A stretch of 38,787 bases of DNA from Chthoniobacter flavus (GTDB taxonomy: Bacteria; Verrucomicrobiota; Verrucomicrobiia; Chthoniobacterales; Terrimicrobiaceae): NCBI GenBank assembly GCA_945883435.1, contig CAMCXK010000028.1:1-38787 (forward strand), in the 5' to 3' direction. This document shows positions 1 through 38,787 of the stretch, in pieces. Both the position numbers and the translations under genes were made by a program. The notes beneath the pieces are model-generated. The model was not told where the DNA came from and did no database searches. It worked only from the letters and a program-made list of their open reading frames with translations. Each line of letters begins with the position of its first letter. Position 1 is the first letter of the stretch.

Positions 1-887
1 TGCGGGCCCGGCGATTCAGGAACGGTGAGACTGGCGACGGCGTAGAGGTCACCCCGTTCGGTGGCGCTGGTGGGCAGTCCCATGCCTGGCAGACGGAATT
101 TTCGGCCCGATTGCGAACCCGGCGGGATTTTCAATTTCACGCGACCGCCGGGGGTGGGCACGGTGGCTGTCGTTCCCAGAACGGCCTCCCATGCTGGTAT
201 CTCAAGTTCGTAGTAGAGATCGGCCCCCTCGATTTCGAAGTCCGGGTGGCGTTGATATTTGACCCGGAGGAAAAGATCGCCCGAGGATCCTCCGGAGGCA
301 CCCGACCCGCCTTGGCCCGCCAAACGGATGCGCTGCCCGTCGCGGATGCCTTTCGGAATTTTCACTGTGTAGGTCTCGAGCTTTTTGGAATTGCCGCGGC
401 GGAAGGAAACTTGGCGCGACGATCCATTCATCGCCTCCTCGAGGGTGACGAGAAGATCGGCCTCGACATCCTGGCCACGCTGGGGCTCCTCCACTCCTCC
501 GCGCGCGCCGCGCATGCCGCCGAACATTTGCTCGAAGAAATCGCTGAATCCGGTTCCGCCAAACTGAATGTCCTCCTCGAAGCTCCGACCGGGACGGCGG
601 GTTGAAAATCCACCGGGTGACGTGCGTGACGAGAACCCGCCTTGCGGAGGGGGGCCTTGCTGCCAGTTGGCACCGAAGTCGTCGTAGCGCTTGCGTTTCT
701 CGGGATCGCCCAGCACCTCGTAAGCCTCGTTGATCTCCTTGAATTTCTCCTCCGCCGCCTTTTTGTCCTTCGCGGTGTCCGGATGGTGCTGGCGGGCCAG
801 TTTGCGGAATGCGGTTTTGATTTCGGCAGGGGTCGCGGACTTCGGGACTCCGAGGGTTTGGTAGTAATCGCGGAATTGCGCTGACAT
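1..887 (-). CDS. DnaJ/CbpA-like co-chaperone (3' end outside window)
   Basis: Hsp40 co-chaperone that would stimulate the ATPase of an Hsp70. Translation from the ATG at 887 gives a J domain (residues about 5-70) with the HPD motif at residues 35-37, then a Gly/Phe-rich linker, then the beta-sandwich substrate-binding domain. The DnaJ zinc-finger repeats (CxxCxGxG) are absent, so this is the class B/CbpA type rather than canonical DnaJ. The reading frame is still open at base 1, so the last residues are missing. It diverges from serS with 55 bp between the starts. An HscA-like Hsp70 lies 3.3 kb away and is a plausible but unproven partner. No strong Shine-Dalgarno is visible. Confidence 0.9.
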   Translation of the reverse strand, partial: MSAQFRDYYQTLGVPKSATPAEIKTAFRKLARQHHPDTAKDKKAAEEKFKEINEAYEVLGDPEKRKRYDDFGANWQQGPPPQGGFSSRTSPGGFSTRRPGRSFEEDIQFGGTGFSDFFEQMFGGMRGARGGVEEPQRGQDVEADLLVTLEEAMNGSSRQVSFRRGNSKKLETYTVKIPKGIRDGQRIRLAGQGGSGASGGSSGDLFLRVKYQRHPDFEIEGADLYYELEIPAWEAVLGTTATVPTPGGRVKLKIPPGSQSGRKFRLPGMGLPTSATERGDLYAVASLTVPESPGP

Positions 888-942
888 TTCGACGGGAATT
901 TTGTCTCTCAAGTTTGCCACCTTTCTGCCATCTGTCCAACCC

Positions 943-2217
943 ATGCTTGACATCCGCCTGATCCGGGAAAATCCCGACCACGTAAAATCGCGCCTGGCCA
1001 CCCGCGCCGGCGACCATTCCACCACGGTGGACCGCATTCTCGCTCTCGACGCCGAGCGGCGGGCTGCCGAGACACGTCTTCAAAACCTTCAAAGCGAGCG
1101 CAACCGCCTCAGCAAGGAGATCGGCCGTCTTCGTTCGACGGGCGGCGATTCCTCCGGTTTGGAGGCCCAGGTCAAATTCCATGCGGACGAGATGCAGAGT
1201 CTTTCAGCGACCGCCGAGTCCCTGAGTGCACGGCAGCAAACCGAGATTCTTCAACTGCCGAATCTTCCGCAGGCGACCGTCGCCACCGGGGCCGATGCCT
1301 CGGAGAATCCTGTTCTTCGCACATGGGGGATCAAGCCGTCGATCCAGCAACCACTCGACCACGTGGCGCTCGCGGAGGGACTCGGATTGATCGATTCCGC
1401 TCGGGCCGCAAAAATCAGCGGCAGCGGATTTGCGGTTTACACCGGCGCGGGTGCCCGGCTGGAACGTGCGTTGCTGAACTTTTTACTCGACCTTCACACC
1501 CGCCATCACGGCTACACCGAGGTCGCCACGCCCTTTTTGGTGAAGCGCGATTGCATGACCGGCACCGGGCAGTTGCCAAAGTTTGAAGAGGACATGTATG
1601 GCCTCGATGACGGGAGCGCATTTCTGGTGCCCACCGCCGAGGTGCCTGTGACCAACCTTCACCGCGAGGAAATCCTCCCGCTCGCAGCCCTGCCGGTGCG
1701 CTATGCCGCCTACACCCCCTGCTTCCGCCGCGAGGCGGGGTCGGCGGGCCGCGAGACCCGCGGACTGATCCGCATGCACCAGTTCGACAAGGTTGAACTC
1801 GTCAAAATTTGCCACCCCGAGCATTCCGCCACGGAGTTGGAGTCTCTCACCGCCGATGCCGAGCGGGTTCTTCAAATCCTCGAATTGCCCTACCGTGTGA
1901 TCGAACTCTGCACCGGAGACATGGGGTTCGGTTCCGCACGCACCTATGACATTGAAGTCTGGGCACCGGGCCAGAATGCGTATCTCGAGGTCTCGAGTTG
2001 CACGAATTTCGAGGAGTTTCAATCCCGCCGAATGAATCTCCGCTTCAAGGATGCCGATGGCAAAAACCGGTTTTGCCACACCCTGAATGGCTCGGGCACC
2101 GCCTTGGCGAGGCTCTATGTCGCCCTCCTGGAGAACGGCCAGCAAACCGACGGCACGGTCAACCTGCCGTCCGCCCTGCATTCCTATTTCGGTGACTCCC
2201 GGATCACCAAAGCCTGA
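943..2217 (+). CDS. serS: Seryl-tRNA synthetase
   Basis: Cytoplasmic class II aminoacyl-tRNA synthetase that charges tRNA-Ser with serine; 424 residues, the usual bacterial length. The N terminus reads MLDIRLIREN, the typical SerS start, which is why I take the ATG at 943 over the TTG at 901. Residues about 30-105 form the long helical coiled-coil arm that grips the tRNA-Ser variable arm. Class II motif 2 is visible as ETRGLIRMHQF, and motif 3 near the C terminus as NGSGTALARLYVALLENGQ. The next gene (tilS) appears to start 4 nt after the stop, so the two are probably co-transcribed and coupled. Confidence 0.97.
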   Translation: MLDIRLIRENPDHVKSRLATRAGDHSTTVDRILALDAERRAAETRLQNLQSERNRLSKEIGRLRSTGGDSSGLEAQVKFHADEMQSLSATAESLSARQQTEILQLPNLPQATVATGADASENPVLRTWGIKPSIQQPLDHVALAEGLGLIDSARAAKISGSGFAVYTGAGARLERALLNFLLDLHTRHHGYTEVATPFLVKRDCMTGTGQLPKFEEDMYGLDDGSAFLVPTAEVPVTNLHREEILPLAALPVRYAAYTPCFRREAGSAGRETRGLIRMHQFDKVELVKICHPEHSATELESLTADAERVLQILELPYRVIELCTGDMGFGSARTYDIEVWAPGQNAYLEVSSCTNFEEFQSRRMNLRFKDADGKNRFCHTLNGSGTALARLYVALLENGQQTDGTVNLPSALHSYFGDSRITKA

Positions 2218-2221
2218 CTCA

Positions 2222-3157
2222 TTGCTCGAGGAGGTCGGTCGCGCGCTGGAGAAAATTCCAAAGTCCTCCCGCCTTCTGGTTGGAGTGTCGGGAGGTCGCG
2301 ATTCGGTGGTTCTGCTCACAGCCCTTCTGGAGTCGGGACGGCGCAACCTGGTGGTGTGCCATCTCGACCACCGGCTACGAGGAAGGGCTTCCTCCGCCGA
2401 CGCGGCCTTCGTGCGCCGGTTGGCGCTCGCCCATCAACTGGTCATTTTGGAGGCGAGGGCGCGAACCGCCGGGTATGCGGAGGAAACCGGAAAGTCGCTT
2501 GAACTCGCCGCCCGGGAGCTGCGCCAGGCATTCTTCGCGGCTTGCGCCTCGCGGGCCCGTTGCCGTCGATTGGTTCTTGCCCACCATGCCGACGACCAGG
2601 TCGAAACCTGTCTTTTTCATTTCTTGCGAGGAACCGGTGCAGCCGGCCTGGCCGGAATGCGGCGGGTGAGCCATCGGGACGGACTGGACGTTTTTCGCCC
2701 GATGTTGGATGTCGACAGCTCCGCCATCGAGGCGTTCGCCCGGGAGCGGCGATTGAAGTATCGCACGGATGCGTCGAACACCTCGCCCGCGCACACGAGG
2801 AACCGCGTTCGGCACGGGATCCTTCCAGCAATCGAAGCGCACTGGGGAGGGGGCTTCCGTTCAGCGATCCGGCGAGCGGCGGAGATTGCCCGCGACGAGG
2901 ATGATTGGATGGATTCCCTGCTCCCGCCGACGGGTGATGTGCTCGATGTCAAAGTTCTCCGCTCCCTTCATCCGGCGGCACGTTCCCGGATGGTTTTGCA
3001 GTGGTTGCGGGTGTCTGGAGTTTCCGAGGCGGGGTATGCGGAAACCCGTCGTGTGCTGGAGTTGCTCAATCCCGCAGGCATTCCCGCGAAAGTCAACCTG
3101 CCCGGTGCGCTTCACGCGCGACGCCAATCGGGTCGTATTTTTCTCGAGGGTCCATGA
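2222..3157 (+). CDS. tilS: tRNA(Ile)-lysidine synthase, short form
   Basis: ATP-dependent enzyme that converts C34 of the CAU-anticodon tRNA-Ile to lysidine, switching it from Met to Ile decoding. The PP-loop motif SGGRDS lies near residue 22, followed by the family motifs HLDHRLRG and HHADDQVET. The protein is about 311 residues, so it has the N-terminal catalytic domain and the linker helices but little or nothing of the C-terminal TilS_C domain of the E. coli enzyme. There is no ATG at the right place; a TTG at 2222, 4 nt past the serS stop, is the best start and is inferred. The stop overlaps the next start as ATGA (3154-3157). Confidence 0.92.
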   Translation: MLEEVGRALEKIPKSSRLLVGVSGGRDSVVLLTALLESGRRNLVVCHLDHRLRGRASSADAAFVRRLALAHQLVILEARARTAGYAEETGKSLELAARELRQAFFAACASRARCRRLVLAHHADDQVETCLFHFLRGTGAAGLAGMRRVSHRDGLDVFRPMLDVDSSAIEAFARERRLKYRTDASNTSPAHTRNRVRHGILPAIEAHWGGGFRSAIRRAAEIARDEDDWMDSLLPPTGDVLDVKVLRSLHPAARSRMVLQWLRVSGVSEAGYAETRRVLELLNPAGIPAKVNLPGALHARRQSGRIFLEGP

Positions 3158-3849
3158 GATTGCGCTTGGCACTCCGGTCCGGTTGGCAGGCAGCCCGTTC
3201 CAACTTCGTGCCCGGGCTCATCCTCCAAGCCGCGATGCTGGTCTTTTTGACGGCCTATTTGTCCCACGATGGGTTTCGCGATTTTTTAGACCGCGTGGCT
3301 GTGGTCCGCCGTGAAATGGATTATGGATTCGCTTTTCTCAGTAATATTTTTGCGGGCGCAGTGCTGCCTGAAATACTCCGGATTGTGGTCTTTCAAAAAG
3401 GTCGCATTTCCAAGGTGAACGTGGTGGGCATTTTAACCGTGGCACCGGTGTGGGGAGTCATGGGTGTGGTGGTGGATTTTTTCTACCGATGCCAGTTGGC
3501 ATGGTTTGGCGACAGCGTGGCTCCACTGGTGATCCTGACCAAGGTCGCCGTCGACCAGTTCATCTACAGTCCGTTTTTTTCGAATCCTGTCATCAATGCC
3601 TACCTGACCTGGAGGCAGGCGGGTTTCCGCTCGTGCGCCTTGGACGAGATATTTTCATCCGCCTTCGTTTTCGACCGTTTGTTGCCCGCGCAAATGGCGG
3701 GATGGACGGTTTGGATTCCCGGGGTGAGTCTTGTTTACTTTATGCCTCCGCTTCTTCAAATGCCGGTGGCGGTTTTGATCGGATGCTTCTGGTCTCTGAT
3801 TTTGACGTCCATCCAGGACAACGCCCGCACTCGATACCCGGCCGTTTGA
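3154..3849 (+). CDS. Mpv17/PMP22-like integral membrane protein
   Basis: A 231-residue membrane protein with about four hydrophobic segments. Three landmarks fit the Mpv17/PMP22 family, which is best known from eukaryotic peroxisomes and mitochondria. They are a central Gly-rich helix leading into a D-FFYR segment (residues about 97-112), the K..xDQ...xP signature as KVAVDQFIYSP (residues about 130-140), and a C-terminal W..W.P....F..P block ending in W plus a small residue. Function in bacteria is unknown; eukaryotic members are thought to affect membrane permeability or metabolite handling. Its ATG overlaps the tilS stop, so it is translationally coupled to tRNA modification. The family call is from memory of the motifs, not from a search. 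Confidence 0.6.
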   Translation: MRLRLALRSGWQAARSNFVPGLILQAAMLVFLTAYLSHDGFRDFLDRVAVVRREMDYGFAFLSNIFAGAVLPEILRIVVFQKGRISKVNVVGILTVAPVWGVMGVVVDFFYRCQLAWFGDSVAPLVILTKVAVDQFIYSPFFSNPVINAYLTWRQAGFRSCALDEIFSSAFVFDRLLPAQMAGWTVWIPGVSLVYFMPPLLQMPVAVLIGCFWSLILTSIQDNARTRYPAV

Positions 3850-3893
3850 TCTTTCCCGTTTGCGCGTTCCGTTGATCCCGCTACCATCCGACC

Positions 3894-4148
3894 ATGCCTA
3901 AAGACGATTATGTGTCCACGCCCGGCGTGGTGGTGGATGTTCTCCCGGGAACCCTGTTTCGCGTGAAGTTGCCGAACGATCACGTCGTGCTCGCCCATAT
4001 TTCGGGAAAAATGAGGAAAAACTTCATTCGCATTGTGCCTGGGGACAATGTCACCGTGGAAATCTCGCCTTATGATTTGACAAAGGGACGTATCACCTTC
4101 CGGGAATCAGGGGCTCCTCCGTCGTCCTCTTACAAGCGCTCCCGCTGA
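3894..4148 (+). CDS. infA: Translation initiation factor IF-1
   Basis: Small S1/OB-fold protein that binds the 30S A site during initiation. It is 84 residues, slightly longer than the usual 71-73 because of a basic Ser/Pro-rich C-terminal extension after the GRITFR segment. The family core is clear: [14 protein letters not shown], then [14 protein letters not shown], then IRIVPGD and PYDLTKGRI. It lies 34 bp upstream of an Hsp70-type gene on the same strand. This differs from the common placement of infA near ribosomal protein operons, so it may be one of several paralogous IF-1 genes; the window cannot show that. Confidence 0.95.
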
Positions 4149-4182
4149 CTCACTCCAGGCAACCCCTTCTCGTCTCGGATTC

Positions 4183-5880
4183 ATGATCGCGGGAATCGAT
4201 CTTGGCACCACCCATTCGCTTGCGGGTCTTATGTGCGACGGTCTTCCGGTGCTTGTTCCCGACTTGTCGGGACGGCGGCTGACGCCCTCCGTGGTCTGGT
4301 TTCCACAGGATGCCGAGCCAGTGGCCGGGTGGGAGGCGATTGAGGCGATGGCGCATGATCCCGCCCGCGTGATTGCTTCATCCAAGCGTTGGATCGGGCG
4401 CAGGGTTTCAGGCGGCGATGTTCCAAGCAGGGCAGGGGAACCCGGCGCCGATGGAATGTTTCGACTGCCCCACCGTGAGGTTTCCGCCGAGGAGGTGGCC
4501 GCCTGCATCTTGCGGAAGTTGCGGGGCGATCTCAAACGGTTTGCCGGCGCGGATGTGAACCGCGCGGTGATCACAGTGCCCGCATATTTCAACGACGCCC
4601 AGCGCAGCGCGACGAAGCGGGCCGGCGAGGCGGCCGGGTTTGTCGTGGAACGCATTTTGAGCGAACCGACGGCGGCGGCTCTGGCCTATGGTCTCGACCG
4701 CCTCGGGATGAGCGCTCGCGTGGCCGTTTACGATCTGGGCGGGGGCACATTCGATGTCTCGATTCTCGAGCTTGACCAAGGGGTCTTTGAAGTTCTGGCC
4801 ACCAACGGCAATACCCGTCTCGGAGGAGACGATCTCGACAAGGCCCTCGCGACCTCTTGGGGGATCACCCCTCCGGAAGCCGAGAAAATCAAATGCCTTC
4901 TCGGCGGGACGGACCGGGTGGATTTCCAGGGACATGTTTTCAACCGTGCTGAACTCGATGCCATCTGCCGCCCGCTCATCGAGTCGACGCGTCTCCACTG
5001 CCAAAGATCGCTGGCCGATGCCGGCCTGAGTGCCTCCGATCTGGATGCCGTGGTTCTGGTGGGAGGAGCCACGCGAATGCCGCTTGTTCGCTCTTTTGTG
5101 CAGGAGATTTTTCAACGTGAACCCGACGTGAGCCAACACCCCGACGAGGCCGTGGCGCTGGGGGCAACGATTCAAGCAGGGATTCTCGAGGGGGCGCTTT
5201 CGGCATTGACCCTGCTGGACGTGACTCCTCTCTCGCTGGGCATCGAGACATTCGGGGGATTGATGAATGTTTTGATTCCCCGCAACAGCACCATTCCCTG
5301 CAAAAAAGGCGAGATGTTCACCAACGCCGTTTCCGGGCAGGCGGAAATGCGTATCTCCATTCTTCAAGGGGAACGCGAGATGGCGCGCGACAACTGGAAG
5401 CTCGGTGAACTCGTCATTCCTTTCCCACCCTCGCCCAAGGGTCAGGCGCGTGTGGGTGTGCAATTCGAAATCGACGCAAACGGCATCTTGCAAGTCCTGG
5501 CCCGGGACACCGCCACGGGAACCGACCGCTGCCTGGCGATCTCCAGCGCGGTGGATGTGACGGATGAGGCTGTTGAAAAAATGCTGGGCGACTCCTTGGA
5601 ACATGCCATTTCCGATGTGGACGAACGCGTGTTCACGGAGACCCGGATCAAAGCCCTGGAGATGCTTCCCGCTCTCGAAATCGTGCTGGCCGGACTGGGC
5701 GAGGATTTGGAGGCATCGATCCGGCTCAAGGTGGATGACTTGGTGTCCGCCATTCATCGGGCGATTGCCGCGCGGGCGACGCAGGAACTGAAATTATTGA
5801 TTCGCGACCTTGATATTCTCACCGAGCCACTGGCGGCCGAGTTTCTCGAAAAGTCGCTGGACCTGCGCGATCCCGGCTAG
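4183..5880 (+). CDS. Hsp70-family chaperone, short HscA-like
   Basis: ATP-dependent chaperone of 565 residues. ATPase signatures are intact: GIDLGTTHS (4-12), catalytic Lys in SSKRWIG (about residue 68), DLGGGTFD (184-191) and the adenosine motif VLVGGATRMP (291-300). An interdomain linker LTLLDVTPLSLG (about 342-353) leads to a beta substrate-binding domain (to about 465) and a shortened helical lid. The C-terminal half resembles HscA more than DnaK and there is no DnaK-type EEVD-like tail. The stretch between GGDDLD (214-219) and VVLVGG is about 20 residues shorter than in HscA and about 33 shorter than in DnaK. No iscU, hscB or fdx gene is nearby, so a role in Fe-S assembly is not supported by context. 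Confidence 0.9.
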   Translation: MIAGIDLGTTHSLAGLMCDGLPVLVPDLSGRRLTPSVVWFPQDAEPVAGWEAIEAMAHDPARVIASSKRWIGRRVSGGDVPSRAGEPGADGMFRLPHREVSAEEVAACILRKLRGDLKRFAGADVNRAVITVPAYFNDAQRSATKRAGEAAGFVVERILSEPTAAALAYGLDRLGMSARVAVYDLGGGTFDVSILELDQGVFEVLATNGNTRLGGDDLDKALATSWGITPPEAEKIKCLLGGTDRVDFQGHVFNRAELDAICRPLIESTRLHCQRSLADAGLSASDLDAVVLVGGATRMPLVRSFVQEIFQREPDVSQHPDEAVALGATIQAGILEGALSALTLLDVTPLSLGIETFGGLMNVLIPRNSTIPCKKGEMFTNAVSGQAEMRISILQGEREMARDNWKLGELVIPFPPSPKGQARVGVQFEIDANGILQVLARDTATGTDRCLAISSAVDVTDEAVEKMLGDSLEHAISDVDERVFTETRIKALEMLPALEIVLAGLGEDLEASIRLKVDDLVSAIHRAIAARATQELKLLIRDLDILTEPLAAEFLEKSLDLRDPG

Positions 5881-5885
5881 CCGCG

Positions 5886-6602
5886 CTACCTTTTCAGCAG
5901 CCCGTAGAGAACGATGCACCGGAGGGCGCTCACGCCGTCGCGCCAACCGATTTTTTTGCCCTCCGCGTAGGTTCGGCCGTGATAGGAGATCGCGACCTCG
6001 TAGATACGGGCTCCCGCACGGGCGATCTTGGCGGTGACCTCGGGTTCGAATCCAAACCGGTCTTCCACAAGATGGATGCCCTGGATCAATTCCCTCGGGA
6101 AAACTTTGTAGCAGGCCTCCATGTCGGTGAGGTTCAAGTTGGTGGCCATGTTGGAGAGCAATGTGAGAAGCCCGTTTCCCACCGAGTGCCAGAAATAAAG
6201 CACGCGGTGCTCGTGCGAACCGATAAAGCGGGATCCAAAGACGGCGTCCGCCTTTCCGCTCCACAGAGGACGGAGGAGGGCGCTGTATTCCGCGGGATCG
6301 TATTCCAGATCGGCATCCTGAATCAGGACATAATCTCCACGGCATTCCCGGATGCCGGTGCGCAGTGCCGCTCCTTTGCCCCGGTTGAACTCATGGCGGA
6401 ATACGCGGACCCGGTTGTCGCACGCGGCAATCTCCTGCACCCGCTCGGCGGAGCCATCCCTGGAGCAGTCGTCCACCACCACAACTTCCAGAACACTTGG
6501 CTGATTCAACACCGCTTCAATAACCCGATCAATCGTGTCCCTTTCGTTGTAGAGAGGAATGACAACGCTCACGCTTTTCAACTGTGCTGTGGAATCGGCC
6601 AT
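5886..6602 (-). CDS. GT2 glycosyltransferase, polyprenyl-phosphate mannosyltransferase type
   Basis: A 238-residue GT-A fold enzyme of the dolichol/polyprenyl-phosphate mannose synthase group, expected to move a sugar from a nucleotide donor to a lipid phosphate at the inner face of the membrane. It starts with VSVVIPLYNE, followed by the UDP/GDP-binding DDCSRDGS (about 42-49) and the metal-binding QDADLEYDP (about 95-103). The acceptor region carries the GFEPE.TAKIAR segment typical of the group. There are no C-terminal transmembrane helices, so it is the soluble DPM1-like form. It converges on the Hsp70 gene (5 bp between stops) and diverges from the oxidoreductase gene at 6737. Sugar specificity cannot be read from sequence. 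Confidence 0.88.
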   Translation of the reverse strand: MADSTAQLKSVSVVIPLYNERDTIDRVIEAVLNQPSVLEVVVVDDCSRDGSAERVQEIAACDNRVRVFRHEFNRGKGAALRTGIRECRGDYVLIQDADLEYDPAEYSALLRPLWSGKADAVFGSRFIGSHEHRVLYFWHSVGNGLLTLLSNMATNLNLTDMEACYKVFPRELIQGIHLVEDRFGFEPEVTAKIARAGARIYEVAISYHGRTYAEGKKIGWRDGVSALRCIVLYGLLKR

Positions 6603-6736
6603 GGCACGGCAATCGACACCCCGGATCCGTTTTCGTCAACGCCGAACCTCGCCGCAAAACGCCCCCAAGCTTGTCCGCGAGGGATGTCATCTTCGCGCTT
6701 TTCGAAGGCCCTTGCTTCCTCTACCAACATCGCCTC

Positions 6737-7852
6737 ATGAGTTTTTCAAATCCCTCTCAAGTTTCCGTTGGCATCATCGGCTGTGGAAACATCTTTCCCG
6801 CCTACGTCCGTGGATTGCGAATGTTCCGGATTCTGAATCTCAAAGCCTGTGCGGATTTGAACCCCGATTCCGCCAAGGCCCGGGCCGAGGAATTCGGGAT
6901 CGAGTCGCGAACGATCAACGGTCTGCTGGCCGATCCCACCATCGACCTTGTGGTCAATCTCACCGTGCCCCAGGCGCACGCCCGTGTGGGAATGGACATC
7001 CTCCGCGCTGGAAAGCACGTTTACAGCGAGAAACCGCTGGCGATCGATCTGGACGAAGGGGCCCAGCTTCTCGACCTGGCCCGCGAATCAGGACTGCGCG
7101 TGGGGTGCGCTCCGGACACTTTTCTCGGTGCGGGTCTTCAGACCTGCCGCAAGCTCATCGACGACGGCTGGATCGGCACTCCGACTTCCGGCACCGCATT
7201 CATGTTGCAAGCCGGTCCGGAATCGTGGCATCCCAACCCCGCTTTTTTTTATCAAAAAGGCGCAGGCCCCCTCATGGACATGGGACCTTATTACGTCACC
7301 GCACTGGTGCACCTATTGGGACCGGTTTCCTCGGTGACGGCGGTGACCTCCGCCCCGCGCCGCGAGCGCCTCGCCACCTGCAAGGAGCAATTTGGAACCC
7401 TTCTGCCGGTGGAGGTTCCCACCCACTACAGTGGAAGCCTTGTTTTTGCCTCGGGAGCCGTGGTGTCCATGACCATCAGCTTCGACGTTCACTCCCATCG
7501 GCACTCGCCCATCGAAATCTATGGTTCTGGCGGCAGCCTTGCGGTGCCCGATCCGAACACCTTCGGCGGCCCGGTGTCCGTGAGACCTGCGGGATGCAAG
7601 GAATGGGGGGAAATCCCCCTCGTTCACGGGTATCCGGAAAACTCCCGGGGCATCGGCGTGGCGGATATGGCGCATGCCATCCGCTCGGGACGTCCCCATC
7701 GCTGCGATGGGGCGTTGGCATTCCACGCCCTTGAAGTCATGCAGGCCTTTGAAAGGTCGAGTATTCTTGGCCAACGTGTGGAGATCGCGCGTGCCTCGGC
7801 CCAACCGGCGGCCTTTCCGCTGGGGTTGCTGCCCGGAGTCCTTGACGAGTGA
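6737..7852 (+). CDS. Gfo/Idh/MocA-family NAD(P)-dependent oxidoreductase
   Basis: A 371-residue oxidoreductase, probably acting on a sugar or cyclitol. The N-terminal Rossmann fold shows VGIIGCGNIF (11-20) and the family EKP motif in YSEKPLAIDLDEG (near residue 97). The second domain has the conserved GPLMDMGPYYVTALVHLLGP block. The open frame extends upstream, but the extra 51 residues are unlike the family, so the ATG at 6737 just before the Rossmann strand is chosen. It is followed 24 bp later by a DUF6428-like gene on the same strand; a shared transcript is likely, but a shared pathway is not obvious. The substrate is unknown. Confidence 0.88.
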   Translation: MSFSNPSQVSVGIIGCGNIFPAYVRGLRMFRILNLKACADLNPDSAKARAEEFGIESRTINGLLADPTIDLVVNLTVPQAHARVGMDILRAGKHVYSEKPLAIDLDEGAQLLDLARESGLRVGCAPDTFLGAGLQTCRKLIDDGWIGTPTSGTAFMLQAGPESWHPNPAFFYQKGAGPLMDMGPYYVTALVHLLGPVSSVTAVTSAPRRERLATCKEQFGTLLPVEVPTHYSGSLVFASGAVVSMTISFDVHSHRHSPIEIYGSGGSLAVPDPNTFGGPVSVRPAGCKEWGEIPLVHGYPENSRGIGVADMAHAIRSGRPHRCDGALAFHALEVMQAFERSSILGQRVEIARASAQPAAFPLGLLPGVLDE

Positions 7853-7876
7853 TCTGGTTGCGGCAGTCTCGCCAAT

Positions 7877-8335
7877 ATGAGCGCCCCATTCACAACGGCC
7901 GTTTTTCGTGAACTTCTCGACGCGCATGCCACAGCGAGGGTTGTCTTTCAGTTGCCGGATGGTGGCTGGATTCCGGCGCATGCCCATGTGACCGAGGTTG
8001 GTCGAATCGATTACACTTTTCTGGATTGTGGAGGCACATCGCGAAAGTCCTCCGCTTGTCGCCTGCAAACGTGGGTTGCGGAGGACATCGATCACCGACT
8101 GCCTGCCGGAAAATTGTCCTCGATTCTCCGGCGGGCCAGCGAAGCGCTGGATTTGGAGGCACTCCCGCTGGAAGTCGAATACGAAGATGGTCTGGTCGCT
8201 CAGTTTCCTGTCGAAATTGCCGGCTTGTCTGGAGACGATCTGGTCGTTTCCTTGGGGTGGCGCCACACCGACTGCCTGGCCAAGGATGTGTGTCTGCCGC
8301 AGGCGGGCTGCGGGGAGGGGACGGGTTGCTGTTGA
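7877..8335 (+). CDS. DUF6428-like protein with Cys-rich tail
   Basis: A 152-residue soluble protein of unknown function. The pattern FQLPDGGWIPAHAHVTEVG (about 24-42), then FLDCGG, then WVAEDIDHRL and the terminal CGEGTGCC matches what I recall of the DUF6428 family. That family is found in Bacteroidota and related phyla, often near arsenic or metal genes. The seven or so Cys residues, including the terminal CC and the CLAKDVCLPQAGC segment, suggest metal or thiol chemistry; this is inference. No ars gene is in the window. The start is the ATG at 7877; the oxidoreductase gene ends 24 bp upstream and a membrane protein gene begins 59 bp downstream. Confidence 0.65.
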   Translation: MSAPFTTAVFRELLDAHATARVVFQLPDGGWIPAHAHVTEVGRIDYTFLDCGGTSRKSSACRLQTWVAEDIDHRLPAGKLSSILRRASEALDLEALPLEVEYEDGLVAQFPVEIAGLSGDDLVVSLGWRHTDCLAKDVCLPQAGCGEGTGCC

Positions 8336-8394
8336 TTGTCCGCGGTGAATTCCCGGTCCTTGTCGTCTCCAAGGCGAACGGATAACCAATTTCC

Positions 8395-9246
8395 ATGGCA
8401 CTAATCCACATCAACCGGGACCGGGAGTCGCTCGGCAAATTTACCGAGGTCGAGGTCGCCGAAGGTCTTCGCTCGGGTCGATTTCTTCCGGGCGATCTGG
8501 CTTGGCAGGAACCCATGGAAACTTGGATGCCGCTTTCGACATTCGCCCGTTTGGTGGATGACCCTGCCGAGGTGGAACAGACCCCGCTGCCCGCAATACC
8601 AACAACTCCTCCCGAGCCCGCTTGGGAGCGGGGCGAGGGTTTCTTTCGACCGGGTGACCTGCTCGCCTCGGTGCGCCAGATTTTGGCGGAACCAGTGCGC
8701 ACTTTTCAAGCCCTGCCGGCAGAGGGCGGCCTTTCCAAACCCATTCAAATGGCAGTTCTGTCCGGGTGGTCAACCGGGGCCGTGGCGCTCGCCTACCAAT
8801 TCATCGCCGCGCTTATCAATCCCGAGATGTTTTTCGGGGAGGCCGCCAAATCATTAACCGCGCCTCTCATGGCCGTTGCCTTTGCCGGGGCGTGGATTGT
8901 CATGCCTGTCTTCATCATCCTCGGAGTCTTCCTCTCCGCAGCCTCATTTCACCTCGGCCTTGTGCTCACCGGCGGGGCGAGCAAACCCTTTGCGGCGACT
9001 GTTCGGGCCTTGGCCTACGCGATGGCGGCCACCTCGGTTTTGCAGATCGTGCCCTTGTGTGGTGGCTATCTTTACCCCTTGGCGAATGTGATCTACTCCG
9101 TGCTCGCCTTGCGGGAGGTTCACCGGACCGACCTTTGGCGTGTGGTGGTGGCCGCGTTGCTCGTCTTTTTGCTCTGTTGCGGGGTCTTCGTCGGAATGGC
9201 AACCGCTCTCGGTGCTGCCATGGCCGCGATGAACCTCGTGCCGTGA
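8395..9246 (+). CDS. GYF_2 (DUF4339) plus Yip1-domain membrane protein
   Basis: A 283-residue protein with two parts. Residues 1-50 fit a GYF_2/DUF4339 module (IHINRDRESLGKF, then RSGRFLPGDLAWQEPMETW), a small domain that in bacteria is often joined to membrane regions and may bind proline-rich or other peptides. After a Pro-rich linker (about 58-75) come roughly five hydrophobic helices (about 120-275) that fit a Yip1-type membrane domain. The segment VRQILAEPVRTFQALPAEGG just before the first helix is typical of such proteins. The cellular role is unknown; inner-membrane localisation is predicted. It is the last gene of the plus-strand run from 6737, and a GC-rich hairpin follows 8 bp after its stop. 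Confidence 0.75.
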   Translation: MALIHINRDRESLGKFTEVEVAEGLRSGRFLPGDLAWQEPMETWMPLSTFARLVDDPAEVEQTPLPAIPTTPPEPAWERGEGFFRPGDLLASVRQILAEPVRTFQALPAEGGLSKPIQMAVLSGWSTGAVALAYQFIAALINPEMFFGEAAKSLTAPLMAVAFAGAWIVMPVFIILGVFLSAASFHLGLVLTGGASKPFAATVRALAYAMAATSVLQIVPLCGGYLYPLANVIYSVLALREVHRTDLWRVVVAALLVFLLCCGVFVGMATALGAAMAAMNLVP

Positions 9247-9253
9247 TTGCCGC

Positions 9254-9273
9254 GGGGTGCATTCGAGCGCCCC
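9254..9273 (+). terminator. GC-rich hairpin after the Yip1-domain gene
   Basis: GGGGTGC (9254-9260) can pair with GCGCCCC (9267-9273) around a 6-nt loop, with one G-U pair. It lies 8 bp after the stop codon of the upstream gene. No clear U-tract follows, so it is either a weak intrinsic terminator or an mRNA 3'-end stabiliser. Confidence 0.3.
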
Positions 9274-9398
9274 TTGCCTGAGCAGTTCCCGCCCGCCGCT
9301 CCAAGTTGGTCCAATCCGGTTTACCTTGAAACCTATATTTTTTGTGTCAGCCGTTGCTTCGCAGAGGCGATGACCAGTATCGAAGTAAATCATCCAAC

Positions 9399-10961
9399 AT
9401 GATTCAAAACCCCATCCTTCCGGGCTTCCGGCCTGATCCCTCAATTGTCCGGCAGGGGCTTGATTTCTACATTGCGACAAGCACCTTTGAGTGGTTTCCC
9501 GGGGTGGCCTTGCACCATTCGAGGGATTTGGCGCATTGGAGGCCCATTGGTCATGCTTTAACGCGATCCTCCCAGCTGGAATTACGAGGTGTGGGAGACT
9601 CTGGAGGTGTTTGGGCTCCGTCTCTGAGCTTTGCGGAGGACAAATTCTGGCTGATCCACACAAACATCCGCCAGCGTCTCACAAATTTTAAAGACATTCG
9701 GATTTTTCTCTCCACAGCTCCTGAAATTTCCGGCCCATGGACGGATCCCATCGCCCTTGATTCGATTGGTTTCGACCCTTCACTTTTTCATGATGAGGAC
9801 GGGCGAAAATGGTTGGTTAATATGGTATGGGATTTTCGGAAGGGTCGCAGCCGGTTTGCGGGAATTGTGCTGCAAGAATTCGATGTGCGATCCGAAAGTC
9901 TGATTGGCCCACGCAAAAAAATCTTCGAAAAGCCGGTCTTGATCGAAGGTCCCAACCTCTACAAGCGCGGTGGGTGGTATTACCTGATGCTTGCAGAAGG
10001 AGGCACGGGTTGGAATCACGGGATCTCCATGGCTCGTTCCCGCTCTCTTTGGGGACCCTATGAGGAGGATCCCCATGGGCCTTTGCTGACCACGCGCGAC
10101 ACGCTTGATTCTCCACTCCAAAAAGCAGGGCATGGTGAACTGGTCGAGACACCCTCCGGGGAATGGTATCTGGTGCACTTGGCCAGCCGCCCCTTGCCTC
10201 CCAGCAGGCGTTGTCTTCTCGGGCGGGAAACCTGTTTACAAAAGGTCGAGTGGACAGCCGACGGTTGGTTGCGCCTGGCCGGTGGCGGGTGGCATCCCAA
10301 GCTGGAATGGCCCGCCCCTCAAGGCTTGCACGCCCAGCCTTGGCCTGCGCTGTTGGAACGCGAGGATTTCAATGCCCCCAGCCTTGATTCTCGATGGAGT
10401 GCACTCCGGGTGCCAATGGAAAAATCATGGATTTCACTCGCCGAGCGACCGGGGTGGTTGCGTTTGCGCGGGCGAGATTCACTGCATTCCTTGTTCGAGC
10501 AAAGTCTGGTCGCCCGGCGCATCGAAGAGATTCCCCTGCGCATCGAAACCCGATTGGATTTTGAACCTGTAGGTTTCACCCAAATGGCTGGTCTGATCGT
10601 CTACTATGACACCCGAGGACATTATTACCTGCGGGTCACTTGGAATGAAAGCCATGGCAAGGTTCTCGGTGTCGTATCGACAGACGAAGGTTCATACGAT
10701 GAGCTGGGAGACATTGCGATAGGGAACTGGTCATCAATTTATTTGCGCGCCGAGATTCAGCGGGAGGTGCTGTGTTTTTTTGCGTCGGCAAACGGAAGTG
10801 ATTGGATTGCTATGGGACCGTCGCTGGATGCTTCCAAGCTTTCGGATGATTACGGAGCGGCCTTGCGCTTTACGGGTGCGATGGCGGGTGTGTGTTGTCA
10901 GGATGTGGGAGGCGATCGATCGCATGCGGACTTCGACTATTTTCAGATGAGTCGACTGTGA
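9399..10961 (+). CDS. Glycoside hydrolase family 43, beta-xylosidase-like
   Basis: A 520-residue five-bladed beta-propeller enzyme predicted to release xylose (or arabinose) from xylo-oligosaccharides. The GH43 catalytic set is present: general base Asp13 in FRPDPS, pKa-modulating Asp126 in GFDPSLFHDEDG, and general acid Glu183 in LIEGPNLYKRGGWYYL. Residues from about 320 form the C-terminal concanavalin-like beta-sandwich of beta-xylosidases (FEPVGFTQMAGLIVYYD near 387-403). The start at 9399 is chosen because IQNPILPGFRPDPS is the family N terminus; the 19 upstream in-frame residues are non-homologous. There is no signal peptide, so it probably acts in the cytoplasm on imported oligosaccharides. 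A secreted hydrolase gene follows 83 bp later. Confidence 0.92.
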   Translation: MIQNPILPGFRPDPSIVRQGLDFYIATSTFEWFPGVALHHSRDLAHWRPIGHALTRSSQLELRGVGDSGGVWAPSLSFAEDKFWLIHTNIRQRLTNFKDIRIFLSTAPEISGPWTDPIALDSIGFDPSLFHDEDGRKWLVNMVWDFRKGRSRFAGIVLQEFDVRSESLIGPRKKIFEKPVLIEGPNLYKRGGWYYLMLAEGGTGWNHGISMARSRSLWGPYEEDPHGPLLTTRDTLDSPLQKAGHGELVETPSGEWYLVHLASRPLPPSRRCLLGRETCLQKVEWTADGWLRLAGGGWHPKLEWPAPQGLHAQPWPALLEREDFNAPSLDSRWSALRVPMEKSWISLAERPGWLRLRGRDSLHSLFEQSLVARRIEEIPLRIETRLDFEPVGFTQMAGLIVYYDTRGHYYLRVTWNESHGKVLGVVSTDEGSYDELGDIAIGNWSSIYLRAEIQREVLCFFASANGSDWIAMGPSLDASKLSDDYGAALRFTGAMAGVCCQDVGGDRSHADFDYFQMSRL

Positions 10962-11044
10962 CATCCCGAGTTTTCCTCAAGCTGGTTTATCGGTTAATCC
11001 GATGCCGTCTTGTTTCGGACAGTTTAAGACTGCTGGATGAAATT

Positions 11045-12925
11045 ATGCGTTGCCTTATGAAGCATGCCGTTCTGAGTTATCTTTTGAGTGCCGCTCTTTT
11101 GTTCGTTTGTTCGTTTGGCCAAAGTTTGGCTATGGCTTCCGAGAATCGCGATTCTGTTTGGCAATGGTCTGTTCCATTGGAAGGAATGGGACTCTCCTCG
11201 GAGACGAATGATTATCCGAGGGCGTTCCTTTATATTCCTCCCGAGGCAAAGCATCTGCGCGGGGTTTTGATCGGACAGCACAACATGCTCGAAGAACCTA
11301 TTCTGGAACACAAGGCGGTGCGTGCCGGATTGGCAGATGCTGGGATGGCTGCGATCTGGGTTTCACCACAATTTCAAGGTAGTTTCAATTTCACGGAACA
11401 CCCTGATGGGCCGGTTACTTTTCAGGAAATGCTGAACAAGTTGGCCGATGTCTCCGGCTATGACGAACTCTCAAAGGTTCCTGTGGTCTGGATTGGTCAT
11501 TCCGCAATGGCAAATGCTCCTTATCATTTTGCTGCATGGGATTTGAAAACGCATGGAACCGCTGCCCGGCGCTGTGCGGCGGGGATTTCCGTAAAAGGCT
11601 ATTTTCCAACTCATAAAGAAACTGATCCCGACTACTCGGATGCGGACTTGGCAGGCGTTCCGATTCTTTACATCGAGGGCGAGTATGCCGATGCACACGG
11701 GCGGGCCGGAAGTTTTCTCAAAATCCGCAATGCGACTCCGGGTTCCATTTTTTCATTTTTAGCAGATGTCGGCGGAGGCCATTTCGACTGGAACAACAAC
11801 ATTTGTGAATACATCGGCATGTATCTCCGCAAGTTGGGTGAGTTCCGTTTGCCGGAACGCGTGGATGCCAAAGATGGTGGGGTTTTAAAGACGATTGATC
11901 CGGCGAATCAAGGCTGGTTGGCGGAGCGTTGGCACAAAGACAAACCTGCGGAATCTCAGCCTGCCGATGTTGCGACCTATGCGGGGGATGCGAAGCAGGC
12001 GTTCTGGTATTTCGATAAGGAACATGCGAAGGAGACATTCCAGAGACAATCCGCCAAGCGAGCGAAGCGCCAGTTGCTCGCCTATACTCAAAACGGATCT
12101 CTCTTGGAACAGCGGGAAACGCATTTTCAAGTGCAACCTGCATTTCTTCCCTGTCCCGATGGGGACGGCTTAACATTTCAACTGGGCACAACTTTCCTGG
12201 ACTCTGTCCCGGCGGTCAGCACGCGCTTGTCTGGCTGGACGGGACTTCCCGTTGGAACACCTCTCGGGCACTCGTCAAAAAGTCCGGTTGTCATCGAACG
12301 CATTTGTGGCCCCGTGGAAAAGATTTCAGAGAACACCTTCCGGATCGCCTTCGACCGCGTGGGATTGAACAACCGCATCAAACAATGGCGTTCCCGGGAC
12401 ATTTGTTTGCAAGCAGTGCACCCCGGCGATGAGGAGTATGCGGGTGCTGTCCAGCAGGCCTTGATTCGCATCCCTCTTCCGCTCACTACCGGAGCTCCCC
12501 AACTGATTACCTTTCCCGAAATCCCGGACCAAAGCAGTTCCACAAAGTCTATTTCCCTTGCTGCAACAACCACTGCAGCGGAGAGCTTTCCTGAAGCCAA
12601 GGTCGGCTTCTATGTCCGTGAGGGGCCTGCAAAAATCGAAGGAAATCAACTGGTATTCACGCCCATCCCTTGTCGTGCGAAATTTCCGGTCAAAGTTACC
12701 GTGGTTGCTTGGCAGTATGGTCGCACCATCGATCCCAAATTGCGGACCGCCGAGCCCGTCGAAAGGACCTTCCACATTCTGGCGCCTTCCACGCATGAGT
12801 CGTGGCTGGAAAATTCCGAAGCCTCAGCAGGTCCGCCGCAGGCGTGTCACAGCCCCCATTTGCCACTCTCTCGCGTTTTAAAAGATCAATGCCATTGCAA
12901 CCACTCGATGAACCATGCCAACTAA
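11045..12925 (+). CDS. Secreted alpha/beta-hydrolase-like protein, aberrant C terminus
   Basis: About 626 residues with a signal peptide (hydrophobic stretch to about residue 31). The first 300 residues look like an esterase-type alpha/beta hydrolase: nucleophile elbow GHSAMA with Ser153, then EGEYADAH and a likely catalytic His246 in GGGHFDWNN. The C-terminal region (about 500-578) looks like a beta-sandwich (FYVREGPAKIEGNQLVFTPI). An ATG at 11057 is an alternative start; GGATG about 6 nt upstream favours 11045. The last 45-50 residues, from about 12780, are low in pattern and rich in Cys, His and Asn, and the stop overlaps that of a broken integrase. I infer that the native end has been lost. 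Substrate unknown; xylan-linked esters are a guess from the GH43 neighbour. Confidence 0.6.
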   Translation: MRCLMKHAVLSYLLSAALLFVCSFGQSLAMASENRDSVWQWSVPLEGMGLSSETNDYPRAFLYIPPEAKHLRGVLIGQHNMLEEPILEHKAVRAGLADAGMAAIWVSPQFQGSFNFTEHPDGPVTFQEMLNKLADVSGYDELSKVPVVWIGHSAMANAPYHFAAWDLKTHGTAARRCAAGISVKGYFPTHKETDPDYSDADLAGVPILYIEGEYADAHGRAGSFLKIRNATPGSIFSFLADVGGGHFDWNNNICEYIGMYLRKLGEFRLPERVDAKDGGVLKTIDPANQGWLAERWHKDKPAESQPADVATYAGDAKQAFWYFDKEHAKETFQRQSAKRAKRQLLAYTQNGSLLEQRETHFQVQPAFLPCPDGDGLTFQLGTTFLDSVPAVSTRLSGWTGLPVGTPLGHSSKSPVVIERICGPVEKISENTFRIAFDRVGLNNRIKQWRSRDICLQAVHPGDEEYAGAVQQALIRIPLPLTTGAPQLITFPEIPDQSSSTKSISLAATTTAAESFPEAKVGFYVREGPAKIEGNQLVFTPIPCRAKFPVKVTVVAWQYGRTIDPKLRTAEPVERTFHILAPSTHESWLENSEASAGPPQACHSPHLPLSRVLKDQCHCNHSMNHAN

Positions 12926-13773
12926 AATTGTCTCCCAAATTCCACCGCCGACCAATCCAAGCGACCGATCTCGGAGCTGCGAAGCCCCGCAAAAGCGGCG
13001 ATGGCAAGATAAGGAACCATGTCCGCCTCGGAACTTTCCAACAGCTGACGCATTTCCTCCGGCGTGAAAATCTGCGGAGCCACATAAGCCTCGCGCTTCT
13101 TGTCCAGACCAGCCGCCGCGGTCGGCCGGTCCTGCCGCAGATAGGACTGTTTCTGCGCCCAGAGGAAGAACGTCCGCAAGCACGTGATGAAATTGTTCTT
13201 CGTCCGGGCACTGCCCCTGATCCCGTCAATGAATCGCCGCAGTGCCTGCACGGGAATTTCGTGCAATTGTTCTGCGGCGAAACTCCGGCCGAAACCGGTC
13301 AACAGTTGCCGCACCGTCTGAATGTGGCGGGATGACAACCCCGACTCTTCCTTCAGCTTGATGTATTCCTTGGCTGCAGCCTGCGCATTGACCGTGGTCA
13401 GCTCCTTGAGCAATTGCGCCATGCAACTCGCCTTGGGGACCATGGGCGTGCCGAGCAGTGCCTGCCGCGTATCGGCCCATTCACGAATGGCAAACGGCAG
13501 GGAAACTCCGAACTTTGCCGCGATGGACTCCGCGTCCCGCAGGACACTGATGTCCAGAGGCGTGATCTCCGATGCACGGGCGCCGTTGAGCAGCGAAATA
13601 TGGACCTGCTGGGCGTAAGCTTTGGCCTTCTGCGGATCGGCCAGTGTCTTGGTCTGCTTCTCACCCAGCTCATACCAGCGCACTTGGTAGGAGCGGTAGC
13701 GCGAGCGTTTGCGGCGCAAAGGATAGATCCTGACTTCAGACGATCCGTGGCCTACGACGTGAACGCGATGCAT
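12922..13773 (-). pseudogene. Tyrosine recombinase (integrase), C-terminally truncated
   Basis: Remnant of a site-specific tyrosine integrase. Reading from the ATG at 13773 (MHRVHVVGHG) gives an N-terminal segment (YPLRRKRSRYRSYQVRW), a core-binding SAM-like domain (about 115-215), and the start of the catalytic domain up to AGLRSSEIGRLDWSAVEFG, which contains the first catalytic Arg (residue 265). The frame stops 18 residues later, so the catalytic Lys, the HxxR motif and the Tyr nucleophile are missing; about 100 or more residues are lost and the product cannot recombine DNA. It lies 95 bp from the 3' end of tRNA-Asp in the same direction, the usual arrangement for an element integrated in a tRNA gene. 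Confidence 0.85.
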
Positions 13774-13868
13774 ATGGCATCGCGGTGGTGTCAACGGTTG
13801 GTATGAAATTTTGCATGAAACCAAACCGCCATTTCCTCCACAACTACCTGCCCTCGCGTGACATGCGA

Positions 13869-13945
13869 TGGCGGAGCCTACGGGGCTCGAACCCGCAACC
13901 TCTGCCGTGACAGGGCAGCGCTCTGACCGATTGAGCTAAGGCTCC
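13869..13945 (-). tRNA. tRNA-Asp (anticodon GUC)
   Basis: On the minus strand the 77-nt sequence folds fully. The acceptor stem is GGAGCCT with AGGCTCC, the D stem GCTC/GAGC, and the anticodon stem CTGCC/GGCAG with loop CTGTCAC giving anticodon GTC. The T stem is GCGGG/CCCGT with loop TTCGAGC, followed by discriminator G and an encoded CCA. A truncated integrase gene lies just past its 3' end, which marks this tRNA as a likely attachment site. Confidence 0.97.
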
Positions 13946-13959
13946 TTGAGGAGCCGATG

Positions 13960-13987
13960 AGAATAACTTGCCGCTCGGATTTGGCAA
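13960..13987 (-). promoter_or_regulatory. Sigma-70-like promoter of tRNA-Asp
   Basis: On the minus strand TTGCCA (13987-13982) and TATTCT (13965-13960) are separated by 16 bp. This places a start point a few bases before the tRNA 5' end at 13945. Assignment is by consensus match only. Confidence 0.5.
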
Positions 13988-14081
13988 TCAGTTTTTGTGG
14001 TTAATTTTTAACCCACTTTACCGAGAGGAGAGCGGGAGCAATCGGCTGACCTCGGGCGACGAAGATCGCTTGGAAATTCAA

Positions 14082-14606
14082 TCAAGGCAGTGTGTCGAGG
14101 GCCTCCTGAACTTCGCGGGCATGGGATCCTGTTTGGGCGGAGGGGGTCATCCACACAATCTTGCCGTCGCGGATCAGGAAAGATTGGCGCTTGCTCACTG
14201 GCAGTCCCATGACTCCGCCAACTCCAAATGCCTCGGCGAGGCGTCCATCGGCATCGGCGACGAGGGGGAAGGGGAGTTGATATTTTTCCTGAAACTTCTT
14301 TTGTGAAGCGGCGGAGTCGCGGCTGACACCGAGGATCTGGATGTTCTTTCCCTGGAGATCGGCAAAGCTGTCACGCAACGAACACGCCTGGGCGGTGCAG
14401 CCGGGCGTATCCGCCTTGGGATAGAAAAACACCAGCGTGGTTCCCTTGGCATAGATGTCGGCGAAGTGGATAGGATTTCCGTTTTGGTCGATGCCGCTGA
14501 CGAGCGGGGCTGGTGCGCCTGTCTCGAGTGCTTTGAGTGATGGTCCGAAGAGTCCCATGAGAGTGATGAGGAGCAGAGTTGGTTTCACCATAACATTACG
14601 AATCAT
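14082..14606 (-). CDS. Peroxiredoxin, PrxQ/BCP type, exported
   Basis: Thiol peroxidase that reduces peroxides with electrons from thioredoxin-like donors. The thioredoxin fold carries FFYPKADTPGCTAQACSLRD, with the peroxidatic Cys in PGCT and the resolving Cys five residues later, the PrxQ/BCP arrangement. A hydrophobic N-terminal segment (VKPTLLLITLMGLFG) ending near LKALETG looks like a signal peptide, so a periplasmic location is likely. Starts at 14633, 14606 and 14591 are all possible; none has a clear ribosome binding site, and 14606 leaves a short basic n-region. The gene lies between tRNA-Asp and a glycosyltransferase gene. Confidence 0.9.
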   Translation of the reverse strand: MIRNVMVKPTLLLITLMGLFGPSLKALETGAPAPLVSGIDQNGNPIHFADIYAKGTTLVFFYPKADTPGCTAQACSLRDSFADLQGKNIQILGVSRDSAASQKKFQEKYQLPFPLVADADGRLAEAFGVGGVMGLPVSKRQSFLIRDGKIVWMTPSAQTGSHAREVQEALDTLP

Positions 14607-14648
14607 GCGTGCAGATCGCTTTGCAAAAATCACGGGCTGCCGGGGGAT

Positions 14649-15731
14649 TCATCGAAGGCCTTGCAGAAAGGCATCGGTTTCGCGGGAGTTGTCATGCAGT
14701 TCGCGAACGAACCGAGCGCAACCCTCCTGCATGGCGGACAGGAGGGCAGGGTCGGCCAGCATTTCCCGGCCGAGTCTCGCAAGATCAGCGGAGTGCCCAT
14801 TGGCGAAGAGGCCCGGGGTGAAGCGCTCGAAAAGTTGGTCGGGATTCACCCCCAGCGAAAGGAGTGCGGCGTGGCCAAGTCCGGACTGGATAAAACTGTT
14901 CGGCCAGCCTTCCCACTCCGAGGTGTTCACAAATATGCGGGCACGATCGTAGTGGCTCTGAATTTCGTGGTAGGGGACCTTTTCGATAAAGCGGAGATTG
15001 GGGATGGCGGCGGCACGGCGGGCGATGCCATCCCAGAGACTAGCATCCTCTCGGGGGCAGATCATTTCAAACGTATGGTCCTGCAGCGCTTCCGCCAGAT
15101 CGAGAAAATGCCGGGGCTGCTTGACGGGTTGGCAACGGGAGACCCAGAGAAAATCGACCTCCTTGAGTTCATTGCGTGGAAAGGCCCGCGGAAGGATGAG
15201 GTTGCGATACATCGAGCATGGCCATCCTCTCTTTTGAAAAAGCCGCTCTTGGGTGTGGGTCATCGCAAAGCGGCGGTCACAGTTGGCAACGCCCCACTCG
15301 AACAATCCGCCACGCAGTGGATTTTCCCTGCGGAAATCACCGGTGAGTTCGCTGTCGAGTCCGCAGATGAATCCTGTGCGGGAACCGAGAATCCGACCAA
15401 CCGCGACGACGAACGCCATCCAAGCCGTCCATCCCAAAACAAAAACCCAATCCGGCCGCTCTTCCGTGAGCACACCGAGCAGTCTTGGAGCCGAGAGCGC
15501 CATTCGCAGGGGATTCCCGCTGTGAAAGGCACCCGCTGTGCGGATGCGCACCCCCTCGCACACGAGACCATCCCCCTGTCCCGTGTCGCCCGAGACAATC
15601 ACAGTCTCGAGCCCCCGCCGGGCGAGTTCGCGCGCCAAGAGGGCGACTTGCAGTTCGGCCCCGCCGGATACGCGCGTTGAACTCCGCTCCAGCACGAGGT
15701 GTGCGTGGCTCGAGAGGAAGGCGATTTTCAT
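14649..15731 (-). CDS. GT-B glycosyltransferase (GT1/GT4 type)
   Basis: A 360-residue retaining-type glycosyltransferase with the GT-B fold. The N-terminal acceptor domain starts MKIAFLSSHAHLV and has SGGAELQVALLARELARRG, typical of group 1 enzymes. The C-terminal donor domain has FLWVSRCQPVKQP and the NTSEWEGWPNSFIQSGL segment, corresponding to the E(x7)E-like donor-binding region. The ATG at 15731 is chosen because upstream in-frame residues are unlike the family. It lies 49 bp downstream of a GT2 gene on the same strand, and the pair probably helps build a surface glycan. Donor and acceptor are unknown. Confidence 0.87.
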   Translation of the reverse strand: MKIAFLSSHAHLVLERSSTRVSGGAELQVALLARELARRGLETVIVSGDTGQGDGLVCEGVRIRTAGAFHSGNPLRMALSAPRLLGVLTEERPDWVFVLGWTAWMAFVVAVGRILGSRTGFICGLDSELTGDFRRENPLRGGLFEWGVANCDRRFAMTHTQERLFQKRGWPCSMYRNLILPRAFPRNELKEVDFLWVSRCQPVKQPRHFLDLAEALQDHTFEMICPREDASLWDGIARRAAAIPNLRFIEKVPYHEIQSHYDRARIFVNTSEWEGWPNSFIQSGLGHAALLSLGVNPDQLFERFTPGLFANGHSADLARLGREMLADPALLSAMQEGCARFVRELHDNSRETDAFLQGLR

Positions 15732-15780
15732 GCCCGGAGACTGAACACTTTCCCGGCGGCTGGGGAGTCGGAATCCAGCC

Positions 15781-16698
15781 TCATACAATCGAGTATCCTC
15801 CGCGGAGTGCCATGATTCGGCGGAGCACGCGGGAGCCACAGACTCGATCCGCAAGGGCGATGGGAAAGGCGGTAGCAAGCGAGGGATTTCTCAGGGGAGC
15901 GGCCAAGAGCGACTTCCAGAGAAGCCGGCAACCCGCACCGGGGCGATTGTGCCTGAGCAGGCATCGGCCAGCGTTTTCCCAGTGGCGGGAGACAACCTCC
16001 CTCTCGTGAAGGGCTCCAAATGCCCGGATGGATTCCCGGTGCTTCTCCAGAAACAGGCGTGTTGAGGATACCGTCGCATCGGGATGGGAGGGGGAGTTTT
16101 CATGAATGAGGGCGAGGGGATCGGGAAGCACGCAAAGGCGATGTTTGGACGATGCTCTCAAGGCCCAGTCCCAATCTTCCAAAACCCTTAGACGTTCGTC
16201 TTGGCCGCCCAATGATTGCCACAAGGACCGCCTGACCAATGGCGTGCTGGCTCCGTGAAAGGGCAGTGCACCCTGAAGGTGGCGTTCGCCCGGTTGGGAT
16301 TCAAGAACGCGAACCTCGCGGCGGCCTCCGTCGCGGCGCACATACATATGCGAAGTGGCGCAGTAGGCGATCGAGGGATCCGCCTTCAAAGCCGCGATTT
16401 GGCGGGACAATTTTCCGGGGAGCCACTCGTCATCCGAGTCGAGAAAGGCGATCCACTCCCCTGTGGTGAGCTCCAGCGCGGCATTTCGCGCTGCGGCCGC
16501 ACCGCAATTCCGCTCCAGACGGGCAACCTTCAAGCCGGGCCACTCTCGCAGGGCCACTGTCACCGTGTCGTCGGTTGACGCATCATCCCCCAGGACGATT
16601 TCAAGGCCGTCCATATTTTGTCGGCGGATACTCTCCAGGGCCCGTGGCAGGCAATGGGCACGGTTGAAAGCGGGGATGACAATACTGATTTCAGGCAT
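15781..16698 (-). CDS. GT2 glycosyltransferase
   Basis: A 305-residue GT-A fold enzyme. It starts MPEISIVIPAFNRAHCLPRA, followed by the nucleotide-binding DDASTDDT (about 37-44), a NCGAAAARNAAL motif, and the DxD-type LDSDDEW (about 84-90). The acceptor side has VLEDWDWALRA (ED-like catalytic region). Residues from about 200 onward are a less conserved Arg-rich helical tail. The start at 16698 fits the beginning of the fold. It is divergent from the GT-C gene (63 bp apart) and upstream of the GT-B gene, so these three form a small glycan-assembly group. Specificity cannot be assigned. Confidence 0.88.
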   Translation of the reverse strand: MPEISIVIPAFNRAHCLPRALESIRRQNMDGLEIVLGDDASTDDTVTVALREWPGLKVARLERNCGAAAARNAALELTTGEWIAFLDSDDEWLPGKLSRQIAALKADPSIAYCATSHMYVRRDGGRREVRVLESQPGERHLQGALPFHGASTPLVRRSLWQSLGGQDERLRVLEDWDWALRASSKHRLCVLPDPLALIHENSPSHPDATVSSTRLFLEKHRESIRAFGALHEREVVSRHWENAGRCLLRHNRPGAGCRLLWKSLLAAPLRNPSLATAFPIALADRVCGSRVLRRIMALRGGYSIV

Positions 16699-16761
16699 GG
16701 ACAATCGGGCGTCCGGATTCGACTTGTCAGAGCATCCGGACAACCGCATAAGCCAACGCGG

Positions 16762-18378
16762 ATGCGTTTGCGAATCAAGTCTTCAATCTATGAGATATTC
16801 CGCCGGCGACCACGAGCACTTTGCATGATTCTGGCCGTGGCTCTGAGTTTGCCTGGCTTGGGGTGGGGGGTGGTGGAGTGTTGGAATTTAGATCAAATGG
16901 GCCATTTGAAGTTGCAGCCCGACGGTCTTCCCCAGCACTACTTGAAGCCGCCGCTGCACACCTATCTCAACCATTTTCTTGTCTTGAAGCCGCTCAAACA
17001 GGTGCTTGGAGGATGGTTTGGTCTCCCGAAAGAGAGGCGATGGGGGCTTTTGCTGTGGGGTTCGCGCATCTTGACATTGATTCTCTTCGCCGCGTTTGTG
17101 GCGCTCTTCTACGAGACCCTTCGCGGAACGGTTGGCGAAACCGGGTCTCTGTCGGCAGCTCTTCTGGTTGCCACGAGTTCGGGAATTCTTGTTTTCAACC
17201 ATTTTCTCACGGCCGATTCCCCCCTGCTGTTTTGGATGGGCGCATCGCTGTTTTTTGCCGTGCGCTCGGGCATGGGGGCGCATTCGGGCAATGCGGTCCT
17301 GGCGGGTCTTCTGGCGGGTTTGGCCGCAGCCAATAAATACAACGGCTTGGGTGTGTGTGTGGCGATACCGGCCGCGCTCTGGGTGGCCCATGGTTGGCGG
17401 TTTGTTTTGCGTCCGGACCCGTGGCTTGCCGGGCTCGCCCTTCCGCTTGGCTTCTTGATTGGAAACCCCGGGGCGGTGGTCGACGCGCGTCGCTTCATGG
17501 ACGATTTCTTTTACAACTACCACACCACGCCGGTTTATGATGGCACCACTGGGGGCACGGGATACGTCAAGTTTTTGGGCTGCCTGCCCGAACTTCTTGG
17601 CTGGCCGGGGACGCTCCTGGTCGGCAGCGGGGCCATCGCCACGCTGGTTTTGTGGGTTATGGGCCGGCTGAGGAAATCCGAGGTGGTTCTTTGTGCCGCT
17701 GTGCTGGCCGTGTTTTTGTTCAATTTTGCGACTATCGGAAAGTTCCCGCGAATGGGAACCCGGTTCGTGCTGCCTGCAGTGCCTTTTCTGGTGGCCTTGG
17801 CGGCACCGGCCTGGTCCCGGATGTCCATTCCGGTTCTGGCTTGGATCTTGATCCCGTTGCTCGCCTACAATGTCGCCAGTTCACTGGGGATGGGGATGCG
17901 TTTTGCCGGGGATCCTCGCGTTCCCGCGATGCGATGGGCGGAAGCCCGCATTCCCGCAGGAGCGCATATCGAGAGTAGCTACGCGCCAAGCTGGCAACGT
18001 GTGCCAGACAAGGATTGGGTCGTTTCCACACTGCCAGCCGCCACCGGTCGACGTGAGCTTTTTGCAAAAATCCTCTCCGACAAACCATCGGTGCAAGAGG
18101 GGGCCGCACGGTTTGAGACTCCAATCGATGACGAAATTTTTACCGCCGAGGGGCTCAAATCCCGCAACCCCGAATGGGTGGCGTTCAGCACACACGTATT
18201 CGAATGGTCGGGGGACGATCGCGCGCAGCGATTCTATGCCGATTTGGATGCCGGGCGACTGCCTTATCGCAAATGTTTCGAGTCGGCGGCAGTCGATCGT
18301 TGGCCATGGACCTACCCGGTGCGAATTGATTTTTTGGTCGACCGGATGGTGATTTTGCAACGGTGCGACCCCGATTGA
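16762..18378 (+). CDS. GT-C type membrane glycosyltransferase (PMT/ArnT-like)
   Basis: A 538-residue polytopic membrane protein with about ten hydrophobic helices and a soluble C-terminal part (about 400-538). The layout fits family 39/83-like enzymes that use polyprenyl-phosphate sugars on the periplasmic side. The first loop has WNLDQMGHLKLQPDG, where an acidic residue would be catalytic, and the middle region has LLVATSSGILVFNHFLTADSPLLFW, typical of PMT_2 proteins. Starts upstream of 16762 would run into the divergent GT2 gene, so the ATG giving MRLRIKSSIYE is preferred. The DPM1-like enzyme at 5886-6602 could supply its lipid-linked donor; this link is inference. Confidence 0.78.
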   Translation: MRLRIKSSIYEIFRRRPRALCMILAVALSLPGLGWGVVECWNLDQMGHLKLQPDGLPQHYLKPPLHTYLNHFLVLKPLKQVLGGWFGLPKERRWGLLLWGSRILTLILFAAFVALFYETLRGTVGETGSLSAALLVATSSGILVFNHFLTADSPLLFWMGASLFFAVRSGMGAHSGNAVLAGLLAGLAAANKYNGLGVCVAIPAALWVAHGWRFVLRPDPWLAGLALPLGFLIGNPGAVVDARRFMDDFFYNYHTTPVYDGTTGGTGYVKFLGCLPELLGWPGTLLVGSGAIATLVLWVMGRLRKSEVVLCAAVLAVFLFNFATIGKFPRMGTRFVLPAVPFLVALAAPAWSRMSIPVLAWILIPLLAYNVASSLGMGMRFAGDPRVPAMRWAEARIPAGAHIESSYAPSWQRVPDKDWVVSTLPAATGRRELFAKILSDKPSVQEGAARFETPIDDEIFTAEGLKSRNPEWVAFSTHVFEWSGDDRAQRFYADLDAGRLPYRKCFESAAVDRWPWTYPVRIDFLVDRMVILQRCDPD

Positions 18379-18392
18379 AATAGCCGGGGGCG

Positions 18393-19466
18393 TCAGTCGC
18401 CGAAAGAAATGCCCGTGGCACGCGCCGTGCGGATCGCCTCGCCACCTGTTTCGACCCGACGCATTTGTTGGACGGCCTCGGCGATGGGAACCGATCCCAT
18501 GGATCCGTTGCGCAAGCTTGCCATGTGGCCGAGAAGACCGGCCTCCACAAGCTCCACAGCTTTGACACCAAAGGCGGTTCCAAGGATGCGGTCGGAAAAA
18601 ACCGGAGGTCCACCGCGTTGAAGATGCCCGAGAATACAGGATCGAACCTCCCTCGGAGTGGAATCCGCCAACTCGCGGGCCAGCAACTCCGCGGCGGCAA
18701 GGGAGCGTCGATCCGATGGGTTGTTGGACGAGGGACGGGGCCAGCCATGCCGGGGACGGGCACCCTCCGCGATCACGATCATGTGCGAATGGGATCCACG
18801 CGCCTCCCGCTCGGACACCACACGTTGGATGGCATCGATCCCGAAGGGAATTTCCGGAATCAGAATTACATCGGCCCCGCCCGCGAGCCCACCGTGCAAG
18901 GCGATCCAGCCCGCATGGCGTCCCATGACCTCCACGATCATGATTCGCTTGTGGCTGGCCGTGGTGGTGTGCAGACGGTCGAGCGATGAGACAACGCACT
19001 CCACCGCCGAGTCGAAGCCGAATGTGCGATCGGTGGCACCGATGTCGTTGTCAATGGTCTTCGGAACTCCCACGACGGGAAGACCGCACTGGTGCATGTG
19101 AAGGGCGGTGCTGAGTGATCCGTCGCCTCCGACCACAATCAAGGCGCGCAAACCGAGGTTTTGAAATGTTTGACGGGCCTTGCCGAGAATTTCGGGGGGG
19201 ATGAAAATGCCCGTCCGGCCGGGTTGCCGGCAGAGGAAATGGCCTTTGTTCACCGTGCCGATAATGGTGCCTCCCAGATGAAGAACGCCGTTTGTCGCCC
19301 GGCGATCGAGAAGCCGATGGTTCATGGGCGGGAGAAGGCCCTCGAATCCATCGCAGAATCCCACCAATTCCCAGCCACGGGATTCGCAGGCCCGGCTTGC
19401 AGCGCGCAGCACGGCATTCAGGCCGGGACAGTCGCCCCCGCTGGTGAGAATGCCGATGCGGGTCAT
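18393..19466 (-). CDS. pfkA: 6-phosphofructokinase
   Basis: Glycolytic enzyme that phosphorylates fructose 6-phosphate at C1; 357 residues. It begins MTRIGILTSGGDCPGLN, has GGDGS at 113-117, the catalytic PKTIDND at 135-141, and VMGRHAGW near 195. The Gly in GGDGS predicts ATP rather than pyrophosphate as donor. The Lys in PKTIDND (Gly in E. coli PfkA) is typical of the other PFK branch, so this is the mixed G/K type. The ATG at 19466 is chosen over upstream alternatives because it gives the family N terminus. It is the last gene of a seven-gene minus-strand cluster, 8 bp after a DD-carboxypeptidase gene. Confidence 0.95.
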   Translation of the reverse strand: MTRIGILTSGGDCPGLNAVLRAASRACESRGWELVGFCDGFEGLLPPMNHRLLDRRATNGVLHLGGTIIGTVNKGHFLCRQPGRTGIFIPPEILGKARQTFQNLGLRALIVVGGDGSLSTALHMHQCGLPVVGVPKTIDNDIGATDRTFGFDSAVECVVSSLDRLHTTTASHKRIMIVEVMGRHAGWIALHGGLAGGADVILIPEIPFGIDAIQRVVSEREARGSHSHMIVIAEGARPRHGWPRPSSNNPSDRRSLAAAELLARELADSTPREVRSCILGHLQRGGPPVFSDRILGTAFGVKAVELVEAGLLGHMASLRNGSMGSVPIAEAVQQMRRVETGGEAIRTARATGISFGD

Positions 19467-19474
19467 GGGAATGA

Positions 19475-20437
19475 TCAAAGGCTCGCGTTTTTCTTCGAGG
19501 GGCGACCCTCTGCTGCCCAGGCGTCGTAAAGCGACCAACCGCGCCGGATGAGATCCATGCCGTCTGCAAATCGATCCGGGGATCGCAACAGAACAATGTC
19601 GATACGGCGGGGAGTCACAAAAACCTGTTCGCCTTCGCGGCGGGTTTCAGCAGGCTTGGTGCTGGAAAGAACCAGGCAGTCGCCAGCGCGGCGGGTGCGA
19701 CCGGTTTTGACCCCGTCGATGCCGTCCCGCCCGAGGAGTTCGTTGGTGTTTTTGATTTCCGAAGCATTGTCGATGCCGTCACGGAAAACGTGGATGGGAC
19801 GGGATTTTTGAGACACATAAAAAGCAAAGCCCGCATTGCCGAGGGCGTGACGGACCAAACGGGCCATGTCGGCCGCGGTTGAGCGGGGCATGCTCATGTC
19901 TTCACGATGGTCCATGCCTGAAGGGTTTAGAAACACGGTTCGACTCATCGAGAGGTTGCGGGCCAAGGCATTCATGTGGGCCACGAAGTTCCCCACCGGA
20001 TCGAGTCCTTCGTGGTTGGACACGCGGGAACCCACGTGGTCGGCAAGGGTGTGCGCAGCGATGTTGTCGGACGCGAGGAGGGCACAGTAGATCAAATCCC
20101 GCAAACTGATCTCGTCTCCCGGGCGGAGTCCCACAGAACTGCTGGCCCCGTGGGCAAGGGCTCCGGGGGGAACCTCTGCGAGGGCCGAGAGATCGGACTT
20201 CGTCAGCTCGGACCAGTCGAGAACGACAATTGCCGTTGCGATTTTGGTCAGGCTGGCGATGGGGAGGCGTTCATCCCGGTTTTTTGCTTCCAGAATGTGA
20301 CCGGTTTGGTTGTCCACGATCACGTAGCTGCGTGGTTCCGCGTGGGCTTGTGAAGCCAGAACCGCAACGTGGAGAAAGAGGCCGAAGAAAACGTGTTTCA
20401 CGGGCTGTGAAAGTAGCTTTCCGCCGGGACGCTTCAA
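19475..20437 (-). CDS. D-alanyl-D-alanine carboxypeptidase (peptidase S11), second paralog
   Basis: Penicillin-binding protein that trims the terminal D-Ala from peptidoglycan stem peptides in the periplasm. It is 320 residues with a signal sequence (about 14-33, ending QAHAEP). The S11 catalytic motifs are complete: SLTK with nucleophile Ser62 and Lys65, SDN at 123-125 and KTG at 244-246. The domain after KTG is short, so the C-terminal beta domain and membrane anchor of PBP5 are absent. It sits between a cNMP/FHA protein gene (22 bp) and pfkA (8 bp). A second S11 gene lies upstream in the same cluster. Confidence 0.92.
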   Translation of the reverse strand: MKRPGGKLLSQPVKHVFFGLFLHVAVLASQAHAEPRSYVIVDNQTGHILEAKNRDERLPIASLTKIATAIVVLDWSELTKSDLSALAEVPPGALAHGASSSVGLRPGDEISLRDLIYCALLASDNIAAHTLADHVGSRVSNHEGLDPVGNFVAHMNALARNLSMSRTVFLNPSGMDHREDMSMPRSTAADMARLVRHALGNAGFAFYVSQKSRPIHVFRDGIDNASEIKNTNELLGRDGIDGVKTGRTRRAGDCLVLSSTKPAETRREGEQVFVTPRRIDIVLLRSPDRFADGMDLIRRGWSLYDAWAAEGRPSKKNASL

Positions 20438-20459
20438 TCACGATTTGAGGCGGTGGGCG

Positions 20460-21371
20460 TCAAGCCACGTGGATGCGGAATTGAAACGGGCTTTTGGCGC
20501 TTCCCAGAAGAAGGCGGTTTTCACCTTGGCGGAGCTCGGCTGTGAGACCCGAGTGGTGAACTCCGATCAAGGTATCGTTGACGATGGTGCCGAGGCGACT
20601 GCCGCGATCGCGCACGAACAACCGGTCGCCTTCGCGCTCGATCGAGCAGTGGCTTCGCGAGACCTGGTAGGGTTCGTGGTCTGAAATGGCGAGGTCGTTT
20701 TTCGAGAACAGCGGACTGCGTCCCTCCTCCTCCACAGCGCCGCGCCCCATGCGGAATGGAAATTTTGAAATTTCGACCTGACTGAAACTTTCGGAAAAAC
20801 GCGACGCGCAATTCTCGTCCCAAGGCTCCAGTGTGACGCTCCGGAATGTGACGGGAGTGAATGCAGCCGGAGGGGGAGACACAGGCCTGGCCGGCAATAA
20901 TTCGGAACCAGCAAGGGGAGGGGGAGAAACCATCGTGTGGGAAGCTGCTTCGATGCGCGGTGGAGCCGTGGAAGGGCGTTGTCCTGCCCGGAGCCGGATT
21001 TCCATTTGTAGGCGGTCGTTCACAGTGCGAAGTCGCTCAAAAAATGTGGCCAGGTAGGGAAGCAAACGCTGCGGGTTGTGAAGGAGCACGCTCTGAAAAT
21101 CCGCAGGCGACATGACTTCGCATTCGGTTTCCAGCAAACAGCGCGCTGTTGCCGAGCGGGGACGCTCGTCCACCATCGCCATTTCGCCGAAAATATCCCC
21201 CGGTCCGAGTTGGGCGAGGATGACCGGGCGCATACGTCCAGCGATGGTGATTTCGACCTTCCCGCGGAGAATGCGGTAGGCGTCTTGGCTGGTCTCGCCT
21301 TCCGGGAAAATGACTTGTCCGGCTTGGAAACGTTCGAGGCGCATGGTGGAGGAACGTTGTATGTGAATCAT
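20460..21371 (-). CDS. Cyclic-nucleotide-binding plus FHA domain fusion protein
   Basis: A 303-residue soluble sensor-like protein. Residues about 10-120 form a cNMP-binding beta-barrel: FQAGQVIFPEGE, then the phosphate-binding cassette GDIFGEMAMVDERPRSAT (58-75) with Glu and Arg ligands in place. A Pro-rich linker (about 131-185) leads to a forkhead-associated domain (about 200-300) with FRMGRG, SRSHC and the RGSRLGT.VND motif, which binds phosphothreonine. There is no HTH or enzymatic domain, so it would relay a signal by binding partners. The start at 21371 leaves 32 bp after uvrD; an ATG at 21344 is also possible. The ligand and the partner kinase are not in the window. Confidence 0.85.
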   Translation of the reverse strand: MIHIQRSSTMRLERFQAGQVIFPEGETSQDAYRILRGKVEITIAGRMRPVILAQLGPGDIFGEMAMVDERPRSATARCLLETECEVMSPADFQSVLLHNPQRLLPYLATFFERLRTVNDRLQMEIRLRAGQRPSTAPPRIEAASHTMVSPPPLAGSELLPARPVSPPPAAFTPVTFRSVTLEPWDENCASRFSESFSQVEISKFPFRMGRGAVEEEGRSPLFSKNDLAISDHEPYQVSRSHCSIEREGDRLFVRDRGSRLGTIVNDTLIGVHHSGLTAELRQGENRLLLGSAKSPFQFRIHVA

Positions 21372-21403
21372 GAATCCAAGTCGCTGGGAAGCGGGAACAC
21401 GGC

Positions 21404-23386
21404 TCAGGATCCGGTGACATCCCACTGCTCAACGAGGTGGTCGGGCAGCTCGTGCAAAAATCGGGAGGGCGACTGGTAGGCCTCGCCGTAGCCAGCCCCC
21501 AGACGGAGTTCGGGGTAAGTCAGGTAAAGTTCATCCATGCATCGGGTGATGCCCACATAAAACAGGCGGCGTTCCTCCTCCAGGCCCGCAGGGTCTTCGA
21601 TGCTGCGGGAACTCGGGAACATGCCATCCGTCAGCCAGACCAGAAAAACCACTTTCCATTCGAGGCCCTTGGCTTGGTGCAGCGAGGAGAGGGTGATCTT
21701 GTCCCGGTCCTGGTCGCTGGCAGCCTGTTCGGGGGCATCGAGACCCCCGAGAAGGGCCAGTTGACTCAGAAAATCCTCCACCGTGTCGAATTGCCGGGCG
21801 AAGGTCTGCAATGTTTCCAGGTCTTCCCGGCGGGCTTCGAAGTTCGAGAATTTCTCCTTCATGTAGTCTTCGTAGACGCCGAGGAGCGCCGACTGAATCA
21901 TGGCATCCGGTCGAGGAGGAGGAGCGTCGGAGGGAGCGAGTTCGGTCAGTGTGAGAACAAATTGTTCCCAAGGCTTCACTGCTTTGGGCGGAACCTTGAA
22001 GCCGGCGAGACGGGAAAAACCGTTTTCACCTTGAAGAGCTTCCGAAGCCCGCTCCCAGAGGGCATCCGCGGATTTGTTGCCGATGCCGGGCAGAAGACGG
22101 ATCATGCGCTTGAAAGCCATCTCGTCGCGGGGATTGGCGGCGAATTTCAAGAATGCCGCCACGTCCTTGACATGAGCCTGCTCGAAAAAACGCAACCCGC
22201 TTGTGATGGCGAACGGGATTCCCCGGCGGGTGAATTCCATTTGAATTTCCATCGAGTGGTAGTGGGCGCGGTAAAGAACGGCGATTTCGGCCAGTGGCAT
22301 TCCCTCCTCCACAAGTTCCAACACGCGCTGTGCGACAAATGCCGCCTGAAGATTGTTGGTCGGCAAGGCCACCAGAGCCGGTTTCACCGCGTGCGGAGCC
22401 CGAATGGCCGCAAGGTTTTTCGGGAATTGGTTGGTATTTGGCAGAATCGCCGCATTGGCGAGATCAAGCACACCCGGAACGCTGCGGTAGTTCGTTTCGA
22501 TTTTAAAAACCCGGGTTCCGGGGTGAGTGGCAGGAAATTGCAGGATATTTGCGCAATCGGCACCGCGCCACGAGTAGATGCTCTGGGCATCATCGCCCAC
22601 GACCATCAGATTGCCGTGGCGTGCGGCGAGGCGATCGACCAGTTCGGACTGCAAGCGGTTGGTGTCCTGGTATTCGTCGACGAGAACGTGCTGGAATTGC
22701 AGTTGCTCGGCGATCTCCGGCGAGAGGGTCAGGAGTTCGAGGGTCTTGGAGAGCAGGTCGTCGAAGTCCATCGCGTTCGCCTCCTTTTTGCGCGCTTCAT
22801 AGGCGATTTGCATGCGCTCGATGTCCTCCGCGAGGGGAATGAAATACCGGTATTTGCGCGAGAGGATTTTCGAAACTGGCGCGCCGGTGTTCACCGCGAG
22901 GCTGAAAATGTCGGCCAGAACGCCGGGCTTCGGAAACCTTTTGTCGGTGGAGACGATGCCCGAGCGTGTCACGACCGTTGCGATCAGTTCCTCGGCGTCC
23001 TCGCGGTCCATGATCGAGAAGCCTTGGCGGAATCCAACAGCTTCGGCATGGCGGCGGAGGATGCGGTTGCCGATCGAGTGGAAAGTGCCGCTCCAGAGGC
23101 CATCTGCGCGCCCCGGTAGGAGGTCATGCACCCGGCCGGTCATCTCCCGCGCAGCCTTGTTGGTGAAGGTGAGAAGAAGAATCGAGCCGGCGGGAATGCC
23201 CTGCTCCAAAAGCCATGCGACGCGAAAGGTGAGGGTGCGGGTTTTTCCGCTCCCCGCACCTGCAATAACCAATGCAGGGCCACCCGGTGAGGTTACGGCG
23301 GCGAGTTGTTCGTGATTCAGTTCGGCGGAAAAATCTAGCCCTGTCGGTGTCGTGGCGGTGCTGTGGAGGGTGTAGGATCTGGCCAC
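21404..23386 (-). CDS. UvrD/Rep/PcrA-type SF1A DNA helicase
   Basis: A 3'-5' DNA helicase for repair or replication restart; 660 residues, close to the Rep/PcrA length. Walker A is GAGSGKT (43-49). Further SF1A motifs are LTFTNKAAREM (Ia), VDEYQDTN (II), VVGDDAQSIYSWRGA (III), ETNYRS (IV), LHQAKGLEWKVVFL (V) and EEERRLFYVGITR (VI). The C terminus is short after motif VI, lacking the full UvrD tail. It lies 6 bp after a DD-carboxypeptidase gene, so it shares a transcript with cell-wall genes; this is unusual company for a helicase. Confidence 0.93.
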   Translation of the reverse strand: MARSYTLHSTATTPTGLDFSAELNHEQLAAVTSPGGPALVIAGAGSGKTRTLTFRVAWLLEQGIPAGSILLLTFTNKAAREMTGRVHDLLPGRADGLWSGTFHSIGNRILRRHAEAVGFRQGFSIMDREDAEELIATVVTRSGIVSTDKRFPKPGVLADIFSLAVNTGAPVSKILSRKYRYFIPLAEDIERMQIAYEARKKEANAMDFDDLLSKTLELLTLSPEIAEQLQFQHVLVDEYQDTNRLQSELVDRLAARHGNLMVVGDDAQSIYSWRGADCANILQFPATHPGTRVFKIETNYRSVPGVLDLANAAILPNTNQFPKNLAAIRAPHAVKPALVALPTNNLQAAFVAQRVLELVEEGMPLAEIAVLYRAHYHSMEIQMEFTRRGIPFAITSGLRFFEQAHVKDVAAFLKFAANPRDEMAFKRMIRLLPGIGNKSADALWERASEALQGENGFSRLAGFKVPPKAVKPWEQFVLTLTELAPSDAPPPRPDAMIQSALLGVYEDYMKEKFSNFEARREDLETLQTFARQFDTVEDFLSQLALLGGLDAPEQAASDQDRDKITLSSLHQAKGLEWKVVFLVWLTDGMFPSSRSIEDPAGLEEERRLFYVGITRCMDELYLTYPELRLGAGYGEAYQSPSRFLHELPDHLVEQWDVTGS

Positions 23387-23392
23387 GGGAGG

Positions 23393-24223
23393 TTAGTTCG
23401 AGCCCAACCGCATGGCACTGACCTGGGCGGGGGTGAGGTTGAGACCGTAGGCGAGAAGGCGTGTCGACTCCTCGGCAATTTTGGCTTTCGTGGAACCGAG
23501 GATGACCGCGATCACATCCCGACCCTTGTGGGAGCCACTGGAGATCAGGCAGTGGCCGGCCAAGTCGGTGTATCCGGTTTTCATACCGTTGCAGAATGAA
23601 TAAGTGCGAAGCACGCGATTGGTATTGCGCAGGGGAACGACTGAACCCGAGGAGAACCGGAAGTTGTAATACTTCGTGCCCATGATTTCGCGAAGCGTGG
23701 GATTTCGATAAGCCATGCGGGCGACACGCGCCATGTCGCGGGCCGTTGAGTATTGGCCCTTCGCAGGCAGTCCGTTGGGGTTTAAAAAGTTCGAGTTGGT
23801 TCCCCCGAGCGCATTGACGCGGGCGGTCATCTTGCGAGCGAACGACGCGACATCCCCGGCGTTGTCGCGGGCCAGCGCCCGGGCGACATCATTGCCACTT
23901 TTCACCAGCAGGGCGTAGAGGAGCTGCAACCGGGTGTAGCTCTGGCCGGGTTTCACATACAGCTTGGTGGGTTCGCATTGGCCATCTGTGGACGTGATGG
24001 TGATTTTTTGATCGAGGTCTCCTTGTTCTGCCACGAGGAGTGCGGTGAGGAGTTTCTGGGTGCTCGCCACGGGGCGGGCCACATCGTCGTTTTTTTTGTA
24101 AAGGACTTTTCCCGTGTTGGCATCGATCAGAATCGCTGACTTCGCGGTGATCACGGGCGGGGCGGCTTGAATGGAAGTGGCCAAGGCGAGAAAACAAGCG
24201 GCAAGCAAAGGAAGGGACTTCAT
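23393..24223 (-). CDS. D-alanyl-D-alanine carboxypeptidase (peptidase S11), first paralog
   Basis: Periplasmic DD-carboxypeptidase of 276 residues with a clear signal peptide (residues 1-21, ending SIQAAPP). Catalytic motifs are STQK (Ser54, Lys57), SGN (109-111) and KTG (215-217). The N-terminal AKSAILIDANTGKVLYKKN is typical of S11 enzymes. There is no C-terminal beta domain, so it is a minimal DacA/DacF-like form. The ATG at 24223 is chosen because the upstream in-frame 34 residues are not a signal peptide and would overlap the TPR gene. It is 10 bp after that gene and 6 bp before the helicase gene. Confidence 0.92.
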   Translation of the reverse strand: MKSLPLLAACFLALATSIQAAPPVITAKSAILIDANTGKVLYKKNDDVARPVASTQKLLTALLVAEQGDLDQKITITSTDGQCEPTKLYVKPGQSYTRLQLLYALLVKSGNDVARALARDNAGDVASFARKMTARVNALGGTNSNFLNPNGLPAKGQYSTARDMARVARMAYRNPTLREIMGTKYYNFRFSSGSVVPLRNTNRVLRTYSFCNGMKTGYTDLAGHCLISSGSHKGRDVIAVILGSTKAKIAEESTRLLAYGLNLTPAQVSAMRLGSN

Positions 24224-24233
24224 GATTGAGAGA

Positions 24234-24872
24234 TTAGGGTTTGATGGATTTTGAAAAGACCTTTTCCATTTCGGGGTCGATTTCAACCCCGAGGGTGCGC
24301 GCCTTGTAATAGTGGCGGCGCGCAAGTTCGATCGCGGGAGGGCGGTCCTGAAGGTAAAAAGCGGCTAAGTTGTAGTGGGCATCTGCATGGTCCGGATCGA
24401 GTTCCACCGCACGCCGGAGTTCACACTGGGCGCCATCGATCCATCCCCGGCGGCCGATGACCACGCCCAAGAAGTTGCGGGCGTTGGCGCTTTCCGGATC
24501 CAGAAAGATGGCTTGGCTGAGGGCCGCAAGCGCTTCGTCGCTTCGGTCCTCGTCCATGGCGATTGTTCCCAGAGCGAGCCAGGCGGCAGCGGTGTCGGGC
24601 TTCAGGACCACAGCCCGTCGGAGATGTTTGCGGGCCTCATCGGGCCGGCCGGAGCGGAATTCCACAAGTCCCGCGTTGACCAGGCCGAGAACGTTGTCCG
24701 GATCGATGGCCAGAACCTCGGCATAGGCGGCGCGGGCGGTTTTCCAATCCTTGTTTTCAAAGGCCACATTGCCGCGGGCGATCGCCTCTTGCAAAACCCG
24801 CGGCGCAGGTGCCATGGGGGCACCCACCGCGATTGCGGACGCCGCAAAACAGACCACGACAAGGAACTTCAT
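24234..24872 (-). CDS. Exported tetratricopeptide-repeat protein
   Basis: A 212-residue protein with a signal peptide (MKFLVVVCFAASAIAVGAP) and at least four TPR units (about 30-195). These are visible as repeated W/A-A-Y..vL-iDP-n patterns: KTARAAYAEVLAIDPDN, then EARKHLRRAVVLKPD, EALAALSQAIFLDPES and GAQCELRRAVELDPDHAD. TPRs make protein-protein scaffolds, so it may organise a periplasmic complex; no partner is known. Its ATG overlaps the proC stop (ATGA, 24869-24872), and a DD-carboxypeptidase gene follows after 10 bp, which suggests a link to wall enzymes. Confidence 0.85.
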   Translation of the reverse strand: MKFLVVVCFAASAIAVGAPMAPAPRVLQEAIARGNVAFENKDWKTARAAYAEVLAIDPDNVLGLVNAGLVEFRSGRPDEARKHLRRAVVLKPDTAAAWLALGTIAMDEDRSDEALAALSQAIFLDPESANARNFLGVVIGRRGWIDGAQCELRRAVELDPDHADAHYNLAAFYLQDRPPAIELARRHYYKARTLGVEIDPEMEKVFSKSIKP

Positions 24873-25666
24873 CGGGCAGACGACAATTCCGTGGCCCGGA
24901 GGGCGGCAGCCTCCACCGCGCGGATCAAGGCGCCTCGAACGGCCGCGTTTTCGAGTTCCAGCAGACCTGCGGCAGTCGTTCCTCCGGGACTGGTGACCAT
25001 TTCGCGCAGAATCGCCGGGTGCAGTCCCTCCGAGGCGGCAAGTGCGGCTGCTCCTCGAAGCGTCTGAATGGCCAACTCCCTGGCCAGAGCGGCGGGAAGA
25101 CCGGCTTTGACGCCACCCTCTGTCAGCGCCTCCAAAAACAGAAACACATACGCCGGTCCGCTGCCGCTGAGACCTGTGACAGCGTCCAGCGAGTGCTCGG
25201 GAACCTCCCAGAAAGCGCCCATGCACCGTAAAACAGACTCGACGGCGGCGCGGTCGCCAGAGGTGAGTGATTCCGAGCAACAATAAGCTGTGGCGGACTC
25301 TCCGATCGTGGCCGCGGTGTTCGGCATGCAGCGCGCAATCCGGGCCCCGGGTGCGAGGACCGAGAGGGAGTGGAGGGTTTTTCCGCTGACGATCGAGAGT
25401 AGGATCTTGCCATCGAGACTCGAGCCGCAGGATTCCAGCGCGGCTGAAGTTTCATTCGGCTTTACGCACAAAAGAACCAAATCGGCGGAGCGGGCGGCCA
25501 TTTCGTTGCTCGCGGAGGTCGCAACTCCGAATCGATGGGAAAGTTTTTCCAAATGGAGCTTTTCCGGCCCCGCGACAACGATGCGTGCCGCCGGAACCTC
25601 ACTTTTCAGGAGGCCTTCAATAATTGCTGTGGCCATCTTTCCCGCACCCAGAAATCCATATTTCAT
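24869..25666 (-). CDS. proC: Pyrroline-5-carboxylate reductase
   Basis: Last step of proline synthesis: reduction of pyrroline-5-carboxylate with NAD(P)H. It is 265 residues, starting MKYGFLGAGKMATAIIEGLL (Rossmann GxGxMA). The C-terminal dimer domain has the family signature: LSGSGPAYVFLFLEAL (about 155-170), then a GG-rich segment MVTSPGGTTAAGLLELE. The ATG at 25666 matches the family start; upstream in-frame residues are not conserved. It is the first gene of the seven-gene minus-strand cluster. Its upstream region (25667-25781) is 115 bp with no convincing promoter, bounded by an IS3-type fragment. Confidence 0.95.
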   Translation of the reverse strand: MKYGFLGAGKMATAIIEGLLKSEVPAARIVVAGPEKLHLEKLSHRFGVATSASNEMAARSADLVLLCVKPNETSAALESCGSSLDGKILLSIVSGKTLHSLSVLAPGARIARCMPNTAATIGESATAYCCSESLTSGDRAAVESVLRCMGAFWEVPEHSLDAVTGLSGSGPAYVFLFLEALTEGGVKAGLPAALARELAIQTLRGAAALAASEGLHPAILREMVTSPGGTTAAGLLELENAAVRGALIRAVEAAALRATELSSAR

Positions 25667-25781
25667 ACAAGCAAACATGAGTGGTGTGCGCCCCTTTGAA
25701 AAGCCGCATCCTTTCATCCCGCGCCGACCGCGGTTCCGCGTCGTGATTTAGCGCCGGATTACCGATGCTTCGGGGTTGGAG

Positions 25782-25955
25782 TGCTCCCCGAAAACTGATC
25801 CAGAAGTTATGAGAGTTGGCGGCGCGGAGCGCCGTCGAAACTCTGTGGAAAAAGAAAAGACATATACCGGAAGAAATCATCAAAAAGCTCCGTGAGGTCG
25901 AAGGGTTGATCGCGGCAGGCAAAGGAGTCGAGGTTGCCGTGCGAGCCATTGGCGT
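25782..25955 (+). mobile_element. IS3-family left-end fragment
   Basis: A short insertion sequence remnant. From 25782 the sequence reads TGCTCCCCGAAAACTGATCC, resembling an IS3-type terminal repeat (TG..CT.CCCC). It is followed about 15 bp later by the first codons of a transposase orfA. The element stops abruptly at about 25951-25957, where it meets the N-terminal codons of a Gfo/Idh gene on the other strand. The right end, the rest of orfA and all of orfB are missing. Together with the truncated gene at 25956-26063 this fills most of the 393-bp stretch between proC and the ThuA gene; no intact gene lies there. Confidence 0.7.
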
Positions 25956-25992
25956 GAGGTGGCTCCGTCCCATGTTGAAGGCCCCTCCATAA
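25816..25992 (+). pseudogene. IS3-family transposase orfA, N-terminal fragment
   Basis: Translation gives KKKRHIPEEIIKKLREVEGL, then IAAGKGVEVAVRAIGV. This matches the helix-turn-helix N terminus of IS3-group OrfA proteins (usual form KRfteeqIi.kLReaevll..G.s..e.cr.lGv). After AIGV the frame continues as RWLRPMLKAPP and stops; this part reads antisense to an oxidoreductase remnant and is not transposase. The usual continuation (TYYRWR) is absent. A TTG at 25816 is the only start after the preceding in-frame stop. It is non-functional. Confidence 0.75.
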
Positions 25993-26063
25993 CCGATGAC
26001 TCCCGCGCGGATGTCGGATGCGCTTTTTATTTTTTTTATGGTTCTTGGTAACCTAGGGATCAA
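25956..26063 (-). pseudogene. Gfo/Idh/MocA oxidoreductase, N-terminal remnant
   Basis: On the minus strand the frame gives DIRAGVIGYGGAFNMGRSHL, the beta-alpha-beta N terminus of Gfo/Idh/MocA enzymes (GxGGxFxxGR). It breaks off at about 25956, where IS3 orfA sequence begins in antisense. About 36 codons survive of roughly 350-400. No ATG is in frame; a TTG at 26063 overlaps the ThuA gene stop as TTGA, so the gene was probably translationally coupled to it. ThuA-Gfo/Idh pairs are common in sugar-use operons, which supports the reading. An A-rich run (26027-26040) lies within the first codons. Confidence 0.7.
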
Positions 26064-26707
26064 AGCACGCGGCCTGCCCAAAGCATGCCGTTCAGCGACA
26101 TCTCAAAAACGTGCGGCCATTTTTCCAGTTCCACTGGATCGTGTCCGAGTGCCGAGTAGAACACGCGGCCTTTGCCCCAATTTTTTGTCCACACGACGGG
26201 CATCTTGCAGGTGTTTTCCTCAAATGTGTAATCCGTCCTTGCCAGCACACGGATGGAGGGATCCACCAGCATGTAGTATTGCTCGGAGGTGTAGGAGAAT
26301 TCCGCAGGAAGCCCCCGCATGATACCGTGCGAGGGGTCGGTGACATGGATTTTGTATTCGCCCACGTGAGGATGGCCCACAAAGTGCCCACCGACCATCC
26401 ACTCGTAGTCGAGGTCGCCGCGGAAGGCATCGCCCATGCCTCCATGAATCCCTCCCAGCCCCGTCCCGGCGCGAACCGCTTCACGCAAGCCGGCGCTTTC
26501 CTCGGCTTTGAGACTCCCCATCGTCCAGCATGGCGAGATGAGATCGAAGGTTCTGAGCCAGTCCACTTCCGCAAGCCGCTCCAGGCTGGTGACGGTCTCT
26601 GTTTGCCAACCAAGTCCGCGCATGCCCAAACGGAATTTATCCACGACTTGTTCAGGTTTGTGGCCACTCCAACCACCTTGCAGGAAAAGCAACTTTGGGG
26701 ATTCCAT
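26060..26707 (-). CDS. ThuA-like protein (trehalose-utilisation family)
   Basis: A 215-residue protein of the ThuA family, which has a class-I glutamine-amidotransferase-like fold but no confirmed catalytic activity; members occur beside sugar oxidoreductases. It starts MESPKLLFLQGGWSGHKPE and shows the family blocks GLGGIHGGMGDAF, MVGGHFVGHPHVGEY and MPVVWTKNWGKGRVFYSALGHDP. The ATG at 26707 is preferred over the GTG at 26737, whose extra residues are not conserved. Its stop overlaps the start of the broken Gfo/Idh gene, so the presumed partner enzyme has been lost and the gene may be decaying in function. It is divergent from the ExuT-type gene (245 bp). Confidence 0.85.
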   Translation of the reverse strand: MESPKLLFLQGGWSGHKPEQVVDKFRLGMRGLGWQTETVTSLERLAEVDWLRTFDLISPCWTMGSLKAEESAGLREAVRAGTGLGGIHGGMGDAFRGDLDYEWMVGGHFVGHPHVGEYKIHVTDPSHGIMRGLPAEFSYTSEQYYMLVDPSIRVLARTDYTFEENTCKMPVVWTKNWGKGRVFYSALGHDPVELEKWPHVFEMSLNGMLWAGRVL

Positions 26708-26952
26708 TTTTTGAAAGTCCAAACCTAGCTTGAACACTTGTCCAAGTCAGCGCGAAATCCTCGGGTGGGTGGAATATCTCTTTGAGCGACGGGGAGGTCG
26801 TTTTTGCAATTGCTGAGGCGAGTGCCCGAAAACGGGCTTCGATGCCGCCATGTGCAAATCCACCCTCGGTGGAAAATCCGACGCTCACGGGCACAACAAT
26901 AGACTCTCCCTGTTAGATGAACCATGGTAGGTGTCACCAGATATCTTTTTAC

Positions 26953-28236
26953 ATGGACTCCCGCATTGATTCTTCCATGCCAAGCAGCCGATTTCGCTGG
27001 GTCGTTTGCGCCCTTTTGTTTTTTGCCACGACGATCAATTACATCGACCGGCAAATCCTCTCTCTTCTGAAGCCTATTCTGGATGATGAACTGGGGTGGA
27101 CGAGCACCGAGTTCGGGGCCATCAATTCGGCGTTTCAAGCAGCTTATGGAGTCAGCCTTTTTGTGTTTGGATGGTTGATCGATCGTTACGGAACCAAAGT
27201 CGGATATGCCGCTTCGATTTTCTCGTGGAGTTTGGCTGCCATGGCCCACGCTCTGGTCTTTTCGATTCCCGGTTTTTTCGCCGCCCGTATCGCCCTGGGC
27301 CTGGGAGAGGGGGGGAACTTCCCGGCGGCTGTTAAAGCCACCGCCCAATGGTTCCCCAAGCGGGAGCGTGCCTTGGCAACAAGTTTGTTCAATTCCGGAG
27401 CGAATGTGGGAGCGATCCTCGCACCGGCAGTGGTTCCGGCTATCGCGTATTCGATGGGTTGGCATTGGACATTCATTCTCGCGGGAATCGCGGGATTTGT
27501 ATGGTTGCTGTTCTGGTGGCCCCTTTTTGACCATCCGGAACGATCACGCCGGGTGAATGCGGCCGAGTTGGCGCACATCGAAAGCGACGCGGTTGTGGAT
27601 GGCGACTCTGGCGGAGCGATTTCTTGGGGACGGCTCCTACGCTGTCGCGAGGCCTGGTCGTTTATTGCCGCCAAGTTTTTAACCGATCCGGTGTGGTGGT
27701 TCTTTCTGATTTGGTTGCCCGACTTTTTCAAGAAAACCCGGGGACTCGATATCAAGAGCAGTTGGACATTGCTCGTCGCCATTTACGGGATCATTACAGT
27801 CTTGAGCATCGCTGGTGGCTGGGTAACCGGCTGGCTCGCGGGCCGGGGATGGAGCATCAGCAAGGCCCGTAAGACCGGGATGTTTGTTTTTGCTTTGTGC
27901 GTCCTCCCGATTGCTCTGGTGACCCGTGTGGGCGACTGGACTGCCGTGTTGCTCATCGGACTTGCCGGAGCAGCCCATCAAGCCTGGTCGGCCAACCTTT
28001 TTACGACTGTCTCCGACATGTTTCCCAAGCGTGTCGTGGCCTCGCTCACGGGGCTGGGCAGCATGGTCGGAACGATTGGCGGCATGGCTTTTCCCATTCT
28101 CACCGGTGTGGTTCTGGACAAGTTCACCAACGGCTATGCGATGATTTTTGGCGTTTGCTCGGTGGCATACCTCGTTGCCTTTGCAGTGAATAGCCTGCTT
28201 GCCCCGCGCTTCGAGCCAGTGCGCATCGGATCCTGA
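26953..28236 (+). CDS. MFS transporter, ExuT hexuronate-transporter type
   Basis: A 427-residue, 12-helix major facilitator protein of the anion:cation symporter group, predicted to import glucuronate, galacturonate or related sugar acids with protons. The first helix block FRWVVCALLFFATTINYIDR is very close to ExuT-type proteins. The loop motif GWLIDRYGTKVGY fits MFS motif A, and ARIALGLGEGGNFPAAVKAT is the family-specific helix 4 segment. The ATG at 26953 is chosen because residues from the upstream 26917 start are not conserved. Convergent uxuA and fructuronate reductase genes support hexuronate transport. A hairpin terminator follows the stop. Confidence 0.88.
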   Translation: MDSRIDSSMPSSRFRWVVCALLFFATTINYIDRQILSLLKPILDDELGWTSTEFGAINSAFQAAYGVSLFVFGWLIDRYGTKVGYAASIFSWSLAAMAHALVFSIPGFFAARIALGLGEGGNFPAAVKATAQWFPKRERALATSLFNSGANVGAILAPAVVPAIAYSMGWHWTFILAGIAGFVWLLFWWPLFDHPERSRRVNAAELAHIESDAVVDGDSGGAISWGRLLRCREAWSFIAAKFLTDPVWWFFLIWLPDFFKKTRGLDIKSSWTLLVAIYGIITVLSIAGGWVTGWLAGRGWSISKARKTGMFVFALCVLPIALVTRVGDWTAVLLIGLAGAAHQAWSANLFTTVSDMFPKRVVASLTGLGSMVGTIGGMAFPILTGVVLDKFTNGYAMIFGVCSVAYLVAFAVNSLLAPRFEPVRIGS

Positions 28237-28252
28237 CCGCCTGTTGCAGTGT

Positions 28253-28284
28253 CAGCAGGATTCTGCCGATCCTGCTGCTGTTTT
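28253..28284 (+). terminator. Intrinsic terminator after the ExuT-type gene
   Basis: CAGCAGGAT (28253-28261) pairs perfectly with ATCCTGCTG (28269-28277) across a 7-nt loop, followed by CTGTTTT. It lies 17 bp after the transporter stop and 38 bp from the convergent uxuA stop. Confidence 0.7.
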
Positions 28285-28321
28285 GGAGATGCGATTGAGG
28301 TATGGCAATCTACTCGTTGGG

Positions 28322-29548
28322 CTAAGCGTCTTTGTGGCGAATAGAATACTGAACACCTGCCATCAAGCCGCGCAGTTCGGCAAGGCCTTTCAGACGTCCG
28401 ATCGCAGAATAGCCCGGCGTGATGCCCGGGGGCTTTCCGATGTCGTCGAGCATGGTCAACCCATGGTCGGGACGGAAGGGAATCCGCCAGTGCTCGTATC
28501 CTGCCACAAGGCGTCTTTGTTGTTCCTGCAAAAGGACCGCGAGAACAGGCGGCATGTTCACTGAACCCTCCAGATGGCCGGACTCCTGAAAAGACCCATC
28601 CGATGAGAGGCGGGTGTTCCGCAAGTGAACCGCATGGACGTGGGGCAGGAAAGCTTCCAGCATCCCCAGAACATCGTTGTCCGGGCGTGCCGAGAGCGAA
28701 CCGGTGCAAAAACAAAATCCGTTTGCAGGGGACTCCGCCATGCCACGGATGGAGGCGAGATCGTCCACAGTGGAAACGATGCGAGGCAACCCCAACACAG
28801 GGAACGGCGGATCGTCCGGATGAATCGCCAAGCGAACGCCGACCTCCTCGGCAACCGGAACGACGACCTCAAGAAAGCGGGCAAGATTTTTTCGGAGGAT
28901 TGGAGCGTCAATTCCGTCGTAACGGGCGAGCAGGGTCCGGATATCCTCGAGCGTGAGTCCCCATTTAACTCCGGGGAAAACATCGATGATGCCTCTAATA
29001 AAGGCGTCCCGTTGAGATTCACTCAATGTGGCCCACCAAATGGCGGCGCGATCCCTGTTGTCTGGATCGTGTTCACTTTCGGCTCCCGGTCGCTGAAGGG
29101 CATGAATATCGAAGGCGGCGAAGTGGACGGGGTTGAACTCCATCGTCCGAGAACCGTCGGGCAGGGTATGATCGGTCTCCGTGCGCACCCAATCGAGCAC
29201 GGGCATGAAATTGTATACAACCGTGTAAATGCCTTCGGCTGCGAGGTTGCGAAGGGTTTCCGCGTAGTTGGAGAGGCGGGCTGCGACATCGCCCCGGCCT
29301 GTTTTGATATCCTCGTGGATCGGCACGGATTCCACAACCGACCAGCGCAGGCCTGCCGATTCGATTGTTTCGCGGCGGATGCGGATATCCCCGCGCGGCC
29401 AGACTTCTCCGTAGGGTATTTGATGAAGGGACGAAAAGACCTCATGGGCGCCGGCTTGGCGGATGTGGGAAAGTGGAACGGGATCGCCCGGGCCAAACCA
29501 TCGGAAGCCCTCGGGAAGCTGCAGCGCTCTTGGAGGACGTCCGCTCAT
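28322..29548 (-). CDS. uxuA: Mannonate dehydratase
   Basis: Converts D-mannonate to 2-keto-3-deoxygluconate in glucuronate breakdown; metal-dependent TIM-barrel enzyme. The 408 residues match UxuA along the length. Visible landmarks are FRWFGPGDPVPL near the start, VVESVPIHEDIKTG (about 72-85), YNFMPVLDWVRT (about 112-123), AIHPDDPPFPVLGLPRI (about 241-257) and FCFCTGSLSARPDNDV (about 277-292), which hold the His and Cys metal ligands. The C terminus has IPFRPDHGLTMLDD. Its ATG overlaps the stop of the SDR gene (ATGA, 29545-29548), so the two are translationally coupled. Confidence 0.95.
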   Translation of the reverse strand: MSGRPPRALQLPEGFRWFGPGDPVPLSHIRQAGAHEVFSSLHQIPYGEVWPRGDIRIRRETIESAGLRWSVVESVPIHEDIKTGRGDVAARLSNYAETLRNLAAEGIYTVVYNFMPVLDWVRTETDHTLPDGSRTMEFNPVHFAAFDIHALQRPGAESEHDPDNRDRAAIWWATLSESQRDAFIRGIIDVFPGVKWGLTLEDIRTLLARYDGIDAPILRKNLARFLEVVVPVAEEVGVRLAIHPDDPPFPVLGLPRIVSTVDDLASIRGMAESPANGFCFCTGSLSARPDNDVLGMLEAFLPHVHAVHLRNTRLSSDGSFQESGHLEGSVNMPPVLAVLLQEQQRRLVAGYEHWRIPFRPDHGLTMLDDIGKPPGITPGYSAIGRLKGLAELRGLMAGVQYSIRHKDA

Positions 29549-30366
29549 ACCCCTGAAAAAGCCACAAATCCTCCATCCACGGGAACAATCGCGCCGGTGA
29601 CAAAACGCGAGGCGCTGGAGAGCAGAAATTGAATCGTGCCGTGCAACTCCTCGGCCGCCCCGAATCGTCCGAAGGGAGTCTTGCGGATGACCGACTCCCC
29701 CCGTGCGGTGAGGGAACCATCTTCGTTTGTCAGCAGGCGCCGGTTTTGTTCCCCCAGGAAAAACCCGGGAAGGACGGCATTCACACGGACTTTACCAGTG
29801 GTGCGGGACGCGAGTTCCACGGCCAACCAGCGGGTGAAATTCTCGACGGCCGCTTTTGCGGCTGAATATCCGACCACTCGCGAAACAGCCAGTGGAGCGG
29901 AGACGGAGGAAAAGTTGACCACCGAGGCGGTGGGCGCTTTTTGAAGTTCCTCCGCAAACACCAGCGTGGGAAGGACAGTGCCGTGGAGGTTGAGATCCAC
30001 GACTTGGCGGAATGAGTCGAAGTCCAAATCGGCGAATGCTTTTTCCGGCGGAATCGTGGCACCGGGCATGTTGCCACCTGCTCCGTTGACCAATCCGTGA
30101 ATCGAACCCCAGCGAGTCACAATGGCCTCCCGGGCGTCCTCCAGTGAACGACGATCAAGAACATCTGCGACGAGTCCCACGCACTCCGCCTCCGGGTGCG
30201 CCGAAAGACAGGAGGAAATCGACTCGTCGAGCTTGGCGCGGTTGCGGCCGAGAAAAGCCACACGGGCGCCTTGGGAGCAGAGATGGCGGGCCGCCGATCC
30301 GGCCAAGGCGCCTGTGCTTCCTGTGACCACAATGACTCGGGAGCGGATATCAAACAAAGTGCTCAT
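29545..30366 (-). CDS. SDR-type fructuronate reductase (mannonate oxidoreductase)
   Basis: A 273-residue short-chain dehydrogenase predicted to interconvert D-fructuronate and D-mannonate with NAD(H). The cofactor loop is TGSTGALAG (15-23), NGAGG is at about 94-98, the catalytic Ser is near 154, and YSAAK holds Tyr167 and Lys171. It fills the UxuB role, but is an SDR rather than the long-chain UxuB of E. coli; function is inferred mainly from coupling to uxuA and the transporter gene. The ATG at 30366 gives MSTLFDIRSRVIVVTG, the normal SDR start. It begins 82 bp after the CYTH gene. Confidence 0.85.
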   Translation of the reverse strand: MSTLFDIRSRVIVVTGSTGALAGSAARHLCSQGARVAFLGRNRAKLDESISSCLSAHPEAECVGLVADVLDRRSLEDAREAIVTRWGSIHGLVNGAGGNMPGATIPPEKAFADLDFDSFRQVVDLNLHGTVLPTLVFAEELQKAPTASVVNFSSVSAPLAVSRVVGYSAAKAAVENFTRWLAVELASRTTGKVRVNAVLPGFFLGEQNRRLLTNEDGSLTARGESVIRKTPFGRFGAAEELHGTIQFLLSSASRFVTGAIVPVDGGFVAFSGV

Positions 30367-30448
30367 GCCTGCAGGTTGATTTGGCTTCCTCACAAGTCAA
30401 CAGTTTCGAGTGTCCCGTTCATCTGATGGAACGGGGGGGGCAGAAGTT

Positions 30449-30949
30449 TCAGCGGGAGTGTTCCGGCCAATCGCGGAAAGGGTGGCGGGCAAGGCAGGAA
30501 TTGTAATACCGCGCCTCCTCGGAAACCTCCGCCCCGACCCAGGCGGGGAGGGGAACTACTTGATCCTCACTGGCGAGTTCGACCTCGGCGATTTTCAAGC
30601 CTTCGTTCTCGGCATGAAAAATGTCCACTTCCCACTTGATGCCCCCGTGCATCGCAATGTGGCGGGTCTTGTCGATCAACGGGCGTTCGCACAGCGCCAG
30701 CATGCGCTCGGCGTCGGCCACAGGGATGTCGTATTGCATTTCCAAGCGTGTGATACCTTCCCTCGCCCCCTTGACTGTGAGGGTCGCCCGGTCGCCGGCG
30801 ATGCGGACGCGGACGCTTTTCGCCGGATCGGAGCAAAGATATCCCTGTGAGAGGCGCTTGGGGGTGCCCACCACGTCTCTCTTCCAGTCTTCCCCGATGA
30901 GCAAAAATTTGCGTTCGATTTCGAGGGGTTCCTTGTTGGTGGCGTTCAT
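30449..30949 (-). CDS. CYTH-domain triphosphate tunnel enzyme
   Basis: A 166-residue protein of the CYTH (CyaB/thiamine triphosphatase) family, an eight-stranded beta-tunnel that binds triphosphates with divalent metals. The signature ExExK is EIERK at residues 10-14. Further basic and acidic tunnel residues occur in VRVRIAGDRATLTVKG, RLEMQYDIP and KTRH, and in WEVDIF and AEVELASED. Bacterial members often hydrolyse inorganic tripolyphosphate; few are adenylate cyclases. The presence of a cNMP-binding protein gene 9 kb away makes cyclase activity worth testing but does not support it. Divergent from menF (150 bp). Confidence 0.88.
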   Translation of the reverse strand: MNATNKEPLEIERKFLLIGEDWKRDVVGTPKRLSQGYLCSDPAKSVRVRIAGDRATLTVKGAREGITRLEMQYDIPVADAERMLALCERPLIDKTRHIAMHGGIKWEVDIFHAENEGLKIAEVELASEDQVVPLPAWVGAEVSEEARYYNSCLARHPFRDWPEHSR

Positions 30950-31099
30950 TCAGACCAGAATAGACAGCCGGCGCGGACTTGGCGAATATCGAAAATTCCG
31001 AGCATCCCAACGATAGCATTCGGCGTAGAATCTGTTAGGGTTGTCTGAGATGCGCTTGTTCACCGGATTCATTCTTCTTTTGGAGCACCGATCGCTCTC

Positions 31100-32425
31100 G
31101 TGAACTCGGCATCCTCACCGCCTCTAGAAATCGGTGTCCGTCCTGATCTGGCGGCGCGTGTCGGACACTCGAGGGCCAGCTTTCACCATATCCGGCGTTT
31201 CGAGTGGGATCTGGCGGGTGGTCAGGCTTTGATGCCGGGCTGGTTGGCCCATTGCGGCCTTTTCCCGCGCCTGTTTTGGCGCACACGCTCGGGGACCTCG
31301 CAGACGCTGGCGGTCGGGGAGATCGCCAGCGGCACTCTGGCTTCGTTGCAGCCGATGCTTGAGGATGCCGATGAGGGGGTGCGCATCTTCGGAGGCGGGC
31401 GGTTCGATTCCGGAGGCCGGGTGGATGCGACTTGGCGGGGATTTGACGCCGAGCACTTTTTCATTCCCCAAGCGGAAATCATCCAATCCGGGCGGCGCAC
31501 CCGGTTGGCGGTGAATCTCGGACCGCATGCCGATGGCCTTCGCGAGATCGAGGCGTGGATTGCGCGCCTCGGAGAGGAGCCGCGGGAATCTGCGCCCCGC
31601 GTTCTCACGCGCTGGGACCAACCGAATTTCCTCCAATGGAAGGAGGCCGTGGATGCCGCACTGGTGGCTTTTCAGGACACCCCATTGCGAAAAGTGGTTT
31701 TGGCCCGCCGGTCGAGATTGGAACTGGCCGAACCGGTGCCTCCTCACGGATTGCTGGAGATTCTGATGGCATCGGCGCCGGCATGTTTTCATTTTTTGCT
31801 CGAGTTGTCTCCGCGCTCCGGAGCATTTTTGGGGGCCAGTCCCGAGCTGCTGTTTCGCAGATTTGGAGCGGACTTGGACAGTGAGGCGGTGGCGGGAACG
31901 CGGCCCCGCAGCATGGATGCGGTCGAGGACGAGCGGTTGGAGTCCCAGTTGCGGGCCTTTTCCAAAGAGCGGTTGGAGCACCGCCTGGTGGTCGATGCGC
32001 TGGCAGGGACTTTTGACGCGCTCTGCGAAACCCACCAGCACGATGCGCAGCCGGGCGTGCTCAAGCTTTCGCGGGTGCAACACCTGCGCACGGCCTTAAC
32101 AGGTGTTTTGAAAAAAGGCGTTACCGATGCCGAGATCCTGGCGGCCTTCCATCCCACCCCGGCGACCTGCGGTTGCCCGACCGCGCAGGCGCGCCAATTC
32201 TTGGAAACGCACGAATCCTTCGACCGCGGGTGGTATGCCGGGCCGATCGGATGCGTCAGCCGCGAAGCGGCGGAATTCGCGGTTGCGATTCGATCGCTGC
32301 TTGTGCGGGGGCCCCGTCTGGACGTTTTTGCGGGCGCGGGGATCGTCGCGGGATCCGACCCCGAGCGCGAATGGAGCGAGCTCGAGGACAAGATTTCCGG
32401 GGTTTTGAATCTTCTTTCACCATGA
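31100..32425 (+). CDS. menF: Isochorismate synthase
   Basis: Converts chorismate to isochorismate, the entry step of menaquinone synthesis; 441 residues. Chorismate-binding motifs are clear: LRKVVLARRSRLEL (about 196-209), LGASPELLFRR, EAVAGTRPR, RVQHLRTALTG, FHPTPATCGCPT and FDRGWYAGPIGC near the C terminus. The best start is the GTG at 31100; the first 30 residues are weakly conserved and a later start is possible. The stop overlaps menD (ATGA, 32422-32425). Isochorismate synthases of siderophore pathways look similar; menD and menH settle the assignment. Confidence 0.93.
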   Translation: MNSASSPPLEIGVRPDLAARVGHSRASFHHIRRFEWDLAGGQALMPGWLAHCGLFPRLFWRTRSGTSQTLAVGEIASGTLASLQPMLEDADEGVRIFGGGRFDSGGRVDATWRGFDAEHFFIPQAEIIQSGRRTRLAVNLGPHADGLREIEAWIARLGEEPRESAPRVLTRWDQPNFLQWKEAVDAALVAFQDTPLRKVVLARRSRLELAEPVPPHGLLEILMASAPACFHFLLELSPRSGAFLGASPELLFRRFGADLDSEAVAGTRPRSMDAVEDERLESQLRAFSKERLEHRLVVDALAGTFDALCETHQHDAQPGVLKLSRVQHLRTALTGVLKKGVTDAEILAAFHPTPATCGCPTAQARQFLETHESFDRGWYAGPIGCVSREAAEFAVAIRSLLVRGPRLDVFAGAGIVAGSDPEREWSELEDKISGVLNLLSP

Positions 32426-34092
32426 CCACAGCCGGTGCGAATGCTTGGTGGAGCCGCTCGTTGGTAGGGATTCTGGAGGCCTCCGGCGTCAAGCGGGTTT
32501 TTCTCAGCCCCGGTGCGCGAAGTGCGCCGTTGGTGTCCGCCCTGGCCGGGTCCGGGTTTGACCTGAGTGCCCACTACGACGAGCGGGGAATGTCTTTTGC
32601 GGCCTTGGGATGGTCGTTGGCAACGGGCGCTCCCGCTGTCTGCCTGACGACCAGTGGTTCAGCGGTGGCCAATCTTCTCCCGGCCTGTGTGGAGGCGTTT
32701 CACTCGCGGGTGCCGCTGTTGATGATCACCGCAGACCGGCCCGCCGAACTGCGGGGAACGGGAGCGAACCAAACGATTTTCCAACCCGGAATTTTTGGGA
32801 GTTTTGCACGCTTGTCGATCGACTTCGCCTGTCCCGGCGACACTGTGGATTGGGAGGGACAGGCCCGGCTTGCGCGCGAATCGCTGGCCCTGCTCAAACA
32901 AGGAACGCCAGTTCACTGGAACGTGCCGTTTCGCGAACCATTGACAGGAGATGACAAAAATCTGCCGCCGATCCCTCAGCTTTCAACGATACCGGAGAAC
33001 AACCTTGCGGAACCGGAATTCTCCCTGCCTCCAAACTTCTTTCGCTGTGCCACCGGGGCTATCGTGATCGGAAGGTTGGCGCGGCGCGATCAGGGTTTTG
33101 TGGATCGGATCCTGCGACTTGGAGATGCACTGTCCTGGCCGGTTTTTGCGGATGCGCTCTCCGGCGCGCGGGCGATGCCGGGTGTGGTTCGCCACAGCGA
33201 TGCCATTCTGCGGTGCGGGGAGATTCCTCCGCCGGAGCGGGTCCTGCATTTCGGAGGGAGCTTGGTTTCCAAACGCCTTGGACAGTGGCTTGCGGCCTGT
33301 CCCGGCGGGCAATCTGTTCATGTGCGGGAATTCGGGGACCGCCTTGATCCTTGGAACCAGCAAGCGGTTTTGCGAAGGGTTTCGATCGTGGATTTTTGCT
33401 CGATCTGGGCAGGCGCATCGTGCGGCGAGAAAACCTGGAAGGCGATGTGGAAGGTTCTCGACCAGCATTGCGCGGCTTTTTTTGCCGAGGAGCTGGATTT
33501 CAGCGATACTCCGAGCGAACCTGCGGTGATACGCCGGGTTTCATCCCAAGCCGCCAAACTCGGCCACGCAATGTGCCTGGGAAATTCCATGCCCGTGCGG
33601 GATTTTGATTGTTTCACTTCCGCGCTTTCTGCATTTCCATTTCCCGTCTTCGGAAACCGGGGTGCCAGCGGAATCGATGGCAATGTGGCGACGGCGGCGG
33701 GCCTGGCAATGGGCCTTCAATCCCCGCTGTGGGCGATTTTCGGGGATCTGACCGTCTTGCACGACCTGCCTTCGATGGCGTTGCTGCGAAACCTGCCGGT
33801 CACCCTGGTGGTGCTGAACAATGGAGGGGGCGGGATTTTTCGCATGCTTCCCCTGGATGTTCCCCGCGAGTGGATCGAGACGCCGCACGCTTGGAATTTT
33901 GCCGGTGCGGCGGCTCAGTTCGGCCTTGCCTACCGCCGCATTGAATCGATGGCGGAACTCGCCCAAGCCCTCGAGGAAAATGCTGCTGGACCGCGCTTGT
34001 GGGAAATCCCGGGCGATCCGGGTGACAACGCGCGTATTCATGCGCGGTTGGCCGCCCGGTGCTCCGATATTGCCACGGTATGGAAGGGCTGA
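32422..34092 (+). CDS. menD: SEPHCHC synthase
   Basis: Thiamine-diphosphate enzyme that joins isochorismate and 2-oxoglutarate to give 2-succinyl-5-enolpyruvyl-6-hydroxy-3-cyclohexene-1-carboxylate. It is 556 residues. The N-terminal ThDP domain has LSPGARSAPLVSALAGSG and the activating Glu in YDERGMSFAALG. The C-terminal domain has FGDLTVLHDLPSMALL and LNNGGGGIFRML, the metal and diphosphate site in its MenD form. The start at 32422 is fixed by the ATGA overlap with menF; upstream frame residues read antisense or out of frame to menF. menH begins inside its last codons. Confidence 0.95.
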   Translation: MTTAGANAWWSRSLVGILEASGVKRVFLSPGARSAPLVSALAGSGFDLSAHYDERGMSFAALGWSLATGAPAVCLTTSGSAVANLLPACVEAFHSRVPLLMITADRPAELRGTGANQTIFQPGIFGSFARLSIDFACPGDTVDWEGQARLARESLALLKQGTPVHWNVPFREPLTGDDKNLPPIPQLSTIPENNLAEPEFSLPPNFFRCATGAIVIGRLARRDQGFVDRILRLGDALSWPVFADALSGARAMPGVVRHSDAILRCGEIPPPERVLHFGGSLVSKRLGQWLAACPGGQSVHVREFGDRLDPWNQQAVLRRVSIVDFCSIWAGASCGEKTWKAMWKVLDQHCAAFFAEELDFSDTPSEPAVIRRVSSQAAKLGHAMCLGNSMPVRDFDCFTSALSAFPFPVFGNRGASGIDGNVATAAGLAMGLQSPLWAIFGDLTVLHDLPSMALLRNLPVTLVVLNNGGGGIFRMLPLDVPREWIETPHAWNFAGAAAQFGLAYRRIESMAELAQALEENAAGPRLWEIPGDPGDNARIHARLAARCSDIATVWKG

Positions 34093-34886
34093 ATTGGCTA
34101 ATTTCTCCGAAGGGGAGGGGACCGGTGGTTGTCTGTTTGCATGGATTCCTCGGAGGGCCGGATGATTGGTCGGAGTTTGCCGTTGCACTCGCGGCGCGGA
34201 GACCCGGAATCGGAGTGGCGGCCCCGGCTCTGCCGATGCTGTGGGCCGGAGGCATTGTGCCACCCGCGCGTTTGGCCGGGGATCTTGAGCAAGCTCTCAT
34301 GCACGAGGGTGTTTCCTCGGCAATCCTGGCCGGCTATTCCATGGGCGGGCGGGCAGGCTTGGAAATCACCCTGCGGAAGCCGGAACGCTTTCCTGAATTT
34401 GTGGGAATCTCAACAACCGGTGGCCTGGAAACTTTTGGCGAACGCCAAGAGCGCCGTGCCACGGACTCGCGCCTGGCGGCACGCATGAGAAGCGGGAACT
34501 GGCGGGAGTTTTTGGATTATTGGTGGAGGCAACCGGTTTTTTGTTCCCCGAAACGGGATCTGGATCCGCCAAGTGATTACTTAACCACTCGCCTGCGGTT
34601 GAATCCTTCGCTCATGGCCGATTGGCTTGAGGCTTGGAGTCCGGGGCGTCTGGAAAGCCAGTGGGAGAATCTGGCCCGGTATCGCGGGAGGACCTTGTGG
34701 ATCGCCGGTTCGGAAGATTCAAAGTATGTGCGGGAATCGCGGCGCTTGAATCAAACCTGTATCGATTCCCGTTCGGTCGTGATCGCCGGGTGCGGGCATC
34801 AACTTTTACGCGAAGCGCCAAAGGAATTAGCTTTTGCTGTTGAAAGCTTTATATCTGAAAGAATCTTCCACCAAGGATCGTCGTAA
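34080..34886 (+). CDS. menH: SHCHC synthase
   Basis: Alpha/beta hydrolase-fold lyase that removes pyruvate from SEPHCHC to give SHCHC in menaquinone synthesis. It is 268 residues, with VVVCLHGFLGGPDDW as the oxyanion region, the nucleophile elbow GYSMGGR (Ser in the Ser-Asp-His triad), and GCGHQLLREAPKE with the catalytic His near the C terminus. The start at 34080 overlaps menD by 13 bp, which supports coupling. MenC, MenB, MenE and MenA are not in the window, so the pathway is split in this genome. Confidence 0.92.
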   Translation: MEGLNWLISPKGRGPVVVCLHGFLGGPDDWSEFAVALAARRPGIGVAAPALPMLWAGGIVPPARLAGDLEQALMHEGVSSAILAGYSMGGRAGLEITLRKPERFPEFVGISTTGGLETFGERQERRATDSRLAARMRSGNWREFLDYWWRQPVFCSPKRDLDPPSDYLTTRLRLNPSLMADWLEAWSPGRLESQWENLARYRGRTLWIAGSEDSKYVRESRRLNQTCIDSRSVVIAGCGHQLLREAPKELAFAVESFISERIFHQGSS

Positions 34887-34919
34887 ACCGAACTTTAAGT
34901 TTTTTCGGCTGAAACCTGT

Positions 34920-35420
34920 TCAGCAGAGGAGCGAGGAACTCAAACCGGCCTGTAGACGAATGCCATCCATCGCATCTCCGGACTGCCCCGGGAAGGCAAC
35001 CTTGACGCTTTGAAGGATGGCCATCGACTCGAGGGCCGACTCACGTGCGGCACCGGTGAGGGGAACCGTATGCTTCGACCCATCGGCGCGGTGAATACAG
35101 ACGGATCCGTCTTTTAGAAACTCCAGCGAATAAGGTTCGTCGCTTGAGGGAAGATGCTTGGCCACCTCCGGGCACTCCAGGATTTTGTGGGAAAGTTGCT
35201 GAACTGTTGATGTGGCGTCTTCACGGCTAGAAATACCCTTGGAACCAAGTGCTTGTGTGTGCTGGTATTTGGGGGTCGAAACACTCTGGGCCAGCATTTT
35301 CGCAAACGCGGCCTTCTTGACATCGGCTTCCGAGGTCTTTGCGGCGGGTTGGTTGCCGGCCAGATTGTTCAAAAATTTCGAACCGGCTTTGGCAGCGGTG
35401 ATGGCGAGGAGAGGATTCAT
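34920..35420 (-). CDS. Hypothetical protein of an envelope-gene cluster
   Basis: A 166-residue protein that I do not recognise. It starts MNPLLAITAAKAGSKFLNNL (the in-frame GTG/ATG at 35438 is an alternative), has a helical N-terminal half, then a compact segment SLEFLKDGSVCIHRADGSKH followed by TGAARESALESM. This suggests a small beta-sheet plus helix domain. There is no signal peptide or transmembrane helix. It lies 51 bp after the TPR gene on the same strand and converges with menH (33 bp). Conservation of this gene with its two upstream neighbours would be the main clue to function. Confidence 0.6.
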   Translation of the reverse strand: MNPLLAITAAKAGSKFLNNLAGNQPAAKTSEADVKKAAFAKMLAQSVSTPKYQHTQALGSKGISSREDATSTVQQLSHKILECPEVAKHLPSSDEPYSLEFLKDGSVCIHRADGSKHTVPLTGAARESALESMAILQSVKVAFPGQSGDAMDGIRLQAGLSSSLLC

Positions 35421-35471
35421 ACCCGATTCGAAGCACAAGGTGTGCCAGTCGCAAGACCTTGTCTGCGGTTC

Positions 35472-36890
35472 TCAGCGGGTGGCTGCGGAGGGAGCGATTT
35501 GATTGGCCGCTTGCTGCGTGGGCGAGGGGACTTGGGCTTTTAAAAAAGCAGGTTGCAGATCGTCTCCAGCAGGATTTTTGTCGAGTAGAGGGAAGAGGTC
35601 TTTTTCCGTTTTTTCGAGCCACTCGAGATTTTCCAATCGCCACTGGGCCATGTCGCGCAGTGTGGAAAGGTTGGTTCCAATCATCGGGTCCGCCTCGGTG
35701 CCGGCTCCAGTCACGGGAATTTTGTCGATGATGTAGCGATAGGCTTCTTTGGCCCGGGCGGTGTGCCGGAGGCGTTCAAAGCACAGCCCGATTTGATAAA
35801 CCGTCGGTCCCCGCCAGTTCGGGGCATCATTGAGTTCGGCCAGCTTTTGATAAACGGTCAAGGCTCCCAAGGCATCGCCGGATTCATACAGGTCGTTTGC
35901 GATATCATTGCCGGTTTTTCGTTGCCAGTAAGCCCAAACCGCCGGCTTTTTCTTTCCGTATTCGCGACCGGCTTGTAGGAGTTTGATCGTTTCTTTCATT
36001 GCCTCGTCGGAGCGACCCAAGGCTTTGAGTGATTGAATGCGCAAATACTGGGCCTCTGGGGCGAGGGGGCTCGTCGGATAGGTTTCCAAGAACGCCTGCG
36101 CGGCATTGAGCGAGTCGTTGTGGGATCCGGCGAGAAATGCGATGTAGGCGGACCGGAAGGCGACCTCACTGGCCTCCTGAGGCGTCATTTTAACAAGTTT
36201 CAGGCGATCATAAAGTTGAGCGGCCTGCTGGTAGTCTCCGGCGGCGAAGTGGGTATGGGCGATTTCCATCTTCGCACGCAATGAGGAGTCGGTATATTGA
36301 TCCCCGGTTTTGACCTGCAAAGCGGAGTAAAGCACGCTGTAAAACTTGTTCAATGCCGATGCATAGGCTCCAGCGTTGCGGTAGATTTTTCCAAGCCGCA
36401 AAAGAACGTCGGGCGTTTGCTCGTCCTGCGGAAACAACTTCACGTATTGCTCATAAACAACCGCCGCTTTGGCCGGTTGTTTGTGATTTTCCTCTAAAAA
36501 ACGCCCCATTTTCAAGATGGCGGTCCGCTTTTGCTTGTCGGGAGCTGCCGCCCGCAGGACCTCATTGAAAGCTTTCTCCGCAGCCAATGCATCTCCAGCT
36601 GCAATGGCTTGATCCATCTCATTTTGAAGAGCTTCCACGCTTGCTCCGCTGGCCAAAAAACCGGACGCATAGTTGGGGTTTTCCACCAAATCAACCTCAA
36701 TCTCGTCAAACTCAATGGGCGCTGCCATTTGCGATGGGAAGCCTTGGGGGGACAAACCCGGGTCGTTGGATGGCGTGGAGGGAGTTTCTTGAAGTGCGGG
36801 GGACTTCTCCGGAATCGACGGCGGAGCGGCGATTTCAGCATGAAGCGGAAGGGAAAATCCGAGGGCGGCAAGCGCAAGGGCGGGGCGCAT
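35472..36890 (-). CDS. Exported tetratricopeptide-repeat protein
   Basis: A 472-residue protein with a signal peptide (about 1-18, ending LHAEIAAPP), a Pro-rich stretch (about 20-60), and helical repeats over about 80-400. TPR-like patterns include AVVYEQYVKLFPQDEQTPDV, YASALNKFYSVLY, YQQAAQLYDRLKLV and SLNAAQAFLETYPTSPLAPE. The repeat type resembles BamD/YbgF-like periplasmic scaffolds (tandem A-x-Y pattern with Phe-Pro turn), but there is no lipobox. It starts 4 bp after the lipoprotein gene stop, so the two form an operon. Role unknown; assembly of an outer-membrane complex is a reasonable guess. Confidence 0.82.
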   Translation of the reverse strand: MRPALALAALGFSLPLHAEIAAPPSIPEKSPALQETPSTPSNDPGLSPQGFPSQMAAPIEFDEIEVDLVENPNYASGFLASGASVEALQNEMDQAIAAGDALAAEKAFNEVLRAAAPDKQKRTAILKMGRFLEENHKQPAKAAVVYEQYVKLFPQDEQTPDVLLRLGKIYRNAGAYASALNKFYSVLYSALQVKTGDQYTDSSLRAKMEIAHTHFAAGDYQQAAQLYDRLKLVKMTPQEASEVAFRSAYIAFLAGSHNDSLNAAQAFLETYPTSPLAPEAQYLRIQSLKALGRSDEAMKETIKLLQAGREYGKKKPAVWAYWQRKTGNDIANDLYESGDALGALTVYQKLAELNDAPNWRGPTVYQIGLCFERLRHTARAKEAYRYIIDKIPVTGAGTEADPMIGTNLSTLRDMAQWRLENLEWLEKTEKDLFPLLDKNPAGDDLQPAFLKAQVPSPTQQAANQIAPSAATR

Positions 36891-36894
36891 GGGT

Positions 36895-37392
36895 TTATTC
36901 TTGGGTATAGGTGGTGCTGCTAACCGGTTGGTTGGCGGATTGGTTCATTGGCACAGCGGGACGGAAAACCTGGTCGAAAAAAGACCCCAAAACTGCTTCA
37001 CCGGCGGGACCATCTCCGGCGCCTTGGAAAAAGTCTTCGGGCTGCTCGTTGTTGATGAATTTCGGTGTGGTCGAATCAACGATTTTTGTATCACTGGAAT
37101 CACCACTCATCCCGGTCGGTGGCACATTGTCATCAAGCTTGATATTCACAACCGTCGTCGGAAGGGCGGGCGGGCGGCGCTTCAGGTTGGTATCCGCAGC
37201 CACGCGCATCGGGGCTGGTTTAGGCAGTTTCGGAGGAGGCGGAGCCACGCTGGCTTGGTTGGACTTTTTCTGCGCTCCTGAGCACCCCGTCATCAAAACC
37301 ATACCCGAAACACACAAACCCAACGCCAATCGAGCACTGATCGACAGGATTCGGGCATACAAGCCCGCCGGGGCGGAATTCTTTGATATCAT
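36895..37392 (-). CDS. Lipoprotein, Pro-rich, unknown function
   Basis: A 165-residue predicted lipoprotein. The signal peptide ends in a lipobox LMTGC with lipidated Cys37; Ser at +2 favours outer-membrane sorting by the E. coli rule. The mature part is Pro- and Asn-rich with no domain I can name: a Pro-rich linker (about 50-63), RRPPALPTTVVNIKLDD, and a C-terminal part rich in Asn, Gln and Gly. GGAG sits 4 nt before the ATG, one of the clearer Shine-Dalgarno sites in the window. It heads the cluster with the TPR and hypothetical genes. Confidence 0.8.
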   Translation of the reverse strand: MISKNSAPAGLYARILSISARLALGLCVSGMVLMTGCSGAQKKSNQASVAPPPPKLPKPAPMRVAADTNLKRRPPALPTTVVNIKLDDNVPPTGMSGDSSDTKIVDSTTPKFINNEQPEDFFQGAGDGPAGEAVLGSFFDQVFRPAVPMNQSANQPVSSTTYTQE

Positions 37393-37613
37393 ATGACTCC
37401 AATCGGCAATCTCCCAAAAAACTTAACCCTCAATCACACATTCACAAGCCTGAAATTCCACACTCTTCGGATTCCTCCGGTTGCCACTGGATCACGTGCT
37501 CCCGATTTCAATGCCGTCCATGATCTTAAGTTCGCCACACTTCCGGCTTCAATTATCTATTACATATATTATCAGAAGTTATAGATATCCTGTCTAGGGA
37601 CAATTTTTCGCGG

Positions 37614-37638
37614 GGTTGTGAACAACATGGGCACAACC
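37614..37638 (-). terminator. Hairpin downstream of the DnaE-family gene
   Basis: GGTTGTG (37614-37620) pairs with CACAACC (37632-37638) around an 11-nt loop, starting 24 bp past the dnaE-type stop on the minus strand. It is followed by CCGCGAAAAATT rather than a U-tract, so termination is uncertain. The remaining bases between 37393 and 37661 show no gene. Confidence 0.3.
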
Positions 37639-37661
37639 GGTGATCCCCTGCGGGAGGGTTT

Positions 37662-38787
37662 TTAGTGGGCTTCGAGTCCACGCGGGCGGCGCACGGATTC
37701 GATACGGAGGGTGTGTCCGCGACCGCATTCGAGGGGTTCGACGCGGCCATGGACTTCAAGCACGGGAAACCGGAGAGTTTCAAAACCAAAACGTTGATAA
37801 GCCTGGGCGAAAAGTTCGGTTTCCACCAGTCCGCTGCGGTCGCACAGGGTTAGAAATTTCATCAGGCGTCCATCGGACTGGTGGTGGGTGCGATCTGCCA
37901 CAACGATGCCGCACAGGGTGACGCGTTGTTTCAAGAACGATCCCATGGTCGCCACCGGGCAGTAGGTTTCCCAGCGGATGTCAGGCCATAAATCCAGCGG
38001 ATGTGCGGATATGGTGAATCCAAACGCCTCCATTTCATCATGGAGTTGCTGAAGTGGAGGCGCCTCGCGGAAAGCCGTGGGAGCGTTCCCGTTCCACAAA
38101 GCGGGCCCTTGCGCGGCGAGTTGGCGAACGCGCCAGACACCGGCGGTGCGGGAGTCGACCAATCCATCCAAGGCTCCGCCTCTGAGAAGCAGGTCCAAGT
38201 CATGGGGGGCGATTCGTGTTCGACGCACCAGATCGTCAAGGGAATGGTAAGGCCCGTGCTGCCGTTCGGTGGCAATGATTCGTGGAACATTCGCTCCAAG
38301 GTCCTTGATGGCCGACAATGGCACGCGAATCAAAGCCGGTGTTTCGGCAATATAGGAACCCGGCGAGGCGGTGTTCACATCGGGCGGCAACAGACCGATG
38401 CCCAGCCTTCTGGCCTCAAGGGTGTAAAGCAGGCGCGGATAAAAACCTTTTCCATGTGTGAGCACAGCCGCGAGAAACTCGGCGGGATGGTGTTTTTTCA
38501 TCCAAGCCGCTTGCCAGGCTTCAAGGGCGTAGGCGGTCGAGTGGGCCCGGCAAAAAGCATAGCCCCGGAATCCGGCGACCAGTGACCAAACGGCCTCGAT
38601 TTCGCCCGGGGTGCGTCCCTTGAAGAGCGCTTGTTGTGCAAATTCGTCTTTTAAAGTGGCCACCTCGGCATCGCGCATTTTGACAAGGGCCCGGCGCAGA
38701 ATGTCAGCGCGGCCCGGCGGCATGCCGGCGAAAACCTCTGCGATTTGCAGGATATGCTCCTCGTAGGCGACCACACCGTGCGTGGTG
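37662..38787 (-). CDS. DNA polymerase III alpha subunit-like (DnaE family), C-terminal part
   Basis: C-terminal 375 residues of a C-family DNA polymerase; the 5' end is beyond the window. The finger region GYAFCRAHSTAYALEAWQA is clear, followed by KHHPAEFLAAVLTHGKGFYP and LGIGLLPPDVN, then helix-hairpin-helix-like sequence. An OB fold follows (VTLCGIVVADRTHHQSDG, then FLTLCDRSGLVETELF). The protein ends about 70 residues later, with no room for the tau-binding domain of E. coli DnaE. This points to a short DnaE, possibly the error-prone DnaE2/ImuC or another paralog. No imuA/imuB-like gene is visible in the window. Confidence 0.85.
   Translation of the reverse strand, partial: TTHGVVAYEEHILQIAEVFAGMPPGRADILRRALVKMRDAEVATLKDEFAQQALFKGRTPGEIEAVWSLVAGFRGYAFCRAHSTAYALEAWQAAWMKKHHPAEFLAAVLTHGKGFYPRLLYTLEARRLGIGLLPPDVNTASPGSYIAETPALIRVPLSAIKDLGANVPRIIATERQHGPYHSLDDLVRRTRIAPHDLDLLLRGGALDGLVDSRTAGVWRVRQLAAQGPALWNGNAPTAFREAPPLQQLHDEMEAFGFTISAHPLDLWPDIRWETYCPVATMGSFLKQRVTLCGIVVADRTHHQSDGRLMKFLTLCDRSGLVETELFAQAYQRFGFETLRFPVLEVHGRVEPLECGRGHTLRIESVRRPRGLEAH

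Follow-up and report, generated by a model that had tools for sequence, protein, structure and literature searches.

A cyclic-nucleotide-binding barrel joined to an FHA domain in Verrucomicrobiota, a possible cAMP-gated adaptor

The gene described here lies on the minus strand of the window, by which we mean the whole stretch of 38,787 nucleotides that was analysed, and encodes a protein that joins a cNMP-binding domain to an FHA domain. Its features, and two genes that flank its neighbourhood, are given below in window coordinates.

20460..21371, minus strand: coding sequence of the cNMP-FHA protein, 303 amino acids plus stop, with no internal stop in the translation
21078..21335, minus strand: cNMP_binding domain, residues 13-98 (Pfam E 3.2e-19; placed identically by the genome search)
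21144..21191, minus strand: phosphate-binding cassette FGEMAMVDERPRSATA, residues 61-76 (E63 in 45/45 sequences, R72 in 44/45)
20982..21074, minus strand: long helix after the barrel, residues 100-130, 31 residues (AlphaFold2 model)
20847..20981, minus strand: linker, residues 131-175, rich in Pro and not conserved (modelled at low confidence)
20463..20846, minus strand: FHA domain fold, residues 176-303 (Pfam match to residues 217-271, FHA-only model and structure matches)
20742..20744, minus strand: Arg210 of the FHA GR motif (45/45)
20649..20660, minus strand: FHA S-R-S-H motif, residues 238-241 (Ser238 in 42/45, His241 in 45/45)
20586..20600, minus strand: FHA S-R-L-G-T, residues 258-262, with Leu260 at the Asn position of NGT (never Asn, n = 45)
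19475-20437, minus strand: Peptidase_S11 (DD-carboxypeptidase; Pfam)
23393-24325, minus strand: Peptidase_S11 (DD-carboxypeptidase; Pfam)

The true start is probably Met10 (window 21344), because 14 of the 17 aligned sequences, that of the window among them, have a Met at that column. In the Pfam scan, cNMP_binding (PF00027) scored 69.1 bits (cut-off 27.5) and FHA (PF00498), over residues 217-271, 39.8 bits (cut-off 20.7; E 6.3e-10), and no further family exceeded its cut-off in the window protein. Yop-YscD_cpl, the T3SS YscD-type FHA family, stayed below its family cut-off there (22.4 vs 33.2 bits), as did TagH, the T6SS FHA protein (15.7 vs 120.25). The linker (residues 130-176) has 12 Pro in 47 residues, was modelled by AlphaFold2 at low confidence and without secondary structure, and varies from 11 to 70 residues across relatives. 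An earlier note, made from the sequence alone, had described a cNMP-binding and an FHA domain with a Pro-rich linker and nothing else; Pfam and the architecture of relatives confirm this order, to which we add a CRP-like helix between barrel and linker that was not on the note's list. Because the relatives keep the same architecture, the two-domain order goes beyond chance: both domains were matched at E 0.001 in all 30 members of the alignment used for folding. The FHA-like family Yop-YscD_cpl was also matched in 14 of these members and an extra DUF533 in one, and none had a helix-turn-helix Pfam match at E 0.001, the FHA standing there instead.

The AlphaFold2 model of the whole protein, built on this alignment of 30 sequences, has a mean pLDDT of 80.5 and consists of a barrel, the 31-residue helix, the low-confidence linker and an FHA fold; its pTM of 0.54 makes the relative placement of the two domains unreliable. 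Since structure searches with the whole model gave barrel matches only, the FHA part was modelled (pLDDT 88.2, pTM 0.84) and searched alone. Barrel and helix together resemble CRP structures, with GlxR as the best Foldseek match (E 5.4e-10) and a VIA-align Z of 15.0 to apo CAP (rmsd 2.8 over 115 residues), and the helix may be a dimer helix as in CRP. For the FHA part the first match was EmbR, at Z 13.6 and an rmsd of 1.7 over 97 residues, on a par with DgcB, GarA and OdhI, while FHA sequence searches of the PDB returned no match with the single sequence and one with the profile.

Residue conservation was tabulated over 45 sequences, namely the window protein, 38 loci and six from the phylum genome sample (excluding L147, with one internal stop, and L142, the same protein as L079). 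The cassette lies where the earlier note had put it (residues 58-75, sequence GDIFGEMAMVDERPRSAT) and has the canonical FGE...PRSAT form, nearly invariant: G62, E63 and M64 are the same in all 45 sequences, and R72 gives way once, to His in L075, so that the key Glu and Arg are kept and the cassette has not been lost. In the FHA part R210, H241, D255, G261 and T262 are invariant, whereas the Cerasicoccus copies, which come from named strains, carry Ala at the Ser238 position. Position 260, whose column was set by alignment with 6a8w and equals the Asn of NGT in the FHA of yeast VPS64 (Far9), holds Leu in 26 sequences, Val in 12, Arg in three and other residues in four. GR and S-x-x-H belong to the motif list for FHA phosphothreonine readers in the available excerpt of PMC1262709. 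For Bdellovibrio DgcB, the excerpt of PMC6733907 gives R61, S75, R76, T96 and H78 as the pocket and places R61, K72 and R76 at the phosphothreonine; by motif, R210, S238, R239 and H241 would correspond to DgcB R61, S75, R76 and H78. As judged from these motifs, the pocket is mostly, not fully, canonical, because the DgcB-like pattern of R210, S238 and H241 is kept but the NGT Asn is absent.

Within the genus, relatives aligning over both halves were found in eight of 16 genomes (G000, G001, G004, G005, G008, G009, G010 and G014), and four others (G007, G011, G012 and G013) gave matches to the FHA half only. A whole-protein relative was absent from the remaining four (G002, G003, G006 and G015), where the barrel matched other proteins; G003 is 100% and G015 99% complete. 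Upstream of the FHA, the DNA is continuous and holds no barrel in G011 and G012, is interrupted by a run of N in G013 and meets the contig end in G007, which is not counted as FHA-only. FHA-only relatives lie in L038 at 10204-10626 (minus strand) and in L040 at 4379-4810 (plus strand), in a clade with the G013 copy. On a tree of the FHA part, in which eight of 21 inner branches are open, the G011, G012 and G013 copies group together (support 100/98), and their clade is joined to the window protein (84/81). As this FHA-only clade nests among fusions, it reads as one loss of the barrel, and a clade with the FHA but without the sensor would offer a natural control.

Beyond the genus, at least nine of 387 genomes of the phylum sample carry the two halves at a single place or in a single frame (G000, G058, G103, G162, G179, G199, G369, G384 and G429, the last with one internal stop), a lower bound given that at most six candidates were scored per genome, at a limit of E 1e-25. 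A scan of named genomes kept 79 loci, with an FHA in an open frame in 36 of the closest 37 and none, by family profile, in the 42 more distant ones. In L080 the open frame holds no FHA, yet the tblastn match extends as far as residue 285, so a break in the frame is likely. By title, the loci belong to several lineages of Verrucomicrobiota, to an Elusimicrobia MAG and to a cyanobacterial MAG. Four loci (L050, L053, L068 and L069) carry titles of Akkermansia, Paceibacterota and Chthoniobacter flavus, and their fusion proteins or gene order resemble other Verrucomicrobiota loci; these titles look unreliable. The copy in the cyanobacterial MAG (L075, 6627-7637, plus strand) has a C-terminal extension and the His in place of the cassette Arg; the single DUF533 match probably belongs to it, and its presence there could reflect transfer or contamination. 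A mobile origin was considered and rejected, with one phage record matched (barrel only) and five plasmid records, two of them over at least 80% of the protein; two Azospirillum plasmid copies are annotated just as 'cyclic nucleotide-binding domain-containing protein'. The cNMP_binding-FHA order, for which the earlier note had proposed a domain-architecture search, exists in several phyla, in a family that is uncharacterised.

We then compared the fusion with the signalling genes of the same genomes. Class III cyclases were matched in all 16 genus genomes and in all eight further fusion genomes; they do not discriminate within the genus, because fusion-less genomes have them too. For Hanks kinases, the corresponding counts are all 16 genus genomes, six of the eight other fusion genomes and, for a set of genomes reached through 20 of the 37 closest loci, 19 of 20; G058, G199 and G443 gave no match. 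In the genome of the window itself, three class III cyclases and three kinases were matched, and a contig end cuts the best kinase match; with five cNMP_binding and four FHA matches besides, the fusion is one of several such proteins there and not the sole candidate receptor. The third cyclase-like protein of this genome (L170, 935-2197, plus strand) differs at several positions shared by the other two and looks degenerate. For c-di-AMP as a ligand, the DAC family is uninformative, being present in 19 of 20 genomes checked, and this candidate was set aside.

The situation is simpler in three small genomes, G058 (1.7 Mb, 99% complete), G199 (1.3 Mb, 98%) and G162 (1.7 Mb, 99%), each of which has one cNMP_binding and one FHA match, both within the fusion, and one class III cyclase match. 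The G058 cyclase aligns with CyaB and CyaC and the G199 cyclase with that of G058, and both keep the Asp, Lys, Thr, Asn and Arg positions that we take to be catalytic. The only cyclase matched in G162 (L171) is split over two reading frames, by either sequencing error or decay, which leaves cAMP synthesis in G162 unsure. G058 and G199 gave no kinase match, either to PF00069 (E 0.001) or to PF07714 (E 0.1); as the two belong to the same genus, this kinase absence counts as one lineage and not as two events. Of 13 other small fusion genomes, which range from 1.3 to 2.2 Mb, 12 gave a single kinase match, partial in two cases, and the thirteenth gave no match. The single kinase of ten small fusion genomes is a full-length relative of L191 of G004 (42-46% identity). 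A family close to L191 was considered as a dedicated partner kinase and rejected, because it does not discriminate fusion genomes: it occurs in 14 of the 16 genus genomes, that is in 11 of 12 with a fusion or FHA relative and three of four without, being absent from G000 (fusion) and G015 (no fusion). This comparison covered most genus kinase matches, omitting a two-piece match from G015 as well as several weak matches.

We consider it somewhat more probable than its contrary that the protein is a stand-alone cyclic-nucleotide receptor with FHA docking as its output, in other words a cAMP-gated adaptor. What has been observed is that the two domains occur in a conserved order, that the cassette is intact and the FHA pocket largely so, that cyclases co-occur in the genomes checked, and that three small genomes gave no cNMP_binding match outside the fusion. 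Under this reading, cAMP from the cell's class III cyclases would bind the N-terminal CRP-type barrel; helix 100-130 would pair two subunits as in CRP, and the ligand would change how the helix sits. Such a shift could expose, hide or re-space the two FHA domains on their flexible linkers, which would then catch or release a partner, most likely one bearing phosphothreonine. The protein would in effect be a CRP with its DNA-binding domain exchanged for a protein-docking domain. Among the points against the adaptor reading, gene order suggests no partner, four genus genomes have no relative of the whole protein, and the FHA can exist without nucleotide input, since one clade keeps it without the barrel. 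The nucleotide input is the better supported half, because cyclases are found in all fusion genomes checked and kinases went unmatched in some; a phosphothreonine output is plausible, perhaps not needed everywhere. The earlier note had linked a nucleotide second messenger to Ser/Thr phosphorylation. That proposal is supported in part, by an intact cassette and by cyclase and kinase matches in the window's genome, but phosphothreonine reading is weakened by the lack of the NGT Asn in 45/45 sequences and of a Hanks kinase match in G058 and G199.

The same two facts feed the main alternative for the output half, in which the FHA needs no phosphothreonine but docks or packs constitutively, leaving the nucleotide as the only signal. 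This alternative, which we regard as a serious contender though an unlikely one, shares its input half with the adaptor reading, and the two probabilities overlap. It would fit the missing Asn as well as G058 and G199, where the fusion is the only FHA match and the two kinase families, PF00069 and PF07714, went unmatched. Against it, the FHA domain of NIPP1 binds phosphothreonine with another residue in place of the NGT Asn. Also against this alternative, Arg210, Ser238 and His241 are conserved, also in the G058 (L146) and G199 (L144) copies, and a kinase was matched in all but one of the 13 other small genomes. The pocket residues of DgcB, as given in the excerpt of PMC6733907, show much the same pattern.

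A different doubt concerns the input: the barrel may bind no cyclic nucleotide and serve as a dimerisation scaffold or a sensor of another small molecule, as in some CRP/FNR relatives. Relatives with other ligands exist, and NtcA, which responds to 2-oxoglutarate, is among the structural matches, but the nearly invariant canonical cassette speaks against such a role, and phmmer ranks mostly CRPs and kinase subunits that bind cGMP or cAMP at the top, with Toxoplasma PCR12 in first place. We therefore find a barrel without a nucleotide ligand improbable.

Quite improbable, too, is a version in which, after the manner of OdhI, GarA and DgcB, the FHA binds a phospho-Thr of the same protein, located in the linker or at the N terminus, with the nucleotide controlling closure. 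In DgcB the protein's tail serves as FHA ligand according to the excerpt of PMC6733907, and a motif, [LIVP]E-x-[TS]-R, occurs in 21 of 45 linkers (e.g., L054 and L046) compared with a mean of 0.24 and a maximum of 3 in 500 rounds of shuffled linkers. This motif is a possible docking or phosphorylation site. It is missing, however, from the window protein and 23 others, and its 21 carriers are mostly close relatives and hence not independent; moreover, the linker ranges so widely in length (11 to 70 residues) and contains no Thr in five of 45 cases.

Gene order was rejected as a guide to partners, because the neighbours differ between lineages. We compared 16 other ORFs from the 12001-29600 part of the window with those of 40 other loci and, requiring E 1e-10 and 28% identity over half the shorter protein, obtained no shared group; the 40 loci include ten from genus genomes, seven of them under public contig names. 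At a looser E 1e-6, a glycosyltransferase-like window ORF (15781-16749) has a 27% match in L032, which was dismissed as a shared neighbour for lying under the grouping thresholds and belonging to a large family. By Pfam, the neighbours elsewhere include methionine synthase, SMC, a glycosyltransferase, an ABC transporter and ybaB with recR, and at the subdivision 6 loci they are, judging by the starts of their sequences, probably pyruvate dehydrogenase E1, dnaB and maf. We also considered that a DNA-metabolism gene might recur as a neighbour, but abandoned this with the Pfam scan of neighbours, in which no functional group recurs beside the fusion across lineages. In G179, a gene about 3.2 kb from the fusion (L180, 9518-11110, plus strand) encodes a protein of 530 aa in which a Hanks kinase domain precedes a cNMP_binding domain; as G179 has 66 kinase matches, this proximity may be chance. 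In the window, the two Peptidase_S11 genes flank the fusion and a uvrD-like gene on the same strand and are not kept beside the fusion elsewhere. The earlier note had proposed to test the two DD-carboxypeptidases as targets, and their flanking position would fit this, but with no window neighbour shared with the 40 other loci, their recruitment by the protein is scarcely credible.

Returning to the cAMP-gated adaptor, the small genomes allow a further, more tentative reading that we hold possible but would sooner doubt than accept: every response of proteins to cAMP in some Verrucomicrobiota with streamlined genomes might run through one CRP-type receptor with an FHA, by docking only and with no CRP transcription factor, in the G058/G199 lineage without Hanks kinases. 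If this is true, the FHA of G058 and G199 would read another phosphorylation or none. Bacterial cAMP has mostly been studied through CRP-type transcription factors, and if a conserved CRP-type sensor drives a docking domain, this would amount to a different output route for cAMP. In small genomes that combine a single cyclase, a single candidate receptor and no more than one kinase, the circuit would be nearly closed and could be tested as such.

The earlier note knew of no characterised protein with this domain order, and our search agrees: no description of the cNMP_binding-FHA architecture appears in the open PubMed Central titles and abstract starts among the matches listed, and some of these matches are Bordetella papers, in which a haemagglutinin is also called FHA. 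The available excerpt of PMC12419801 describes the combination of VanZ-type domains with cNMP-binding, FHA and other domains, and not this two-domain protein; those of PMC7159879, PMC11032199 and PMC1262709 hold no description of the architecture. The protein is a member of an uncharacterised family.

Several known systems share one half of it. CRP, GlxR and Mtb CRP, the top structural matches, have the same barrel with phosphate-binding cassette and following helix, but carry a DNA-binding domain where 30 members of the present family have an FHA. Bd1971 of Bdellovibrio (cNMP + EAL), also among the matches, likewise combines a CRP-type barrel with an output that does not bind DNA; its EAL enzyme cleaves c-di-GMP, whereas the output of the fusion is a docking domain. 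DgcB (FHA + GGDEF) places an FHA in a second-messenger protein, and its fold (Z 13.5) and, by the motif-based mapping, its R and S-R-x-H pocket are shared with the fusion. In DgcB, however, the FHA is the sensor and the messenger the product, while the fusion would take the messenger as input and use the FHA as output. GarA and OdhI (Z 12.7 to 13.2) are small proteins with an FHA as their working part; in place of a nucleotide-sensing barrel, they carry an N-terminal tail that is phosphorylated. EmbR (DNA-binding + FHA), the first FHA match by Z (13.6, tied with others), has no nucleotide sensor, and its non-FHA part binds DNA, in contrast to the CRP-type barrel that precedes the FHA in the fusion.
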